From Solwaraspora sp. WMMD792 (GTDB lineage Bacteria > Actinomycetota > Actinomycetes > Mycobacteriales > Micromonosporaceae), in assembly GCF_029626105.1 (NCBI RefSeq), contig NZ_JARUBH010000009.1, positions 2,356,001-2,420,000 of the forward strand: DNA of 64,000 nucleotides. Reading direction: 5' to 3'. The notes beneath the pieces are model-generated. The model was given only the letters and a program-made list of their open reading frames with translations. It made no database searches and had not been told where the DNA came from. Numbering within the stretch: position 1 is the stretch's first letter; each line of letters starts with the position of its first letter. Position numbers and translations under genes: made by a program. Shown here piece by piece: positions 1 to 64,000 of this stretch.

Positions 1-538
1 CGAACGGCTCGTCCATCAGCACCACCGACGGCTCGTTGGCCAGCACCCGGGCGAGTTGGGCCCGCTGGCGCATGCCGCCGGATAGTTGGCTGGGGAACCG
101 GTCGCCGCTGTGGCTGAGGCCGACCATGGTCAGGTAGCGGTCGACGATCCCGGCCCGCTGCGCACGCGGCACACCCCGCATCCGGGGGCCGAACGCCACG
201 TTCTGGCGTACGGTCAGCCACGGGAACAGGGCCTCGGCGCTCTGGAACACCACGCCCCGGCTGACGTCCGGGCCGGTGACCGGCTCGCCCGCGCACAGCA
301 CCTGCCCGGCGGCCGGCCGGACGAACCCGGCGATCGCGTTCAGCAGGGTCGATTTGCCGCAGCCGCTGGGGCCGAGCAGGCAGACGAACTCCCCGCCGGC
401 GATGTCGAGCGTCGCCCCGGCGACCGCCTCGAAGTCGTCGAAGCGGATGTCGACGTCGCGGACCTGCACCGGGGAGCCCGCCGGACGGGGACCGGATTCC
501 GGTCCCCGTCCGGCGGAGGTGGCCGTCCGCCCGGTCAC
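1..538 (-). CDS. ABC importer ATPase, SsuB/TauB/NrtT class (cut by left edge)
   Basis: This is the cytoplasmic ATPase of a nitrate/sulfonate/taurine-class importer, energising uptake of the solute captured by the neighbouring binding protein. Seen: Walker [14 protein letters not shown]-loop VVFQSAEALFPW, signature LSGGMRQRAQLARVLA and Walker B VVLMDEPF; the frame is still open at the window edge, so the C-terminus is missing. The GTG start at 538 overlaps the TGA of the upstream binding-protein gene (GTGA), which indicates translational coupling. A permease is expected beyond the edge. The QSAEALFPWLTV stretch after the Q-loop is typical of the SsuB/NrtD/TauB clade. The exact substrate cannot be assigned. 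Confidence 0.9.
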   Translation of the reverse strand, partial: MTGRTATSAGRGPESGPRPAGSPVQVRDVDIRFDDFEAVAGATLDIAGGEFVCLLGPSGCGKSTLLNAIAGFVRPAAGQVLCAGEPVTGPDVSRGVVFQSAEALFPWLTVRQNVAFGPRMRGVPRAQRAGIVDRYLTMVGLSHSGDRFPSQLSGGMRQRAQLARVLANEPSVVLMDEPF

Positions 539-1494
539 GCCACGCCCCGGATCATCACCTCGGCCGGGTCGGCCGGGTCGGACACGATCCCGCTGTCCTG
601 CTGGAACTGGGCGATCTCGGCGTAGCGCTGCAGGTCCTCGTCGGTGAAGTCGCGGACCTGGCACTGCACGCCGTCGAGCAGTTCGACGGCCTCGGCCGCG
701 GGCACCTCGATGGCGTTCTCGGTGGCGGTGCCGGCGACCTGCGGATCGGCGGTGATCTGCTCACATGCCTCGCCGATCGTGTCCACCAGGGTGGCGGCGG
801 CCTCCTGGTTGGCCTCGTACCAGGCTCCGTCCACCCCGATGATCAGGTTGTAGACGTAGCCGACGTCACCGCTGGTGAGCAGGATCTTGCCGCCGCCCTC
901 GACACCGCGCGAGGGCCACGGCTCCCACATGATGTAGCCGTCGATGTCGCCGCGCTGCAGCAGCGCCGGCATCTCCGCTGGCGAGGAGGTGACGAACTCG
1001 ACGGCGTCGCGGCTGATGTCGTAGCTGTCGAGGATCTTGTTGGTGGCGTACTCGTTGACCGTTCCGGTCACCACGCCGTACCGCGAGATGTCCGCGACCT
1101 CGCCGATCTCGTCGCGGACCACGAGCTTGATGAAGTCCGGCGACTGGGAGAAGACCGCGATGCCCTTGACGTCTCCCCGGGTGGCCCGGTTGAGCAGGCT
1201 CGATTCGGTGCTCGCGGTGACCTGACCCTCGCGGGCGAGGATCGCGTCGAGGCCACCGGTGCCTTCCTGGTACTGCGTGACGGTGACGTCGAGCCCGGCT
1301 TCGGCGAACAGGTCCTGCTGATCGGCCAGGTAGATCGGCGAGTACGCGGGATCGACGCCGACCCCGAAGTCGATGGTCGTCGTCTCGGCCGGTGTGCCGG
1401 GTTCACTGCCCGGGTCCTGATTCTCGGCACAGGCCGCGGCGACGGCGGTGACCAGCAGCGCGGCGCCGACCACCCGCAAGGTACGCAATCTCAT
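535..1494 (-). CDS. ABC importer substrate-binding lipoprotein (SsuA/NrtA/ThiY-like)
   Basis: Extracytoplasmic solute receptor feeding the ATPase encoded immediately downstream. Seen: a lipoprotein signal beginning MRLRTLRVV with lipobox VAAAC about 20 residues in, then the NMT1/SsuA-like fold (DPAYSPIYLADQQDLFAEAGLDV, a typical opening of this family) and the interlobe stretch GDIDGYIMWEPWPS. I place the start at 1494 because GGGG lies 6 nt upstream and the signal peptide begins there; an in-frame ATG at 1521 would add nine non-hydrophobic residues and has no clear ribosome site. Family members bind sulfonates, nitrate, thiamine precursors or aromatics, and the ligand here is unknown. About 319 residues, normal for the family. 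Confidence 0.88.
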   Translation of the reverse strand: MRLRTLRVVGAALLVTAVAAACAENQDPGSEPGTPAETTTIDFGVGVDPAYSPIYLADQQDLFAEAGLDVTVTQYQEGTGGLDAILAREGQVTASTESSLLNRATRGDVKGIAVFSQSPDFIKLVVRDEIGEVADISRYGVVTGTVNEYATNKILDSYDISRDAVEFVTSSPAEMPALLQRGDIDGYIMWEPWPSRGVEGGGKILLTSGDVGYVYNLIIGVDGAWYEANQEAAATLVDTIGEACEQITADPQVAGTATENAIEVPAAEAVELLDGVQCQVRDFTDEDLQRYAEIAQFQQDSGIVSDPADPAEVMIRGVA

Positions 1495-1817
1495 GGCTAA
1501 CCCCAGTTCATTGCGACTCATATTGTGGTTCTAGGTTCTTAATCTGAGACGCTACTGGGCACCACGAGAGGCGTCAAGGGTGCGACCAGGCCGGCGAACG
1601 GAGCCCATCGACCGACGAAGGTCACCTCGAGTAGTCAAAAATGGGAAACAGATGCCCAGTTCAGGCCACCGCACGTCACAGAAACTCGACGGGCCACTAC
1701 CGAGAGTACCTAGCCGGTGGAGATGCACCACCCGGTCTCGATGTGGAACCGGAGCTTCGGTAAGGCTACCCTTCATGGAACGCGGGACTCGCCGACCGAC
1801 GCCGAGGAGCAGCCAAA
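1495..1817. promoter_or_regulatory. Divergent intergenic region, 323 bp
   Basis: No convincing gene is present. It separates the divergently transcribed binding protein (leftward) and FecE-like ATPase (rightward) and must hold both promoters. The stretch at about 1520-1550 is AT-richer and suits the leftward promoter. The rightward end holds the putative iron box listed separately at 1756-1774 and a GAGGAGC ribosome site before the ATG at 1818. Short open frames here lack codon bias and ribosome sites. Confidence 0.6.
1756..1774 (+). promoter_or_regulatory. Putative IdeR/DmdR iron box
   Basis: The 19 bases TTCGGTAAGGCTACCCTTC match the actinobacterial iron-box palindrome TTAGGTTAGGCTAACCTAA at 14 of 19 positions by hand count. 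It lies 43 bp before the ATG of the FecE-like ATPase, where bound iron-loaded IdeR/DmdR1 would repress. Regulator identity is inferred from the consensus only. A second, better match precedes the ABC exporter pair near 51.9 kb. Confidence 0.55.
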
Positions 1818-2732
1818 ATGACCGACCTCGCAGAACTGCCGGTGACTGTGCCCGGACCCGAACCGCGCGAAACCCGACCTACCGGAAATGCACCCCGGCT
1901 ACGGACCCGGGCCCTGCGGCTCGGGTATGGCCACCAGGTGGTCGTCCCGCACCTGGACCTGGACATCGTCGACGGATCGGTCACCGCGATCGTCGGGCCG
2001 AACGGCTGCGGAAAGTCGACCCTGCTCCGCGCCCTCGGCCGGCTGCTGCGGCCCACCGCCGGGGAGGTACTCCTCGACGGCGAGCGGATCCAGCGGTTGC
2101 CGACCCGGGAGGTCGCCCGCCGACTCGGCATCCTGCCGCAGGCTCCGACCGCGCCGGACGGGCTCACCGTGGCGGACCTGGTCGCCCGTGGCCGCCAGCC
2201 GCATCAGACCTGGCTGCGCCAGTGGTCCCGGACCGATGAGGAGGTCGTCGCCCAGGCACTGGCCTGGACCGGCCTCACCGACCTGGCCGAACATCCGGTG
2301 GACACGCTCTCCGGCGGCCAGCGGCAACGGGCCTGGATCTCCATGGCGCTCGCCCAGGGCACCGACATCCTGCTGCTCGACGAGCCGACCACCTATCTCG
2401 ACCTGGCGCACCAGATCGACGTACTCGAACTGGTGGACCGGCTGCACCGGGAGGGCGGCCGCACCGTGGTGATGGTGCTGCACGATCTCAATCTCGCCGC
2501 GCGCTACGCCCGACACCTGGTCGCGATGAAGGACGGACAGGTGCTGGCCAGCGGCGCACCGGGCGAGATCCTGACTCCAGAGCTGGTCCGGGAGGTGTTC
2601 GGGCTGCGGGTGATGGTCATCGAGGACCCGGCCAGCGGCACCCCGCTCGTCGTCCCACTCGCCGCAGGCGCGGCCCGCGCCTCCACCATGGATCAGAAAT
2701 CTATTCCGGTGATTCGTGCCGTTACGCACTGA
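1818..2732 (+). CDS. FecE-like iron-siderophore/cobalamin ABC transporter ATPase
   Basis: Cytoplasmic ATPase of the FecE/BtuD/FhuC class that powers uptake of ferric siderophores, haem or cobalamin. Seen in order: Walker [15 protein letters not shown], signature [10 protein letters not shown], Walker [18 protein letters not shown]-loop [19 protein letters not shown] after the D-loop is characteristic of this subfamily. Its 304 residues include a roughly 30-residue N-terminal tail and a variable C-terminus. No permease or binding-protein gene sits beside it, so it is an orphan that must serve a transporter encoded elsewhere. The ATG is preceded by GAGGAGC. The iron-box-like site just upstream supports iron control and a siderophore role, which remains an inference. 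Confidence 0.88.
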
Positions 2733-2793
2733 CGGGTCAGGTCGAGGGTACTGTTTGGCCGGGAACGCGCACCGACCGAAAGAGAGACCCTCC

Positions 2794-3300
2794 ATGGCAT
2801 ACCCCGTGGTCACCACTGGTGACGTCTCCCGGCTGCTGGACGACCTGGTGGACCGGGTGCCGCAGGCGCAACAGGCGGTGGCGCTCTCCCCCGACGGCAT
2901 CCTTCTGGCCTGGTCCAAAGGGGTCGACCACGAGCTGGGCGAACAGCTGTCCGGCCTGGTGGCGGGTCTGCGCGCCCTCGCCGTCGCGGTCGGTCAGCAC
3001 GCCGACACCGGCCGGGTTCGACAGATCGTCGTCCAGATGGGTACGGCGTTCCTGTTCATCGCCGCGACACCCGGTGGTGCCATCATCGCAGCCGTCTTCG
3101 ACGCCGGCTCCGACATGGACTCGGTGGCCTACGAGGTGGCGCTGTTCGCCGGCCGGGCCGACCGGCACCTGCCGGCGTTCCCCGCGCCGGAGGAGGCCCC
3201 GGAGACTGCCGTCCACACCGCTCAGGCGCTCCTGCATGGCGGCGCACCGACGCTCGGCGCGCATGCCGCTGAACGACAGGACCTTCCGACGCGCCGCTGA
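2794..3300 (+). CDS. Roadblock/LC7-domain protein (MglB-like)
   Basis: Small cytoplasmic protein of the roadblock/LC7 fold. In actinomycetes such proteins are usually partners of a sensor kinase, a DUF742 protein and an MglA-like GTPase in 'conservon' operons. Seen: residues about 8-115 carry the fold (DVSRLLDDLVDRVPQAQQAV, LSPDGILLAWSKG, then alternating strand and helix to DMDSVAYEVALFAGRA), followed by a low-complexity tail. Start at 2794 is chosen for GAGAG about 9 nt upstream; an in-frame start at 2716 would overlap the end of the upstream gene and adds non-conserved residues. None of the usual conservon partners is adjacent, so it is solitary here and its target is unknown. Confidence 0.85.
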   Translation: MAYPVVTTGDVSRLLDDLVDRVPQAQQAVALSPDGILLAWSKGVDHELGEQLSGLVAGLRALAVAVGQHADTGRVRQIVVQMGTAFLFIAATPGGAIIAAVFDAGSDMDSVAYEVALFAGRADRHLPAFPAPEEAPETAVHTAQALLHGGAPTLGAHAAERQDLPTRR

Positions 3301-3353
3301 GCCGGCCAGCGCCGTTCACCAAGGCGGCGCCCCAGCCGGCGGGGAAAGCCTGG

Positions 3354-4142
3354 TTACCGCCGGGTCACCGTGAGGTCGGCGACCCCGGCGACGGCGTCGA
3401 TGTCGTAGCGGTCGGTGGCCTCGTCCCAGTCCGTCGAGATCACCGACTCGCCGCCTGCAACCCCGTCGCGCCGCTCGCCGTCCAGGTCGACGCTGCCCGC
3501 GCCGGAGCCCAGCCGGATCCGCACCGGCGTCCGCTCCGGCAACTCGATCCGCCAGGTGCTGACGCCGCCGGACATCCGGACAACGACCGTGCCGGACGGC
3601 TCGGGCAGCGCCAGGTCCAACGCGCTGGCGCCACCTGCGACGTCCACCTGGGAGACCCGGGCACCGGTCAGATCGACCCGGGTGCTGGTCGCCCCGCCCA
3701 GCACCCGGACCGACCAGAGCAGATCGCTGTGGACGGTGACTCGCAGCTCGCCGGCACCGTCGTACCCGGTATCGGTCAGTCCGACCCGGACCACGCCGTC
3801 GGAGGTGGTCACCTCCGGCGCGGCCGCACCGCCGACCGGAGTCTCCGCCCGCAGCAGCTGATCACCGAGGTCGGCGGCTACCACCTGAATCTCTGGTGCA
3901 CCGTCGGGGATCTCCAGCCGCGCCTCGGTCCACCCCTCGCGCGGTGTCTGCACCGTCCACGCCACGTCGCCGTCGGTAGCCGGGCGTGAGCCCACTGCGT
4001 TCACCACCACCGCCACGATCGTCGCCGCCACCAGCAGGGCGGCGACGACGGCGACGGCGATCAACGCCCGGCGCGACGTCCCGGGTGGCGTGCCGCCCGG
4101 CAGGTCGGTGGACGGTTCGTTGCTGGCTGCGGTCGGTCGCAC
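3354..4142 (-). CDS. Membrane-anchored DUF4097-like beta protein
   Basis: Unassigned function. Seen: a cytoplasmic, Pro/Thr-rich N-terminus (about 25 residues), one hydrophobic segment (ALIAVAVVAALLVAATIVAVVV) and about 200 extracytoplasmic residues of short beta-repeats rich in Gly, Val and Asp, ending GSGAGSVDLDGERRDG and AGVADLTVTRR. Such ladders resemble the putative auto-transporter/adhesin-like DUF4097 beta-solenoid often tethered by one helix. Encoded alone on the minus strand, convergent with the roadblock gene. It could be an envelope-stress or surface protein, but nothing in the context decides. Confidence 0.65.
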   Translation of the reverse strand: MRPTAASNEPSTDLPGGTPPGTSRRALIAVAVVAALLVAATIVAVVVNAVGSRPATDGDVAWTVQTPREGWTEARLEIPDGAPEIQVVAADLGDQLLRAETPVGGAAAPEVTTSDGVVRVGLTDTGYDGAGELRVTVHSDLLWSVRVLGGATSTRVDLTGARVSQVDVAGGASALDLALPEPSGTVVVRMSGGVSTWRIELPERTPVRIRLGSGAGSVDLDGERRDGVAGGESVISTDWDEATDRYDIDAVAGVADLTVTRR

Positions 4143-4278
4143 GGCTCCCCACTCCAGTTCCTGCCCGCCCGTGGCGCGGCGAATCTTGTGGCCCGTCGAT
4201 GCGGCGGACGGTGCCTCTGCTACCCGGTTGCGGGACGGGGCAATCTTAGGCCCGCCGGATGGGCCGGACCCGCAAGCC

Positions 4279-4333
4279 CGGTCACCGGCCCAGCCGCAGC
4301 TCGGTCACCGGCCTAGCAGCTCGGTCACAGGCC
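4279..4333. repeat. Three 12-bp direct repeats
   Basis: CGGTCACCGGCC occurs at 4279-4290 and 4302-4313, and as CGGTCACAGGCC at 4322-4333, spaced 23 and 20 bp. The last copy runs into the end of the lactone-oxidase gene (stop at 4325). They lie between that gene's 3' end and the 5' end of the DUF4097-like gene, both leftward, so they could be slippage products or affect the promoter or transcript end. Confidence 0.6.
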
Positions 4334-5539
4334 GAGCAGCCGACGCAGGTAGTCGGTGAGGAACCGCCCGTCGGGATCGAGTCGCTCACGGACGGCGAGG
4401 AACCGGTCCGCCTGCGGGTAGCGGGCAAGCAGATCCCGGCCTTCCAGCCGGTGGATCTTCGCCCAGTGCGGCCGCCCATCATGGGCCAGGAAGATCGGTT
4501 CCACGTCGGCGAAGAACTCGCGGTACGGCAGCGTCGCGTTCTGGTGCACCGAGATGGTGATGCTGTCCCGACCGTACGCCGGGCTGAGGAACGCCTGATC
4601 GGCAGCCACATACCGGTAGAGCACCCGCCAGGCGGCGTGCTCCCGGTGCCGGGTCCGGATCCGGTGCCGGACCTCTCGGAAGCAGGCCGGACCGGCCGCG
4701 GCCGGAACGAAGTACTCGATCTCGTGGAAACGCAGGGACCGCCGCTTGATCAGCGCGGCGTCGCTGGAGCCGATCCGTTCCTCGGTGCAGCCGCTGCCGG
4801 GCAGCGTGTCCGGGCCGGGATCGTCGGTAACCGGGTTCACTGTCCGCAGGTGCGCGTCGTCACGCCGCGGATACCAGTAGAAGTCGACGTTGCGGTTGAT
4901 TTTCAGCAGCTCGTCGAACGTGGTCAGGCACGCCTCCACCGGCAGGCCCCACTCCCGCCGCCGGGCCTGGAACGCGGGGACCAGCCGGGTCCGCAGCGCG
5001 GTGAACACACCCAGCACGCCGAGCGACACCTGGGCGGCCGGCAAGAGGTCGGGGTCGCTGTCGGCGTCGATCTGCACCGGTTGTCCGGCCGCGGTGACCA
5101 GTCGGACCCCGGTCACCTGGGCGGACAGGTTCGGCAGGCCCAGGCCGCTGCCGTGGGTACCGGTCGAGACGGCACCGGCGAACGCCTGGGTGTCGACGTC
5201 GCCGAGGTTCGGCATCGCGAGTCCGTGGTGGCGCAACTGGCGGCCCAGGTCGTGCAGCCGGGTGCCGGCACCGACCCAGATCTGCCGGTTGTGCGGCGGT
5301 TCGAGTACCCCGGCGGGCAGCCGGTCCAGGCTAAGCAGGACGTCCCCGGTCTGCACGAGCGGCGCGGACGAATGCCCGGCGCCAACCGGCCGTACCGTCA
5401 CCGCCTGCTCGGCGGCGGCGCGCAGGACGCGGCACAGCGCGGCGACCGACTCCGGCCGGGCCACCGTGGCCGGCTCGAAGGTCAACCCACCGGACCAGTT
5501 GCGCCAGGTCGTGGTAGCGGTGACGGGCGGCGAGGTCAT
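4325..5539 (-). CDS. FAD-linked sugar-1,4-lactone oxidase (D-arabinono/L-gulono-lactone oxidase family)
   Basis: Probable flavoprotein oxidising an aldono-lactone or a polyol with oxygen. Seen: an N-terminal FAD-binding PCMH/VAO fold with VRPVGAGHSSAP, where the GHS histidine is the position of covalent 8-alpha-histidyl FAD in this family, then AVSTGTHGSGLGLPNLS, and a C-terminal ALO domain ending in HWAKIHRLEGRDLLARYP, matching the conserved HWGK/HWAK region. 404 residues, close to alditol oxidase and gulonolactone oxidase. Its ATG overlaps the stop of the debranching-enzyme gene upstream (ATGA), so the two are co-translated, which hints at a shared carbohydrate pathway. The substrate is not readable from sequence. 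Confidence 0.88.
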   Translation of the reverse strand: MTSPPVTATTTWRNWSGGLTFEPATVARPESVAALCRVLRAAAEQAVTVRPVGAGHSSAPLVQTGDVLLSLDRLPAGVLEPPHNRQIWVGAGTRLHDLGRQLRHHGLAMPNLGDVDTQAFAGAVSTGTHGSGLGLPNLSAQVTGVRLVTAAGQPVQIDADSDPDLLPAAQVSLGVLGVFTALRTRLVPAFQARRREWGLPVEACLTTFDELLKINRNVDFYWYPRRDDAHLRTVNPVTDDPGPDTLPGSGCTEERIGSSDAALIKRRSLRFHEIEYFVPAAAGPACFREVRHRIRTRHREHAAWRVLYRYVAADQAFLSPAYGRDSITISVHQNATLPYREFFADVEPIFLAHDGRPHWAKIHRLEGRDLLARYPQADRFLAVRERLDPDGRFLTDYLRRLLGL

Positions 5540-8019
5540 AGCGCCGCCCGCAGCGGATCACCGGGACGGCGGGTGCGGCGACGCGGCCGGGCCAGGTCAC
5601 GCCGGCCCCGACCCAAGGCGTCGAGCAGGCCCCAGCGTCCCGGGATGTCGTGCAGCTCGATGTGCCCCATCCCCTCCGGAACGGCCGGGTCGATGATCAG
5701 GTCGCCGTCGTACGGGTCGAGACCGAGCAGCACCCGCAGGAACAGCAGCGTCGCGCCGGCCGAGGTGGCGTGCGGGCTGCCCGCGGCGGAGTACGGGACG
5801 GGGTACTTGGTCAACGACCGGTCGTAGCCGGCGAAGCACTCGGGCAGCCGGGCCCCGAAGTACTGCGACGCCTCCAGCACCGCCCCGGCCACCCGGGCCG
5901 CCTCCTCCCGGTAGCCGTACCGCCACAGTCCCCAGGCGATCAGCGAGTTGTCGAACGGCCAGACCGAGCCGGTGTGGTAGCCGACCGGGTTGAACCGCCG
6001 CGCCTCGGTGGCGAGGGTGCGGATCCCCCAGCCGCCGAACAGTTGCGGACTCATCAGATGCCGTACGACCGACCGTGCCTTGGTGGGTTCGGCGATGCCG
6101 CTCCACAGCAGATGACCGATGTTGGAGGTGAGCGCGTCGACCCGGCTGCCGTCGGCCTGCAGCGCGTGGGCGTAGTAGCCGCGGTCGGCGATCCAGAAGT
6201 CCCGGTTGAACCGGTCCCGCAGCTCGGCCGCCTGCTGTTCGAGCCGGTCCGCGAAGGCGTGGTCACCCCAGCAGGTCCGGGCCAGCCGGGCGCCACGCAA
6301 CCGCGCGTCGTACACGTAGCCCTGGATCTCGCAGGTCGCCTGGGGGAAGGTCGCCTCCCGCCCGTCCTGGAAGCTGACCGCGCCCGGCGAGCACTTCCAG
6401 CTCTGGTTCAGCTCCCCGGTGCGGGCCGGCCGGGGCCCGTACCAGACGTATCCGGTGCCGACCAGATCCGCGTGCCGGTCGATCCAGTCCAGTGCCGCGC
6501 GGGCCTCGAATTCCATGTCACGTACCAGTGCGGTGTCGCCGGTCCACCGTTCGTACTCGTCGAGCAGCACGATGAACAACGGGGTGGTGTCGGCGGCGGA
6601 GAAGTCCGAGGCGTGCGAGACCTCGTTGAACAGCGCGGCCTCCGCGTACCGGCTCTCCTGGGGGATCTTGCCGGGCTGTTCGGCCCGAAACGGATCCTCG
6701 CGGGTGCCCTGCGCCAGCGCCATGATCGCTAACGCGGGCACGGTGGTGGCGGGCAGGAACGGTAGCGCCTGCAGGCAGCTGATCAGGCTGTCCCGGCCGA
6801 AGAACGTCATGAACCAGGGCATCCCCGCCGCCGGCAGCATGTCACGGAAGTTGACGCCCTTGTAGCGCAGCGCCGCCAGATCGACGACGCTCTGCTGGTA
6901 CGCCTCCCGCAGCGGTTCATGGTCGCAGGTCAGTTTCGGTGCCCGGGCCATCCACTCGTCGAGTTCCCGGTGCACTTCGGGCTTGGGCCGCTCGGCGTAG
7001 CTGCGCAGGCTCTCGCGCAGATCGCGGTTCCCGGCCCCACGGACGAAGGTCTTCACCGTCAGATCGGTGCACCAGGTGTCGTGGGCGTCGAGGGCCAGCT
7101 CGAAGGTCAAGCCGCCGGGATCGATGCTGGCCGGCACACTGCTGGACAGGATCGTCTCACGGAAGTAGGTGCCCCGCTCGTAGCGGAACCGCAGCGCGTC
7201 AGGCTCGGCCGTAACCTCGATTTCGCGCTCGGTGTGGTAACCGTCCTTGACCTCCAGCACCTCGGCGAAGTCGGCCCCCGCGTCGATGCGCAGGCTCAGC
7301 CGGACGGGCTCCTCCCGGTGGTTGAACACGGCGATCTGCTCGGTGAACGCGTCGCCGATCCAGCGGTGCCGGAACACCGAGATGGTGGCGTCCACGTAGT
7401 GCGTCGGCTCGCCCGGCACCTGGAAGAACCGCGACTCGAAGTACTGCAGGTCGTCGATGGACAGGGTGTTCATCCGTTGTCCGTCGACGGTCAGCCGCCA
7501 GTAGGACAGGAAGCGGGTGTCGTAGAAGAACAAGCCGAACGGTGCGGACGGCACCGGTTCGATGTCGCCCCGGCGGTCGCTGACCATGAACAGGTTTCCG
7601 TAGAGGATGCTGACCGGCTTCGCGGTGGCCGGGCGGGCGCCGACCGGCTCGGCGACCGGCCGGGCCCTCGACTCCGCCCCGGCGCTGTCCGCGTGCAGCG
7701 GCAGCAGTCGGCGGAAGGTCAGGAACAGCGGCAGGTCGCCCCGGACCGACACGCCGTTGCGCAGCAGCAACGAGATGCTGTTCTCCCGGCCCTCGATCAG
7801 TGCCTGGAAGGTCTCCTCCGAGGTGTCGATGGTGCAGTCGACCTGCTCCGGGTCACGCTCGAGCACGGCATGGCCGTCCCGATACGTCACCGACCAGCTG
7901 CGGATACCGCCGTCCGGGGCGGTGAGGTTGAACCGGATCGTGCCGCTGACCGGCGGCGGCAGTCGACCGTCGCCGCGCGCCTGGAGACCGTCGAAGAACT
8001 GACCGATCACGTCGGTCAT
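5536..8019 (-). CDS. Amylo-alpha-1,6-glucosidase/glycogen-debranching-like enzyme with SCP2-like N-terminus
   Basis: An 827-residue cytoplasmic protein. Residues about 1-110 look like an SCP2 sterol-carrier fold (GTIRFNL, IRSWSVTYRDGHAVL, DCTIDTSEETFQALIEG, GVSVRGDLPLFL). About 130-330 match the GDE N-terminal module (YGNLFMVSDRRGDI, PFGLFFYDTRFLSYWRL). The rest is the (alpha/alpha)6 catalytic part (FMTFFGRDSLISCLQALPFL, TADTTPLF-like SAADTTPLFIVLLDEYERW, GYHTGSVWPFDNSLIAWGL). The open frame continues upstream to 9102, but that part overlaps the opposite-strand hydrolase and is not conserved. ATG 8019 has GAGGGGAG in good position. It is coupled to the lactone oxidase downstream. The family cleaves alpha-1,6 branches or related glucosides; the exact substrate and the role of the SCP2-like domain are unknown. 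Confidence 0.87.
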   Translation of the reverse strand: MTDVIGQFFDGLQARGDGRLPPPVSGTIRFNLTAPDGGIRSWSVTYRDGHAVLERDPEQVDCTIDTSEETFQALIEGRENSISLLLRNGVSVRGDLPLFLTFRRLLPLHADSAGAESRARPVAEPVGARPATAKPVSILYGNLFMVSDRRGDIEPVPSAPFGLFFYDTRFLSYWRLTVDGQRMNTLSIDDLQYFESRFFQVPGEPTHYVDATISVFRHRWIGDAFTEQIAVFNHREEPVRLSLRIDAGADFAEVLEVKDGYHTEREIEVTAEPDALRFRYERGTYFRETILSSSVPASIDPGGLTFELALDAHDTWCTDLTVKTFVRGAGNRDLRESLRSYAERPKPEVHRELDEWMARAPKLTCDHEPLREAYQQSVVDLAALRYKGVNFRDMLPAAGMPWFMTFFGRDSLISCLQALPFLPATTVPALAIMALAQGTREDPFRAEQPGKIPQESRYAEAALFNEVSHASDFSAADTTPLFIVLLDEYERWTGDTALVRDMEFEARAALDWIDRHADLVGTGYVWYGPRPARTGELNQSWKCSPGAVSFQDGREATFPQATCEIQGYVYDARLRGARLARTCWGDHAFADRLEQQAAELRDRFNRDFWIADRGYYAHALQADGSRVDALTSNIGHLLWSGIAEPTKARSVVRHLMSPQLFGGWGIRTLATEARRFNPVGYHTGSVWPFDNSLIAWGLWRYGYREEAARVAGAVLEASQYFGARLPECFAGYDRSLTKYPVPYSAAGSPHATSAGATLLFLRVLLGLDPYDGDLIIDPAVPEGMGHIELHDIPGRWGLLDALGRGRRDLARPRRRTRRPGDPLRAAL

Positions 8020-8223
8020 CGCCGCTCCCCTCAGTCGTCCTCCGTCGGTCCACCTGGCGCCAGCATGACCCGTCCACCACCCGCAGGGGATCACCCAGGG
8101 CGGGTGATCCGTGACCGGCAGGAGACGGACGGTAGACCACGGATGCCGAAAGTAACCAGATGAGGCACAATGATTACAGGCCGTATCGGGGGCACGGCAT
8201 GTGCCGAAGCGAAGGAGGCCAAC
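8020..8223. promoter_or_regulatory. Divergent promoter region, debranching enzyme/hydrolase
   Basis: 204 bp between divergently transcribed genes, mostly GC-rich, with an AT-richer pocket at about 8150-8180 (AGATGAGGCACAATGATTACAG) that suits the rightward promoter. No long palindrome was seen. The ribosome site GAAGGAGG at its right end fixes the GTG start of the hydrolase. Confidence 0.4.
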
Positions 8224-9015
8224 GTGAGTCACGACCGCACGGCCGCCGGGATGCGCTACTGGCAGACCGGCCGCGGCCGACAGGACGTCCTGCTCGTACA
8301 CGGGTGGTGCTGTAACCACCGGTTCATGAAGCCACTCGCCGCCCACCTGGCCAGCTGGCGGCGGCGGATCATCTCGGTGGACATGCGGGGACACGGTGCA
8401 AGCCCCGCCGGAGACCGCGGCTTCAGCGTTCCCGAACTCGGTGCCGACCTGCGGGACCTGATGGTCGAACTCGAGATGGACGACGTCGTGCTGATCGGGC
8501 ACAGCATGGGCGGGGTCTGGTCGTTGGCCGCGGCCGCGCAGGCGACCGACCGGGTCGCGGCGCTGCTGCTGCTGGACGCGTCGGTGGCCGTGCCGCCCGG
8601 CACCTCGGAGCAGGTGGCCGCGCTGGCGGAGTCCATCCGCGGCGCGGACCCGCGCCAGGCCCGGATCGACATCATCCGGTCGTTCTTCATTCCCGAGTCG
8701 GACCCCCGGCTGGTCGACTGGACGATCGACCAGATGCTGCGGCCGAGTGACACCGTCGCCGCCGCCACCCTCGACGGTCTCGCCGACTTCGTCGAGGCCG
8801 GTGGCGACGCCGCGCTGACCGCGTGGGGACGCCGGCTGCTCTACATCGGTGGCCCGGCACCGTTCGCCGACTACGGACGGCTCCGGGAGCTCGTGCCCGA
8901 GGCCGTGATCGGCCAGGTGGTGGGCTCGGGCCACTTCTTCCAGTTCGAGGTGCCGCGGCAGACCAACGCGATGGTCAGCCGCTATCTGCGGCTGTGGGGG
9001 CCACCGTCGTGGTGA
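8224..9015 (+). CDS. Alpha/beta-fold hydrolase
   Basis: Cytoplasmic serine hydrolase (esterase, lactonase or haloperoxidase-like). Seen: oxyanion-hole motif LLVHGWCCN, DMRGHGAS, nucleophile elbow IGHSMGG with Ser94, and the C-terminal histidine region VVGSGHFFQFEVP. 263 residues, standard for the family. The start is GTG 8224 because GAAGGAGG lies 5-10 nt upstream; an earlier ATG at 8170 lacks a ribosome site. The 3' end overlaps the convergent epimerase gene by 34 bp. The substrate is unknown. Confidence 0.85.
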   Translation: MSHDRTAAGMRYWQTGRGRQDVLLVHGWCCNHRFMKPLAAHLASWRRRIISVDMRGHGASPAGDRGFSVPELGADLRDLMVELEMDDVVLIGHSMGGVWSLAAAAQATDRVAALLLLDASVAVPPGTSEQVAALAESIRGADPRQARIDIIRSFFIPESDPRLVDWTIDQMLRPSDTVAAATLDGLADFVEAGGDAALTAWGRRLLYIGGPAPFADYGRLRELVPEAVIGQVVGSGHFFQFEVPRQTNAMVSRYLRLWGPPSW

Positions 9016-9899
9016 TCCGCAAGCAGGGCCTTCACCGAGTCCGTCAGGTCGTAGCTGGGTGACCAGCCGAGCACCTGCCGGGCACGGCTGATGTCCGCGC
9101 ACATCCAGGGGACGGCGGCGGACCGGTTCACCGTCGGGGAAAACTCCCCCGTACCGAGTTCGCCGCTGTGACCAGCGGCCCGGGCCAGACAGGTGACCGC
9201 CTCCCGGACCCCGACCGGCCGCCCGCTGCCCACGTTGAACAGCCGGTGCGGCAGGCGGGTGGCGAGCGCGGCGGCGCGGACCGCGGCGGCGATGTCGCGC
9301 AGGTCGACGAAGTCGCGCACGGTGTCCAGCAGCCGCACCGCCAGCGGTGACCGCCCGCCGCAGCGCAGCAGAGCGGCCGCCCGCCCCAGCGCGCTGTCCA
9401 CCGGCAGGCCCGGCCCGACCGGGTTGAACACCCGCAACGTGACGACCTCGACCCGTCCGTCGGTGCTGACCAGTTCGCCGAACTGGGTGGCGGCCAGGTG
9501 GCTGAACCCGTACGGGCTCACCGGCCTGGCCGGATCGTCCTCGCCCACCGGGCGGCCACTGGGCACGACGCCGTACTCGGCGGCGGAGCCGATCCGCACC
9601 AGCCGGGTGCCGGGCACGACGTCGGCCATCGCCTCGGCGAGCGCGGCCACAGCCTGTAGGTGGATCCGGATCAGCTCGGCGTTGTCACCAACGGTGCGGC
9701 CGGCGCAGTTGACCACGACGTCCGGCCGGACGGCCGCGAGCAGCCGGGCGAGTTCGGCCACGCCCGTCGTGGCGAGATCGCAGTCGGCCCGGGTCGGTGC
9801 GGTCACCACCGCGTCCGCCGTGAGCGCAGCGTGGATCTGCCGGCCCAGCAGTCCGGTGGAGCCGAAGAGCAGGATCCTGGTCCGGCTCAACTGCGGCAC
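8982..9899 (-). CDS. NAD-dependent epimerase/dehydratase (extended SDR), YxxxH variant
   Basis: Nucleotide-sugar-type SDR acting in the cytoplasm, presumably with the sugar transferase encoded just upstream. Seen: Rossmann motif GSTGLLG near the N-terminus, VVNCAGRTVGDN, the Ser region IGSAAEYG, and the catalytic-Tyr region SPYGFSHLAATQFGE; then RVFNPVGPG, DFVDLRDIA and FNVGSGRPVGVREA as in GalE/RmlB/RmlD relatives. The SDR YxxxK lysine is a histidine here (YGFSH), which is unusual and may change or abolish catalysis. The ATG overlaps the upstream sugar transferase by 13 bp. The 3' end overlaps the convergent hydrolase gene. 305 residues. Confidence 0.85.
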   Translation of the reverse strand: MPQLSRTRILLFGSTGLLGRQIHAALTADAVVTAPTRADCDLATTGVAELARLLAAVRPDVVVNCAGRTVGDNAELIRIHLQAVAALAEAMADVVPGTRLVRIGSAAEYGVVPSGRPVGEDDPARPVSPYGFSHLAATQFGELVSTDGRVEVVTLRVFNPVGPGLPVDSALGRAAALLRCGGRSPLAVRLLDTVRDFVDLRDIAAAVRAAALATRLPHRLFNVGSGRPVGVREAVTCLARAAGHSGELGTGEFSPTVNRSAAVPWMCADISRARQVLGWSPSYDLTDSVKALLADHHDGGPHSRR

Positions 9900-10657
9900 C
9901 GGCCGGCCAGGTCACCGCGGGGTCGACGGGAGGTTGCTGCCGAACCGTCGGGCGCGGCGGCCGGGACCGGGCCGGCCGCCGGGACCGGGTCCGGCGGCGT
10001 CGGGGTCCCGGTGAACTCGTGCCAGGTGACCGCCCCCGGCGCGGCGATCCCTTCCCGGCGCAGCACCACCCGGACGGTCTCGACCAGGATCCGCAGGTCG
10101 AGCCGGAGACTGCGATTGTCCACGTACTCGATGTCGTAGGCGAACTTGTCCTCCCAGGCCAGCTCGTTGCGGCCGCGGACCTGGGCCAGGCCGGTGATTC
10201 CGGGTCGCACCTCATGCCGTCGGGCCTGCCAGGGCGTGTAGATCTCCAGGTACTTCACCAGGTGGGGACGCGGGCCGACCAGGCTCATCTCACCGCGCAG
10301 GACGTTCCACAACTCGGGCAGTTCGTCGAGGCTGCTGGCGCGCAGCCAGCGGCCGACCGGCGTGAGCCGGTCGGCGTCGGTGACCAGGCCGCGGGCCGGA
10401 TCCACCTTGAGCATGGTGCGAAACTTGACCATCTCGAAGAGTTCGCCGTCCCGGCCGGGTCGCACCTGCCGGAAGAACACCGGCCGGCCCAGCGTAGCGA
10501 GGATGAGCAGGGCGACCCCCGCCAACAGCGGCGCGCCGACGACCAGGGCGGTCGCCGCGCCCACGACGTCGAACACCCGCTTGACCCGGTCGTAGCGGCG
10601 GGGACGACTGGTCGGCATCGTCGGTTCGGCTGCGAGGCAGGCCGCTGGCGAGGTCAT
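9887..10657 (-). CDS. Polyprenyl-phosphate sugar-1-phosphate transferase (WcaJ/WbaP class)
   Basis: Initiating glycosyltransferase that loads a sugar-1-phosphate onto undecaprenyl phosphate for exopolysaccharide or glycoprotein assembly. Seen: one N-terminal hydrophobic re-entrant helix (VVGAATALVVGAPLLAGVALLIL), then RPVFFRQVRPGRDGELFEMVKFRTM, the catalytic DELPELWNVLRGEMSLVGPRP and RPGITGLAQVRGRNEL motifs, and IEYVDNRSLRLDLRILVETVRVVL. The full multi-pass N-terminus of WbaP is absent, as in short PglC-like members. A Pro/Ala-rich tail extends beyond the core. It is first in a two-gene unit with the epimerase. No other polysaccharide genes are close, so the pathway must draw on genes elsewhere. 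Confidence 0.9.
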   Translation of the reverse strand: MTSPAACLAAEPTMPTSRPRRYDRVKRVFDVVGAATALVVGAPLLAGVALLILATLGRPVFFRQVRPGRDGELFEMVKFRTMLKVDPARGLVTDADRLTPVGRWLRASSLDELPELWNVLRGEMSLVGPRPHLVKYLEIYTPWQARRHEVRPGITGLAQVRGRNELAWEDKFAYDIEYVDNRSLRLDLRILVETVRVVLRREGIAAPGAVTWHEFTGTPTPPDPVPAAGPVPAAAPDGSAATSRRPRGDLAGRCRS

Positions 10658-10873
10658 GGACGGGCCTCCAGAAGTAGCTACTCAACTGACAAAAGCTTTG
10701 TAACAGAATGAATACGACCAAGCGTGTCGTTCGCCGTAAATCGGAACATTGGTTGAGTCGTTGCCGTCGGCTCGAGTGACCATGGGACCCGGACCGGTAC
10801 GCTGATCCGCAGGTCAGCTGGTCCGCAGGTCAGCAGGTCAGCAGCACCGACCGGGCCGGCAGAGGGAGGACGC
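10658..10873. promoter_or_regulatory. Divergent promoter region, sugar transferase/AraC regulator
   Basis: 216 bp. A clearly AT-rich pocket around 10675-10760 (including ACAAAAGCTTTGTAACAG, within which AAAGCTTT is a perfect 8-bp palindrome) contrasts with the GC-rich flanks and probably holds the leftward promoter. Further right, GATCCGCAGGTCAGCTGGTC repeats the short element CAGGTCAG three times just before the regulator's ribosome site; this may be an AraC-type site, but that is only a possibility. Confidence 0.4.
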
Positions 10874-11857
10874 GTGCCGCTGCGACGCCAGGGTTTCGAC
10901 GGGCCGGCCGGGCTGCGCGAGTTCAACTCCGCGCTGCGACACACCCTGGTGCAGCAGACCGTCACGATCCGCGATCCGAGCCGGTTCCGTGCCCGCATCA
11001 CCGAGGTGCCACTGGGACCCTTGCGGCTCATCTCCGCCGCGGTCGCCGCGCTGCACTCCTCCCGCCGACCGCACGACACCACCGGACCCGACGCCGCGGA
11101 CGGGGTGTTCCTGCTACTCGGCCAGCGGGCCACCGGCAGCATCACGCATCGGGGCGGCACCGACCCGATCGGCCCGGACCGGCTGGTCGTCGTCCCCGGC
11201 TCAGAGGCGTTCGACGTCGACTACCCGGCACCGGCCCACGTGCTGTTCGTGGCGCTGCCCCGCGCACTCGTCACGGCCCGCTTCCCCGGCCTCGACGGGC
11301 CGGTGCGCTCCGCGGCGTTGGACCCGGTGGGCCGGGCGTTGTGCCGGCAGTTGCCGCACCTGATGAACGCTGCCGCAGCCGCCAGGGCCGGGCAGCGGCC
11401 AGCGGTCGCCGCCATGGTCGACACCACCCTCACCGCCACGCTGCACGGTGCCGGCGTCGCCGTCGACGCCGACCCGGTGGCCGCGCTGCGCACCGCGGCG
11501 GAACGGCTGATCGAGCACTCGCTGGCCGAACCGGCGTTGTCGGTGCCGTGGTTGGCCCGCCGGCTGGCGGTGTCCCCGCGGCAGCTGCACCGGGCGTTCG
11601 CCGCCGACGGCACCACCCCGCACCGCTGGATCCAGCAGCGTCGGCTGGACGCCTGCGCCATCGCGCTCGCCGGGTCCGACGTCCCGGTCGCGCAGCTCGC
11701 CCACCGGTACGGCTTCGCGTCGGCGTCGCATCTTGGAGCACTCTTCCGCACCCGGTACGGCGCCCCGCCCGCGCGGTGGCGCAGCGAGCAACGCGCCGGC
11801 CGACCGGCCGGCCACAGCGGGCAGGATCCCGACAGCGATCCGGCGCGACGGCGATAA
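10874..11857 (+). CDS. AraC-family transcriptional regulator
   Basis: DNA-binding activator. Seen: an N-terminal AraC_binding_2-like sensor part (residues 1 to about 180, with GPLRLISAAVAAL and VFLLLGQRATGSI), then the C-terminal double helix-turn-helix: LSVPWLARRLAVSPRQLHRAF followed by DVPVAQLAHRYGFASASHLGALFRTRYGAPPARWR, a classic AraC/XylS signature. GTG start with GGAGG 4 nt upstream. 327 residues. The downstream hydrolase and amidase on the same strand are its likely targets. Confidence 0.9.
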   Translation: MPLRRQGFDGPAGLREFNSALRHTLVQQTVTIRDPSRFRARITEVPLGPLRLISAAVAALHSSRRPHDTTGPDAADGVFLLLGQRATGSITHRGGTDPIGPDRLVVVPGSEAFDVDYPAPAHVLFVALPRALVTARFPGLDGPVRSAALDPVGRALCRQLPHLMNAAAAARAGQRPAVAAMVDTTLTATLHGAGVAVDADPVAALRTAAERLIEHSLAEPALSVPWLARRLAVSPRQLHRAFAADGTTPHRWIQQRRLDACAIALAGSDVPVAQLAHRYGFASASHLGALFRTRYGAPPARWRSEQRAGRPAGHSGQDPDSDPARRR

Positions 11858-11916
11858 CCCGCCGTGCGCCGGCCGGCCTACCGTCGGGCCCACCGACCGC
11901 GACGGAGGCACCCGAC

Positions 11917-12630
11917 ATGCGTTTCGTTCTCGTCCACGGATCCTGGCACGACGGCAGCTGCTGGGACGGCGTCCGGCAGGTACTCACCGCCGCCGGACAC
12001 GAGGTCCACGCGCCCACCCTGCCGGGCAACGGCGCCGCCGCCGACCCGACGGTGACCTTCGCACGCACCGCCGGTGCCGTCGCCGAACTGATCAGGCGGG
12101 CCGACCTGCGCGACGTGGTGCTCGTCGGACACAGCCTCGGCGGTGCGGTCGTGCAGGCCGTCGCGGTCGCCGTACCGGACCGGCTCCGCCGCCTGGTGTT
12201 CCACAACGCGTACGTCCTCGCCGATGGCGACACCATCTTCCAGCATGTGCCGCCGTCGGCCGCCGCCGCCTTCACCAGCCTGGCCACCCCGGAAGGCACC
12301 CTGATGCTGCCGTACGAGGCGTTCCGAGCGTTCATCAGCGACGCCGACGAGCAGACCGCCCGCGCCGCCTACGCGCGGCTGACCCCGGAGCCACTGGCCC
12401 GGGCCGCGGAACCGGTCGCGCTGCCCGGGTTCGCCGACCTGCCGGTCCCCCGTTCGTACCTGTACGCGGTCGACGACGTCGCGTTCCCGCCAGACGAGTT
12501 CCGTTGGCATCCCGGCCAGTCGCAGCGGCTCGGCGAGTTCCGGCTGGTCGAGATGCCGGGTTCACACGAGGTCCTGTTCACCGATCCGCAGTCGCTGGCG
12601 GCGAAGCTGGTCGAGGCGGCGGCGGACTGA
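11917..12630 (+). CDS. Alpha/beta hydrolase, EstC/salicylate-esterase-like
   Basis: Cytoplasmic serine esterase of the pyrethroid-hydrolase/hydroxynitrile-lyase type. Seen: FVLVHGSWHDGSCWDGV at the N-terminus (oxyanion hole), nucleophile VLVGHSLGGAVVQ with Ser73, and the catalytic histidine stretch EMPGSHEVLFTDPQSLA. 237 residues, typical. ATG 11917 is preceded by GACGGAGG; the open frame extends upstream through the AraC gene but that part is antisense-like noise. It lies 59 bp after the AraC regulator and 41 bp before the amidase, probably one transcript. The substrate is unknown; with the amidase, ester/amide breakdown of a common compound is a reasonable guess. Confidence 0.87.
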   Translation: MRFVLVHGSWHDGSCWDGVRQVLTAAGHEVHAPTLPGNGAAADPTVTFARTAGAVAELIRRADLRDVVLVGHSLGGAVVQAVAVAVPDRLRRLVFHNAYVLADGDTIFQHVPPSAAAAFTSLATPEGTLMLPYEAFRAFISDADEQTARAAYARLTPEPLARAAEPVALPGFADLPVPRSYLYAVDDVAFPPDEFRWHPGQSQRLGEFRLVEMPGSHEVLFTDPQSLAAKLVEAAAD

Positions 12631-12671
12631 CCACCCGTCGACCGGGTGGGGCTCGAACGGGAGGCGGGGCA

Positions 12672-14120
12672 TTGGAGCTACTGGACGGGTCGATCATCGA
12701 GCTGACCGCCGCCGTACGGTCCGGCCGGGTGCACGCCCGGGAGGTCGTCGAGGCGGCGGTACGCCGCATCGAGGAGCGTGACGCCGGGCTCAACGCGGTG
12801 GTGGCGGTCGACTCCGAACCGGCGCTGCGTCGCCTGGCCGCCGCCGGTGGCCGACCGGTCGGACCGCTGGCCGGGCTGCCGTACCTGGTCAAGGACCTGC
12901 ACGCCGAGGTCGCCGGCTTTCCGCTGACCCGGGGTAGCCGGCTGGCCGTCGGCCTGGCACCGGCCGGTACGAGCACGTTGCTGCGCCGCCTGGAACAGGC
13001 CGGAGCGCTGATCATCGGACGGACCAACTCGCCGGAGTTCGGGCTGAACATCACCACCGAGCCGGTGCTGCACGGGCCGACCCGCAACCCGTGGCGGCCG
13101 GACCGGTCCGCCGGTGGCTCCAGCGGCGGCGCGGCCGTGGCGGTTGCCGCGGGGATGGTGCCGGCGGCGCACGCCAGCGACAGCGGCGGGTCCATCCGGA
13201 TCCCGTCGGCCTGGTGCGGCGTCATCGGCTTCAAGCCGACCCGAGGCCGCAACCCGGCCGGGCCGTACCGGGTGGACGACTGGTCGGGGCTCAGCCACGA
13301 GCACGCCATCACCCGCACCGTCGCGGACTCCGCGTTGTTGCTGGCCGTCAGCAGCGGGTTGGCCGCCGGCGAGCCGTACCCGGTGGACGGTGTCCAGTGG
13401 ACTGGTGCGGTCGGTTCGACGGGTCCCGGCCGGGCCCTGCGGGTCGGGCTGCTCACCGAGGCACCCGACGGCACCCCGGTACATCCGGCGTACCGGGGTG
13501 CCGCCGAGTCCGTCGCAGCCGAGCTGGCCGCCGCCGGTCACCGGGTGGTCCCGGTCGGGCCGGTGGAGCCGGCCGGCCGGCTCGGCCCGGTGCTCGGTGC
13601 GGTCATCGCCGGCCACCTGGCCACCGCGGTCGACGACATCTGCGCCGCCACCGGACGGTACGCCGGGCCGGACACTCTGGAACCGGCGGTGCTCGACCTC
13701 GTCGAGCGGGGCCGGCGGGCCGATGCCCGTACCCAGGTCCGGGCGACGATGGCACTGCGCCGGCTCGCCGGTGAGCTGGCTGCCGTCCTCGACGGCGTCG
13801 ACCTGCTGCTCAGCCCGACCACCGCGCGGCCGGCACCACCGCTCGGGCAGCTGCACACCGACCGGCCGGCCGGCGAGCTGTTTCGAGAGATCTTCGCGAT
13901 CTCGCCGTTCGTGGGAATGTTCAACGTGACCGGCGGGCCGGCGATCAGTCTGCCCTGGGGGCGCGACGACGCCGGGATGCCGATCGGGGTGCAGCTCGGC
14001 GCGCGGCCGGGCGACGACCGCACCGTCCTCGCCGTGGCGGCGGCGTTGGAGGCGACCCGGCCCGACCTGGTCAGGCCCGGCCCCGCCCCGGCGGGCACGG
14101 GTCACGGCGACCCGGCCTGA
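12672..14120 (+). CDS. Amidase-signature family hydrolase
   Basis: Ser-cisSer-Lys amidase related to GatA and indoleacetamide/aliphatic amidases. Seen: the lysine in PYLVKDLHAEVAG (Lys74), the cis-serine loop SAGGSSGGAAVAVAAGM and the nucleophile loop HASDSGGSIRIPSAWCGVIG, followed by FKPTRGRNP and the C-terminal VTGGPAISLPWGRDDAGMPIGVQ. 482 residues, normal length. I take the TTG at 12672 as the start because CGGGAGGCGG sits just upstream; there is no closer ATG or GTG. No gatB or gatC is adjacent, so this is a catabolic amidase and not the tRNA amidotransferase. Confidence 0.88.
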   Translation: MELLDGSIIELTAAVRSGRVHAREVVEAAVRRIEERDAGLNAVVAVDSEPALRRLAAAGGRPVGPLAGLPYLVKDLHAEVAGFPLTRGSRLAVGLAPAGTSTLLRRLEQAGALIIGRTNSPEFGLNITTEPVLHGPTRNPWRPDRSAGGSSGGAAVAVAAGMVPAAHASDSGGSIRIPSAWCGVIGFKPTRGRNPAGPYRVDDWSGLSHEHAITRTVADSALLLAVSSGLAAGEPYPVDGVQWTGAVGSTGPGRALRVGLLTEAPDGTPVHPAYRGAAESVAAELAAAGHRVVPVGPVEPAGRLGPVLGAVIAGHLATAVDDICAATGRYAGPDTLEPAVLDLVERGRRADARTQVRATMALRRLAGELAAVLDGVDLLLSPTTARPAPPLGQLHTDRPAGELFREIFAISPFVGMFNVTGGPAISLPWGRDDAGMPIGVQLGARPGDDRTVLAVAAALEATRPDLVRPGPAPAGTGHGDPA

Positions 14121-14200
14121 CCCCCTGGCCCGCCGGCACCCCAGCCTGACCCGCCGGCACCTCAGCCTGACCCCCTGGCCCGCCGGTGTCCCGGCCTGAC
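14115..14200. repeat. Imperfect tandem repeats of 29/21/29 bp
   Basis: Units starting GCCTGACC at 14115, 14144, 14165 and 14194 contain the core CCCGCCGGCAC or CCCGCCGGTGT. Units 1 and 3 are 29 bp and unit 2 lacks 8 internal bases. The amidase stop codon is inside the first unit, so the array forms its 3' untranslated region. GC-rich slippage or a transcript-end structure are both possible. Confidence 0.7.
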
Positions 14201-14470
14201 CCCGGTCGACCGGCGTCGCCGGTCAGACCTACCCCATTCGCTGCGGCCGGCGCAGCCAGGCAGACAGCCATGTTCGGGTGGGCGACCGGCGGACGGCCGG
14301 TGGATGAGCGGATTCCCGGTTGCGGCCGACCTACCGGCCAAGGAGCGGCACCGCCAGTTCCGCAGGTCAGCCGAGCGGCCAAGATCCAAATTCGTTCGCC
14401 GCCCCTCTTGACATCCCACAAGCTCGGGCGTAAACAAACCTGAAGCAAAACGAAACGGCGGTGAAACCAC
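14121..14470. promoter_or_regulatory. 350-bp leader of the PTS operon
   Basis: No gene. Left part: the tandem repeats and the palindrome CCGGTCGACCGG (14202-14213), which may end amidase transcription. Right part: GC content falls sharply from about 14390, where TTGACA at 14408-14413 is followed after 17 bp by TAAACA, a plausible sigma-70-like promoter, and then by an A-rich stretch of CAAA/GAAA repeats at 14432-14456. The ribosome site GGCGGTGA precedes the ATG at 14471. Confidence 0.6.
14432..14456 (+). promoter_or_regulatory. Putative DeoR-type operator for the PTS operon
   Basis: Tandem A-rich elements AAACAAACC, GCAAAACG and CGAAAC form a quasi-direct repeat overlapping the presumed -10 region, just before the DeoR regulator gene. 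DeoR/SugR/FruR-like repressors commonly bind clusters of CAAA/TTTG elements, so autoregulation of the operon is likely. This is an inference from position and composition. Confidence 0.45.
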
Positions 14471-15232
14471 ATGTACGCCGAGGAACGGCAGCAGGAGATC
14501 GTCCGGCTGGCCCGGGCCGACGGGCGGGTCGACGTGACCGCGCTCGCCGAGTCACTCAACGTGACCGCCGAGACGATCCGGCGCGATCTCACCACCCTCG
14601 AGCGGGCCGGCGTACTGCGTCGGGTGCACGGCGGTGCGATCCCGGTCGAACGGATCGGCTTCGAGCCCGCGCTCGCCACCCGGGACGCGGTGCTGACCAC
14701 CGAGAAGGAACGGATCGCCAAGGCCGCGCTGGCCGAGCTGCCCCACGAGGGCGCGATCATCCTGGACGCCGGCACCACCACCGCCCGGCTGGCCGCGATC
14801 CTGCCGGCCGACCGGGAACTCACGGTCGTGATCAACTCGCCGGCGCTGGCCACCGTCCTCGGTGCCCGCAGCAACCTCAACGTCCTGCTGCTGGGCGGCC
14901 GGGTACGCGGTCGCACGATGGCCACCGTCGACGACTGGGCGCTTCGTCCACTCGCCGACGTGTACGTCGACGTGGCCTTCATCGGCACCAACGGCTGTTC
15001 CGTCGAGCGTGGTCTGACCACACCGGACCCGGCCGAGGCGGCGGTCAAGCGGGCCATGATCGGCGCCGCCCGCCGGTCGGTCGTGCTGGCCGACCACACC
15101 AAGATCGGCAACGACTACCTGGCCCGGTTCGGCCGGCTCGCCGACATCGACACGCTGATCACCGACAACGGCCTCAACGCGGACCTCGTCGCCGAGGTAG
15201 AAGCGGCCGGGCCACGGGTGGTACGGGCATGA
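14471..15232 (+). CDS. DeoR/GlpR-family sugar-phosphate-responsive repressor
   Basis: First gene of the PTS operon and presumably its repressor, released by a sugar phosphate. Seen: DeoR helix-turn-helix at the N-terminus (RQQEIVRLARADGRVDVTALA, NVTAETIRRDLTTLERAGVLRRVHGGAIP, the family hallmark), then a DeoR-C sensor domain resembling ribose-5-phosphate isomerase (IILDAGTTTARLA, INSPALATVL, GGRVRGRTMATVDDWA, ADHTKIGNDYLARFG). 253 residues. Its stop overlaps the kinase ATG (ATGA). Confidence 0.93.
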   Translation: MYAEERQQEIVRLARADGRVDVTALAESLNVTAETIRRDLTTLERAGVLRRVHGGAIPVERIGFEPALATRDAVLTTEKERIAKAALAELPHEGAIILDAGTTTARLAAILPADRELTVVINSPALATVLGARSNLNVLLLGGRVRGRTMATVDDWALRPLADVYVDVAFIGTNGCSVERGLTTPDPAEAAVKRAMIGAARRSVVLADHTKIGNDYLARFGRLADIDTLITDNGLNADLVAEVEAAGPRVVRA

Positions 15233-16173
15233 TCCTCACCCTCACCCTCAACCCCAGTCTGGACCGCGCCGTCGAGATCGACGACCTGGTCCGCGGCGAG
15301 GTCATCCGGGCCACCGGTGCCCGCCTGGACCCCGGTGGCAAAGGCGTCAACGTGTCCCGGGCGCTGCTCGCCAACGGCGTACCGTCGGTCGCCGTGCTGC
15401 CCTGCGGCGGCGACGAGGGCGGTCAACTCGTCCGGCTGCTGGCCGCCGAGGGGGTCGAGGTGGTCGCCGTGCCGATCGCCGGGCGGACCCGGTCCAACAT
15501 CACCCTCGCCGAGCCGGACGGCACCGTCACCAAGGTCAACGAGCCCGGGCCGACCCTGAGCCGGGAGGAGTTCGACGCGATCACCGCCCGGCTGCTGGAC
15601 ACCGCGCACCAGGCCGACTGGGTGGTGGTCTGCGGCAGTCTGCCACCGGGACTGCCGGTGGACGGGTTCACCGCGCTGTGCCGGCAGTTGCTCGACGCCG
15701 GGCTCCGGCTCGCCGTCGACACCAGCGGCCCACCGCTGCGGGCCGCCGCCGAGGCCGGAGCCGATTTGGTCAAACCCAACCGGGAGGAGCTGGCCGAGGC
15801 CGTCGGGCGGCCGCTGGACGGCCTCGGCGACGTGGTCCACGCCGCCCGACAGGTCCGCGCCTGGGGTGCCGGCACCGTGCTGGCCAGCCTCGGGGCGCAG
15901 GGTGCCGTGCTGGTCGACGCCGACGGGGTGCGCACCGGCGACTCCCCCGTCGACCAGCCGCGCAGCACGGTCGGCGCCGGTGACGCGCTGCTCGCCGGTT
16001 TCCTCGCCGCAGGTGCCAGCGGGCCGGACGCCCTCGCCGAAGGGCTGGCCTGGGGGGCGGCGGCGGTCAGCCTGCCGGGCAGCCGGATGCCGGGGCCGGC
16101 CGACCTGCGCCGGCACACCGTACGACTGCACCCCCGACCGGATGACCTGCAACAACTCGTCACCCAAGGATGA
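15229..16173 (+). CDS. fruK: PfkB-family 1-phosphofructokinase/ketohexose-phosphate kinase
   Basis: ATP-dependent kinase that adds the second phosphate to a ketohexose phosphate, feeding glycolysis. Seen: LTLNPSLDRAVEID and LDPGGKGVNVSRALLANG (PfkB N-terminal signature), RSNITLAEPDGTVTKVNEPG, VVCGSLPPGLP, LVKPNREELAEAVG, and the catalytic anion-hole motif STVGAGDALLAGFLA. 314 residues. These are FruK/LacC-group motifs. With a mannitol-class EII and a polyol dehydrogenase in the same operon, the true substrate may be fructose-1-phosphate, fructose-6-phosphate or tagatose-6-phosphate, so the symbol is tentative. Translationally coupled to the DeoR gene. Confidence 0.88.
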   Translation: MILTLTLNPSLDRAVEIDDLVRGEVIRATGARLDPGGKGVNVSRALLANGVPSVAVLPCGGDEGGQLVRLLAAEGVEVVAVPIAGRTRSNITLAEPDGTVTKVNEPGPTLSREEFDAITARLLDTAHQADWVVVCGSLPPGLPVDGFTALCRQLLDAGLRLAVDTSGPPLRAAAEAGADLVKPNREELAEAVGRPLDGLGDVVHAARQVRAWGAGTVLASLGAQGAVLVDADGVRTGDSPVDQPRSTVGAGDALLAGFLAAGASGPDALAEGLAWGAAAVSLPGSRMPGPADLRRHTVRLHPRPDDLQQLVTQG

Positions 16174-16241
16174 CCCGTCACCTCGATACCCCAGACCGAT
16201 CGCCTACTCCCTACCCCCGCACATAGAAGGAGCAGCAGACC

Positions 16242-17414
16242 ATGGCCACCGACTACACACCCCAGGTGCAGGGCACCGGGGTAAAGGCCACGATCCAGAG
16301 AATCGGCGGCTACCTCGCCGGCATGGTGATGCCCAACATCGGCGCGTTCATCGCCTGGGGTCTGATCACCGCGCTGTTCATCCCCACCGGATGGATCCCC
16401 AACGCGACCCTGGCCGAACTCGTCGACCCGATGATCCTGACGCTGCTGCCGGTCCTGATCGGCTACACCGGTGGCCGGCTGGTGCACGGCCAGCGCGGCG
16501 CGGTGGTCGGCGCGGTCGCCACGGTCGGCATCATCGTCGGCGCCGACATCCCCATGTTCCTCGGTGCGATGATCATCGGCCCGCTGACCGCGTACCTGCT
16601 GAAGCTCTTCGACGGCCTGATCGAGGACAAGATCCCGGCCGGCTTCGAAATGTTGATCAACAACTTCTCCGCCGGCATCATCGGCGGTGGTATGGCGCTG
16701 GTCGGCACCTGGGTGATCGGCCCGGTGGTGCAGACCGTCACCGACGCCGCCGGATCCGCGGTGGACTGGATGGTCAATCACAGCCTGCTGCCGTTCGTGT
16801 CGATCCTGGTCGAGCCGGCCAAGGTGCTGTTCCTCAACAACGCGATCAACCACGGCGTGTTCGGTCCGCTGGGCGTCGCCGAGGCGGCCACCGACGGCGA
16901 CTCGATCCTGTTCATGATCGAGTCGAACCCCGGCCCGGGTCTCGGCCTGTTGGTCGCCTTCCTGCTGTTCGGCCCCCGGCTGCTGCGCGCCAGCACCCCG
17001 GCAGCGATCATCATCCACTTCCTCGGCGGCATCCACGAGATCTACTTCCCGTACGTGCTGATGAAGCCGCGGCTGATCCTCGCCATGATCGCCGGCGGCG
17101 CGGCCGGTGTGTGGACCTTCATGGTCACCGGTGCCGGTCTGGTCGCCACCCCGTCGCCGGGCAGCATCTTCGCCTACTTCGCGGTCACTCCCCGGGGCGG
17201 CTGGTTCGGCGTCCTGCTCGGCGTGATCATCTCCGCGGCGGTCTCCTTCGCGGTCGCCTCGGTGCTGCTCGGCTTCGGCCGCGGCGAGGGCAAGGAACCG
17301 GTCGAGGAGAACACCGGCCCGCAGGCCGTCACCACGGACACGCCCGCCGGTGCGCACGCGTACCACGCCACCCCGACCGCCGGTACCCACCGGCCGACCG
17401 CCACGGAGGCATGA
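16242..17414 (+). CDS. mtlA: PTS EIIC permease, mannitol class
   Basis: Membrane channel domain of a phosphotransferase system, importing a hexitol while it is phosphorylated by EIIB. Seen: several hydrophobic segments beginning GGYLAGMVMPNIGAFIAWG, the conserved FLNNAINHGVFGPLG loop, and the diagnostic GGIHEIYFPYVLMKP motif of mannitol permeases. 390 residues with a hydrophilic Thr/Pro-rich tail and no fused EIIB, which is a separate gene right after it. The RBS AAGGAGCAG precedes ATG 16242. It follows the kinase by 68 bp. The motif strongly suggests mannitol or a close polyol rather than fructose. Confidence 0.9.
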   Translation: MATDYTPQVQGTGVKATIQRIGGYLAGMVMPNIGAFIAWGLITALFIPTGWIPNATLAELVDPMILTLLPVLIGYTGGRLVHGQRGAVVGAVATVGIIVGADIPMFLGAMIIGPLTAYLLKLFDGLIEDKIPAGFEMLINNFSAGIIGGGMALVGTWVIGPVVQTVTDAAGSAVDWMVNHSLLPFVSILVEPAKVLFLNNAINHGVFGPLGVAEAATDGDSILFMIESNPGPGLGLLVAFLLFGPRLLRASTPAAIIIHFLGGIHEIYFPYVLMKPRLILAMIAGGAAGVWTFMVTGAGLVATPSPGSIFAYFAVTPRGGWFGVLLGVIISAAVSFAVASVLLGFGRGEGKEPVEENTGPQAVTTDTPAGAHAYHATPTAGTHRPTATEA

Positions 17415-17416
17415 CG

Positions 17417-17725
17417 ATGGCCACCATCGACGCCCAGAGCATCCGCAAGGTCGTCGTCGCCTGCGACGCCGGCATGGGCAGCAGCGTCATGCTCGCCAGC
17501 CAACTGCGCAAGCAGCTCAAGAAGCAGCAGGTGACCGTCGAGCACACCCCGGTCAACTCCATTCCGGCCGACGCCGACGTCATTGTCTGCCACCAAGGGC
17601 TGGCCGACCGGGCCCGCGTCAGCGCACCCGGCAAGGTGGTCGTCCCGGTGCAGATCTTCCTCGGCGACCCGGCCGTCGCCCGGCTGGTGGCCGCAGTGCA
17701 GCAGGGCGGCCAACTCGATGGCTGA
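17417..17725 (+). CDS. PTS EIIB component, mannitol class
   Basis: Phosphocarrier that passes phosphate from EIIA to the incoming sugar. Seen: the active-site P-loop VVACDAGMGSSVMLAS with Cys16, matching the CDAGMGSS loop of mannitol EIIB, and the C-terminal VQIFLGDPAVARLVAAV. 102 residues, domain-sized. Of two in-frame ATGs (17411 and 17417) I choose 17417 because the GGAGG at about 17405 is then correctly spaced. In most bacteria this domain is fused to EIIC; here it is a free protein. Its end overlaps the EIIA start by 8 bp. Confidence 0.9.
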   Translation: MATIDAQSIRKVVVACDAGMGSSVMLASQLRKQLKKQQVTVEHTPVNSIPADADVIVCHQGLADRARVSAPGKVVVPVQIFLGDPAVARLVAAVQQGGQLDG

Positions 17726-18185
17726 ACCGCAATCGGACCCCGGCGCTCTGCTCGAGCGCCGGGCCGTCCGGCTGACCGAACAGGCCGGCGACCGGGTCGC
17801 CGCCGTGCGCCGCTGCGGCGAAGTGCTGGTCGAGCTCGGTGCGGTCACCGAGGAGTACATCGCCGCGATGCTGCAGCGCGAGCAGTCCATCTCCACCTAC
17901 GTCGGGGAAGGTGTGGCGATCCCGCACGGCACCCTGGCCGGCAAGGAAGCGGTACGCCGCGACGCGCTCGCCGTGCTGCGCTTCCCCGACGGGGTGGACT
18001 GGGCCGGATCCCCGGTCACCGTCTGCGTGGCGATCGCGGCGCGCGGCGACGGCCACGTGGAGCTGCTCGCCGCCCTCGCCCAGATCCTGCTCGACCCGGA
18101 ACAGGCCCGCGAGTTGCGGGAGGCCACCGAGATCGACGACGTGCTCCGGCTGCTCGCGCCGGTAGGAGAGGAGAGCTCCACATGA
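17718..18185 (+). CDS. PTS EIIA component, mannitol/fructose class
   Basis: Cytoplasmic phosphocarrier receiving phosphate from HPr. Seen: YIAAMLQREQSISTYVGEGVAIPHGT with the phosphorylated His70, typical of the PTS EIIA type-2 fold (MtlF/FruA), and FPDGVDWAGSPVTVCVAIAARGDGHVELLAALAQIL. 155 residues. ATG 17718 lies inside the EIIB 3' end and the EIIA stop overlaps the dehydrogenase ATG (ATGA at 18182), so these genes are tightly coupled. Confidence 0.92.
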   Translation: MAEPQSDPGALLERRAVRLTEQAGDRVAAVRRCGEVLVELGAVTEEYIAAMLQREQSISTYVGEGVAIPHGTLAGKEAVRRDALAVLRFPDGVDWAGSPVTVCVAIAARGDGHVELLAALAQILLDPEQARELREATEIDDVLRLLAPVGEESST

Positions 18186-19222
18186 AGGTCGTCCGGTTCC
18201 ACTCCCCCGGCGACGTCCGGATCGAGGAGGCACCGCAGCCGCAGCCCGGCCCCGGCGACGTGTTGATCCGCGTCCGGGCCTGTTCGACCTGCGGCACCGA
18301 CGTCAAGATCCGCAACTACGGTCATCACCACATCGCCCCGCCCCGGGTGATGGGCCACGAGATCGCCGGCGAGGTCGTCGAGGTCGGCGCCGAGGTCACC
18401 GGGTGGCAGGCTGGCGACCGGGTCCAGGTGATCGCGGCCATCCCGTGCGGCACCTGCGGCGAGTGCCGGCGCGGCCGGATGACGGTCTGCCCCAACCAGG
18501 AGTCGATGGGCTACCACTACGACGGTGGGTTCGCCGAGCACATGGTGGTCCCGGCCAAGGTGCTCGCCGTCGACGGGCTCAACCGCATCCCGGACGGGGT
18601 CAGCTACGCCGAGGCGTCGGTGGCCGAGCCGCTCGCCTGCGTACTCAACGGGCAGAACCTGGCCCGGGTCGGCCCGGGCGACGACGTCGTCATCATGGGC
18701 TCCGGCCCGATCGGCTGCCTGCACGTACGGCTGGCCCGCTCGCGCGGCGCCGCCCGGGTCTTCCTGGTCGACGTCAACCGGGAGCGGCTCGACCTGGCCG
18801 CCGCGCTGGTGCATCCCGACGCCACCGTCTGCGGTGCCGAAACCGACGTGATCGACGAGATCAAGAAGTTGACCGACGGACGCGGCGCCGACGTGGTGAT
18901 CACCGCGACCGCCGCCGGTGTCGCCCAGGAACAGGCGTTGCAGATGACCGCCCGGCAGGGCCGGATCAGCTTCTTCGGCGGTCTACCCAAGGACAAGCCG
19001 GTCATCGCCTGCGACTCCAACCTGGTGCACTACCGGGAGCTGACCATCGTCGGCGCCAACGGCTCCAGCCCGTCGCACAACGCCGAGGCGCTCGCCCTGA
19101 TCGCCAGCGGCGCGGTACCGGTCGCCGATCTGATCACTCACCGGCTGCCGTTGGACCGGGCCCTCGACGCCTTCGACGTGGTCGCCCGGGGCGAAGCCAT
19201 CAAAGTCACCATCGAGCCCTGA
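18182..19222 (+). CDS. Zinc-dependent medium-chain polyol (phosphate) dehydrogenase
   Basis: Cytoplasmic NAD(P)-dependent oxidoreductase of the sorbitol/threonine/galactitol-1-phosphate dehydrogenase group. Seen: catalytic-zinc residues in ACSTCGTDVKI and MGHEIAGEVVEVG, the structural-zinc cluster CGTCGECRRGRMTVC, the cofactor-binding IMGSGPIGCLHVRLARSRGA, and FFGGLPKDKP. 346 residues. It sits between PTS components and HPr, so its likely job is to oxidise the hexitol phosphate made by the PTS into a ketose phosphate for the PfkB kinase. That ordering is my inference. Classical mannitol-1-phosphate dehydrogenase (MtlD) belongs to a different family, so this would be a non-orthologous replacement. 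Confidence 0.88.
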   Translation: MKVVRFHSPGDVRIEEAPQPQPGPGDVLIRVRACSTCGTDVKIRNYGHHHIAPPRVMGHEIAGEVVEVGAEVTGWQAGDRVQVIAAIPCGTCGECRRGRMTVCPNQESMGYHYDGGFAEHMVVPAKVLAVDGLNRIPDGVSYAEASVAEPLACVLNGQNLARVGPGDDVVIMGSGPIGCLHVRLARSRGAARVFLVDVNRERLDLAAALVHPDATVCGAETDVIDEIKKLTDGRGADVVITATAAGVAQEQALQMTARQGRISFFGGLPKDKPVIACDSNLVHYRELTIVGANGSSPSHNAEALALIASGAVPVADLITHRLPLDRALDAFDVVARGEAIKVTIEP

Positions 19223-19272
19223 CCCAGGAATCCATCGAGCCCTGACCCCCACCAGGGACAAAGGAGGCAGCC

Positions 19273-19584
19273 ATGCCTACCCGTACCGTCACCGTCGGCT
19301 CCGCCAGCGGACTGCACGCCCGGCCCGCCGCGTTGTTCGTCGCCGCCGCCGCCACCGCGCCGGTGCCGGTGATGATCAGCACCGCCGGTCGGCCGGCGGT
19401 GCCGGCCCGCAGCATGCTCTCGGTGCTCTCCCTCGGCGCGAAGCAGGGTACCGAGGTGACCCTGGAAGCCGACGGTGACGGCGCCGACGCCGCGCTCGAC
19501 GAGCTTGCCGCGTTGCTCGCCCGCGACCTCGACGCCGAGCCCGGCGGTGACGGCGCCGGTGCCACGGCGGCCGGTCGTGGCTGA
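19273..19584 (+). CDS. ptsH: PTS phosphocarrier protein HPr
   Basis: General PTS energy coupler, phosphorylated by EI and donating to EIIA. Seen: GSASGLHARPAALFVAAA with the active His15 at its canonical position, and ARSMLSVLSLGAKQGTEVTLEADG around the regulatory-serine region. 103 residues, slightly longer than usual because of a Gly/Ala-rich tail. AAGGAGG precedes the ATG. Its stop overlaps the EI GTG by 8 bp. Confidence 0.95.
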   Translation: MPTRTVTVGSASGLHARPAALFVAAAATAPVPVMISTAGRPAVPARSMLSVLSLGAKQGTEVTLEADGDGADAALDELAALLARDLDAEPGGDGAGATAAGRG

Positions 19585-21226
19585 GCTGCACACCGGGCTC
19601 GGCGTCAGCACCGGGCTGGCCGCCGGCCCGGTGCACCGGGTGGCCGAGGCGCCCCGGCTGCCCGCGCCGGTGCCGGTCGACGACTCGGCCGCCGAGGCGG
19701 ACCGGGCGGTCGCCGCCCTGGTGGCGGTCGCCACCGAGCTGGGCCGGCGGGCCGGCACCGCGACCGACCCGACGGCGGCGGAGATCCTGCGGGCGCAGGT
19801 GATGATGGCCGAGGACCCGGTGCTGCACGAGGCGGCACGGGCCCGCGTGGCCGCCGGTGCCGACGCGCCGCACGCCATCGACGCCGCGCTCGCCGAGCAC
19901 CGGGCGGCGTTCGCGGCCGCCGGCGGGTACCTCGCCGAACGGGTCGCCGACCTGGACGACCTGCGCGACCGTGCGGTCGCGGTCTGCCTGGGCGAACCGA
20001 TGCCCGGCGTGCCCGACCTGGGCGTGCCGTTCATCCTCAGCGCCCGGGACCTGGCCCCGGCCGACACCGCCGGGCTCGACCCGGCCCGGGTGCTCGCCCT
20101 GGTCACCGCAGCCGGCGGGCCGACCAGCCACACCACCATCGTGGCCCGGGCGCTCGGGTTGCCGGCGGTCGTACGGTGCCCAGGCATTCTCGACGTACCG
20201 GACGGCACCCTGGTCACAGTGGACGGCACCACCGGCGACGTCACCGCCGGTGTCGACGACGACACCGTCGCCGAGACCCGCCGGCGGGAACAGCAACGCC
20301 GGGCGGAACTGGCGGCGACCAGCGGCCCGGGACGCACCGCCGACGGACATCCGGTGACCCTGCTGGCCAACGTCGGCTCCGCCGCCGACCTCGTCGACGA
20401 CGTGGAAGGCGTCGGCCTGTTCCGCACCGAACTGCTCTACCTGGACCGCGCCGAGCCGCCCGGTCACGACGAGCAGGTCACCGCGTACGCGAAGGTGTTC
20501 ACCGCCGCCGGTGACCGCAAGGTGGTGCTGCGGACCCTGGACGCCGGCGCGGACAAACCGTTGCCGTTCCTGCACGCCGGCGAAGAGCCGAACCCGGCGC
20601 TCGGCGTACGCGGGCTGCGGACCGCCCGGCGCCGCCCCGAGGTACTGCGCACCCAGCTCGACGCGATCGCACAGGCCGCTGGGGCCACCGGCACCGAGGT
20701 GTGGGTGATGGCACCGATGGTGACCACGCCGGCGGAGGCGGCCGAGTTCGCCGAGCTGGCCCGCGCGGTCGGGCTACCCACAGTGGGCGTGATGGTGGAG
20801 GTCCCGGCGGCCGCGCTGCGGGCCGAGGCGCTGCTGCGGCACGTCGACTTCCTCAGTATCGGGACCAACGATCTGAGCCAGTACGCGTTCGCCGCCGACC
20901 GCCTCTGCGGCGACCTGGCCGACCTGCTCGACCCGTGGCAGCCGGTCCTGCTGGAGCTGATCGCCGCCTGCGCGCGGGCCGGTGCGGCCGCCGGCAAACC
21001 GGTCGGGGTCTGCGGTGAGGCGGCCGCCGACCCGGCCCTGGCCGTAGTGCTGACCGGGCTCGGGGTGTCCAGCCTGTCGATGTCGGCCCGGTCGGTGCCG
21101 GCGGTGCGGGCCGCGCTCGCCGCGCACACCCTGGAGGACTGTCAGCGGCTGGCCCGGGCCGCGCTGGCCGCGCCGGACGCGGCGGCCGCCCGCGCGGCGG
21201 CCTCGGTCGGCCCGGCCGCCGGCTGA
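19577..21226 (+). CDS. ptsI: PTS enzyme I (phosphoenolpyruvate-protein phosphotransferase)
   Basis: Starts the PTS phosphate relay by taking phosphate from phosphoenolpyruvate. Seen: N-terminal HPr-binding helices, phospho-histidine motif GGPTSHTTIVARALGLP (His185), then the PEP-binding barrel with FRTELLYLDR, GVMVEVPAAALRAEALL, DFLSIGTNDLSQYAFAADR and VGVCGEAAADP. 549 residues, full length. GTG 19577 is chosen because it gives the conserved ELHTGLGVSTGLAAGPV start and overlaps the HPr stop. Finding HPr and EI in the same operon as one EII suggests this locus is self-contained. Confidence 0.95.
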   Translation: MAELHTGLGVSTGLAAGPVHRVAEAPRLPAPVPVDDSAAEADRAVAALVAVATELGRRAGTATDPTAAEILRAQVMMAEDPVLHEAARARVAAGADAPHAIDAALAEHRAAFAAAGGYLAERVADLDDLRDRAVAVCLGEPMPGVPDLGVPFILSARDLAPADTAGLDPARVLALVTAAGGPTSHTTIVARALGLPAVVRCPGILDVPDGTLVTVDGTTGDVTAGVDDDTVAETRRREQQRRAELAATSGPGRTADGHPVTLLANVGSAADLVDDVEGVGLFRTELLYLDRAEPPGHDEQVTAYAKVFTAAGDRKVVLRTLDAGADKPLPFLHAGEEPNPALGVRGLRTARRRPEVLRTQLDAIAQAAGATGTEVWVMAPMVTTPAEAAEFAELARAVGLPTVGVMVEVPAAALRAEALLRHVDFLSIGTNDLSQYAFAADRLCGDLADLLDPWQPVLLELIAACARAGAAAGKPVGVCGEAAADPALAVVLTGLGVSSLSMSARSVPAVRAALAAHTLEDCQRLARAALAAPDAAAARAAASVGPAAG

Positions 21227-21271
21227 CCCGCTGGCCGGCGGCACCGTTCAGCTGGCCGGTCCTACGCGGCG

Positions 21272-21682
21272 TCACCGGGTGCCGTGCGGCACCGGATCGA
21301 CGGTGCCGTACGGCACGTCGGGGCGGCAGCGGCGCAGCCGGGCGGCGGCCAGCCGGCCGCCGATACCGAGGCCGTGGGTGCGCACCGCAGCCAGGCCGTA
21401 CGCACTGCAGGTGGGCGTGAACCGGCAACGGCCCGGCCAGTACGGCGACAGCCAGCGCCGGTAGCCGCGGATGGCCGTCTCCCCCGCCCGGTCCAGCAGG
21501 GGTGCCCGGGTGGCGGTCGCCGCCAGCGCGCCGACGGTCAACAGGGTCGAGAACAGTCCCAGGTCGCAGCAGTCGCAGCCATCCCAGCAGCCGTCGACAC
21601 TGCGGGAGCGGGCCGACCTGCGCCGCTGGCGGCGGTTCTCCCGGGCGTTCGCCCAGCGTTTCAGGACCATGCTGTTGATCAT
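21272..21682 (-). CDS. yidD: YidD-type membrane protein insertion efficiency factor
   Basis: Small membrane-associated protein thought to assist YidC-dependent insertion. Seen: the YidD core RGYRRWLSPYWPGRCRFTPTCSAYGLAAVRTHG, with its conserved CRFxPTCSxY cysteines, and LRRCRPDVPYGTVDPVP. In front is an extra 60-70-residue basic stretch with a Cys-rich patch (DGCWDGCDCCDLG) and a hydrophobic segment. The start is uncertain (ATG 21682 or 21670). Normally yidD lies beside rpmH/rnpA/yidC; here it is isolated, so it may be a second copy. Confidence 0.8.
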   Translation of the reverse strand: MINSMVLKRWANARENRRQRRRSARSRSVDGCWDGCDCCDLGLFSTLLTVGALAATATRAPLLDRAGETAIRGYRRWLSPYWPGRCRFTPTCSAYGLAAVRTHGLGIGGRLAAARLRRCRPDVPYGTVDPVPHGTR

Positions 21683-21754
21683 CGACGACGCAGGCAACAG
21701 CGACGCGAGACGGTCGTCGTTGACGTGGCAGTGGACCGGCCGCAGGATCAGCTC

Positions 21755-22501
21755 ATGAATCGGACGATCCTGGTTACCGGGGCCCGACGCGGCATCGGCG
21801 CGGCCCTCGCGACCGGTCTCGCCGCGCCGGGGACGACCCTGGTGCTGCACCACCTGGCCGCCGCCGACGAGGCGGAGGCCGTCGCCGGACGGTGCCGGGC
21901 GGCCGGCGCGCACGCCCGGATCGTCGAGGCGGACCTGTCGGTCCCCGCCGAGGTGCTGGCCCTGGCCGAGGCGGCCGGACCGGTCGACGTACTGGTCAAC
22001 AACGCGGCGCGGGCGTCCAATGTCTGGATCGACGAGTTGCCGCTGGCCGAATGGGAGGCGACGTTCGCGGTCAACGTCACCGCCCCGATGCTGCTCAGCC
22101 AGGCGTTAGCGGCGGGGATGCGGGACCGTGGCGGCGGCCGGATCATCAACGTCACCTCGGCCACGGTCCGCCTGGGCGGCCCGTCCGGGCCGTCGTACGT
22201 GTCGAGCAAGGCGGCGCTGGTCGGTCTCACCCGTTCGCTGGCCCGCGCGTTCGGGCCCGACGGCACGACGGTCAACGCGATCTCGCCGGGCGCGATCCGT
22301 ACCGAGGGCGAACGGGAACTCGCCGGGAACGCCCCGGTCGACGAGGCCGCGGTTGACGCCGCGATCCTGCACCGGCAGGCGGTGCAGCGCCGACTCGACC
22401 CTGACGACATCGTCTCCACCGTCCGCTTCCTGGCCAGCCCTCACTCCGGTGCGGTCACCGGTCAGGTGATCGAGGTCGGTGGCGGGCTGGTACACCGCTG
22501 A
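21755..22501 (+). CDS. Short-chain dehydrogenase/reductase
   Basis: Classical SDR oxidoreductase. Seen: cofactor motif TGARRGIGAALATG, VLVNNAARAS (NNAG variant NNAA), catalytic Ser in INVTSATVRLGG, YVSSK (YxxxK) and the C-terminal VTGQVIEVGGGLVHR typical of FabG-like enzymes. 248 residues. Encoded divergently from yidD with about 70 bp between starts. The substrate cannot be called. Confidence 0.9.
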   Translation: MNRTILVTGARRGIGAALATGLAAPGTTLVLHHLAAADEAEAVAGRCRAAGAHARIVEADLSVPAEVLALAEAAGPVDVLVNNAARASNVWIDELPLAEWEATFAVNVTAPMLLSQALAAGMRDRGGGRIINVTSATVRLGGPSGPSYVSSKAALVGLTRSLARAFGPDGTTVNAISPGAIRTEGERELAGNAPVDEAAVDAAILHRQAVQRRLDPDDIVSTVRFLASPHSGAVTGQVIEVGGGLVHR

Positions 22502-22607
22502 CCCGCCGGGTACGGGCGTTCATCCGCTGGTCAGCCTCCCTCGACGGTGCTGTTCACCTGTGCCGGCGATGCTCCGGCTCGTCTGATCCCCGCAGCGTGG
22601 AGGCATC

Positions 22608-24431
22608 GTGTCCAGACCGATCTGGCAGTTCACCGCGATCGTCGCGGTCCTGACCCTACTGATGGGCGCGGCGGCGCCGTCCGGGGCGAGCGCCGGCACC
22701 GGCGCCGACCCGGTCCTGCTCACCGAACCGTTCCTGCAGTCCCCGGCGAAGAACTCCGTCCGGGTCGTCTGGTTGACCGAGTTCGCCGGTCGGCACCACG
22801 TCGTGGTGGTCGGCCACCGGGCCGGCGAGCTCAACCGGGCCGAGCTGCGGGCCGCCGCCACCGGCGGCAAGATCCGGGGGGTACGGGTGTTCCGGGCCCG
22901 GACCGGCGAGTTGTCCCGGGTGGCGGAGGACACCGCCTCGCAGATCCCGGACCCGCCGACGCAGATCACCCGGCGGCACATCTGGCGGCACGAGGCGACC
23001 GTACGCGGGCTCGGCGTGGGCAGCCGGACGCCGTACCGGGTGGTGTCGATCGAGCGTGGCGCGCTGGTCGCTTCCGACACGTACACCCTGGCGCCGGCCG
23101 CCGCCCCCGGCCAGGCGCAGCAGATCCTGCTGACCAGCGACCACCAGTCGATGCCGAACACCCCGGCGAATTTGCAGAAGGCGGTCGAAACGGTCGGCCG
23201 GATCGACGCGGTGTTCCTCGCCGGCGACCTGGTGAACGTCCCGGACCGGGCCTCGGAGTGGTTCGACGACCAGCGCGGCGGGGCGTTCTTCCCGGCGCTG
23301 CAGGGGCGGGCGTCGCGGACGGTCAACGGGGTCACCTGGACCGGCGGTGAGATCCTGCAGCACGCGCCGATCTTCCCGGCGATCGGCAACCACGAGGTGC
23401 AGGGCCGCAGCGGCCTGCCGACGCTGAACGAGTCGTTCAACGCACCGGTGCCGCGTGAGGTGGCCGAGGCGGCGTACCGCAAGGTCGCCCGGCAGGTGAA
23501 CCCCCGGAACAACCGCAAGATCAAGGAACGCTGGATCCTGGAGAACTCGTTCAACACCGAGACCTACGAGGAGATCTTCTCCCTGCCGACCAGCGGACCC
23601 GGCGGGGAGCGCTGGTACGCGACGACCGTCGGTGACGTCCGGCTGATCTCGCTGTACGCCACCCGGATCTGGCGGGGCACCGGCATCGCCGCCGACCCGG
23701 CGAACTGGCAGCGGACCCGGTACACCGAGGCTCCGGCGACCACCGACGACCTGCTCGCCCAGGGCTGGGGTTCGCACATCTTCGAGAAGATCGGCATCGG
23801 CAGCCGGCAGTACCGGTGGTTGCAGCGTGAGGTGGCCAGCCGGCAGTTCCGGGACGCGAAGTACACGGTAGTGATGCTGCACGAGGGCCCACACGGGCTG
23901 GGCGACAACGTCAACCCGCCGTTCACCGACCCGGTGCGCACCGAGGAGACCGACGCCGCCGGCAACACACTGGTCCGGTACGACTACCCGCGCGCGGACA
24001 ACGTGCTGACCCGCGACGTCGCCCCGCTGCTGGAGTCCGCCGGGGTGGACCTGGTGCTCAACGGTCACTCACACCTGTGGAACCGGTTCACCGCCGCCTC
24101 CGGCACCCACTACCTGGAGACTTCCAACGTGGGCAACTCGTACGGCGCGTTCCACCCGCTGTCGGGCCGGTCCCGGCCGGTCCCGCCGGCGCCGTGGAAT
24201 CCGGACAACTACCTGGCCCAGGGCAACCCGGGCGGGCTGGAGCCGCAGGTGCCGACGGTCGCGCCGCTCACCGACCCGGCCGGTACGCCGTTGCCGTTCG
24301 TGCAGAGCAACGACTACTCGGTGTTCAGCGTCCTGGACACCGGCACCGGCGAGGTGACCAGCTACCGCTACGACATGCGTACCCCGGATGTTGCGCCGGT
24401 CGTGCTGGACCGGTTCCCGCTCGGCGCCTGA
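22608..24431 (+). CDS. Secreted calcineurin-like metallophosphoesterase
   Basis: Exported phosphatase or phosphodiesterase related to purple acid phosphatases. Seen: signal peptide (FTAIVAVLTLLMGAAAPSGASA), an N-terminal fibronectin-like strand region to about residue 160, then metal-binding motifs SDHQSMPN, FLAGDLVNVPDR, PAIGNHEVQGRSG, MLHEGPHG and NGHSHLWNRF. The first motif reads DHQ where DxH is usual, so one ligand may be unusual. 607 residues. GTG start with GTGGAGG upstream. Stand-alone gene, convergent with snapalysin. Confidence 0.87.
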   Translation: MSRPIWQFTAIVAVLTLLMGAAAPSGASAGTGADPVLLTEPFLQSPAKNSVRVVWLTEFAGRHHVVVVGHRAGELNRAELRAAATGGKIRGVRVFRARTGELSRVAEDTASQIPDPPTQITRRHIWRHEATVRGLGVGSRTPYRVVSIERGALVASDTYTLAPAAAPGQAQQILLTSDHQSMPNTPANLQKAVETVGRIDAVFLAGDLVNVPDRASEWFDDQRGGAFFPALQGRASRTVNGVTWTGGEILQHAPIFPAIGNHEVQGRSGLPTLNESFNAPVPREVAEAAYRKVARQVNPRNNRKIKERWILENSFNTETYEEIFSLPTSGPGGERWYATTVGDVRLISLYATRIWRGTGIAADPANWQRTRYTEAPATTDDLLAQGWGSHIFEKIGIGSRQYRWLQREVASRQFRDAKYTVVMLHEGPHGLGDNVNPPFTDPVRTEETDAAGNTLVRYDYPRADNVLTRDVAPLLESAGVDLVLNGHSHLWNRFTAASGTHYLETSNVGNSYGAFHPLSGRSRPVPPAPWNPDNYLAQGNPGGLEPQVPTVAPLTDPAGTPLPFVQSNDYSVFSVLDTGTGEVTSYRYDMRTPDVAPVVLDRFPLGA

Positions 24432-24484
24432 TCGGCGACGGTCCCGCTACCGGCCGGGCCGGTGGCGGGACCGCAGGTCGTCGT

Positions 24485-25039
24485 TCAGTTGCCGGCCCAG
24501 ACGTAGGACCGGCCGGCGGTGGAGGCGTCGGTGACCGTCGCGGCGGCGCGGGCGAACAGTTGGTCGACCCGGGCCGCCTCGGCGGCACTCGGGTAGGCGT
24601 TGCGGCAGGACACCGGCGCGCTGCTGCCGGACATCAGGTCGGAGCACAGCCCGGTACGCCGGTCCGGCAGCCCGAGGATGTGTCCCCACTCGTGGGTGGC
24701 GATCCGGGTCCGGTCGTAGCCCTGGTCCACCGCCTGGGTACCCATGTAGATGCGGCCGGCGCCCAGCCGGGTGACGTACGCCCGGGGCCAGCCGCTGTCG
24801 ACGTAGATCACGACCGACGCCGGGCTGCCCGGCTGCAGCCGGACGTTGTCCACGCTGCTGTTCCAGATCTGCGCGGCCTGGGCGAAGTTGGTCGCGAACT
24901 GGCCGGCGCGGCTGGCGTCGTAGTAGATCGTGGTCATCGCGGCCGAGGCCGGCGCGGTGGCCACGACCTGGACACCGATCAGCGAGAGGATGGCGGTGAC
25001 CGTCGCGAGGATCGCCCGGACGGTGCCTTGTCTCGGCAT
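24485..25039 (-). CDS. Snapalysin-type extracellular zinc protease (M7)
   Basis: Small secreted neutral metalloprotease. Seen: signal peptide (ILATVTAILSLIGVQVVATAPASA), the mature start MTTIYYDASRAGQFATNF as in Streptomyces SnpA, and the zinc motif THEWGHILGLPD (His116, Glu117, His120, Asp126: HExxHxxGxxD), with LCSDLMSG and SCRNAYPSAAEAARVDQLF after it. 184 residues, with no pro-domain beyond the signal. SnpA genes usually lie next to a LysR activator; none is here. A GGTATCG repeat cluster sits upstream. Confidence 0.93.
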   Translation of the reverse strand: MPRQGTVRAILATVTAILSLIGVQVVATAPASAAMTTIYYDASRAGQFATNFAQAAQIWNSSVDNVRLQPGSPASVVIYVDSGWPRAYVTRLGAGRIYMGTQAVDQGYDRTRIATHEWGHILGLPDRRTGLCSDLMSGSSAPVSCRNAYPSAAEAARVDQLFARAAATVTDASTAGRSYVWAGN

Positions 25040-25064
25040 GGCATGGCTCCTTGGGAACGGGCCG

Positions 25065-25092
25065 CGATACCGGTTGGTATCGACTGGTATCG
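25065..25092. promoter_or_regulatory. Inverted and direct GGTATCG repeats upstream of snapalysin
   Basis: CGATACC at 25065-25071, GGTATCG at 25076-25082 and GGTATCG at 25086-25092. The first two form an 18-bp inverted repeat (7-bp arms, 4-bp loop) and the last two are direct repeats 10 bp apart, one helical turn. They lie 26-53 bp before the snapalysin start codon, in the place expected for a regulator. Confidence 0.6.
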
Positions 25093-25236
25093 CTCACCGT
25101 AGGCCAACTTAATCGATACACACCTATCCCATTTCACTCATAGCGCGACCCGCTGCTTGAGCCTCGCGGCGCACCCGGCAGGCCGGACCCGACGTGACGA
25201 CTCGCACAGCACGGACCCCCGGCAGCGGATGATGAC

Positions 25237-25252
25237 TTGAAGAAGTCTTCAA
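25237..25252. promoter_or_regulatory. Probable ArsR-family operator
   Basis: TTGAAGAAGTCTTCAA is a perfect inverted repeat (7-bp arms around AG), 8 bp before the conserved ATG of the ArsR-type regulator. ArsR-family repressors typically autoregulate through short palindromes of this kind overlapping their promoter. The same bases could be read as a TTG start of a longer protein, but the operator explanation fits better. Confidence 0.65.
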
Positions 25253-25260
25253 TTGCACAC

Positions 25261-25614
25261 ATGCCAGTACCGCTGTACCAGAAGAAGGCCGAGTTCTTCC
25301 GGATGCTCGGCCACCCGGTGCGGATCCGGGTGCTCGAACTACTCGGCGAGCGCCCCCGCCAGGTCCGCGAACTGCTCGCCGAGATCGACGTCGAGGCGTC
25401 GAACCTGTCCCAACAGCTCGCGGTGCTGCGCCGGGCCGGGATCGTGGTCTCCAGCCGGGACGGCTCCGCCGTCACCTACGCCCTGGCCGGGCCGGACGTC
25501 GCGGACCTGATGCGGGCGGCCCGGCGAATCCTCACCGAGATGCTGGTCGACCAGACCGAGTTGCTGGCCGAACTGCGGGACGCGTCGGCCCACGCCCCGT
25601 CGAGGCGCGGATGA
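25261..25614 (+). CDS. ArsR-family winged-helix repressor
   Basis: Cytoplasmic dimeric repressor controlling itself and the coupled SulP transporter. Seen: VPLYQKKAEFFRMLGHPVRIRVLELLGERPRQV, then the recognition region EIDVEASNLSQQLAVLRRAGIVVSSRDGSAVTYAL. The metal-binding ELCVCDL motif of ArsR/SmtB is absent, so a metal or arsenite effector is not indicated; sulfur species or another anion is possible given the SulP partner. ATG 25261 is preferred over a TTG at 25237 because homologues begin at PVPLYQ and the upstream bases form a palindrome. There is no clear ribosome site. 117 residues. Confidence 0.88.
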   Translation: MPVPLYQKKAEFFRMLGHPVRIRVLELLGERPRQVRELLAEIDVEASNLSQQLAVLRRAGIVVSSRDGSAVTYALAGPDVADLMRAARRILTEMLVDQTELLAELRDASAHAPSRRG

Positions 25615-27257
25615 GCGCCGTGGCCGGGGCGCGCCGGCTGCTGCCGCAGGCCGCCGATTGGCGGGCGGTCCGCCGGCAACCGGGCCGGGACCTGCTCGCC
25701 GGACTCACCGTGGCAGTCGTGGCCCTGCCACTCGCCCTCGGCTTCGGTGTCGCCTCCGGCCTGGGCGCCGCCGCCGGGCTGATCACCGCTGTCGTCGCCG
25801 GTGCCCTCGCGGCGGTCTTCGGCGGGTCGAACCTGCAGGTCTCCGGACCCACCGGGGCCATGACGGTGGTGCTGGTGCCGATCGTGGCGCAGTTCGGTCC
25901 GGGCGGGGTGCTCACCGTCGGGCTACTGGCCGGGCTGATCCTGATCGTGCTGGCCTTGGCCAGAGCCGGACAGGCTGTCCGCTACCTTCCGGCCCCGGTG
26001 ATCGAGGGCTTCACTGCCGGCATCGCCGGGGTGATCCTGCTGCAGCAGATTCCGGCCGCGCTCGGCGTGGACGTCCACGGCGAACGGGTGCTGACGCTGG
26101 CCGGGCAGGCGGTGGCGGCGTTCGTCAGGCAACCACAGTGGCCGTCCCTGCTGATCGCCCTCACCGTGGCCGCCGCGATGCTGGCCGGCGCACGGTGGCG
26201 CCCCACCGTGCCGTTCTCCCTGCTCGCGGTCGCGGTGGTGACCCTCGCGACAGTCCTGTCCAGGCTACCGGTGGCGACCATCGGCGCCTTGCCGGCCACC
26301 CTGCCCGCGCCGTCGCTGGCGTTCCTGGACCCGGCGGCGGTGCCAGCGCTGGCCAGTGCCGCGATCGCGGTCGCCGCGCTGGCCGCGTTGGAGAGCCTGC
26401 TGTCGGCCACCGTCGCGGACGGCATGTCGGTCGGGCAACGACACGATCCGGACCGGGAACTGTTCGGCCAGGGCGTGGCCAACCTGGTCACGCCGCTGTT
26501 CGGCGGCGTGCCGGCCACCGCGGCGATCGCCCGGACGGCGGTCAACGTCCGGGCCGGGGCCGGCTCCCGGTTGGCCGCGCTGTCGCACGCGCTCATCCTC
26601 GCCCTGATCCTGCTGGTGGCGGCCCCGCTGGTCAGCCACATACCGCTGGCCGCGCTGGCCGGGGTGCTGATCGCCACCGCCATCCGGATGGTCGAGGTGA
26701 GCGCGCTGGCCGCGCTGGCCCGCGCCTCGCGATCCGACGGGCTGGTGATGGCGCTCACCGCGGCGACCACCGTACTGCTGGACCTGGTCACCGCGGTGCT
26801 GGTGGGCCTGGTCGTGGCCGGCGGGCTGGCGCTGCGCAGGATCGCCCAGGCGGTACGGCTGGACCGGGTGCCGCTGGACACCGGCGACCACCACGCCGAG
26901 GAGCAGGCGCTACTGGCCGAGCACATCGTCGCGTACCGACTGGACGGGCCGTTGTTCTTCGCCGCCGCGCACCGGTTCCTGCTGGAGCTTTCCGAGGTCG
27001 CCGACGTCCGGGTGGTGATCCTGCGGATGTCCCGCGTGTCCACCATCGACGCCTCCGGCGCGTTGGTGCTGCGCGACGTGGTGCAGCGGCTGGAGCGGCG
27101 GGGCATCACCGTCTACCTGTCCGGGATCCGGGACGGACACCACAAGGCGCTCACCGCGTACGGGCTGCTGCCCCGGCTGAGCGGACTCGACCGGATCTTC
27201 CGCGACACGCCGGAGGCCATCGCCGCCGCCCGGCAGATCATCGGGGCGGACCGATAG
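25611..27257 (+). CDS. SulP-family anion transporter with STAS domain
   Basis: Inner-membrane sulfate, bicarbonate or other anion transporter. Seen: family start RRQPGRDLLAGLTVAVVALPLALGF, the NLQVSGPTGAMTVVL core, about 12 hydrophobic segments and VIEGFTAGIAGVILLQQIP, then a C-terminal STAS domain from about residue 430 (YRLDGPLFFAAAHRF, STIDASGALVLRDVV). 548 residues. The ATG overlaps the ArsR stop, so the pair is co-translated and the ArsR effector is probably linked to the transported ion. Confidence 0.92.
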   Translation: MSAVAGARRLLPQAADWRAVRRQPGRDLLAGLTVAVVALPLALGFGVASGLGAAAGLITAVVAGALAAVFGGSNLQVSGPTGAMTVVLVPIVAQFGPGGVLTVGLLAGLILIVLALARAGQAVRYLPAPVIEGFTAGIAGVILLQQIPAALGVDVHGERVLTLAGQAVAAFVRQPQWPSLLIALTVAAAMLAGARWRPTVPFSLLAVAVVTLATVLSRLPVATIGALPATLPAPSLAFLDPAAVPALASAAIAVAALAALESLLSATVADGMSVGQRHDPDRELFGQGVANLVTPLFGGVPATAAIARTAVNVRAGAGSRLAALSHALILALILLVAAPLVSHIPLAALAGVLIATAIRMVEVSALAALARASRSDGLVMALTAATTVLLDLVTAVLVGLVVAGGLALRRIAQAVRLDRVPLDTGDHHAEEQALLAEHIVAYRLDGPLFFAAAHRFLLELSEVADVRVVILRMSRVSTIDASGALVLRDVVQRLERRGITVYLSGIRDGHHKALTAYGLLPRLSGLDRIFRDTPEAIAAARQIIGADR

Positions 27258-27531
27258 CTCCGCATGACAGTCGGGCCGGTCGCGCAGTTGGGAGCCGGGT
27301 GTCCGCTGCGTGATCAGGCGGCTTCCGCGCGGAGACCGGTAAGCATCCAGACACGTACATTACCTCGGAAAAGCGAAATGCACGTGCAGCGGCACGTGCG
27401 GATGCAGTTGCATCCGATCGCCCGCGCATGCATGATTCCCCTATGTCGACCTCACGCTCACAACACGTGACGATCCATGATCAACGACAGGGCCTTCGGG
27501 CCGACCTCGCTGACCGTCTTGGGGCGTACTG
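27258..27531. promoter_or_regulatory. Intergenic region with a cluster of palindromes
   Basis: 274 bp, AT-richer than its surroundings and without a convincing gene. It contains TGCACGTGCA (27379-27388), GCACGTGC (27392-27399) and the 16-bp inverted repeat GGATGCAGTTGCATCC (27400-27415), then CATGCATG at about 27428-27435. It lies between the SulP gene and a small membrane protein and may hold an operator array for the latter. Confidence 0.5.
27379..27415. repeat. Adjacent palindromes (GCACGTGC twice, GGATGCA-N2-TGCATCC)
   Basis: Two copies of the 8-bp palindrome GCACGTGC, 12 bp apart, abut a perfect inverted repeat with 7-bp arms. Three dyads in 37 bp of non-coding sequence are unlikely by chance and look like protein-binding sites. 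Confidence 0.65.
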
Positions 27532-27801
27532 GTGATCAGCCAACAGCCTGACGGCCCTCGCGTGCAGCACTCCATAGGCTCACCCGTAGTGGCACTGCTG
27601 CTGGGAATCGAGCTACTTCTGGTCGGGTTCTCCATCGGTGCCGTCCTGTTGGATCAGACAGCGCTCGCCGCCATGGCTGGTACAGCGTCGATCACCCTGG
27701 CCGGCGACATCGTCCGCCGGATATTGTCCGCAGCGCCTGAACGAGATGGTCGTGCGGGTCACCCGGAATCGGCAGAGGTGGCCACTCCACCAGAACCGTG
27801 A
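27532..27801 (+). CDS. Hypothetical small membrane protein
   Basis: Not recognised. 89 residues with one or two hydrophobic segments (VVALLLGIELLLVGFSIGAVLL and LAAMAGTASITLAGDIV), a short N-terminal tail and a polar, charged C-terminus (SAAPERDGRAGHPESAEV). GTG start with a weak GGGGC upstream. GC content is lower than neighbouring genes. It may be genuine, since the hydrophobic pattern is coherent and the intergenic palindromes precede it, but there is no motif or neighbour linking it to a role. Confidence 0.4.
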   Translation: MISQQPDGPRVQHSIGSPVVALLLGIELLLVGFSIGAVLLDQTALAAMAGTASITLAGDIVRRILSAAPERDGRAGHPESAEVATPPEP

Positions 27802-27847
27802 CCGGGCTCAAGATCCCTCGGGGACTGGCCGTTGAGCCCGGTGGGGA

Positions 27848-28690
27848 CTAACCCTTGAGGCCGGTGTGTGCCAGGCCCTCGATGAACTGCCGCTGGGCGA
27901 TGACGAAAACGATGAGCACCGGGATCGCGGTCAGCGACGCCGCCGACAGCTGCACGTTCCACATCGGCCCGCCGTACGCGTCGACGAACTGGGTCAACGC
28001 CTGCGGCAGGGTGAACTTCTCCGGGGTGGACAGGAACACGATCGGCTCCAGGTAGAGGTTCCAGCTGTGCAGGAAGGTGAAGATCGCCACCGCACCCAGC
28101 GCCGGGCGGGCCAACGGCAGCGCGATCCGCCAGAAGGTGGCGAACCGGCCGAGCCCGTCGACCCGGGCCGCCTCCTCCAACTCGCCGGGCAGCGCGATGA
28201 AGAACTGCCGCATGATGAAGGTGGCCAGCACGCTCGGTGCGCCGAAGATCGGCACCAGGATCAGCGGCCAGTGGGTGTCGATCAGGCCCAACCGGTTGAA
28301 CATCTGGAACAGCGGGACGATCGTCACCTCGCTGGGGATCAGCAGGCCGAGCAGCACCAGCAGGAACAGCGCGTGCTGGCCCCGGAACCGGATCCGGGCG
28401 AACGCGTAGCCGGCCAGCGACGACACAGCCAGGGTGCCGACGGTGACCACGGCGGCGATGTAGGCGCTGTTCCAGTACTGCCGGGCGAACGGCTGCAGGG
28501 TGAACACGTCACGGTAGGCGGCGAAGCTGATGTCGGTCGGCCACAGCGCCGGCGGAAAGGCGAAGATCTGGCTCACCGGCTTCACCGACGAGGTGACCAT
28601 CCACCAGGTGGGGAAGACGAACGGCACGGCGAGGACCAGCAGTACGCCGTACAGGGCGAGCTTCGCCCGCGGCGAGAGGCTACTGCTCAT
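27848..28690 (-). CDS. Carbohydrate ABC transporter permease (MalG/CUT1 type)
   Basis: Inner-membrane channel half of a sugar importer. Seen: six hydrophobic segments beginning LALYGVLLVLAVPFVFPTWWM, and the cytoplasmic EAA loop LEEAARVDGLGRFATFWRIALPLARPAL that docks the ATPase. 280 residues. Overlaps the preceding permease gene by 11 bp. No ATPase is encoded in the operon, so a shared MsiK-type ATPase elsewhere probably powers it, as is usual for actinomycete CUT1 importers. Confidence 0.92.
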   Translation of the reverse strand: MSSSLSPRAKLALYGVLLVLAVPFVFPTWWMVTSSVKPVSQIFAFPPALWPTDISFAAYRDVFTLQPFARQYWNSAYIAAVVTVGTLAVSSLAGYAFARIRFRGQHALFLLVLLGLLIPSEVTIVPLFQMFNRLGLIDTHWPLILVPIFGAPSVLATFIMRQFFIALPGELEEAARVDGLGRFATFWRIALPLARPALGAVAIFTFLHSWNLYLEPIVFLSTPEKFTLPQALTQFVDAYGGPMWNVQLSAASLTAIPVLIVFVIAQRQFIEGLAHTGLKG

Positions 28691-29597
28691 GGAACACCCA
28701 TCTCCTACGCATCTGCCACTGCACCACGGTCAGGACCAGCACGATGCCGAACAGCAGCACCGACAGGGTCGCCCCGTAGCCGAAGTGATGGAACTGGAAC
28801 GCCTGCTGGTAGAGGTAGTAGACGAGGACCGTGGTCGAGTTGCCCGGCCCGCCCTGGGTGAGCACCGCGATCTGCGCGAACACCTGCAACGACCCGACCA
28901 CCGTGATGATCGAGGTGAGCAGGATGGTCGGGCTGATCAGCGGTACGGTGATCCGCCGGAACCGGGTCCACTGACTGGCGCCGTCGACCCGGGCGGCCTC
29001 GTACAGTTCGCCCGGCACGCCCTGCAGCGCGGCCAGAAACAGCACCATGTTGAGTCCGACGTTCTTGACCACCTGCACGACGATCACCGCGATCATCGCG
29101 GTGGCCTCGCCGCGCAGCCAGTTGGGCCCGTCGACGCCGATCGTGTCGAGCACGCCGTTGACGCCGCCGTCGGCCTGCAGCAGGAACCGCCAGACGATGG
29201 TCCAGGCGACCAGTGACACCACCACCGGCGAAAAGAACAGCGTCCGGAACACGACGGTGCCGCGCAGCCGTTGGTTGAGCAGCACCGCGAGCAGTAGCGC
29301 CAGGCTCAGATTGACCAGCACCAGGCCGACCGAGAACAGCACGGTCGCCCGCAGCACGCCGGGCAGGCCGGGGTCGTCGGCGAGCTGCCGGTAGTTGGCC
29401 GCTCCGGTGAACTCGAACGTGCCGGCCAGCACGTTCCACTCGTGCAGGCTGTACCAGCCGACCAGGCCCAACGGCACCAGCACGAACAGCGCGGTGCCGA
29501 TCAACTGCGGGGTGACGAACAGGTAGCCGGCCGCCTGGTCCCGACGCCGGGTGGTCCACCAGGCGGGCCGGGCCACCGCCGTCGACCGGGCCGGCAT
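28680..29597 (-). CDS. Carbohydrate ABC transporter permease (MalF/CUT1 type)
   Basis: Second channel half. Seen: membrane segments starting GYLFVTPQLIGTALFVLVPLGLVGWYSL, GTVVFRTLFFSPVVVSLVAWTIVWRFLL, and the EAA loop LYEAARVDGASQWTRFRRITVPLISPTI. Start taken at 29597, where the ATG overlaps the TGA of the binding-protein gene (ATGA); the longer frame to 29672 adds an Arg-rich stretch inside the upstream gene. 305 residues. Confidence 0.92.
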   Translation of the reverse strand: MPARSTAVARPAWWTTRRRDQAAGYLFVTPQLIGTALFVLVPLGLVGWYSLHEWNVLAGTFEFTGAANYRQLADDPGLPGVLRATVLFSVGLVLVNLSLALLLAVLLNQRLRGTVVFRTLFFSPVVVSLVAWTIVWRFLLQADGGVNGVLDTIGVDGPNWLRGEATAMIAVIVVQVVKNVGLNMVLFLAALQGVPGELYEAARVDGASQWTRFRRITVPLISPTILLTSIITVVGSLQVFAQIAVLTQGGPGNSTTVLVYYLYQQAFQFHHFGYGATLSVLLFGIVLVLTVVQWQMRRRWVFHEQ

Positions 29598-30856
29598 CAC
29601 CCGGCCAGCAATGGTTCGATCGCCGTGCAGACCCCGGCGAGGACGCCGGCCACGTCCGCGTCGGCCTGCCACAGCGGGTCGAGCGCGGAGCGGACCGCCT
29701 GGTTGATCTCGGCGCTGTCGGTGTGGCTGGGCTTGACCACGCCGTCCGCGATGCCGTCGATGACGACCTGCTGCAGCTGCTGCGGGGTGAGCAGCGGGTT
29801 GGTCTGCGCCAGGGTGTCGGCGGTCAGCAGCGACTGCCGGGGCGGCGGGAAGAACTGCGCCAACTTGGCCGAGTTCTCCGGGTTGGTCAGGAAGCCCAGG
29901 AAGTCGGCGGCGACCTCAGGGTGGGGACCGCGCTGCAGCGCCGCGACCCCGGCCTGGCCGATCACCGCGTACTCGCCGGCCGGGCCGGCGGGCAACGGCA
30001 GCAGATCCCAGTCGAATCCGTCGTCCTCCAGCAGCGAGGCGCGGGAGATCTGGGTGACGGTCAGCGCGGCCTCGCCAGCGAAGAAGTCCGCGCTGGTACC
30101 CGGACCGGGCAGCGCGCCGGCGGTGAAGATCGCCTCGTGCAGGAAGGTCATCGCGTCGACCATCGCCGGGTCGGTGAAGCCGCACTCGCGCCCGTCGTCA
30201 CTCCAGGCCTCGGCGCCCCAGCCGGTCCACAGCGTCGACAGGTTGTCCCAGCCCTGGTAGTCGAAGTCCCGGATGACCAGGCCGGCGCGGTCGGTGGCCG
30301 AGTTGACCGCGGCGGCGGTGTCGATCGCGTTGGCCCAGGTCCATTCCCCCGCCGCGAGCTGCGCGGCCGGGTCGGGCCGGCCGGCCTCGGCGATCAGGTC
30401 GCGGTTGACGAACACGCCGAACGGCGACGTCGAGAACGGGTACGCATAAAGGGTGTCCCCGTCGCGCCACAGCGCGGTAGCCGAGTCGACCAGGTCGTCG
30501 GCGTCGGTCACCACCTCGTCGAGCGGGGCGAGCGCGCCGGAGGTAACGAAGTCCGGTGCCGAGCTCTCGAAGATCCAGGCCAGGTCCGGCGGGTTCCCGC
30601 CGGCGATCTGCGTGGTCAGCGTGGTGGTGTAGCTCTCGAACGGCAGCGGGTCGAAACTGATCTCGGCGACGTCGGGATGGTCGGCCAGGTAGGCGTCGGC
30701 GATCTCGTCGAAGAGGGCGAGGTGCGCCTCGTTGGCCGACCAGATCGTCATCCGCAGCGACACCGGCCCGTCGGAGCTGTCGGTGTCACCGCCACCGCAG
30801 GCGGCGACGCCGAGCAGGCTGGCCGCCAGGGCCGCGGTCGCTATCCGGTTCCTCAT
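29597..30856 (-). CDS. Sugar ABC transporter substrate-binding lipoprotein
   Basis: Extracytoplasmic receptor of the importer. Seen: lipoprotein signal MRNRIATAALAASLLGVAAC with lipobox LGVAAC, then SBP type-1 features (LRMTIWSANEAHLALFDEI, TTQIAGGNPPDLAWIFESSAPDFV, PEVAADFLGFLTNPENSAKLA). 419 residues, normal for CUT1 receptors of di- or oligosaccharides. The ligand is unknown; the divergent beta-propeller protein and the FAD oxidoreductase suggest a plant-cell-wall or host-derived glycan. Confidence 0.92.
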   Translation of the reverse strand: MRNRIATAALAASLLGVAACGGGDTDSSDGPVSLRMTIWSANEAHLALFDEIADAYLADHPDVAEISFDPLPFESYTTTLTTQIAGGNPPDLAWIFESSAPDFVTSGALAPLDEVVTDADDLVDSATALWRDGDTLYAYPFSTSPFGVFVNRDLIAEAGRPDPAAQLAAGEWTWANAIDTAAAVNSATDRAGLVIRDFDYQGWDNLSTLWTGWGAEAWSDDGRECGFTDPAMVDAMTFLHEAIFTAGALPGPGTSADFFAGEAALTVTQISRASLLEDDGFDWDLLPLPAGPAGEYAVIGQAGVAALQRGPHPEVAADFLGFLTNPENSAKLAQFFPPPRQSLLTADTLAQTNPLLTPQQLQQVVIDGIADGVVKPSHTDSAEINQAVRSALDPLWQADADVAGVLAGVCTAIEPLLAG

Positions 30857-30889
30857 GTCGTGGGGTCCTTCCTCAGGTGACGGGTGAGG

Positions 30890-32494
30890 TCAGTAGCCGG
30901 TCACGTCCGGCCAGCGCCGTTCGACACCGGCGGCGTCCAGCTGGGCGGAGAAGTCGGCGAGCAGGTCGGTGTCGGCGCGCACCGTGTGGGGCTCGACCCG
31001 CCGGTCCAGGCAGTACGCGGCGAGGGCGCCGGCGACCTCGCCGACGTTCCACTCGACCGGGTGCAGCCGGTACGCGCCGTTGGTGATGTGCGTGGTGCCG
31101 ATGTTCTTGCCGGCCGGTAGCAGGTTGCGCATCCGCTGCGGGAGCAGCGCGCCGAGCGGGATCTCGAAGGGACACGCGGCGACGTCGACGTAGTTGTCAC
31201 CGCCGGTGGAGGGGTGCAGGTCGATGCGGTACATGCCGACACCGACCGGGTCGGGGTAGCGCACCGCGCCCTTGTCGCCACGTACCGCCAGCGACAGATC
31301 CTGTTCGACGACGGTGTACTCGGCCCGGATCCGGCGGGACTCCCGGATGTAGGGGGCCTGGGCGAGGCCGTCGGTGCCGCCGGTGACGTCGCCGCGCAGC
31401 CGCAGCCCGGGGAAGCCGGTGCCGCCGTCGGGGCGGGGTGCCTCGGTCTGCAGCCAGTAGAGCACGCTGCGGGACAGCTCCCGGGCGGCGGCGAGGTGGT
31501 GCGCCGGGTCGGGCACGTCGATCACCGGCGACTCGAAGTAGTCGATCATCGGCCAGTTGACCAGGCAGATGTCGCTGGCGTACGCCCCGGGGCGGAACAT
31601 CCGACGCGCCGCGATCCGCCGGAACGTCCACAGGTTGCCGTCGCCAGGGCTGAGCCGCTGGTCGGCGACGACGGCGAGCGGGTCGTCGTCGGGGTTCGGG
31701 GTGAAGCTGCGCTGCCCGATCTGCAGGGTACGGGGGTTGGGTGAGCGCCACGACAGCATCCGGTCGCCCCAGAACGGCGGCTGGTAGTCGCGCCAGAACC
31801 CGTACCGGGCCGGCCGGTCGACAGTATGGTCGCCGTCGACGTGGTCGATGGCGAAGCACACCGACACGGCCTGCATGTTGGTGGGGTCGGCCACGTCCGG
31901 GGCGCTGGGTTCGCCGGTGTCGGCCCGCGACTCGAAGCCGGTGACGTACTCGGTTCCGGTCAGTGGCAGCAGTTCACCGGTCTCCGTCGCGTCCAGCACG
32001 TACGGCGCGGTCAGGGTGATCTCGCCGCCACCGTCGCGGTGTGCGACGGTGACCGCGGTGACCCGGTCGCCGTCGGTGTCGGCGGCCACCGGTCGGTACG
32101 GCTGCAGTACCCGCAGCTGTCCGGATCCCCGGTACGGCGCCAGCATCGCCTCGATGACCGCGACGGCCACCCGGGGCTCGTGGCAGAGCCGGCTGACGTG
32201 ACCCCCGCCAGGGTTCAGTTCGGGGTGGGCACGGGCCGCCTCGGTCAGCGGGTAGTGCCGCCGGTAGTAGGCCCGGATGCCGTCGCGCAGCGCGCGGTAG
32301 CTGGCGGTGACCCCGAACCGTTCCACCCAGGAGTGCTCGTCCGGCGGGACGGCCTGACTGGTCAGCTGCCCGCCGAGCCAGTCGTGTTCCTCGGTGAGCA
32401 GCACCGTCCGGCCGGCGCGCAGCGCACCGAGCGCGGCGGCGACCCCGCCGAGTCCGCCGCCGACGACCAGGATGTCGCAGCCGTGTTCCGTCAC
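30890..32494 (-). CDS. FAD-dependent oxidoreductase of the FAD_oxidored (PF12831-like) family
   Basis: Flavoprotein oxidoreductase. Seen: N-terminal dinucleotide motif DILVVGGGLGGVAAALGALRAG followed by TEEHDWLGGQLTSQAVPPDEHSW, DATETGELLPLTGTEYVTGFES, and the C-terminal FAD closure NLLPAGKNIGTTHITNGAYRLHPVEWNVGEVAGALAAY. These are hallmarks of a family often found in polysaccharide and glycoside utilisation loci with unclear chemistry. 534 residues. Its start overlaps the LacI stop by 4 bp (ATGA) and 33 bp separate it from the binding protein, so it is part of the LacI operon. Confidence 0.88.
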   Translation of the reverse strand: MTEHGCDILVVGGGLGGVAAALGALRAGRTVLLTEEHDWLGGQLTSQAVPPDEHSWVERFGVTASYRALRDGIRAYYRRHYPLTEAARAHPELNPGGGHVSRLCHEPRVAVAVIEAMLAPYRGSGQLRVLQPYRPVAADTDGDRVTAVTVAHRDGGGEITLTAPYVLDATETGELLPLTGTEYVTGFESRADTGEPSAPDVADPTNMQAVSVCFAIDHVDGDHTVDRPARYGFWRDYQPPFWGDRMLSWRSPNPRTLQIGQRSFTPNPDDDPLAVVADQRLSPGDGNLWTFRRIAARRMFRPGAYASDICLVNWPMIDYFESPVIDVPDPAHHLAAARELSRSVLYWLQTEAPRPDGGTGFPGLRLRGDVTGGTDGLAQAPYIRESRRIRAEYTVVEQDLSLAVRGDKGAVRYPDPVGVGMYRIDLHPSTGGDNYVDVAACPFEIPLGALLPQRMRNLLPAGKNIGTTHITNGAYRLHPVEWNVGEVAGALAAYCLDRRVEPHTVRADTDLLADFSAQLDAAGVERRWPDVTGY

Positions 32495-33543
32495 TGTGCC
32501 GGGTTCCTTCCGGTTGGCGGCGCCAGGGTGGTGCCGGGTACCTCTTCGCAGGGCAGCAGCCGCTGCACCGGCCCGGAACCGCCGGAACCGCCGATCAGTC
32601 CGGTAAGGACCTCGACGGCCTGCCAGCCCATCTGCTGGCGGGGAATCCGGAAGCCGGTGAAGTCCAGGTCGGTGCTGGCCGGGCGGGTCGGGTCGCCGAG
32701 AGCGACGATGGACAGATCACCCGGAACGTCCAGACCGCGGTGCCGGGCCTGGGCGGCGATCGCGACGCCGTCGGCGTACTCCTCGACGAAGACCGCGGTG
32801 GACGTGCCGGCCATGACCGTGTCGAGCACGGCGCCCGGGTCGCGGCCGGCGGTCTGCTCGTGCCGCCATTCGGCACCGGCGGCGACGGCGGCGGCGCGGA
32901 AACCACGCATCCGGTCGGCGTGCGATTCCGGCCCCTCCCCCTGTCCCAGGTAGGTCAACCGGCGGTGGCCCATCGCAACGGCACGTCGGACGAGCCCGGC
33001 GGTGGCCGCGGGGTAGTCGGCGCCGACACACGGCACCGGGCCGCCGGCGTCGTCGCGGCGGCCGACGGAGACGAACGGCGGCCCGTCGGCCAGCAACCTG
33101 GTCAGTTCGGCTCGGTCGAGCTGGCGGCCGAGCAGGATGGCACCGTCGGCCAGCCGCAGCCGGTTGTCCTGGTGGAGCAGCCGACGGCGCCCGTCGACGA
33201 CCGGCGCGCTGGTGAGCAGCAGCAGATCACAACCGAGGTGCTCGGCGCTCTGTTCGATGCCGAGCAGAAACAGGTGGTAGAAGTCGCCCGTACTACTGGG
33301 GAAGACCGGCTCGGAGGTGAACACACCGAGGATTCGGTTGTGCCGGTCGGCGAGCCGGCGGGCGACCGGATCGGCGACGTAGCCGGTAGCGCGGATGGCG
33401 GCGAGTACCCGCTCGCGGGTCTCCGGGGCGATGCGCACGTCGGCGTCGGCCCGGCCGTTGAGGACCAGGGACACCGTCGCCTGGCTGACGCCGGTCATCC
33501 GGGCGATGTCCTGCTGGGTCACCCGCCTACGGGATCCGGTCAC
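32491..33543 (-). CDS. LacI-family transcriptional repressor
   Basis: Repressor of this carbohydrate locus. Seen: N-terminal LacI helix-turn-helix and hinge (VTQQDIARMTGVSQATVSLVLNGR, IAPETRERVLAAIRATGYVADPVARRLA), then a periplasmic-binding-protein-like effector domain (GVFTSEPVFPSS, CDLLLLTSAPV, FVSVGRRDDAGGPVPCVGADYPAA). 350 residues. The GTG start follows a weak GGACGGG. Two matching palindromes lie in the divergent region upstream (33566 and 33666), expected to bind this protein. Confidence 0.93.
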   Translation of the reverse strand: MTGSRRRVTQQDIARMTGVSQATVSLVLNGRADADVRIAPETRERVLAAIRATGYVADPVARRLADRHNRILGVFTSEPVFPSSTGDFYHLFLLGIEQSAEHLGCDLLLLTSAPVVDGRRRLLHQDNRLRLADGAILLGRQLDRAELTRLLADGPPFVSVGRRDDAGGPVPCVGADYPAATAGLVRRAVAMGHRRLTYLGQGEGPESHADRMRGFRAAAVAAGAEWRHEQTAGRDPGAVLDTVMAGTSTAVFVEEYADGVAIAAQARHRGLDVPGDLSIVALGDPTRPASTDLDFTGFRIPRQQMGWQAVEVLTGLIGGSGGSGPVQRLLPCEEVPGTTLAPPTGRNPAQ

Positions 33544-33565
33544 GTTGAGTACCCGTCCATTCTCT

Positions 33566-33581
33566 GCTAATACGCATTAGC
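33566..33581. promoter_or_regulatory. LacI operator, proximal copy
   Basis: GCTAATACGCATTAGC, an inverted repeat with 6-bp arms and a CG-containing centre, lies 22 bp upstream of the LacI-family start codon. Shape and central CG fit LacI/GalR operators. It should control the LacI-FAD-ABC operon. Confidence 0.75.
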
Positions 33582-33665
33582 GGCTGTCGTGGGTCACAGC
33601 CTGGACCCTGCCAGGCACTCACGTCAACCCCTGATGAATAGATCGTCGAGTATCGAAGTTGCGGT

Positions 33666-33681
33666 GATAATTCGTATTAGC
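33666..33681. promoter_or_regulatory. LacI operator, distal copy
   Basis: GATAATTCGTATTAGC matches the reverse complement of the proximal operator at 14 of 16 positions and lies exactly 100 bp from it. It sits just before TTGACG (33685-33690), a possible -35 element for the divergent beta-propeller gene. Two sites at this spacing could support looping repression of both genes. Confidence 0.72.
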
Positions 33682-33818
33682 TCCTTGACGCCACACCGTA
33701 GGCCACACCAGACTCAAGCCACCCGAGGGCCCGGCCGGCCGTCCCGCCTCACCTGACTGCCAGTAACGACGCCATGGACTCCCCCGGTCCACGGCCCACG
33801 TGTCGGAAAGGCCACCCC

Positions 33819-34874
33819 ATGCGTCCGCACCCTCACCGGCAAGCCTCGCCCGGGTCGACACCACCAGACCTGGGCGGCATCGACCGCCGCCGGCTGCTAC
33901 GCGGCGCGAGCCTGCTCGGCGCCGCGACCCTGTCCGGTGGCGTCGGCGCGCTCGCCGCCACCGCCGGACCCGCGGTCGCCGCGCCCGCCGGATTCCCCAG
34001 CTACTCCTATCTCGGACAGCCGCTGGACCACGCCAACCTGCGCTACAACCCGACCGGTGAGCTGATCTTCCCCTGCGTACGGGGGGTGTACGACCGGATC
34101 AGCGGCGGACTGGCCCGGTACTACCTCTACTACGCCCCGCACGACAGGCCCGGCGGGATCTGCCTGGCCTACGGCAACTCACTCGCCGGCCCGTTCACCG
34201 AGTACGCCGGCAACCCGATCGTCCGGCGCGACTGGTCACCGCACTACTCGGTCGAGCACGTCTCGTCACCGCACGTGCTGTGGAACACCGCGACCCGGCA
34301 GTTCTACCTCTACTTCCACGGCGACAACGACACCACCCGGCTGGCGATCTCGAACGACGGCGTGCACTTCACCTACTACGGGGTGGTGCTGTCCACGGCG
34401 ATGGTCCCGAACATCACCGAGTCGTCGTACGCCCGGGTCTTCGAGCACAGCATTCCCGCCCTGGGCAGCCGGTACGTCATGGTCTACATGGGATACCACC
34501 AGGTCCGACCGGGCTACCGGAAGATCTTCTGGGGCTGGTCGGCCGACGGCCGCAGATGGCAGTTCGACCCGCAGCCGCTGATCAGCCCGGCCGGCGACGG
34601 CGAGAGCGACCTGAGCGGCGCGCACCTGCTGCACCGCAACGGCACCACGTACGTGGTGTACCACGGCGGGTCCGGCCGGATGTACCTGACCGAGGTGGGC
34701 AACAACTTCGACCGGGAGATCCACCTCGGGGTGTTCCACGCACCGTTGACCGGCGCACCCGACAACCGCCGATCGGCGGCGCCAGCGTTCGGCACCGACC
34801 GCGGCCGGTGGTACATGTTCTACGAAGCCGGCCAGCGGGGCAGCACCAGGATCGCGGTGGCCCGGGCGATGTGA
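33819..34874 (+). CDS. Tat-exported five-bladed beta-propeller (GH43/GH32-like) protein
   Basis: Secreted probable glycoside hydrolase or glycan-binding protein. Seen: a twin-arginine signal (GIDRRRLLRGASLLGAATLSGG) and cleavage region AVAAPAGF, then beta-propeller repeats with Trp/Tyr/Asp-rich blades (ISGGLARYYLYYAPHD, SPHVLWNTATRQFYLYFHGD, YAGNPIVRRDWSP, GRWYMFYEAGQRGSTRIAVARAM). These resemble GH43/GH62/GH32-clan folds, but I cannot pick out the catalytic acids with confidence. Start 33819 has GGAAAGG upstream; the longer frame from 33774 would spoil the signal. 351 residues. Divergent from, and probably controlled with, the LacI operon. Confidence 0.75.
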   Translation: MRPHPHRQASPGSTPPDLGGIDRRRLLRGASLLGAATLSGGVGALAATAGPAVAAPAGFPSYSYLGQPLDHANLRYNPTGELIFPCVRGVYDRISGGLARYYLYYAPHDRPGGICLAYGNSLAGPFTEYAGNPIVRRDWSPHYSVEHVSSPHVLWNTATRQFYLYFHGDNDTTRLAISNDGVHFTYYGVVLSTAMVPNITESSYARVFEHSIPALGSRYVMVYMGYHQVRPGYRKIFWGWSADGRRWQFDPQPLISPAGDGESDLSGAHLLHRNGTTYVVYHGGSGRMYLTEVGNNFDREIHLGVFHAPLTGAPDNRRSAAPAFGTDRGRWYMFYEAGQRGSTRIAVARAM

Positions 34875-34890
34875 CAGCCGTCCAGGGCGA

Positions 34891-34947
34891 CCGCTGGCTG
34901 GTGGGGTGAGGGGCGCCCCCGTTCCGCGCCCCTCACCGCACCAGCGG
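34891..34947 (+). terminator. Hairpin terminator after the beta-propeller gene
   Basis: A long GC-rich stem 16 bp after the stop codon: perfect arms GTGAGGGGCG (34906-34915) and CGCCCCTCAC (34927-34936), extended outward by CTGGTG/CACCAG with small mismatches. There is no U-tract, as is common in actinomycete terminators. Confidence 0.65.
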
Positions 34948-35054
34948 CATCGAGGTCGGCCACTCCAACGGGTTGGTCAACCTCAAGTCGTGATCGTATA
35001 CTGACTCGGCGTATGGTCGTCAACCGATATTAACCGACAGCGCCAACGTGGCTA

Positions 35055-35116
35055 ATCTTAGCTGTAGTTCCCAACCAGATCTTAGCTGTAGTTCCCCAGA
35101 TCTCAGCTGCACATCC
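35055..35116. repeat. 18-bp direct repeats upstream of the EspR-like gene
   Basis: ATCTTAGCTGTAGTTCCC occurs identically at 35055-35072 and 35079-35096 (24-bp period), with a degenerate third copy starting ATCTCAGCTG at 35100 (21-bp step). The array ends 14 bp before the GTG start of the regulator, covering its probable promoter. Iterated sites one to two helical turns apart suggest cooperative binding, most simply by the EspR-like protein itself. Confidence 0.75.
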
Positions 35117-35129
35117 GACGGAGGTAGCC

Positions 35130-35597
35130 GTGACGGGCGGCACCACCCCCCCTGGCGGATCGGGATCCAGCCTGGCCGACAAGCTCAACCTGCTCTTCGA
35201 GACGGTCCGGCCGGCCCGCCGCGACCCGTACACCTCACGGGAGGTGGCCGACGCCATCCGGGACCGGGGCGGCTCCATCTCCGACGTGTACATCTGGCAG
35301 CTGCGCACCGGGCGGCGGACCAACCCGACCAAGGAGCATCTGGAGGCGCTCGCTGACTTCTTCGACGTGGACCCGGCGTACTTCTTCGACCGGCGCCGCT
35401 CCGGCGAGATCGAGCGGGACCTGCATGCGCTGCAGGCGATGCGCAACCTCAAGGTACGCGCGGTGGCGACCCGGCTGAGCGCGCTGCCCGAGGCGCAACT
35501 CGACGCGGTCGGCGACATCCTCGACCGGGTGGTCCAGGCGCTGGAGAACCGTCACGCCGAGGGCGGCCACGGCGCCGACGGACGGCAGAACCTGTGA
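35130..35597 (+). CDS. EspR-like helix-turn-helix regulator
   Basis: XRE-superfamily DNA-binding protein. Seen: LADKLNLLFETVRPARRDPYTSREVADAIRD, DVYIWQLRTGRRTNPTKEHLEALADFFDVDPAYFFD, whose order and NPT/LADFF motifs match mycobacterial EspR, followed by a C-terminal dimerisation helix (LHALQAMRNLKVRAVATRLSAL, LDAVGDILDRVVQAL). 155 residues. GTG with GGAGGTAG upstream. It heads a four-gene run with the ImmA/IrrE protease, a membrane protein and an oxygenase. EspR regulates cell-wall and secretion functions in mycobacteria; the targets here are unknown. Confidence 0.87.
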   Translation: MTGGTTPPGGSGSSLADKLNLLFETVRPARRDPYTSREVADAIRDRGGSISDVYIWQLRTGRRTNPTKEHLEALADFFDVDPAYFFDRRRSGEIERDLHALQAMRNLKVRAVATRLSALPEAQLDAVGDILDRVVQALENRHAEGGHGADGRQNL

Positions 35598-35644
35598 TCG
35601 TCATGCAGTGGCGACGGACGGACCAAGCTGAGGGAAGCACGGAC

Positions 35645-36199
35645 ATGAAGTCATCCCCGCTGCGCCGGACCTGCCGCGACCGGCTGCGTCAGCTCGAGGA
35701 ACAGGGCCTGCGGATGCCCCGGCCGTTCGACGCGCCACAACTGTGCCAGCGGGTCGGTGCGGTGCTCGGCCAGCGGATCACCCTGGTCGGCGTACCGATG
35801 CCCGCCGGTGCGCCGTTCGGGCTGACCTTCTTCACCGACGCGGGTCACGTCGTCGCCTACGAGGAACGCACCAGCCGGGTGCACCGGGACCACATCATCG
35901 CCCACGAGATCGGCCACATCCTGCTCGGCCACCGCGCCCTCGCCCTCGACGACCAGCAGGCCAGCCAGCTGCTGATGCCGGCGCTGCGCCCCACCCTGGT
36001 GCACCGGGTACTCGCCCGCACCGGGGTGTACAGCCGGGGCGAGGAGCAGGAAGCCGAGATGATGGCGACCATCCTGCTGGAGGCCGCCGCCCGCGAGACC
36101 GACCTCGGATCGGCACCCGCCCGCGACGATGCCGGGCCGGTCACCGACGCCGCGCTGGAGGCCCGGCTGCGGCACGGGCTCGAACCACCGCCCCGGTGA
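35645..36199 (+). CDS. ImmA/IrrE-family zinc metallopeptidase
   Basis: Cytoplasmic protease that in characterised systems cleaves a partner XRE repressor. Seen: the zinc motif IIAHEIGHILLGHRAL (HEIGH, residues 87-91), preceded by GLTFFTDAGHVVAYEERTSRVHRD and followed by EEQEAEMMATILLEAAA, where the Glu is the usual third ligand region. 184 residues from ATG 35645, chosen for AGGGAAG upstream; earlier in-frame starts at 35594 and 35603 are possible. Its partner is probably the EspR-like protein encoded just before it. Confidence 0.87.
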   Translation: MKSSPLRRTCRDRLRQLEEQGLRMPRPFDAPQLCQRVGAVLGQRITLVGVPMPAGAPFGLTFFTDAGHVVAYEERTSRVHRDHIIAHEIGHILLGHRALALDDQQASQLLMPALRPTLVHRVLARTGVYSRGEEQEAEMMATILLEAAARETDLGSAPARDDAGPVTDAALEARLRHGLEPPPR

Positions 36200-36205
36200 G
36201 CGCCG

Positions 36206-37438
36206 ATGGACATCCCGCTGTACGCGGTCTGTGCCGCCGCCGGCTGGCTCGCCTTCGGCTACAAACTGGGTGACCTGCGGCGGGACCGCGACAACCGGGT
36301 GCTGCGGGCGATGGTGTACGCCTTCTGTTCGTTCGCCGCCGGAGTGACCGTCGCCGTCCGCCCGGTCGCCGAGGCGGTGGACCGGGTCACCGGGCTGCCG
36401 AACCTGGCCAAGCTGCTAGCGCACGCCGGAGTGATGGGGGTCGCGGCCAACTCCGAAATCCTGCTGCTGTTCCTGGCCCTGCCGCCGGCGGTCGCGGCCC
36501 GCCGGGTCCGGCGTCGGGTGATCGCCTCGATGACCGCGTTCGGGCTGCTCACCGTACTATGGGCGACCACGTTGGCCGGTGCCGCACCGGTCCGGTTGGT
36601 GGTCGAGGACGCCGCTCATCCGGCGGTCGCCGGCTACTTGGTCGTCTACCTGATCGTCTTCGTCTGCTACGCCGCCGACCTGGCCCGGCTCTGCTGGCGC
36701 TTCTCCCTGGTCACGCCGCGTCGGTGGCTCCGCCGTGGACTGCGGATCACCGCGTTCGGCGCGGCCGCCGCACTGCTGTACTGCGCCACCAAGGCCGGTT
36801 ACCTGGTCGCCTACCGGGTCGGCCGGGAACCGGCCGGCGAGCCGCAGATCGCGGCGGTCCTGGTGACCGTCGGCGCGCTCAGCATGCTGATCGGTCTCAC
36901 CCTGCCGACCTGGGGTCCCACCGTGGACACCGGGCGGGCCTGGTTGCGGCGGCACCGGTCGTGGCGCCGGTTGGCGCCACTGTGGCGGGCGGTCAGCAGG
37001 GCGCAACCGCACCTGGTTCTCGACGACCGGGCCCACCACCGGCGGGTGGCGCTGCGCGACATCGACTACGCGCTGCACCGCCGGATCACCGAGATCCGGG
37101 ACGGCCGGCTGGCGTTGCGCCCGTACATCGATCGCCGGATCGCGCCGACGGCCGACCGGCTGGCCGCAGCCGCCGGCCTGACCGGCCCCGACTGTGCGGC
37201 GCTGGTCGAGGCGGCGATGATCGCCGCCGGAGCGCGGCAGGCAGCAACCGGCACGCCGGTGCGGGAGCCGGACTTCTCCGAGCCGCACGATCCGCCGAAC
37301 GGCTATCCTGGCGAGGTCGCCTGGTTGGGTCGGGTGACCGAATGGTTCAGCCGCTCCCCGCTGGTCGACCAGGTGCTGGCCGCCGCCGCGTCGTCGCCCG
37401 AGCCACGGCCCGCGCCACCGCCGCCACACCGATCGTGA
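36206..37438 (+). CDS. MAB_1171c-type multi-pass membrane protein
   Basis: Integral membrane protein of unknown function, often annotated as a putative transporter. Seen: about seven hydrophobic segments in the first 235 residues (YAVCAAAGWLAFGYKLGDL, AKLLAHAGVMGVAANSEILLLFLAL, YLVVYLIVFVCYAADLARL, AALLYCATKAGYLVAYRVG), then a cytoplasmic C-terminal domain (LVLDDRAHHRRVALRDIDYALHRRITEIRDGRLALRPYI) of the DUF6545 type. 410 residues. 6 bp after the ImmA/IrrE gene. This membrane protein next to an XRE/ImmA pair recurs in actinomycetes, so the pair may regulate it. Confidence 0.78.
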   Translation: MDIPLYAVCAAAGWLAFGYKLGDLRRDRDNRVLRAMVYAFCSFAAGVTVAVRPVAEAVDRVTGLPNLAKLLAHAGVMGVAANSEILLLFLALPPAVAARRVRRRVIASMTAFGLLTVLWATTLAGAAPVRLVVEDAAHPAVAGYLVVYLIVFVCYAADLARLCWRFSLVTPRRWLRRGLRITAFGAAAALLYCATKAGYLVAYRVGREPAGEPQIAAVLVTVGALSMLIGLTLPTWGPTVDTGRAWLRRHRSWRRLAPLWRAVSRAQPHLVLDDRAHHRRVALRDIDYALHRRITEIRDGRLALRPYIDRRIAPTADRLAAAAGLTGPDCAALVEAAMIAAGARQAATGTPVREPDFSEPHDPPNGYPGEVAWLGRVTEWFSRSPLVDQVLAAAASSPEPRPAPPPPHRS

Positions 37439-38355
37439 ACGGGGCCTTCGTGCAGCCGCACCGCTACGCCAACCTCCGACGTGACCGATACGCCAACTTG
37501 CGGCGGATCCGCACCCTCGACCCGCAACTCGACTACCTCGAGATCTATCAGACGATGGTGCGCTACGAGTTTCCGTGGGACAGCAAACTCGGCCTGAACC
37601 TGGCGTTCAACCGGTCCTTCTCACTGCCCCGGGTCGCCGCCGTGCACGTGCGCACCGGGGAGCTGCTGCACCACACCCGCAAGCGGATCGACGACACCGG
37701 ACTGCTGATGTACGAGATGATGCTGCACGGTCTCGACGCCCCGCGCGGTCGCGACGCGATCCGGCGGACCAATCAGATCCACCGCCACTACGACATCGCC
37801 GACGACGACTACCGCTACGTCCTCGGCTGCCTGGTGGTCGTCCCGATCCGCTGGCTGGAGCGGTACGGCTGGCGGCGGCCCTGCTGCCACGAGCGGACCG
37901 CCGCCTACCACTACTATCGGGAGCTGGGTCGACGGATGGGTATCCGGGACATTCCGGGCTCCTTCGACGAGTTCGCCGCCTGGTTCGACGACCACGACCG
38001 GACGCATCTGCGCTACAACGACGACGCCGCGTCGATCGAGCGGGCCACCCGGGCGCTGCTGCGCGGCAAGATCCCGCGACCGCTCGCGCCGGTCGGTGAC
38101 ACGCTGGTCGCCGCCCTGTACGACGACCGACTGCGGGCCGCGACCGGGGTGGCCACGCCCAACCCGGCGGTACGCGCGGGTCTGCACGCCGGGCTGCTGC
38201 TGCGCGCCGCGCTGCTGCGCTGGGCCGGCCGACCGCGGCGGACCCCACTGTTCGCCGACGGTATCCGCACACCCACGTATCCGGACGGGTACGAAATATC
38301 CTGGCTCGGCCCGGTCACGACGGGACCCGGCCACCCCACCGAGGAATCGTCGTAG
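37435..38355 (+). CDS. MpaB/DUF2236-like oxygenase-family protein
   Basis: Related to the ER-bound oxygenase MpaB and rubber-oxygenase (Lcp) superfamily, possibly haem-dependent. Seen: YEFPWDSKLGLNLAFNRSFSLPRVA, QIHRHYDIADDDYRYVLGCLVVVPIRWLERYGW and GIRDIPGSFDEFAAWFDDHD, with histidines in the spots expected for the family. A GTG start overlaps the membrane-protein stop (GTGA), so the two are coupled. Near the N-terminus RYANLRR is tandemly duplicated. 306 residues. Substrate unknown. Confidence 0.8.
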   Translation: MNGAFVQPHRYANLRRDRYANLRRIRTLDPQLDYLEIYQTMVRYEFPWDSKLGLNLAFNRSFSLPRVAAVHVRTGELLHHTRKRIDDTGLLMYEMMLHGLDAPRGRDAIRRTNQIHRHYDIADDDYRYVLGCLVVVPIRWLERYGWRRPCCHERTAAYHYYRELGRRMGIRDIPGSFDEFAAWFDDHDRTHLRYNDDAASIERATRALLRGKIPRPLAPVGDTLVAALYDDRLRAATGVATPNPAVRAGLHAGLLLRAALLRWAGRPRRTPLFADGIRTPTYPDGYEISWLGPVTTGPGHPTEESS

Positions 38356-38452
38356 TCGAGCAGACACGCTTAGTCGACCACGTTCGGTGGATGTGGTCAC
38401 AGTCCGGGTACGGGTCCGACCATCAGCGCGACGCACCCTTAACATCCCGTGC

Positions 38453-40345
38453 ATGACGGTGCCATCCGAGAGCCTCGACCCGGCCGTTGGATTCCCGCCG
38501 GCCACGCCGGACGACTGGCGACGGCTCGCGCTCGGCGTCCTGCGCAAGTCGGGCGCCGCCGGCCCGGACACCCCGGCCGAGCATGTGGACGAATTGCTGG
38601 CCACCACCACCTACGACGGCGTCCGCCTCGCCCCGCTGCACACCCGGCCGGCGGCCCCACCGGACGTCGGGGTGCCCGGGACCGCACCGTACGTGCGCGG
38701 GGCCCAGGCCCGACGCGACGGCGGCGGCGCGGGCGGCACCGACCCGGCCGAGACGGTGGCCGGCTGGGACGTCCGGCAGCGGTACGCCGACCCGGATCCG
38801 AAGGCGGTCCGGGAGGCGATGCTGACCGACCTCGCCAACGGTTGCACCTCGGTCTGGATCGACCTGACCGCCGGTGGCCTGCACCCGACCGACCTGCCGG
38901 AGATACTCGACGGGGTCCACCTCGAGCTGGCCCCAGTGGTGCTCGACGCCGGCGCGGACAGCGTCGCCGCGGCCAAGGCGCTGCTCACGCTCGCCGACGA
39001 CCGGGGCGTCGAACGCGGCGCCCTGGCCGGCTGTCTGGGCGCCGACCCGCTCGGCTGGCAGGCCCGCACCGGCCAGCCCGGTGACCTCGCGCAGCTCGGC
39101 GTCCTAGCCGGGTACGCCGCCCGGTCACCGGGCCTGCGCGCGGTCACTGTGGACGTGACCGCATACCACGACGCCGGCGGCAGCGACGCCCAGGAAATCG
39201 GCTGCGCCCTCGCCACCGGGCTGGCCTACCTCCGGGCCCTCACCGACGCCGGCCTCGACCTGCCGGCCGCCTTCGGGCAGCTGGAGTTCCGCTTCGCCGC
39301 CACCACCGACCAGTTCGCCACCATCGCCAAGCTGCGCGCCGCGCGGCAGGCCTGGGCCCGCGTCGGACAGCTCTGCGGCGTACCCGAGGCGGGTCGGCAG
39401 CGGCAGCACGCGGTCACCTCCGCCGCGATGATGACCGCCCGGGACCCGTGGGTGAACATGCTGCGCACCACAGTGGCCTGCTTCGCGGCCGGGGTCGGCG
39501 GGGCGGACGCGGTCACCGTCGCGCCGTTCGACGCCCGGTTGGGGCTGCCGGACGGCTTCGCCCGGCGGATCGCCCGCAACACCCAGTCGGTGCTGCTGGC
39601 CGAGACGCACCTCGGTCGGGTGCTGGACCCGGCCGGCGGGTCCTGGTACGTCGAACAGTTCACTTCGGACCTGGCGGCGACCGCCTGGGACTGGTTCACC
39701 GAGATCGAGCGGGCCGGCGGTGCCGCCGCCGCGCTGTCCGCCGGGCTGATCGCCGACCGGATCGACGCGACCTGGCAGCGCCGGGCCGACAATCTGGCGC
39801 ACCGGCGGGACCCGGTGACCGGGGTCAGCGAGTTCCCCAATCTGGACGAGCGGCTGCCCGCCCGTACCCCGGCGCCCGTACCGCCCGGCGGCGGCCTGCC
39901 ACGACGGTTCCACGCCGGGGGGTTCGAGGCCCGGCGGGACCGGGCCGACGCGTACCTGGCGGCCACCGGCGTCCGGCCGAGTGTCTTCCTGGCCACCCTG
40001 GGGCCACTCGCGGCGCACAGCGCCCGCGCCGGGTTCGCCGGCAACCTCTTCGCCGCCGGTGGGATCGCCACCACCCGGGGTGGCGACCCGGCCGACGACC
40101 CGGCGGCGATCGCCGCCGCCTTCGCCGCCGATCCGTCCACCGTGGCCTGCATCTGCGGCACCGACGCCAGCTACCCGGCGGCCGCCGGGCCGCTGGCCGC
40201 CGCGCTGACCGCCGCCGGGGCCCGGCGGGTCTGGCTGGCCGGCCGGCCCGCCGGCCACGACCACGTCGACGGCTACCTGTACACCGGCTGCGACGCGACG
40301 GCCGTCCTCGACGCCACGTTCGACGACCTGGAGGTCCCCCGATGA
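38453..40345 (+). CDS. mutA: Methylmalonyl-CoA mutase small subunit
   Basis: Non-catalytic partner of MutB in the interconversion of methylmalonyl-CoA and succinyl-CoA, supplying or using precursors of odd-chain and branched metabolism. Seen: the MutA-type barrel ([97 protein letters not shown]-like [19 protein letters not shown]). The C-terminal B12-like domain lacks the DxHxxG motif, as expected. 630 residues. No Shine-Dalgarno precedes ATG 38453; a leaderless message is possible. The stop overlaps the mutB ATG. Confidence 0.93.
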
Positions 40346-42546
40346 TCCCGGACTTCTCGCAGGCCACGCTGCTGCCGCAGGACGGTCGGGGCAACGCCGG
40401 CGGGCCGGCCGCGACACCGGGCCCGCAGCCGCCCGGGCCGACCTGGCACACGCCGGAGGGGATCGAGGTCGCGCCGCTGTACACCGCGGCGGACACCGCC
40501 GACCTGACCTTCCTCGACACGGTGCCCGGCGTCCCGCCGTACCTGCGCGGACCGTACCCGACGATGTACACCACTCAACCGTGGACGATCCGCCAGTACG
40601 CCGGGTTCTCCACCGCCGAGGAGTCCAACGCCTTCTACCGGCGCAACCTGGCCGCCGGGCAGAAGGGCCTGTCCATCGCCTTCGACCTGGCCACCCACCG
40701 GGGGTACGACTCCGACCACCCCCGGGTCGCCGGGGACGTGGGGATGGCCGGGGTCGCGGTGGACTCCATCTACGACATGCGGCAGCTGTTCGACGGCATC
40801 CCGCTGGACCGGATGAGCGTGTCGATGACCATGAACGGTGCGGTGCTGCCGGTCCTGGCGCTCTACATCGTCGCCGCCGAGGAGCAGGGCGTACCGCCGG
40901 AGAAACTCACCGGGACCATCCAGAACGACATCCTCAAGGAGTTCATGGTCCGCAACACCTACATCTACCCGCCGGGGCCGTCGATGCGGATCATCTCCGA
41001 CATCTTCGCCTACACCTCGGCACGGATGCCCCGGTTCAACTCGATCTCCATCTCCGGCTACCACATCCAGGAGGCCGGGGCGACCGCCGACCTGGAGCTG
41101 GCGTACACCCTCGCCGACGGCGTCGAGTACCTGCGGGCCGGGCAGACCGCCGGGCTGGCAGTGGACACCTTCGCGCCCCGGCTGTCGTTCTTCTGGGCGA
41201 TCGGGATGAACTTCTTCATGGAGGTCGCCAAGTTGCGGGCCGCCCGGCTGCTGTGGGCCCGGCTGGTCCGCGACGCTGGCGCCACCAACCCGAAGTCGTT
41301 GAGTCTGCGCACCCACTGCCAGACCTCCGGCTGGTCGCTGACCGCGCAGGACGTGTTCACCAACGTGGTCCGCACCTGCGTCGAGGCGATGGCGGCCACC
41401 CAGGGGCACACCCAGTCGCTGCACACCAACGCGTTGGACGAGGCACTGGCCCTGCCCACCGACTTCTCCGCCCGGATCGCCCGCAACACCCAGTTGCTGC
41501 TGGCCCAGGAGTCCGGGACCAACCGGGTGATCGACCCGTGGGGTGGCAGCTACTACCTGGAGCGGCTCACCCACGACCTGGCGCACCGGGCGTGGCAGCA
41601 CATCCAGGAGGTGGAGGCCGCCGGTGGCATGGCCCGGGCGATCGACGAAGGGTTGCCCAAGCTGCGGATCGAGGAGGCCGCCGCCCGCACCCAGGCCCGA
41701 ATCGACTCCGGCCGCCAGCCGGTGATCGGCGTCAACCGGTTCCGGCCGGACGCCGACGAGCCGATCGAGGTGCTCAAGGTCGACAACACGGCGGTACGGG
41801 CCGCGCAGCTGGACAAGCTGCGGCGGCTGCGCGCCGAGCGGGACGGGTCGGCGTGCGACGCGGCGCTGGCGGCGCTGTCCCGCGCCGCCGACGCCGGACC
41901 CGACGCCGGCGGTGACGGGCTGTCCGGCAACCTGCTCGCGTTGGCGGTCGACGCCGCGCGGGCCGGTGCCACCGTCGGGGAGATCTCCACCGCGCTGGAG
42001 CAGGTGTACGGCCGGCACGCCGCGCAGATCCGTACCATCAGCGGGGTGTACCGACAGGAGGCGGGCGCGGTGGCCGGGATCGACCGTGCCCGGGCCGCAA
42101 CCGACGCGTTCGCCGTCGCCGAGGGACGCCGGCCCCGGATCCTGGTCGCGAAGATGGGCCAGGACGGGCACGACCGGGGGCAGAAGGTGGTCGCCACCGC
42201 CTTCGCCGACCTCGGCTTCGACGTCGACGTGGGTCCGCTGTTCCAGACCCCGGCCGAGGTCGCCCGACAGGCCGTCGAGGCCGACGTGCACCTGGTCGGT
42301 GTCAACTCCCTCGCCGCCGGGCACCTGACCCTGGTGCCGGCGCTACGCGACGAACTGGCCGCCCTCGGCGGGGACGACATCATGGTGATCGTCGGCGGGG
42401 TGGTGCCGCCGCAGGACTTCGAGGCGCTGCGCGCCGCCGGTGCGGCGGCGATCTTCCCGCCCGGCACGGTGCTGGCCGACGCCGCGGTGGACCTGCTCGC
42501 CGAGCTGTCCCGTCGGCTGGGGCACGACACCGCCGAGGCCGGATGA
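40342..42546 (+). CDS. mutB: Methylmalonyl-CoA mutase large (catalytic) subunit
   Basis: Adenosylcobalamin-dependent radical mutase. Seen: substrate-binding barrel ([78 protein letters not shown]), linker with SGVYRQEAG, and C-terminal cobalamin domain with [31 protein letters not shown], where His610 is the axial cobalt ligand at the same number as in Propionibacterium MutB. 734 residues. Overlaps mutA and meaB by 4 bp each, so all three are co-translated. Confidence 0.96.
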
Positions 42547-43577
42547 CCGGCGGACGACGCGCGCCGGCACCGGTGGCCGACTACGTCGCCGGAGTGCGGG
42601 CGGCGGCACCGGCGTGGCTGGCCCGGGCGATCACCCTGGTCGAGTCGACCCGGCCGGACCACCGGGCACACGCCCAGCAGGTGCTGGTGGCGCTGGCCCC
42701 GTACGCCGGGCAGGCCCGGCGGGTCGGGGTGACCGGCGTACCCGGGGTCGGCAAGTCCACCTTCATCGACGCGCTCGGGTCCCGGCTGACCGGCGACGGG
42801 CACCGGGTCGCGGTGCTGGCGGTCGACCCGTCGTCGGCCCGCAGTGGCGGCAGCATCCTCGGTGACAAGACCCGGATGGCTCGGCTGGCCGCCGACCCGG
42901 CCGCGTTTGTCCGCCCGTCGCCGACCGCCGGCACGCTCGGCGGGGTGGCCCGCGCCACCCGGGAAGCGATGGTGGTGGTGGAGGCCGCCGGCTACGACGT
43001 GGTGCTGGTGGAGACCGTCGGGGTCGGACAGTCCGAGACCACCGTTGCCGAGATGGTCGACACCTTCCTGCTGCTGACGCTGGCCCGCACCGGTGACCAA
43101 CTGCAGGGCATCAAGAAGGGTGTGCTGGAGCTCGCCGACGTCGTGGTGGTCAACAAGGCCGACGGCGCGCACGCGGCGGAGGCCCGGTCCGCCGCACGTG
43201 AGCTGGCCGGGGCGTTACGGATGCTGCGCGGCGGGCACGACGACTGGGCCGTCCCGGTGCTCACCGCCAGCGGCCGGGACGGGACCGGGCTGGCCGAGGT
43301 GTGGCAACAGGTGACCGCCCACCAGGACCGGCGGCGGGCCAGCGGTGAGCTGGACCGGCACCGCCGGCAGCAGCAGCTGCGCTGGGTCTGGGCGATGGTG
43401 CGCGACGGGTTGCTGGACCAGCTGCGCGGGCATCCGGCGGTGGTCGCGCTGACCCCGCAGACCGAGAAGCGGGTGCTCGCCGGGGAAATCACCCCCGCGC
43501 AGGCCGCGGCGCAACTGCTGGCGGCGTTCACCGGCCCGGCCGGCGGCGGCACCGACCGGTCGAGCGGCCAAGGCTGA
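42543..43577 (+). CDS. meaB: Methylmalonyl-CoA mutase-associated GTPase (MeaB/ArgK)
   Basis: G-protein chaperone that gates cofactor loading and protects MutAB. Seen: P-loop [18 protein letters not shown], switch [71 protein letters not shown] (the MeaB-specific block), and NKADGAHA (NKxD). 344 residues. Overlaps mutB (ATGA). The Walker-type residues all look intact. Confidence 0.95.
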
Positions 43578-43614
43578 CCGGACGCTGAGCAGCCCCGGGC
43601 TGACCGGCGGCTGA

Positions 43615-44538
43615 TCAGGCCGGCTGCGGGCCGGGCAGGATCCGGCGCAGCTGGCCGGGCACCGCCAGGCGGCGACGCCACTCCCGGGGGTAGCCGACCG
43701 ACACCTCCTCGAAGCGCACGCCGTCGTAGACGGTGGTGCGCGGGATGTGCAGGTGTCCGTAGACCATCACCGCCGCCCGGTACCGCAGGTGCCAGTCGGC
43801 GGTCCGGTCGGTGCCGCACCACATGGCGAACTCCGGGTAGCGCAGCACGTCCATCGGCGTCCGGACCAGCGGGTAGTGGTTGATCAGGACGGTGGGCAGT
43901 TGCGGTCCCACCTCGGCGAGACGCTCTTCGGTCTCCGCCAGCCGTCGCCAGCACCACTGCTCCCGGGTCGGGAACGGGTCCGGATGCAGCATCGCCTCGT
44001 CGGTGCAGACGATGCCGGTGCGGTGTGCGTACGCGAGCCCTTCCGCCTTGGTGCTGGTGCCCGGCGGCAGGAAGCTGTAGTCGTACAGGGTGAACAACGG
44101 TGCCACCGCCGCCGGTCCGCCGGGACCGGACCAGATCAGGTACGGGTCCTCCGGGGTCCGCACGTCGAGCGACCGGCAGAGGTCGACCAGGTGCGCGTAG
44201 CGCTCCACACCGCGCAGCTGTACCGGGTCATGCGCGGTGGTCCACAGTTCATGATTGCCCGGCGACCAGATCACCTCGGCGAACCGCTCGCGCAGCGTGG
44301 CCAGCGCCCACCGCACGTCGGCGATCGTCTCGGCGACGTCGCCGGCGACGATCAGCCAGTCCTGCGGCGCCGGCGCCGCCAGGTCGGCGACGATCTGGCG
44401 GTTCTCCGGGTACGCGATGTGCAGATCGCTGATCGCCCACAGCGTCGGTGCCGTCCCCGTGGCCTCCCCGTCGCCGCCGGTCTGCCGTACCGTCACCGTG
44501 GCCACCCTCCCGTCCGCGTTCCGTGTCCGGTCCACCAC
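43615..44538 (-). CDS. Calcineurin-like metallophosphoesterase
   Basis: Cytoplasmic phosphoesterase. Seen: metal motifs ISDLHIAYPENR, VAGDVAETIADVRW, VIWSPGNHELWT, INHYPLVRTP and VYGHLHIPRT, giving the complete DxH-GDxx-GNHE-H-GHxH set. 307 residues. This type is frequently found in actinomycetes beside a 4'-phosphopantetheinyl transferase and may act in acyl/peptidyl-carrier metabolism; here no transferase is adjacent, but an adenylation-domain gene lies 67 bp upstream in the same direction. GTG start, with a second GTG next to it. Convergent with meaB. Confidence 0.88.
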   Translation of the reverse strand: MVDRTRNADGRVATVTVRQTGGDGEATGTAPTLWAISDLHIAYPENRQIVADLAAPAPQDWLIVAGDVAETIADVRWALATLRERFAEVIWSPGNHELWTTAHDPVQLRGVERYAHLVDLCRSLDVRTPEDPYLIWSGPGGPAAVAPLFTLYDYSFLPPGTSTKAEGLAYAHRTGIVCTDEAMLHPDPFPTREQWCWRRLAETEERLAEVGPQLPTVLINHYPLVRTPMDVLRYPEFAMWCGTDRTADWHLRYRAAVMVYGHLHIPRTTVYDGVRFEEVSVGYPREWRRRLAVPGQLRRILPGPQPA

Positions 44539-44605
44539 CGGTGTCGATCATCCGGTACGCGGCCGCCGAGCGGTAGCCCGCCCGCCGATCGATGTCGGCG
44601 GGGGG

Positions 44606-46567
44606 TCACCCCGGCCCGGGGCCGCCACCACGACCGGCGACACCCGCGCTGGCCGCCACCACCACCCGGTTCTCGCCGCGCAGCCGGACGTCGGGCTCCG
44701 GCTCGGCGACCCGGGTCGCCCCGGACCGCTCGGGTGTCTCGTCGCCGTCGGTCCGGCGGTCACCGCGGCCGACCAGATGCAGCCGGCCGTCCTCGTCGAA
44801 GCGGCCCAGGTCCCCGCTGCGGTAGAGCAGCTCACCCGGGATCTCCGGAAACGGGTTGGCGACGTACCCAGCGGCGGCGCGCCATGGCGTGCCGTGCCGG
44901 CCGGCGCCGACACCCGCCCCGCCGATCAGGATGGCGCCGGTGGCACCGGGCGGCAGCAGCCGCAGCCGGTCGTCGGCGACGAGCAGGTGGCAGTTGTCGA
45001 CCGGCTGGCCGACCGGGATGGCGTCGCCGTCGGTCTCACCCACCCGGTGGTAGGCGACGGCGGCCGTTCCGACCGGGCCGTACCCGGTGCTGACCTCGAC
45101 CTGCGGCAGCAGGCGTCGCAGTCGGCGGGCACTGGCCGGCCGCAGCCCCGGACCCGGCACCACGACATGGCGCAGGCTGGCGAGACGCCCGGCGACCGCG
45201 GCGTCCCGCTCGATCGCCGCCACCATCGCGTCGAGCGTGTCCGGCTCCGTGTCGATCATCGTCACCTGCTCGGCCGCGACAACGGCGACCATGGTGGACA
45301 GATCCGGCCGGCCGGAGACGGGGGACGCCAGCACCAGCCGCCCGCCGGTGGTCAACGGCCAGATGAGGTTGCCGACCGACGGAGCAGGCCCGGGGCCGCC
45401 CGGCAGCACGACCTCACCGCCGGTGGCGGCGAAGAAGCGGGTCATGAAGTGCACCCGGTCCGTCAGGGCGACATGCCGACTGACGGTGCACCGCGGTACC
45501 CCGTCCGCGTCGGCGGTGACCAGGGCGTGCGCCAGGTCGTCGGGCGTACCCGCCGGTTCCGGGCGCCGGCGGGATGAGGGGACCTGACCCGGCCGTACGT
45601 CGATCACGCGGGCGCCGGACAGCACTGGATCCCCGGACGGCGCGGCGGCGAGCACAGGGGCACCGGGTACCGATGCCAGCACGGACCGTAGTCTGGCCGG
45701 TGACCAGCGCGGATCGACGGTGACATGGACGGCCCCGATCTTGAGCAGCGCGAGACTGGCCACCGGCAGCGCCGGACCGGCGGCGAGCAGTACCGGCACC
45801 GGGTCGCCGGGCCGGACGCCGACCTCGGCCAGGGTCGCAGCCAGTCCGTTGGCGGCGTCGTCCAGTTCACGGTAGGTGAGGCGGCCTCCCGCGCCACTGA
45901 CCGCGACCCGCTGGGGATGCCGGTCCACCGCCTGCTCGACCAGCAGGTGCAGCGGACGGAACGGCCCACGGTCCACCCGACGACCGGCGTACCGGTCGAG
46001 CAACAGGTCACGAGAGGTACCGCTGATGCCGGCGGTACGCCAGCTGGCCTGGCCGGGTTCGTCGACCAGTTCGCGCAGCACCTCCGCGTACAGCTCGGCG
46101 ACCGCCGGCAGGCAGCGCCGCCACGGGTCCCCGCCGGGGCAGCTGGCGTGGATGGTCAGGTGGTTCGCGGTGACCCGCCAGTCGATTCGGGCCGTGGGCG
46201 GGCCGGGCGGAGCCGCCACCCCGGTGGTCGCCCGCACCAGCAGGGTGTCCCGCCGTTCCGGCAGCAGGTCCACCGGGCGCAGCCGCCGGGACAGCCAGGA
46301 GCGGACCGCCGGGCCGGCCAGATGGCGCAGCTGCTCAGGGGGGTCGACCAGGTCGAGGCCGAGCGTCGTCGTGGTCGACCGGATCGGCACCGGCCGGTCC
46401 AACCGGGCGGCGGTCTCCAGCGCGGCGAGCGCTCCGAAGACGACCGCCTGGGCTTCGTCGATCGACGTCCGGGCGCCGACACAGGACGTGCGGTAGGTCG
46501 CCACGGTCGGGGCCACCCGGGTGGACGCCGCCGTCCCGTCGCTGGCCTGGACACGTTCGGATGCCAT
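44606..46567 (-). CDS. Degenerate stand-alone NRPS-like condensation-remnant/adenylation protein
   Basis: 653 residues resembling the end of a condensation domain followed by an AMP-binding domain. Seen: residues about 1-185 (LLVRATTGVAAPPG, TIHASCPGG, LRELVDEPG), then adenylation features LVEQAVDRHPQRVAVSGAGGRLTYRELDD, LLKIGAVHVTVDPRW, GYGPVGTAAVAYH, YRSGDLGRFDEDGRLHLVGRGD. Key motifs are eroded: the TSGSTGxPKG loop reads TADADGVPRCTV, the YGPTE Glu is lost, and the C-terminal catalytic Lys (A10) and any carrier domain are missing. ATG 46567 has GGGGAGGACAG upstream. It may be non-catalytic, or a relic; function unknown. Confidence 0.78.
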   Translation of the reverse strand: MASERVQASDGTAASTRVAPTVATYRTSCVGARTSIDEAQAVVFGALAALETAARLDRPVPIRSTTTTLGLDLVDPPEQLRHLAGPAVRSWLSRRLRPVDLLPERRDTLLVRATTGVAAPPGPPTARIDWRVTANHLTIHASCPGGDPWRRCLPAVAELYAEVLRELVDEPGQASWRTAGISGTSRDLLLDRYAGRRVDRGPFRPLHLLVEQAVDRHPQRVAVSGAGGRLTYRELDDAANGLAATLAEVGVRPGDPVPVLLAAGPALPVASLALLKIGAVHVTVDPRWSPARLRSVLASVPGAPVLAAAPSGDPVLSGARVIDVRPGQVPSSRRRPEPAGTPDDLAHALVTADADGVPRCTVSRHVALTDRVHFMTRFFAATGGEVVLPGGPGPAPSVGNLIWPLTTGGRLVLASPVSGRPDLSTMVAVVAAEQVTMIDTEPDTLDAMVAAIERDAAVAGRLASLRHVVVPGPGLRPASARRLRRLLPQVEVSTGYGPVGTAAVAYHRVGETDGDAIPVGQPVDNCHLLVADDRLRLLPPGATGAILIGGAGVGAGRHGTPWRAAAGYVANPFPEIPGELLYRSGDLGRFDEDGRLHLVGRGDRRTDGDETPERSGATRVAEPEPDVRLRGENRVVVAASAGVAGRGGGPGPG

Positions 46568-46731
46568 TCCGCTGTCCTCCCCTGGCGACGGCGCGCTGCC
46601 GATCGACCACGAACGCAAAACTCACCGCGATCGGACCATCACCCAGAGAGGTTATGTCAAATAGGCAGAAGTGAAAACATCTAACTTTGCGTGACGACGA
46701 TTTCCGACAACAGGTACTCCCGCTCCCCTAC

Positions 46732-46752
46732 GCCGCATAGTTCCTATGCGGC
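46732..46752. promoter_or_regulatory. Perfect inverted repeat, 9-bp arms
   Basis: GCCGCATAG (46732-46740) and CTATGCGGC (46744-46752) around TTC. It lies about 165 bp upstream of the adenylation-protein start and downstream of the cellulase terminator. It could be an operator or a second hairpin; no T-tract favours terminator action. Confidence 0.55.
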
Positions 46753-46770
46753 ACATGCCGGAAAGGTGGC

Positions 46771-46813
46771 GGGGTGCCGTGCCGACCTTCCGGTTCGGCC
46801 GTCACGGCACCCC
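46771..46813 (-). terminator. Terminator-like hairpin after the cellulase gene
   Basis: GGGGTGCCGTG (46771-46781) pairs perfectly with CACGGCACCCC (46803-46813), with a 21-nt loop. It lies 45 bp beyond the cellulase stop codon on its transcribed side. No U-run. Confidence 0.65.
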
Positions 46814-46857
46814 ACCGACCGACGCGAATACTCCCACTCGGTGGCTAATGCCGGCTT

Positions 46858-48249
46858 TCAGTGGGTCGGGAAGTCGTCCGCACTGCGAATCCGTTCCCGA
46901 ATCCAGACACCCGCCTCCTTGAGCGGGGCGGTACCGGCGTAGGAGCCGCTGCCGCACACACCGGTTCGGAAGACCGCCCCGGACCGGAAGTCGTCGGAAT
47001 AGTTCCAGTTCACCCAGCTGATTTTGCGCGATTCCAGCAGGTCGATCCACAACTGGGCGTTGACCAGATCGTTGGCCCCGTCGCCGGTGTAGGTCTGGAT
47101 GCCGAACTCGGTGACGAACATCGGCAGCTGGTCCGCCGCCCGCGACAGCGCCGAGCGGTACGCGTCGTGATGCGAGCCGGCGTAGAAGTGGAAGGTGTAC
47201 ATGATGTTGGTCGCGTTCACCGGATTGGCGATGACCTCGGCCTCGCTGCCGCCTTCCGACACACCCAGCGACGACCAGGCCCGGGTGCCGACCAGCACGA
47301 TGCCGTCCGGGTCGGCCGCCCTGATCACCGGGATGACCTGCTCGGCGTAGCTCTTGATACCGGCCCAGTCGACCCCGTTCGGCTCATTGGCGATCTCGTA
47401 GAGCACGTTCGGCTTGCCGGCGTGCCGCTGGGCGATCTCAGCGAAGAAGGTCTTGGCCCGGTCCAGGTTGTAGTTGGGGTCACCCGGGGTCAGCATGTGC
47501 CAGTCGACGATGGCGTACATGCCACGGGCGGTCGCCTCGTCGATCAGTCCGTGCACCCGGTCGGTGAAGCCGCGCGGATCGGTCTCGTAGCCGTCCTCCT
47601 GGATGTACATCGAGATCCGCAGGACGTCGGCCCGCCAGTCGGTGGCGAGCGTGTCCAGCGAGGCATCGTCGAGACAGTGGGCGTACCACTGCAGACCGTG
47701 CGTGCTCATGCCGCGCAACTGGATCGGGTGGCCGTGCTGGTTGCACAGGTTGACCCCGCAGACCCGCAACTGACCGTTGACCGCGACCGGCGTGGTGCCG
47801 GTCGGCGGCGGGGTCGTCGGCGGAGCCGTCGTCGGCGGCGGGGTGGTCGGGGCCGGTCCGCCAGCGCAGTCGGCCCCGTTGACCGTACAGTTGCCGGGTG
47901 TTCCGCTGCCGACGACGATGAACCCGAACGTGGTGCTGCCGCCGGCCGCGATGGTGCCGTTCCAACTGGCGTTGTCGAACGTGTACCGGTTACCGACGGC
48001 GGCCGACCGTGCGTTCCACGACGAGCTGACCCGGCTGCCGGCCGGCAGGTCGAAGCTCACCTGCCAGGAGGTGATGGTGCCGGCCGTGTCGTTGGTGACG
48101 GTGAACCGGCCCTCGTAGCCGCTGCCCCAGTCGTTGACCTTCACGAAGGCCGCGGTGGCGGCGCTGGCCGACGGCGCGAGCAGGGCCACCGCCCCGACGA
48201 CGGCCGCCGCGAGCCCTCCGGCTGCGACGACGAAACTCCAACGGCGCAC
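46858..48249 (-). CDS. Secreted GH5 cellulase with N-terminal CBM2
   Basis: Extracellular endo-beta-1,4-glucanase. Seen in order: signal peptide (RRWSFVVAAGGLAAAVVGAVALLAPSASA), a family-2 carbohydrate-binding module (residues about 32-130: FVKVNDWGSGYEGRFTVTN, SWQVSFDLPAGSRVSSSWNA), a Pro/Thr linker, then a GH5 catalytic domain (GQLRVCGVNLCNQHGHPIQLRGMSTHGLQW, ADVLRISMYIQEDGY, acid/base Glu in LYEIANEPNGVDWAG, nucleophile Glu in FVTEFGIQTYTGDG). Binding Trp residues of CBM2 look conserved. GTG 48249 is used because GAGGGAGG precedes it; a longer frame to 48339 adds a non-signal stretch. 463 residues. Confidence 0.95.
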   Translation of the reverse strand: MRRWSFVVAAGGLAAAVVGAVALLAPSASAATAAFVKVNDWGSGYEGRFTVTNDTAGTITSWQVSFDLPAGSRVSSSWNARSAAVGNRYTFDNASWNGTIAAGGSTTFGFIVVGSGTPGNCTVNGADCAGGPAPTTPPPTTAPPTTPPPTGTTPVAVNGQLRVCGVNLCNQHGHPIQLRGMSTHGLQWYAHCLDDASLDTLATDWRADVLRISMYIQEDGYETDPRGFTDRVHGLIDEATARGMYAIVDWHMLTPGDPNYNLDRAKTFFAEIAQRHAGKPNVLYEIANEPNGVDWAGIKSYAEQVIPVIRAADPDGIVLVGTRAWSSLGVSEGGSEAEVIANPVNATNIMYTFHFYAGSHHDAYRSALSRAADQLPMFVTEFGIQTYTGDGANDLVNAQLWIDLLESRKISWVNWNYSDDFRSGAVFRTGVCGSGSYAGTAPLKEAGVWIRERIRSADDFPTH

Positions 48250-48295
48250 GACGCCCTCCCTCAGGTCAGCGGGCACAACATATCGACGTGCGACG

Positions 48296-50095
48296 TTAAA
48301 CAAGATTTTCAGTAAGGTCAACCGTCGAGGTGGGACCACCGGTCCAGCTGTCCCACAGCCGCCGGTAGTCGCCGCCGGCGGCGATCAGCTCGTCGTGCGT
48401 ACCCGAGGCCACGACCCGGCCGGCGTCGAGCACCACGATCCGGTCGGCCCGCCGGGCCTGGGTGAGCCGGTGCGCGACGATCAGGGTGGTCCGACCGGCG
48501 GTCGCGGCGAACGCGGCCCGTTCCAGGTCCCGCGCGCCGGCGCTGCCCGCCTCCGCCGTCGCCTCGTCGAGGATCGCCACGTCCGGATCGGCCAGCACCA
48601 ACCGGGCCAGAGCGAGCTGCTGTGCCTGGGCGGCGGTCGGCTGGTGACCGCCCTCCCCGACCACACTGTCGACGCCGTCGGGCAGCGCCCGGACCCAACC
48701 GAGCGCGCCCACCGTGGCCAGCGCGTCGGTGATCTCGTCGGTGGTGGCGTCGGCGCGGGCCAGCCGCAGATCCTCGGTCAGCGGACCGGCGAACACGTGC
48801 ACGTCCTGACTGACCAGCGCGATCCGACCGGCGAGCCCCGGGTGACCGGCACGGTCCGCCCCGGCGACCGGCACCCCGCCGAGCCGGACCGTGCCCGCGG
48901 TCGGCTGGAGCAGCCCGGCGACCACGCCGGCCAGGGTGCTCTTGCCGGCGCCGCTCACCCCGACCAGCGCCACCCGTTGCCCCGGCTCGACACGCAGCGT
49001 CACGTCGCGCAGCACCAACGGGCCGTCGTCGTACCGGTGGCTGACGCCGTCGATCTCGAGCCCGGTGCCGGCTGGCACGACCGTCCCGGTCACGGCCGGT
49101 GCCGGGGGCAGATCGGCCACCCCCACCAGGCGCGCCAGGCTGGCCCCGGCCTGCTGGACCTGGTCGAACTCGGCGACCAGCGCGCCGAGAGGATTGAACA
49201 GCCGGTGAAAGTACAGCGCAGCGGCCGTGGTAGCCCCGACCGTCACCAGGTCCGCCCGCACCAGCAGGAAGCCGACCACCAGCACCGAGGTCAGCCCGAC
49301 GCACTCGGCCCGGTTGAGCCGGGAGCCGAACCGGGTGAACATCCGCAGCACGGACACCGACAGGTCGCGCGACGCCGCCGAGCGCTGCTCGATCGCGGCG
49401 AGGTGTGCCGCCTCCAGCCGGTACGCGCGGACCGTCGCCGCGCCGCGCAGCGCGCCGATCATCGCCTGGGACCGTTCCCCGGTGACCACCCGTTCCCGCG
49501 CGTAGTACGGCCCCGAGCGGGGCAGGTACCAGCGCAACGCGAGCAGGTACATCGGCACCGCGGTCAACCCGGCCAGGCCGAGCCGCCAGTCCAGCGCGAA
49601 CAGTCCGGCGACGGTGAGCCCGACGGTCAGCAGCGCGGACACCAGCACCGGCGCGGTGTCGGTGATGACCCGGGTCACCACCGACACGTCGTCACCGACC
49701 CGGGCCAGCAGGTCGCCGGTGCCGGTGCGGTCCAGCGTCCGTTCGGGCAGGTGCAGGGCCCGGTCGAGCACCCGTTCGCGCAGCCGGGCCAGCACGGTCT
49801 CCCCGGTCCGGGCGGCCAGCGCGGCGCCGAGACCGGTCAGTACGGCGCCGACGGTGGCCGCGAGCACGATCAGCACCACCGAACGGACCACCTGCCCGGT
49901 GTCGGCACCGGCCCGAATGTCGTCGACCATGACGCCGAGCACCCAGGGCGCGACCAGCCCACTGGCGCTGGCCGCCAGGACGGTCACCAGCGCGGATCCA
50001 CTCAGCACGCCGGCGCGGCGCAGCTGCCCGCCGAGCACCACCCAGGTGCGCCCGCCGGTGGCGGTCGGCAGCCGGTCGCGGGCGGGGCCGGTCAT
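48296..50095 (-). CDS. ABC exporter half with intact Walker A but degenerate signature motif
   Basis: Membrane permease fused to an ATPase, second half of a heterodimeric exporter. Seen: six hydrophobic segments (residues 20-290), then Walker [20 protein letters not shown], Walker [14 protein letters not shown] and H-loop [12 protein letters not shown]. The LSGGQ signature is replaced by [14 protein letters not shown]. 599 residues. Overlaps the partner gene (ATGA at 50092). With the partner's intact signature it can form one working composite ATP site. The iron box upstream of the pair suggests siderophore or metal export. Confidence 0.9.
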
Positions 50096-51834
50096 CGCAG
50101 CACCGCCGCTCGGTAGGTCGGATCGGTCCGGACAAGGTCGTGGTGCGGCGCGGTGCCCACCACCCGGCCGGCGGCCAGGACGCAGACCCGGTCGGCCCGG
50201 CTGAGCAGCGCCGGGCTGCTGGTCACCACCAGGGTGGCCCGGGCCTCTGCCGTGACGGCCGGGCTCACCGTACGGCCGTGGCGGGCCGCTCGCAGACCGG
50301 CCGCCAGCCGTTCCTCGGTGGTCGCGTCGACCGCCGTCGTCGGGTCGTGCAGCACGAGGATCGGCGGGTCGGCGGCCAGCGCCCGGGCCAGCCCGATCCG
50401 CTGTCGCTGGCCGCCGGAGAGACTGGCGCCCCGGTCGGTGACCGGATGGTCGAGCCCGGCGGGATGCGCCGCGACGATGTCGTCCGCGCCGGCGGCGCCG
50501 ATCGCCGCCGGTAGCGGGTCCGCTGCCGGGCCGGGCCGGACCAGCAGGTTGGAGCGCAGCGTACCGGCGAACAAGGCCGTGTCGTGCGGTTCGACCAGGA
50601 GGCGTTCACGCAGGCCGTCGAGGGTCAGCTCGGCGACCGGTACGCCGTCCACCGCCACCGTTCCCCGATGGTCGTCGGCGGCGACGGCACCGCGCAGCAG
50701 GTCGAGCAGCGCTTCGGCGTCGCGCGGCTCGTACGCCACCACTGCGAGCAGCTCACCCGCTGTCAGCCGCAGGTCGACGTCGCGCAGCGAGCGGTAGCTG
50801 ACCGCGGTCAGTGTCAGGCGCACCGGCTGCGGCCGGGGCGCCGGACGCTGACCGGGCAGTACGGCGGGCGGTGCGGCGAGCACCCGGGCGACCCGCGCGG
50901 CCGAAGCCCGCACGGCGGCGGCGAGCTGACCGCAGAAGCCGAGGGCACGGACCGGCTCGGCGATGAACTGGGCCAGACCGACCACGGTGATGAACTCACC
51001 GACGCCGATCCGACCCTGGACCGCCATCACGCCGGCCGCACCGGCGACGCCGGCCAGGAGCAGCCCGCTGGCACCGGCGGTGATCCCCTGGTAGACGCCG
51101 GCCATGGTGGTCGCCCGCAGGGTCACCTGGAGGGTGTGCCGGCTCGACTCGCGGTAGCGCCGGGCCGCGTTGCGCTGCGCGCCGAACCCGCGCAGCGCGC
51201 GCAGCCCGTCGACCAGGTCGGTGGCGAGCGCGGTGGTCGCCCCGGCGGCGGCCTGCTGCGCGCCGGTACGCCGGGTGACCACCGGGGCGAGCGCCTGCAG
51301 GGCCAGCACCAGCGCCGGCACGCCGAGCAGGACACCGAGGCCGAGCGGCACGTCGATGGTGAGCAGGACCACGGACGAGACCGCCAGCGCCGCCACCGCG
51401 GCGACGGCGACAGTGGCGGCCCGGATGATCAACGCGGTCCGTTCGGCGTCGGCGGCGGCGATGGCGAGCAGCTCGCCGGAGCGCAGCCCGGTGCGGTGCC
51501 CGCGCGGGTCGAGTGCCCGCCCGGCGACCTCCACCCGGAGCCGGTGGGTTTCCCGGTGGATCGCGGTCTCGGTCAGCCGGGCACCGAACCGCCAGGCGAA
51601 GGTGAGGACGGTGAACAGGGCGGCCAGCCCGGCGACCGAAACCGCGAGCGCGGTCCAGTCGCCGGTCGCGACGGCCTGCTCGACGATCAGTCCGATGGCC
51701 AGCGGTACCGCCGCTTCGGCCGCCTGGTGCAGGCTGAGCAGTGCGACGCCGGCGGTGAGTCGGCCGCGGTGCCGGCGCAGGGTGCGCCGCAGCAGCCGGG
51801 CCGCGGTCAGCGGGGCGGGACGGGGTACGGGCAC
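50092..51834 (-). CDS. ABC exporter half with degenerate Walker A but intact signature motif
   Basis: First half of the heterodimeric exporter. Seen: six hydrophobic segments ([45 protein letters not shown] and others), then an ATPase domain in which Walker A reads [17 protein letters not shown] instead of GxxGxGKST, but the signature [17 protein letters not shown] is complete; Walker B is [12 protein letters not shown], where the catalytic Glu is replaced. 580 residues. GTG with GGAGAGAG upstream. An iron-box-like palindrome lies 58-76 bp before it. Confidence 0.9.
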
Positions 51835-51891
51835 GGCAGGTCTCTCTCCGGCGGGGTCGGTGGCGGGTCCGGCTCACCGACCGGCTACCGG

Positions 51892-51910
51892 TGAGCAGAG
51901 GCTAACCTAA
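51892..51910 (-). promoter_or_regulatory. Putative IdeR/DmdR iron box before the ABC exporter pair
   Basis: TGAGCAGAGGCTAACCTAA matches the consensus TTAGGTTAGGCTAACCTAA at 15 of 19 positions by hand count, with a perfect right half. It sits 58-76 bp upstream of the exporter start, consistent with repression under iron-replete conditions. Confidence 0.62.
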
Positions 51911-51996
51911 GCCGCGACCGGGCTCCATCATCGATCACCGGCACCGGACATGACGGTCGCCACGTTGGGGGTGACATCCGGTCCACCATGAGATAA

Positions 51997-52021
51997 GTTC
52001 TTCTCAGGTTGAGTTGTTCTT
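51997..52021 (+). promoter_or_regulatory. GTTCTT direct repeats before the Nudix regulator
   Basis: GTTCTT at 51997-52002 and 52016-52021, 19 bp apart, inside an AT-rich 60-bp pocket (GAGATAAGTTCTTCTCAGG and TTAGTTAGAGATTTTC). This is the only AT-rich stretch before the operon and includes its promoter; as NrtR-type proteins autoregulate, it is the likeliest binding site. Confidence 0.45.
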
Positions 52022-52055
52022 AGTTAGAGATTTTCTAGCAACGAGAAGGATCGCG

Positions 52056-52874
52056 ATGTCGGAGGCCGAGTTCCTCGCCAGCTACGACCCTCGGGCGTTC
52101 CCGCCGGTCGCCGTCACCGTCGACGTGGTGGCACTGACCATCCGCGACGCGCGGCTGCACGTGCTGCTCGTGCGGCGGGGCGCGCCGCCACACGAAGGGG
52201 CCTGGGCGCTACCCGGCGGCTTCGTCCAGCCCAATGAGGACCTGCCCACCGCCGCCGCCCGGGAGCTCGCCGAGGAGACCGGGCTGGACACCCGGCCCGG
52301 CCGGGCCGCCGCGATGGACCGGGTGCACCTGGAGCAGCTGGCCAGCTACGGCGCACCCGAGCGGGACCCGCGGATGCGGATCGTCTCCGTGGCGTACCTC
52401 GCCTTCGCGCCAGAGCTGCCCGACCCGGCGGCCGGCAGCGACGCCGCCGCCGCGGCCTGGGTGCCGGTGGACGCGCTCGGCCTACCCGAGCAGGCCGACC
52501 CGGACCGGCCGGTACGGCAACTGCCCGGCACCAGCCGGCGGCTCGCGTTCGACCACGCCCGGATCGTCGTCGACGGTCTGGACCGGGCCCGCGCCAAGCT
52601 CGAGTACACCCCGCTGGCCACCCGGTTCGTCGGCGACGAGTTCACCATCAGCGAGCTGCGCGGCGTCTACCAGACCGTCTGGGGCGTCGAACTGCACGCC
52701 GGCAACTTCCACCGCAAGGTGCTGTCCGTACCCGGCTTCCTGGAAAGCGTCGGCGCCACCACCGAACGCGGCGGCCCGCGCGGCGGACCCCGGTCGCGCA
52801 TCTACCGGGCCGGCGACGCCCGGCTGCTGCACCCGGCGCTGCTGCGCCCCGCCCGGGAGGAGGAGGTCAGGTGA
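52056..52874 (+). CDS. NrtR-type regulator: Nudix domain plus winged helix
   Basis: Probable ADP-ribose/NAD-metabolite-sensing transcription factor. Seen: Nudix fold at residues 15-160 with a complete Nudix box GFVQPNEDLPTAAARELAEETGL (residues 55-77, all GX5EX7REUXEEXGU positions present), then a winged-helix DNA-binding part from about 195 (EYTPLATRFVGDEFTISELRGVYQTVWGVELHAGNFHRKVL, SVGATTERGGPRGGPRSRIYRAG), the NrtR C-terminal signature. Many NrtRs have a broken box; this one could hydrolyse. ATG 52056 with GAGAAGGA. 272 residues. First of a four-gene coupled operon, the GTG of the next gene overlapping its stop. Confidence 0.88.
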   Translation: MSEAEFLASYDPRAFPPVAVTVDVVALTIRDARLHVLLVRRGAPPHEGAWALPGGFVQPNEDLPTAAARELAEETGLDTRPGRAAAMDRVHLEQLASYGAPERDPRMRIVSVAYLAFAPELPDPAAGSDAAAAAWVPVDALGLPEQADPDRPVRQLPGTSRRLAFDHARIVVDGLDRARAKLEYTPLATRFVGDEFTISELRGVYQTVWGVELHAGNFHRKVLSVPGFLESVGATTERGGPRGGPRSRIYRAGDARLLHPALLRPAREEEVR

Positions 52875-53878
52875 CCGTGACCGAGGCGATCGAACTCGTC
52901 CTGACCGCGCACCACCCGGCCGAGGTGTTCGGCACCGACCAGACGACCCGGCGCTACCACCAACTGGCCCGGCTGCTGCACCCGGACACCGCCGCGACGG
53001 CCGCACCCGACCGGCGCGCCACCGCCGCGTTCATGCAGCTGACCGAGCTGTGGCGGCGACACCTCGCCGACGGCCGGGACACCGTCACCATCGACACCGG
53101 ACGGCACCGGTACGTCGTGGACCGAACCGCCCGCTACACCGGCGACCTCGCCGACCTGTACCGGCACGGCGACGACCAGTTGGTGAAGGTGCCCCGGGAC
53201 CCGGCCAACAACGACCTGATCGCCCGGGAGGCGACCGCGCTGACCCGGCTCGCCGAGCGGGGCGACCCCCGCTACCTGCCGTACGTGCCCCGGGTGGTGG
53301 ACGAGTTCCGGCACCGGGACACCGGCACCGGCGCCGTCCGGCAGGTCACCGTGCTGGGCACCGCCGCCGGGCTGCGCAGCCTCGCCGAGGTCCGCCGGGC
53401 GTACCCGGACGGGGTTGACGCCCGCGACGCGGCCTGGATGTGGCGGCGGCTGCTGGTCGCGCTCGGCTTCGCCCACCGCGCCGGGCTGGTCCACGGCGCC
53501 GTGCTGCCCGACCACGTCCTCATCGAGCCCGACCAGCACGGCGTGGTGCTGGTCGACTGGTGCTACGCCAGCATCGACGCCGCGCCGGTGCCGGCGCTGG
53601 TCCCGGCGTACGCCGACTGGTACCCCGACGAGATCCGCCGACGCCGCAGTCCCGGCCCCGGCACCGACCTCACGATGGCCGCCCGCTGCCTCGACTGGCT
53701 GACCGGCGGTCAGGCGCCGAAGCCGATGCGCCGGTTCACCGACGGCTGTCAACTGGCGTCGCTGCGGCACCGGCCCGACGACGCGTGGCGGCTGCTCGCC
53801 GAATTCGACGACCTGCTCGAACGGCTCTGGGGCCGCCGCCGGTTCCGGCCGTTCACCATCCCCGACCCCAACCAATGA
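52871..53878 (+). CDS. J-domain-like plus pseudokinase-like protein
   Basis: Not a recognised named protein. Seen: residues about 20-45 look like the third-helix part of a J-domain (TTRRYHQLARLLHPDT, with the HPD tripeptide at 37-39). From about residue 85 there is a protein-kinase/phosphotransferase-like fold: Lys106 in LVKVPRD, Glu120 in AREATALTRL, HGAVLPDHVLIEP where HRD or HGD is usual (catalytic Asp changed to Ala210), and VVLVDWCYASID with Asp229 of the DFG position. The pattern suggests a binding-only pseudokinase, but Asp214 might substitute. 335 residues. Coupled to the Nudix regulator (GTGA). Confidence 0.72.
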   Translation: MTVTEAIELVLTAHHPAEVFGTDQTTRRYHQLARLLHPDTAATAAPDRRATAAFMQLTELWRRHLADGRDTVTIDTGRHRYVVDRTARYTGDLADLYRHGDDQLVKVPRDPANNDLIAREATALTRLAERGDPRYLPYVPRVVDEFRHRDTGTGAVRQVTVLGTAAGLRSLAEVRRAYPDGVDARDAAWMWRRLLVALGFAHRAGLVHGAVLPDHVLIEPDQHGVVLVDWCYASIDAAPVPALVPAYADWYPDEIRRRRSPGPGTDLTMAARCLDWLTGGQAPKPMRRFTDGCQLASLRHRPDDAWRLLAEFDDLLERLWGRRRFRPFTIPDPNQ

Positions 53879-53946
53879 CCCGCCGACCGAACCAACGAGC
53901 CGGCAACTGAGCTGGCGACCCACCCCGACTGAGAAGGAGCCCCGAC

Positions 53947-54915
53947 ATGGGCAGTGGAGCCTGGTCGACCGACGTCTACCGCGCAGCCAGCGCCTACCGC
54001 AAGGCCACCGGCGCCAGCGCGTTCGCCTACAGCGACGGCGGCGCCCGCACCGTCCACCCGACCCTCGACCCGCGCGGCGTCGCCGCCCGGGAAAGCCGCG
54101 ACTCGACCGAGCACCCGCAGTCGCTGGCCGTCGCCGTCCTGTTCGACGTCACCGGATCGATGGGCGGCGTGCCCCGGACGCTGCAGCAGAAGCTGCCGCA
54201 ACTGCTCGGCCTGCTGCTGCGCAAGGGCTACGTCACCGACCCGCAGATCCTGTTCGGTGCGATCGGCGACGCGACCTGCGACCGGGTGCCGCTGCAGATC
54301 GGCCAGTTCGAGTCGGACAACCGGATGGACGACCACCTGGGCAACATCGTGCTCGAAGGCGGTGGCGGCGGGCAGATGATGGAGTCGTACGAGCTCGCCA
54401 TGTACTTCATGGCCCGGCACACCTCGATCGACTGCCACGAGCAGCGCGGCAAGCGCGGCTACCTGTTCGTCATCGGCGACGAGATGGCGTACCCCAAGGT
54501 CAAGGCCCGCGAGGTCCGGAAATTCATCGGGGACGACCTCGACGAGGACGTCCCGCTGCGCGCCGTCGTCGACGAGGTCCGTCGCCGGTGGGACACCTAC
54601 TACCTGATGCCGGCCGGCAGCCACTACGCCGGCAACCGCCGCATCCTCGACTTCTGGCGGGACCTGCTCGGGCAGAACGCCGTCGAACTCGACGACCTGG
54701 ACGCGGTCTGCGAGACCATCGCCACCACCGTGGCGCTCGGCGAAGAGGCCTGCGACCTCGACACCGCCCTGGCCGACCTGCGCGACGTCGGTGCCGGCGA
54801 CGCCGCCACCACCGTGTCGCGGGCGCTCGCCCGCATCGGCACCGGCCGCACCCCCGCGGTACGCGGCACCCTGCCGGCCGCCTCGGGCCACGCCGACCAG
54901 GTGACCCGGCTGTGA
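53947..54915 (+). CDS. von Willebrand factor A (vWA) domain protein
   Basis: Cytoplasmic metal-ion-dependent adhesion domain protein, usually an assembly factor in multi-protein systems. Seen: MIDAS start AVAVLFDVTGSMGG (Asp67, Thr69, Ser71), GAIGDATCDRVPLQIGQFES, GGGGGQMMESYELAMYFMARHTSID, and KRGYLFVIGDEMAYPKV ending the Rossmann-like fold; the C-terminal part (DDLDAVCETIATTVALGEEACDLDTALADL) is helical. No signal or membrane segment. 322 residues. GAGAAGGAG before the ATG. A 68-bp gap separates it from the J/kinase-like gene; its stop overlaps the PurA-like GTG. Confidence 0.83.
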   Translation: MGSGAWSTDVYRAASAYRKATGASAFAYSDGGARTVHPTLDPRGVAARESRDSTEHPQSLAVAVLFDVTGSMGGVPRTLQQKLPQLLGLLLRKGYVTDPQILFGAIGDATCDRVPLQIGQFESDNRMDDHLGNIVLEGGGGGQMMESYELAMYFMARHTSIDCHEQRGKRGYLFVIGDEMAYPKVKAREVRKFIGDDLDEDVPLRAVVDEVRRRWDTYYLMPAGSHYAGNRRILDFWRDLLGQNAVELDDLDAVCETIATTVALGEEACDLDTALADLRDVGAGDAATTVSRALARIGTGRTPAVRGTLPAASGHADQVTRL

Positions 54916-56207
54916 ACCGGGTGGCCAGCAGCATGACCGGGGACGGAACCGACCGGCACATCGCCGTGGTCGACCTCGGCTACGGCGACGCCGGCAAGGG
55001 CACCGTCGTCGACTGGCTGTGCGCGAGCAGGCCGGTTGACGCGGTCATCCGGTTCAACGGGGGCGGGCAGGCGGCACACAACGTCGTCCTGCCCGACGGC
55101 CGGGCCCACACCTTCGCCCAGTTCGGCGCCGGCACCTTCCACGGCGTACCGACGCACCTGTCCCGGTTCGTGGTCGTCGACCCGCTGGCGTTGGCCGGCG
55201 AGGCGACGCACCTGGCCGGGATCGGGGTGCCCGACGCACTGGACCAGGTGACCGTCGACCGGGAGGCGCTGCTGGCCACCCCGTACCACCGGGCCGCGAA
55301 CCAGGCCCGGGAGATCGCCCGTGGGGCCGACCGGCACGGCTCCTGCGGGATGGGGGTGGGCGAGAGCGTACGACATGCTCTCGCCCACCCCGACACCGCG
55401 CCCCGGGTCGGCGACTGCCTCGACGAAGGCCTGCTGCGGCACCGACTGAGGCTGCTGCATGACCGGCTCACCGCCGAACTGGGGCCGCTGGACGCCCCAC
55501 CGGTGGCGGACACCGTCACCGCGTTCACCGCGTTCGCGCGGCGGGTGTCGATCGTCGACCGGTCATGGACGGCCCGACTACTGCGCGCCGGAACCGTCGT
55601 CTTCGAAGGCGCCCAGGGGGTGCTGCTCGACGAGTGGCACGGCTTCCACCCGTACACCACGTGGAGCACCACGACGTACGGCAACGTCGACACGCTGCTG
55701 GCCGAGGCGGGCATGCCCGGTACGGCGACCCGGCTCGGGGTGCTGCGGGTGGTCACCCCCCGGCACGGGCCTGGCCCGCTGGTCACCGAGGACCCGACGC
55801 TGCGGCCGCCGGAACGGCACAACGGCACCAACGCCTGGCAGGGCCGGTTCCGGTTCGGCCACTTCGACGCCGTGGCCCACCGGTACGCCCTCGACGTCAC
55901 CGGCGGCGTCGACGCCCTCGCGTTGACCCATCTGGACCTGGTCGGCCGACACCGGCTACGGCTGTGCGACCGGTACGACTGGACCGACCGGTTGCCGACC
56001 GGGCCGCCCGGTGACCTGGACCGGCAGGCGGCGCTGACCGCGAAGCTGCTCGCCAGCCAGCCGAGCTACGCCGCCGACCCGGAGCCGGACCCGGCAGCAT
56101 GGATGGCGGCGGTCGAGACGGCGCTCGGCGTACCGGTGCGGTTGACCTCGCACGGCCCGGCGGCCGCCGACAAGGTCGCTCGGCTCACTGCGGCGGCAGG
56201 AAGGTGA
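54912..56207 (+). CDS. Diverged adenylosuccinate synthetase (PurA) paralogue
   Basis: PurA normally joins IMP and aspartate using GTP. Seen here: P-loop [15 protein letters not shown] with catalytic Asp26 kept (canonical WGDEGKGK altered), [17 protein letters not shown] replacing [31 protein letters not shown] close to [37 protein letters not shown] where the IMP-binding TTGRxRRCGW is changed, and [10 protein letters not shown] for LTKLDVLDG. 431 residues, near the enzyme's normal length. So the fold and GTP chemistry are probably retained, with a different acceptor. GTG 54912 overlaps the vWA stop; ATG 54933 is the alternative. The 3' end overlaps the next, convergent gene by 23 bp. Confidence 0.82.
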   Translation: [431 protein letters not shown]

Positions 56208-57234
56208 CCTCGGTAGGCCCGCCGCCGGTGATCACTACCGGCGTCGCGCTGTCGAAGTCGGTGCCGCCATGCCAGCTGGTGGTGCCGCCACACAGACACT
56301 GAATCTTGACCTGCTGCCCCAGCACGACCCGGATCCGCACCTTGGAGCCGGAGCCGAGTGATCCGACGCCCACCGACTCACCGGTGGTCACGTTGCGCAG
56401 CACCACCCGGTTGTCCGAGCCCGTCGGCGGGTCAGTGAAATTGACGATGGCGGATACCCCACGCTTGACAGTGAAGTCGATAGGCGAACCACCCGGTACT
56501 GCGGCCTGGATCAGATCAGCCCGCAGTCGGTTGCCACCACCCCCGCTCCACTGGTCCGCTTGGCCGGGGATCCGGAACAGCAGCGGCCACTCGTACGGGC
56601 CGAGCCAGTTGATATTGAAGCTGCCGTCGTAGTAGATCGGACTGGATATAGGCGGAAGCCGATACTCGGGCTCCGGAGCGGAGATCCCGACGGTGCCACG
56701 CTGCCCCGGAGGCGGGACCGGATCCGGCGCCGGGAGCTTCCCCCTGATCGATACACTTCGGTCAATGAAGATCGTCGGCGCCGTCTTGGTCTCACCCGGC
56801 ACCGACACGGTAATCTGCCGAGCCGACTGTTGCGTTCCGGTGCCGCCGGACGGCCCCACCCACTGCGACCCGTACCCGGTGTAGCCAGGCGCACGCGCAA
56901 AAAGGTTGTACGAGCCCGGCACCGACACCTGTACCCTGACCCGCCCCAGCCCGGTCGACGAACTGCAGAGCTCCTGCAAGTTGAAGGTGCCGCGCGCGGG
57001 AACGGCGAAGATGCAAACGCCCTTCATCGGCAGTCCGGTGTCGCGGGCGTACACCCAGGTCTTGATGTACGCATCGGTGGACTGCGCCGCGGCGGCACGC
57101 GCCGGTGGCCCGCCGACAATGGTGACGACGAGGACGGCGATCACGACCGCCACACCTGCCATCCGGAACCAGGCTGTCACCTGACCCTGCCGGCCGTGCA
57201 CCTGACCTGACGATCTCCTACTGCTGCCTGCCAT
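56185..57234 (-). CDS. Secreted four-Cys protein, paralogue 1
   Basis: Unrecognised family. 349 residues: short charged N-terminus, a signal-like segment (MAGVAVVIAVLVVTIVGGPPARAAAA), then beta-rich sequence. The first part resembles a carboxypeptidase-regulatory/transthyretin-like sandwich (DTGLPMKGVCIFAVP). Hallmarks shared with two neighbours: GVC, a second Cys (LQELC), PGSYNLFARAPG, QWVGPSGGTG, WLGPYEWPLLFR, VKIQCLCGG and WHGGTDFDSATPV. GGGGAGAG precedes the ATG. 12 bp after paralogue 2, so co-transcribed. No enzymatic motif recognised. Confidence 0.7.
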   Translation of the reverse strand: MAGSSRRSSGQVHGRQGQVTAWFRMAGVAVVIAVLVVTIVGGPPARAAAAQSTDAYIKTWVYARDTGLPMKGVCIFAVPARGTFNLQELCSSSTGLGRVRVQVSVPGSYNLFARAPGYTGYGSQWVGPSGGTGTQQSARQITVSVPGETKTAPTIFIDRSVSIRGKLPAPDPVPPPGQRGTVGISAPEPEYRLPPISSPIYYDGSFNINWLGPYEWPLLFRIPGQADQWSGGGGNRLRADLIQAAVPGGSPIDFTVKRGVSAIVNFTDPPTGSDNRVVLRNVTTGESVGVGSLGSGSKVRIRVVLGQQVKIQCLCGGTTSWHGGTDFDSATPVVITGGGPTEVTFLPPQ

Positions 57235-57246
57235 GTCGACTCTCCC

Positions 57247-58275
57247 CTACCGCATGTCGATGTTGATGCCGGCGTAGTAGGCGGCAACGACTGGCGTGGC
57301 GTCGGCGAAGTCGGTACCGCCATACCAGCGTGTCCCGTCAGGGCACTGACACTCGATCTTGACCTGCTGCCCACCGATGATGGTCGCTCCGGCCGAGTTG
57401 TGCGACTCATCGAACTCGCCGACCCCCATCACGTCCCTGGTGGCACTGTTGTAGAAGACCACCCGCCCCGGCGGGCCGATCGACAAACTGCGCACCTGGA
57501 CTCGAATACCCGCTCCCCTGAACCGCAACGTGCGGAACGTGTACCGGTCGGCCGAGCCGTCAACGACCGCCGGAACCACCTCGGCGATCAACCGGTTGCC
57601 GACCCGCCCGCTCCACTGTGCCGGACCGTCCTGCGGCCGGAACAGCACCGGCCACTCGTACGGGCCGACCCAGTCGATTTCGAAGGTACCGTCGACGTTC
57701 ACCGGCACGGACCGTTGCTCCCGGTGCACGTCCAGCTGGATCGGCGCGACGGAGACCAGCCCGGAGGGGTCCCCCGCCCAGTGGTCCACCCGACCGCTGA
57801 TCGTGGCGCGGGGATCCAGCAGGATCTGACTCACCCGCTTGGTCTCACCGGTGGTGAGAGTGACCCGCCGGGCATCCTGCTGGCGACCGGTGCCGCCGTC
57901 CAGGCCCACCCACTGGGCACCGTACGGGCTGTCCAGCTTCGGCAGGGCGAACAGGTTGTACTGACCAGGCCCCGGCACCTCCACCGTCACCCGGCCACCA
58001 CCACCGCTACGGGACGGGCACGTATTCGGCAGGCTGAACGTCAGCACCGGCATGGCCAGCACACAGACGCCCTTGACCGGCTCCCCGGTGGCCCGGTCGA
58101 ACACCCGAGTGGTGATGGCAGCGCCAACGTCGCTCTCCGAGGCTGGCACCGCCGCCGCGCCGCTGGTCATCACCACTGCCAGCGCTGCCCCGGCCGCAGC
58201 CGACAACAGCCACCGAGGGTGGCCGGAGCGGACGCCCGACTGGGCGTCCGGAAACCACTGCCTACTGCTCGTCAC
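57247..58275 (-). CDS. Secreted four-Cys protein, paralogue 2
   Basis: Same unrecognised family as its neighbours. 342 residues; signal segment LLSAAAGAALAVVMTSGAAAV, then TGEPVKGVCVLAMP, SLPNTCPS, GPGQYNLFALPKLDSPYGAQWVGLDGGTG, IDWVGPYEWPVLFR, GQQVKIECQCPDG and WYGGTDFADATPV. The four cysteines (GVC, NTC and the CxC pair) are kept. I place the start at GTG 58275, which aligns with the ATG of paralogue 1; a TTG at 58314 would give 13 more residues. It leads the two-gene leftward unit, divergent from the Nramp-like gene. Confidence 0.7.
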   Translation of the reverse strand: MTSSRQWFPDAQSGVRSGHPRWLLSAAAGAALAVVMTSGAAAVPASESDVGAAITTRVFDRATGEPVKGVCVLAMPVLTFSLPNTCPSRSGGGGRVTVEVPGPGQYNLFALPKLDSPYGAQWVGLDGGTGRQQDARRVTLTTGETKRVSQILLDPRATISGRVDHWAGDPSGLVSVAPIQLDVHREQRSVPVNVDGTFEIDWVGPYEWPVLFRPQDGPAQWSGRVGNRLIAEVVPAVVDGSADRYTFRTLRFRGAGIRVQVRSLSIGPPGRVVFYNSATRDVMGVGEFDESHNSAGATIIGGQQVKIECQCPDGTRWYGGTDFADATPVVAAYYAGINIDMR

Positions 58276-58468
58276 TGCCCGCCTGCCGATCCTTCCTGGA
58301 CGTGGAGTAATCAAATGCCTACCACGCGCATGGATGATCGTCGGGGACGCTGGGGCCCGGACAGCCGGCGTGTCGACGAGTGTCCGTCATCCAGGTGTCG
58401 CCGACCGGTGCGTGGGTAGGTCCGGAGAGGTCCGGCCTCCGCTCGAACACGACCCAGGGAAACTCACC

Positions 58469-59896
58469 GTGCCGACCACCTTCCGTCTGCGCCAACAGCC
58501 CACCCCCGCTCCGTCCGGCCGTGGCCAGCTCCGCTGGTACGGGCCCGGCCTGCTGTGGATGGTGTCGTCGGTAGGTTCCGGCTCGGTGCTGTTCACCCCC
58601 CGGGTCGGCGCGCGGTACGGCTACGAACTGCTGTGGCTGGCGCTGGTCGTGACCGCGCTCATGTGGATCATGGTCCGGGAGGCCGGCCGGTACAGCGTGG
58701 CCACCGGCCGTACCCTGCTCGACGGCTTCCGCGACGTACCGGGACCGGCCAACTGGGCGATCTGGGTGATCTTCGTACCGCAGGTCGTCGCCGGGGTGGT
58801 CACCATCGCCGGCATCGCCGCCCTGGTCGGCAGCGCGCTCATGGTGGCGCTGCCCGGCGGACAGGCGGTCTACGCCAGCGTCGTCATCCTCGGCTCCGGG
58901 ACGCTGGTGCTGGCCGGCCGTTACCAGGGCGTGGAGCGGATCACCGCGATGATGGCGCTGGTGCTGGTGGGCGCGGCCATCACCGCAGCGGCCAGCACGA
59001 TCAGCGGCGACATCACGACAGGCCTGGTACCGGGCGTACCGGACGACCTCGACCTGTACTTCGTGCTGCCCTGGGTCGGATTCATCCTCGCCGGTGCCGT
59101 CGGCATCATGTGGTTCTCCTACTGGGTGTCGGCACGTGGCTTCGGCGGGCCGACCGGCCCGTCCTCGTCGACGGATCAGACCGACGACGGGGCCCGTGAC
59201 GACGTGCCTTCGGGCGGGCAGATCGGCCACGACGAGCGGATCGAGCGGGTACGCGCCTGGACTCGGACGATGAGCCGGACCGCCGCACTCGGCGTCGCCG
59301 GCGGTGGACTGGTCATCGTCTCCTTCCTGGTGCTCGGCGCCGAACTACTCGCCCCGCAGGGGCGGGTACCCGACGGCGTCGACGTCGCCCGCGACCTGAC
59401 CGCGCTGCTCGGCGACCTGTGGGGCACCTTCGGTGAGGTACTGCTGCTCACCTGTGTGGTGGTCGCGCTCTGGGGCACCATCTTCGCCAACCAGGACGGC
59501 TGGGCGCGCACCTACGCCGACGCCACCCGACTGATCACCGCCGGCCGGTCCGACGACGAGCCGGCTGATGACGGGGAACAGGCTGGCAGGCTGGCCCGGC
59601 TGATCCGCCGCCCACGGGCGGTCTACCTGACGTATGTCGCGGTCGCCATGACCCTCGCCCCGCTGGTGCTGTTCCTGCTGGTCCGCAACCCGGTCGAGAT
59701 CCTGTCGGTCGGCGGGATCATCGCCGCCGCGCACACCCCGGTCGTGGTCGGCCTCACCCTGTACGTCAACCGCCGGCTCCCCGTACAGGTACGGCCCTCG
59801 CGGACCAGCCAGGCGGCGCTCGGCACCGCCGGGCTGTTCTTCGGCGCCTTCGCCGTCGTCTACCTGCTGAGCCTGCTTGGAGTCCGAATCGGATAA
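58469..59896 (+). CDS. Nramp-superfamily-like divalent-ion transporter
   Basis: Multi-pass inner-membrane carrier distantly related to Nramp/MntH. Seen: about 11 hydrophobic segments, first WYGPGLLWMVSSVGSGSVLF then RVGARYGYELLWLALVVTALMWIMVREAGRYSVATGRTL, the Nramp-type TM1-TM3 order; a 50-residue hydrophilic loop (SSSTDQTDDGARDDVPSGGQ) in the middle. The DPGN metal-binding motif of TM1 is missing (SSVGSGSV), so the ion and mechanism may differ; Mg2+ or proton-linked variants exist in the superfamily. 475 residues; GTG start with AGGGAA upstream. It lies between the secreted paralogues. Confidence 0.78.
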   Translation: MPTTFRLRQQPTPAPSGRGQLRWYGPGLLWMVSSVGSGSVLFTPRVGARYGYELLWLALVVTALMWIMVREAGRYSVATGRTLLDGFRDVPGPANWAIWVIFVPQVVAGVVTIAGIAALVGSALMVALPGGQAVYASVVILGSGTLVLAGRYQGVERITAMMALVLVGAAITAAASTISGDITTGLVPGVPDDLDLYFVLPWVGFILAGAVGIMWFSYWVSARGFGGPTGPSSSTDQTDDGARDDVPSGGQIGHDERIERVRAWTRTMSRTAALGVAGGGLVIVSFLVLGAELLAPQGRVPDGVDVARDLTALLGDLWGTFGEVLLLTCVVVALWGTIFANQDGWARTYADATRLITAGRSDDEPADDGEQAGRLARLIRRPRAVYLTYVAVAMTLAPLVLFLLVRNPVEILSVGGIIAAAHTPVVVGLTLYVNRRLPVQVRPSRTSQAALGTAGLFFGAFAVVYLLSLLGVRIG

Positions 59897-59959
59897 CCCG
59901 AGCCCGGTCCACGGGCGATCTCGTCGGCCGGCACCCGGAGCCAGTCGCCCGGCACCGGC

Positions 59960-60976
59960 TCACAAGATCAGGTTCAACCAGTCCCGGTGACGAACCCGTA
60001 CCGAGGTGGCCGTCGCGAAGTCCGAACCGCCGTACCAGCGGTCGCCACCCGTACAGCGACACTGGATCTTGACGTGCTGTCCACCGCTGACCCGCAGATA
60101 CCCCCAGGTCGCGTCGTCGCCGATCGCCACGGACCCGACATGCTCGCCGGAACCGGAGTTGTACAGGATTAGCTGCCGGCCGACGCTCGTCGGCTCGTCG
60201 AGGATGTGAACGGTCAACTCGCCGCCGTGCCGCAGCCGGTAGGTTGCCGGCTCCGGGGTGCCGACGACCGCCGGGACGAGGTCTGCCTGGGCACGACCGG
60301 CGACACCACCGCTCCACTGCACGGCGAGGTTGTCGCCCCGGAACACCAACGGCCAGTGGTACGGGCCGACCCAGTCGATGGTGAACGCACCGTCGTCGTC
60401 GATCGGCGTTTCACGCGCGCCGTGGTAGGCACCGGGCGGCGGGGCGGCGACACCGACCACACCGCCGACGATCTCCCCTTTCCTGGGCACCATGTACCCG
60501 GTGATGGTGGCCCGCAGGTCGAGCAGGACCGCCGGCACAGACTTGATCTCGCCGGCCGCCACGGTGATCCGACGGGACTCGGACTGGACACCGGTTCCGC
60601 CGTCCGGTCCAACCCACTGCGCACCGTACGGGCTCCCCGGGGCCGGCAACGCGAAAAGGTGGTAGGAACCGGGCCCCGGCACATCGATCGACACCCGACC
60701 GGTACGGCCGCTGTTCGGCCGGCACTGCGCCGGGATGCTGAACACCCGGACCGGAGTCGCGAACACGCAGACGCCAGCCACCCGGGCACCAGTGTTGCGG
60801 TCGCGCACCCACGTATCGATCCTGGCAGTGTCCGCACTGGCGATCTCCGCACTGGCGGTCTCCGCCGTCCGCGGCCGGTCGCCACGATCGGCGTACGCCG
60901 CGGAAGCAGAGACAACGGTGGCGGAGGCAGCTACCAGCGCCATAACCGTCACGGATCCGAACCCGGCCACTCTCAT
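59960..60976 (-). CDS. Secreted four-Cys protein, paralogue 3
   Basis: Third member of the unrecognised family. 338 residues; signal segment (VAGFGSVTVMALVAASATVVSASAAYA), an Ala/Thr-rich spacer, then GARVAGVCVFATP, SIPAQCRPN, GPGSYHLFALPAPGSPYGAQWVGPDGGTG, IDWVGPYHWPLVFRGD, GQHVKIQCRCTGG and WYGGSDFATATSV. ATG 60976 is preceded by AAGAGGTGACC; an upstream frame to 61150 is hydrophilic and unsupported. Convergent with the Nramp-like gene. Confidence 0.7.
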   Translation of the reverse strand: MRVAGFGSVTVMALVAASATVVSASAAYADRGDRPRTAETASAEIASADTARIDTWVRDRNTGARVAGVCVFATPVRVFSIPAQCRPNSGRTGRVSIDVPGPGSYHLFALPAPGSPYGAQWVGPDGGTGVQSESRRITVAAGEIKSVPAVLLDLRATITGYMVPRKGEIVGGVVGVAAPPPGAYHGARETPIDDDGAFTIDWVGPYHWPLVFRGDNLAVQWSGGVAGRAQADLVPAVVGTPEPATYRLRHGGELTVHILDEPTSVGRQLILYNSGSGEHVGSVAIGDDATWGYLRVSGGQHVKIQCRCTGGDRWYGGSDFATATSVRVRHRDWLNLIL

Positions 60977-61130
60977 GGTCACCTCTTGAACTCGACCTTT
61001 GGGGCGGCTCCGCTCGTCATGTCTCCACTCCGCCCGGTTTTCGCTCATTCTTGCCGGCCGCATGATCGGATGCGCCCCAGCTGACCGTCTCCGGCGTGTC
61101 ACGTCGATGAGACGCAGTGGATCATGGGGG

Positions 61131-63278
61131 CTACTGGTGCCAGTGGACAAAACGCACCGGCTCGGCCAGCACAGCCTGGGCGGATGGCACGTCGGCCAGC
61201 CGGGCCGCCAGGGTCGCTTCGGCCAGCCGGCGCGGCAACGCGGCGCTGAACTTCAACCCGTGCAGGGCCTTCTCGTCGATCTCGGGCAGGCAGATGCGAT
61301 CCGCCGCGTCGCTGGTCGCCGCCAACCAGCCGGACCGGTCGACGCCGTCGCGCAACCGGATGCTGGTGTCGTCGGGCCGCTGCGTGGGATCCGCCAGATC
61401 GCCGATGGTCGCCGCCAGTGTGGCGTTGGCCCGGAACCCGGCCCAGGTCCACCAGCGCAGCTCATCGTGTCCGTCGATGGCGACGACCGTACCACCGGGG
61501 TGCACCAGCCCGGCCGCACCGTCGCGAGCCTCGGCGAGCCGGGAGGTCGCCCGTCGGGTCAACTGGACCGGCGGCACCGCGCCGAGCAGCACCTCCCGCA
61601 TCGCCTGTACGAGCCGGTACGACAACCCCTGGGGGGCGCCACCAGCCAACCAGAGTGCCCGGCCGCCGCGTTCGGCCGGCTCCACGAAGCAGCGACGCCG
61701 ACGCCAGTCGATGTGGGTGACCCGCCAGCTACGACCGCCGAGCAGCAGCAGCCGTGGCCCGATCACCCGCTCGGTCAACAGGTACGGGTCGGTGCGGCCG
61801 ATCTCGGTACGGCCCAGCAGGACGGTGAACTGCGGCGGCGCGGTGAACACCGCCATCATGTCCATGAAGTGGCGCCGGCCGAACCGCAACTCGGCCTCGG
61901 GTCCGATGTGCAGCATGCCGCCGTCGTCGTCGAGATAGCCCTCACTGACCAGATGCCTCAGGATCACCTCTGCGCCGGTGTCGAATGGGGCAAGGCCGTT
62001 CCACTCCTGCGCCCACTGCCGGTCACCGACACGGTGCCGCTGCAGGCAGAGCGCCAGGATCTGCTGGGCGACGATGTGCCGGGGCTCCGGCGGCGCGACG
62101 ATGTCCTCGACCCAGCCCTGACCCCACAGCCGGAGCAGTCCGGCGGCGTGCACCAGGCCCGGTGTGTCCAGCGCGAGGAACAGGCAGTTACGGGTGCCGC
62201 CCGCCCGCCGCCCGGTGCGGCCGATGCGCTGCAGGAACGCGGCGACGGTCCGGGGAGCGTTGATCTGGATCACCCGGTCGAGGTCGCCGACGTCGATGCC
62301 GAGTTCGAGGGTGCTGGTGGAGACGATGACGCAGTCGCGCCCTTCGGCGAAGGCCTGTTCGGCCCGTCGCCGGTCGTCCAACGCGAGCGAGGCGTGCGAC
62401 AGGTACGTGGTGACGCCGGCCAGCCGCAGTTTCTGCCCGAGCTCTTCGACCAGCGCCCGCGAGTCGCAGAACACCAGCCGCTTCTCGCCGCCGTGCAACG
62501 CCGCGATGATCCGGGCCGCGTTGTCCGCCGACCCGACGTAGTCCAGCTCCACCTTCCCGGGCGGCGGTCCCACTGAAGCAGCTCCAGCCGACACCGCTGG
62601 CGCGATCGCGGCAGCGGGCAGGTCCGGAGCGACGACCCTGGCCGGACGTTCACGCCGGCCGGATCCCTGCAGCCAGCTCAGCAGCTCGTCAGGGTTGCCG
62701 ACGGTGGCAGACAGGCCGACCCGTTGCACCGGCCGGCCGGCGACCCGGGTCAGCCGCTCCAACACCGCCAGCAGATGCCAGCCCCGGTCGTCACCGGCGA
62801 AGGCGTGTACCTCGTCGATGACGACCGCACGGACCGACCGGAGAAACTCGTCGTGGTCGACGTTGCGGCTGACCAACATCGACTCCACCGACTCGGGGGT
62901 GGTCAGCAGGACGTCGGGGCGATCCCGGAGAATCCGGCGGCGCTGCCCGGCGGTGACGTCGCCGTGCCACACCGCGGCCCGCCGACCGAGCCAGCCGGTG
63001 TACTGCTCCACCCGTGGCAGCAGGTTGTTCAGCAGCGCCTTCAGCGGGCAGAGATACAGCAGGCCGGGGCCGGACCAGTTCTCCTGAGCCATCCGCGACA
63101 GCAGCGGAAACAGTGCGGCTTCGGTCTTACCGGCGGCAGTGGGTGCCAGCAGCAGCGCGTCGTCGCCGGCGAGCAGCGGAGTGACCGCGCCGGACTGCAA
63201 CGGACGCAACGCCGGCCACTGCAACGAGTTGACGATGTGGTGCAGCAGTACCGGATGCAGCAGGTCGGCGGCGGCCAT
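61131..63278 (-). CDS. brxHI: BREX type 2 Lhr-like helicase (BrxHI)
   Basis: ATP-dependent DNA/RNA helicase of the phage-exclusion system. Seen: Walker A LLLAPTAAGKTEAALFPLL, motif Ia YLCPLKALLNNLLPR, DEAH-like VIDEVHAFAGDDRG, SAT motif GLSATVGNPDELLSWL, then helicase C with STSTLELGIDVGDLDRVIQINAPRTV and FLQRIGRTGRRAGGTRN; a long C-terminal Lhr-type domain follows (LWLAGGAPQGLSYRLVQAMREVLLG). 715 residues. ATG 63278 is linked to the upstream brxD stop by TGATG. It is the last gene of the locus. Confidence 0.88.
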   Translation of the reverse strand: MAAADLLHPVLLHHIVNSLQWPALRPLQSGAVTPLLAGDDALLLAPTAAGKTEAALFPLLSRMAQENWSGPGLLYLCPLKALLNNLLPRVEQYTGWLGRRAAVWHGDVTAGQRRRILRDRPDVLLTTPESVESMLVSRNVDHDEFLRSVRAVVIDEVHAFAGDDRGWHLLAVLERLTRVAGRPVQRVGLSATVGNPDELLSWLQGSGRRERPARVVAPDLPAAAIAPAVSAGAASVGPPPGKVELDYVGSADNAARIIAALHGGEKRLVFCDSRALVEELGQKLRLAGVTTYLSHASLALDDRRRAEQAFAEGRDCVIVSTSTLELGIDVGDLDRVIQINAPRTVAAFLQRIGRTGRRAGGTRNCLFLALDTPGLVHAAGLLRLWGQGWVEDIVAPPEPRHIVAQQILALCLQRHRVGDRQWAQEWNGLAPFDTGAEVILRHLVSEGYLDDDGGMLHIGPEAELRFGRRHFMDMMAVFTAPPQFTVLLGRTEIGRTDPYLLTERVIGPRLLLLGGRSWRVTHIDWRRRRCFVEPAERGGRALWLAGGAPQGLSYRLVQAMREVLLGAVPPVQLTRRATSRLAEARDGAAGLVHPGGTVVAIDGHDELRWWTWAGFRANATLAATIGDLADPTQRPDDTSIRLRDGVDRSGWLAATSDAADRICLPEIDEKALHGLKFSAALPRRLAEATLAARLADVPSAQAVLAEPVRFVHWHQ

Positions 63279-64000
63279 CACAAGTCGTCGAGGGCGATGT
63301 CGTCGGCCCGGGCCGCGTTGCGTTCGACATCGGTCAGCTCGGTGTCGTTGAGCGTGAGCGGGTAGTGCTCCCGGGGCCGGAAGTCAGGCACCTGGTCGAC
63401 CCGGTCGAGCACGTCGACCAGTTTTTTGAGGAACAGCCGGGGGGCCACCCCGACCCTGCCGCCCAGTCCGCCGGCGACGGCGCGGGCGAACTGGGCGACG
63501 AAATCGTCGTCGACGAGCCCGGCGATGCGGTCCGCGCCCGTGCCGGTGGCGCCGACGGCGTACAGGTCACGGACCCGGGTGCCCAGCTCGACCAGTGACT
63601 CGTGGGTGAAGCCGGGGAGCCGGATCTGCACCGCCCGAGGGTTGTCGAACCTCGGGTCGGCGGTGAAGTCGACCGCCAGCCGCTGGGCCAGCGGGGCGAG
63701 CCGCTGCACCCCCTGCGGTCCGTCGTAGAACGCCGGTGTGCCGGTGATCAGCAGATACAGCCCGGGGAACCGCCCGGAGTGCACTTCGTCGATGAGTTGC
63801 CGCAGCGCGTTGAGCGCCTTGTCCCTGGCGTCGGAGCGGACCCGTTGCAGGGTCTCCACCTCGTCGAGCACCAGCAGCAGGCCGGGGTGTCCGCTGTCGC
63901 GCAGCACCACCAGCAGGCCCTGCAGGAAACTCAACGCGGCGAAGTGGTCGAGGTCGCCGCGTACCCCGGCGGCCCGGCGGGCGGCGGCGGCCACGTGCGG
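63278..64000 (-). CDS. brxD: BREX ATP-binding protein BrxD (N-terminus cut by right edge)
   Basis: P-loop ATPase of type 2 BREX. Seen: the C-terminal 241 residues, with Walker B GLLLVLDEVETLQRVRSDARDKALNALRQLIDEV, GLYLLITGTPAFYDGPQGVQRLAPLAQRLAVDF, sensor arginines in PRAVQIRLPGF, and APRLFLKKLVDVLDRV, a BrxD-type end. Walker A lies outside the window. In type 2 BREX (Pgl) brxD and brxHI close the pglW-X-Y-Z set, so further genes are expected to the right. Confidence 0.87.
   Translation of the reverse strand, partial: PHVAAAARRAAGVRGDLDHFAALSFLQGLLVVLRDSGHPGLLLVLDEVETLQRVRSDARDKALNALRQLIDEVHSGRFPGLYLLITGTPAFYDGPQGVQRLAPLAQRLAVDFTADPRFDNPRAVQIRLPGFTHESLVELGTRVRDLYAVGATGTGADRIAGLVDDDFVAQFARAVAGGLGGRVGVAPRLFLKKLVDVLDRVDQVPDFRPREHYPLTLNDTELTDVERNAARADDIALDDL

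Follow-up and report, generated by a model that had tools for sequence, protein, structure and literature searches.

A vWA, J-pseudokinase and PurA-like gene module, shared with phages, under a predicted local repressor in Solwaraspora

Introduction

What does an operon make in which a diverged relative of adenylosuccinate synthetase (PurA) follows a Nudix regulator, a J-like plus kinase-like protein and a vWA protein? The question arose in Solwaraspora sp. WMMD792, in a window of 64,000 nucleotides (contig NZ_JARUBH010000009.1, positions 2,356,001 to 2,420,000, forward strand), whose numbering is used below. The initial annotation noted that PurA makes nucleotide-aspartate adducts and suggested that the operon makes or modifies a nucleotide-like product under NAD-linked control, possibly in a stress, signalling or anti-phage pathway. 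It knew of no named system with these genes, and within the open-access literature we likewise found neither a named system nor a description of the four-gene set. In PHROG the four proteins correspond to separate entries that are not linked to one another, namely phrog_1211 (PurA), phrog_3043 (kinase), phrog_2971 (unknown) and phrog_1198 (Nudix).

Results

Inspection of the open reading frames in the window showed four genes in head-to-tail order on the forward strand (52056-56207), encoding the Nudix/winged-helix, J-plus-kinase-like, vWA and PurA-like proteins. Genes 1 and 2 share a GTGA overlap at 52871-52874 and genes 3 and 4 another at 54912-54915, while 68 bp separate genes 2 and 3, so that the operon of linked genes first described is real. 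An alternative ATG start of the PurA-like gene lies at 54933. The window held no Rfam match at gathering scores, and a scan of 51800-56400 found no sigma-70 promoter or terminator.

The last gene (54912..56207, +) encodes a predicted non-canonical PurA-family ligase, with a WQG motif (55836-55844) inside the aspartate-binding loop. The protein matches PF00709 at 3.9e-57 and scores below the cut-offs of the PurA equivalogs (149 vs 402 bits for PRK01117, 111 vs 396 bits for TIGR00184) and of the PurZ model (33 vs 300 bits); its scores place it with neither enzyme. A separate, ordinary purA of 596.5 bits is present in the same genome (C9:5741518-5742768), which rules out that the PurA-like gene is the only purA and agrees with its annotation as a diverged paralogue. 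Equivalents of the catalytic residues are kept (D13 and K16 in 167/167 rows each, H41 in 166/167, Q224 in 162/167), as is the guanine-site D333 in 161/167. In the loop, T300 is replaced by W/F/Y/H in 154 and T301 by Gln in 158 of the 163 ungapped rows, replacements that also appear in a residue table of 34 sequences, and the combined (W/F/Y/H)-Q-G at T300-T301-G302 is found in 144/163. Furthermore, V273 is His in 162/167 rows and N38 is Gln in 165/167, and phosphate-pocket residues are altered in the PurA-like clade. Since the aspartate loop is largely remodelled, a nucleotide-aspartate adduct is doubtful; given the altered phosphate pocket, the nucleotide substrate may differ as well. Nevertheless, the changed residues alone do not prove a new amine, because the window protein has an Arg directly after WQG that phmmer aligns to PurA R303 (MAFFT places a gap there). 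R303 contacts aspartate in PurA, and Arg occupies this position in 35/163 rows.

The second gene (52871..53878, +) carries an HPD motif at 52979-52987, and HGA replaces HRD at 53492-53500. Taken alone, the window protein matched DnaJ (0.0054) and Kdo (0.012) below the Pfam cut-offs. Among 40 members of its family, DnaJ was matched in 21 (best 2.2e-25) and Pkinase in 22 (best 3.7e-12), and the structure model has helices at residues 3-67 followed by a kinase fold; the structural matches include J-PKA chimeras, all of which bears out a J-like plus kinase-like protein. HPD is kept in 135/150 rows. The HRD catalytic Asp is found in only one of the 149 ungapped rows and is absent from the other 148; by this criterion the kinase-like domain is a pseudokinase, as first annotated. 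Residue columns were drawn at first from the 117 kinase rows with a usable start, and the key columns were repeated on all 150.

The vWA assignment of the third gene (53947..54915, +) held as well. Its product had no Pfam or NCBIfam match at E 0.1 and matches phrog_2971 at 3.3e-74. Its model (pLDDT 88.9) moderately resembles integrin I/vWA folds, with TM-scores of 0.41-0.47 by query length and Foldseek E values of 1.8e-7 to 4.3e-6 for the 50 matches listed, nearly all of which are integrin beta I domains. The MIDAS (D-x-T-G-S, DxSxS-type) is present in 167/169 rows and reads DVTGSM in the window (54145-54162); PLQ.GQFE and EGGGGG stretches are also conserved.

Do these genes belong together? 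In Micromonosporaceae, the family of the window's strain, 74 of 150 genomes carry the vWA gene and precisely these 74 carry the PurA-like gene, so that these homologues are not scattered independently of one another, as would have spoken against a system. We compared the top 80 from each of two sets, at least 566 bacterial and 238 viral relatives. PurA was found in 79 of the bacterial loci, J/kinase in 78 and Nudix in 78; among the viral contigs the respective numbers were 78, 64 and 2, so the core is present in phages too. In both sets each best match shares its strand with the vWA gene, and a chance neighbourhood is ruled out by this co-occurrence. On these comparisons of sequence, a core of three genes (J-domain/pseudokinase, vWA and PurA-like) travels together in bacteria and large phages. 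Each core protein matched 188-190 Mycobacterium/Mycolicibacterium phage records (188-189 for Mycobacterium only), whose sameness across the three proteins was inferred from the counts, not record by record; three of the 207 phage records were examined individually. For the vWA protein the Mycobacterium count is 188, joined by 10 phage records from Rhizobium and 6 from Vibrio; plasmid copies were present in 21 records, 8 of which were read. The J/kinase gene left no trace within reach in 16 of the 80 viral loci, in two (L030 and L031) of the three phage isolates examined and in two Hamadaea loci, and plasmid locus L029 has no PurA. In a phylum sample with five candidates scored per genome, vWA occurred in 2/396 genomes, including the window's own. 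With the window's vWA sequence alone as query, a scan of viral sequences gave no match, whereas an alignment-based search did.

Module PurA proteins form one clade, with support of 98/98 in a tree with phiVC8 PurZ (ordinary PurA rows L229 and L232 not included) and 100/100 in a tree rooted on ordinary PurA (six ordinary rows only; PurZ, L154, L160 and L193 left out). The clade stands apart from phiVC8 PurZ, which is represented by one very long branch. With ordinary PurA as the root, three label changes are required for the bacterial copies among viral ones; this tree is weak inside (of its 59 branches 16 are starred and 19 open, and the bootstrap had not settled), and its starred branches force two changes only. 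The operon is probably phage-derived and captured, judging from these trees.

The first gene (52056..52874, +; Nudix box 52218-52286) matches NUDIX (1.2e-21) and NrtR_WHD (1.9e-9), both above the Pfam cut-offs, and its product is predicted to be a local repressor of the operon. The Nudix R/E/E/E positions are retained in 79/85 rows, that is in the window and all 78 bacterial loci with the gene; they are lost in 5/5 plasmid rows and altered in L134, and the strict full signature is matched by 57/84 only. A predicted double operator, CTCA-N4-GAG-N5-CTTA-N4-GAG (52003..52029, +), lies 26 bp 5' of the Nudix ATG. We examined 79 upstream stretches, from the window and the 78 loci with a Nudix start; the pattern CTYA-N4-GAG-N5-CTYA-N4-GAG occurred in 60/79 of these actinobacterial stretches vs 1/3745 controls, and a relaxed pattern in 65/79 vs 3/3745, the controls being stretches from random positions in these loci rather than promoters. 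The spacer was 5 in 60/60. Separately added shuffles gave 0/15800 for the upstream stretches and 0 in 100 for the window. The operator has a single occurrence in the whole genome, at the Nudix-headed operon, and is absent from all five plasmid loci tested. We know of no earlier description of such a double operator. By its distribution, the Nudix gene is an add-on of the bacterial copies, accompanied in actinobacteria by the double operator.

NAD-linked control, as first suggested, was not supported: like the NrtR regulators of NAD genes, the module regulator combines Nudix and an NrtR winged helix, but it reaches 105 bits where the equivalog cut-off is 400, the operon has no NAD gene and the operator occupies one genomic site. 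NAD-related genes do lie near some phage cores (NadV in L134, NadA and NAD kinase in L191, a Nudix gene in L030). We regard this context as a lead and not as evidence, because it comes from just three phages and, according to the available part of PMC9503650, medium and jumbo phages carry NadV, taken by itself, in 22-33% of cases.

Among further neighbours, an ORF that is homologous among phages and scores as R2K ATP-grasp lies 3' of PurA in 14/80 viral loci, and these loci are one phage group with near-copies included. No extra family was present in more than 14 loci as a fifth conserved gene among the phage flanks. From the phage flanks 96 of 175 candidate ORFs were scanned, and the lists obtained cover the first 25 families each, out of 48 in Pfam and 114 in PHROG. 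In the Solwaraspora genome, BrxHI and BrxD genes are located 5 kb downstream of the operon; a BREX-linked component was rejected, since these match nothing in the other loci compared apart from a weak helicase match in L050.

Discussion

We propose, with a probability of roughly 0.4, that the operon is a phage module that was captured and placed under a repressor of its own, and that it would encode a GTP-dependent ligase acting at C6 of a purine with an amine that is not aspartate. The PurA-like protein, driven by GTP, would transfer phosphate to the 6-oxo group of a substrate that bears hypoxanthine, and the amine would displace the phosphate to yield an N6-substituted purine compound. The vWA and J/pseudokinase proteins may be partners that assemble or gate the ligase, and the J/pseudokinase protein could recruit DnaK. 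Phage copies would be active during infection; in bacteria the repressor would silence the module and release it once stress or infection brings up a nucleotide or ADP-ribose-like ligand. The fuller version of this proposal is more tentative, and we consider it doubtful as a whole: a third branch of the PurA family, separate from PurA and PurZ, would make a novel N6-substituted purine nucleotide or conjugate on a vWA and J-pseudokinase scaffold, with which large phages would reshape the infected cell, and bacteria would have captured it two or three times, with a dedicated repressor in actinobacteria.

An unlikely alternative in our judgement is a bacterial stress or anti-phage operon, whose ligase would make a signal or toxic nucleotide on an infection-linked ligand, phage copies then being counter-measures or decoys. 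The patchy spread in the family and the phylum sample, the plasmid copies and the nearby BrxHI and BrxD would suit it, and the ARG-centric predicted conflict systems, for which such logic has been proposed, also combine a Nudix-HTH regulator and a vWA protein in one operon (available part of PMC9503650). Unlike these, the module has no ADP-ribosylglycohydrolase among its four proteins, and that account, in its available part, mentions no PurA, J domain or pseudokinase. Moreover, the conserved set has no toxin-like effector, BrxHI and BrxD lack counterparts elsewhere beyond the one weak helicase match, and the many mycobacterial phage records fit use better than defence. In PADLOC 2.0.0 the vWA and PurA-like proteins had no match at E 0.1, the other two gave low-scoring kinase and Nudix matches only, and no named defence system was matched by the operon genes. 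The suggested anti-phage role was thus not borne out.

The chances are poorer for an isozyme of ordinary AMP supply, in which the PurA paralogue, with chaperone-like helpers, would still make adenylosuccinate for high nucleotide demand. Nucleotides are needed by phages, about 57 kb upstream there is a second purB-like gene, and the protein shares with the PurA of E. coli and of its own genome the family, the catalytic Asp, Lys, His and Gln and the guanine-site Asp; an Arg also follows WQG in the window protein and in a minority of rows. In contrast to PurA, however, most of its aspartate loop and its phosphate pocket are changed, R303 is not conserved, V273 and N38 are replaced almost throughout, the equivalog scores are far below cut-off, and the module protein has its own clade and fixed partners. 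We know of no ordinary purA so strictly linked to a vWA gene. A pathway of phage DNA-base modification, akin to the PurZ (2-aminoadenine) route and with bacterial copies as relics, seems quite improbable. PurZ/PurZ0 of Z-genome phages is indeed a precedent for a phage-borne PurA paralogue that remakes phage adenine, and some RefSeq phage records name the gene 2-aminooxy adenylosuccinate synthetase. PurZ has other partner genes, though, and Ser for the catalytic Asp in all 147 phage sequences (available part of PMC12884076), whereas the module clade keeps Asp throughout; the clade is also apart from phiVC8 PurZ, long as that single branch is, and bacteria retain the module with an operator of its own.

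Hundreds of bacterial and phage sequences carry the module, and the phages of Mycobacterium smegmatis bring it within reach of an ordinary laboratory host, while the operator offers a clean handle on the operon's inducer. PurZ, to our knowledge the branch of the PurA family most recently understood, brought a second alphabet of DNA to light; another branch, whose amine pocket is rebuilt and whose protein partners are fixed, would lead one to expect a new nucleotide-like product. Ter systems and TerY kinase-vWA triads also join a vWA and a kinase-like protein with a nucleotide-making enzyme. The module differs from them in that none of its four proteins is a Ter protein and its enzyme is PurA-like; a likeness to these triads is a PRTase_3 gene near the core in one Rhizobium phage.

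Operon structure and linkage

The initial annotation had claimed a four-gene run with GTGA overlaps or short gaps, and four open reading frames indeed fill 52056-56207 on the plus strand, with GTGA overlaps at 52871-52874 (genes 1/2) and 54912-54915 (genes 3/4) and a 68 bp spacer between genes 2 and 3. Pfam assigned NUDIX and NrtR_WHD to gene 1 and PF00709 to the PurA-like gene 4; gene 2 gave DnaJ and Kdo matches only, both below cut-off, and gene 3 (vWA) had no Pfam match. The proposed J-like plus kinase-like nature of gene 2 was borne out by its structural model (pLDDT 92.8), which matches PknA/PknB and J-PKA chimeras, while integrin I-like domains are the matches of the vWA model (pLDDT 88.9). 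PHROG relatives were found for the Nudix/winged-helix (phrog_1198, 5.3e-24), J/kinase-like (phrog_3043, 4e-47), vWA (phrog_2971, 3.3e-74) and PurA-like (phrog_1211, 5.3e-73) proteins. The PurA-like gene is not the sole purA of the genome, since an ordinary purA lies elsewhere (596.5 bits versus 193.5 for the PurA-like gene), 3.3 Mb away. In six genomes of the genus g4 (G003, G045, G065, G082, G107, G122) this distance is about 9-18 kb. A second purB-like gene, barely above the TIGR00928 cut-off (329.5 versus 326.2 bits), precedes the operon by about 57 kb (contig C9 of the window's genome, 2349859-2351139).

The vWA gene was detected in 74 of 150 sampled Micromonosporaceae genomes, and co-occurrence was confirmed by a separate PurA-like search, in which precisely these 74 scored strongly; the remaining 76 yielded either no match or a weaker one resembling ordinary purA. 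Its presence is patchy, because it occurs in 7/7 genomes of the genus and in about half of the family sample but in only 2/396 genomes of the phylum sample (five candidates scored per genome), namely that of the window and another member of the family. From a species-genome scan with at least 566 vWA relatives we examined the best 80, each titled as an actinobacterial record, and from an IMG/VR scan the best 80 of 238. Near the vWA gene of these bacterial and viral loci, respectively, we found a PurA-like gene in 79/80 and 78/80, a J/kinase gene in 78/80 and 64/80 and a Nudix gene in 78/80 and 2/80, the best match of each on the vWA strand. It is thus virtually certain that the four linked genes form a module; as most phage loci are without the Nudix gene, we place it outside the core activity.

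The bacterial loci devoid of PurA or Nudix (L079, L035, L063) end at contig ends. Two Hamadaea loci (L058, L059) have the order Nudix-vWA-PurA; just 14 and 57 bp separate the Nudix match from the vWA match, too little for a J/pseudokinase gene, which may therefore be dispensable. Among plasmid loci (8 of 21 records), PurA was present in 7/8, J/kinase in 7/8 and Nudix in 6/8; in plasmid locus L029 no PurA gene was found within the 12.8 kb examined, and its vWA copy (6001-7029) is annotated as a TonB-dependent receptor. All three phage isolates examined carry vWA and PurA, and the Mycobacterium phage alone the J/kinase gene. Deposited phages with vWA comprise 207 records (188 Mycobacterium, 1 Mycolicibacterium, 10 Rhizobium, 6 Vibrio and 2 others), and the phage nature of a few viral loci is backed by neighbours such as terminase, tail-sheath stabiliser and UvsX. 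PMC9476963 lists kinase and PurA-like genes as subcluster-unique and conserved in C1 mycobacteriophages, in a passage that draws no link between the two.

Operator and regulator

The double operator CTYA-N4-GAG-N5-CTYA-N4-GAG was identified in 60 (relaxed pattern, 65) of the 79 upstream stretches from actinobacteria, compared with 1 (relaxed, 3) of 3745 random stretches of the same loci. Shuffling the upstream stretches 15800 times gave no match, and the spacer is 5 in 60/60 sites. In the window it occupies 52003-52029, 26 bp 5' of the Nudix ATG, and is the sole exact site in the whole genome. These counts and the single genomic site therefore support predicted autoregulation by the Nudix/winged-helix protein, of which binding and sign are likewise predictions, and we consider such local control very probable. 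None of five plasmid upstream stretches (Rhodococcus, Tsukamurella, Agrobacterium, Rhodovulum, Rhizobium) contained the operator. Residues R/E/E/E of the Nudix domain are retained in 79/85 rows (the window and all 78 loci), lost in 5/5 plasmid rows and altered in the viral contig L134. Given this loss and a strict full signature in only 57/84 rows, Nudix hydrolysis is not a shared function.

The PurA-like ligase and its partners

The PurA-like sequences of the module form a single clade (support 98/98 with 38 rows and 100/100 with 62 rows) against six ordinary PurA sequences only, joined in the 38-row tree by one very long PurZ; by this comparison the ligase stands as a branch of its own within the PurA family. 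In E. coli PurA numbering, 167 rows retain Asp13 (167), Lys16 (167), His41 (166), Gln224 (162) and the guanine-site Asp333 (161). Among 163 ungapped rows, T300 is replaced by W/F/Y/H in 154, T301 by Gln in 158 and G302 is Gly in 156, all three together forming [WFYH]-Q-G in 144; moreover, V273 is His in 162/167 and N38 Gln in 165/167 rows. Residues other than R303 were placed in the aspartate and phosphate pockets following the E. coli literature. The residue after WQG, Arg in the window protein and 35/163 rows and mixed otherwise, was aligned to R303 by phmmer and not by MAFFT. According to PMC8342488, R303 touches aspartate and ribose and its PurZ counterpart is likewise displaced, so R303 alone decides nothing. 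A changed amine is somewhat favoured for this ligase. In G084, G098 and G104 (family genomes), the PurA-like match falls in two pieces of a single open frame, as if by an insert of about 30-40 residues.

RefSeq phage records (e.g. NC_054718, NC_067270) name the gene 2-aminooxy adenylosuccinate synthetase, a PurZ-like name that the predicted active site does not support: PurZ has Ser for Asp13 (our alignment and PMC12884076), whereas the PurA-like branch keeps Asp13. PMC12884076 assigns 251 of 767 PurA homologues to the E. coli group and 151 to the PurZ group; the 365 left by subtraction may include the clade of the module.

In the J/kinase protein, HPD is retained in 135/150 rows and the catalytic Asp is missing in 148/149 ungapped rows; the best DnaJ E-value in the family is 2.2e-25 and the J domain is evident by eye in the aligned viral members L124 and L140. 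The vWA alignment contains D-x-T-G-S in 167/169 rows and conserved stretches PLQ.GQFE, EGGGGG and GDE. A fixed vWA lysine could have served as the amine of the ligase, which is argued against by the lack of Lys among invariant or near-invariant vWA columns.

Linkage, residue patterns and operator were established by comparison, and beside them we infer a mechanism in which GTP would activate a 6-oxo group, a non-aspartate amine would displace it, the vWA and J/pseudokinase proteins would assemble or gate the PurA-like enzyme and a nucleotide or ADP-ribose-like ligand would relieve the repressor. We assign this mechanism as a whole a probability of roughly 0.4. To our knowledge, no known kind of system has a PurA-type ligase accompanied by both a J-domain pseudokinase and a vWA protein, although each of the folds is familiar by itself. 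Searches of the open-access literature turned up no description of the set. Nearest in logic are ARG-centric systems (PMC9503650), Ter systems and PurZ.

Origin and neighbouring genes

In a tree rooted on ordinary PurA, explaining the bacterial copies among the viral ones takes three changes of label (actinobacteria, a Variovorax plasmid and alphaproteobacteria), of which starred branches compel just two; 19/59 inner branches are open, the bootstrap had yet to converge and miscalls among the IMG/VR contigs are possible. For these reasons we treat capture of the bacterial module from phages as likely and not as demonstrated, and we moderately favour a phage origin.

In one phage group (14/80 viral loci, some mutual copies) a homologous ORF starts between 34 bp before and 598 bp after the PurA frame end. 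The three that were scanned individually are R2K ATP-grasp proteins, and R2K models match 5/96 phage flank proteins. PMC4431377 describes R2K enzymes as predicted peptide ligases of phage-host conflict. These neighbours hint that the ligase product is extended further with amino acids.

Viral contig L134 (416 kb) carries a nicotinamide phosphoribosyltransferase gene (7940-9346) between vWA and PurA, and its Nudix gene adjoins vWA. Adjoining NadA and NAD kinase genes lie near the core in the 363 kb viral contig L191 (10010-11846). In Rhizobium phage locus L030 (2981-4454), HAD-like (as annotated) and PRTase_3 genes precede vWA-PurA, a pairing known from Ter systems.

On the minus strand of the window, 56185-57234, 57247-58314 and 59960-61150 encode three proteins, likely with a signal peptide, that share stretches by eye and are interrupted by a membrane-protein-like ORF on the opposite strand. 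Genes of a BREX-type system, BrxHI (PADLOC 1060 bits) and BrxD (376 bits), are recorded at window 61131-63994 and in L234, 5 kb downstream of the operon; in the window's genome more long ORFs follow beyond the window end.
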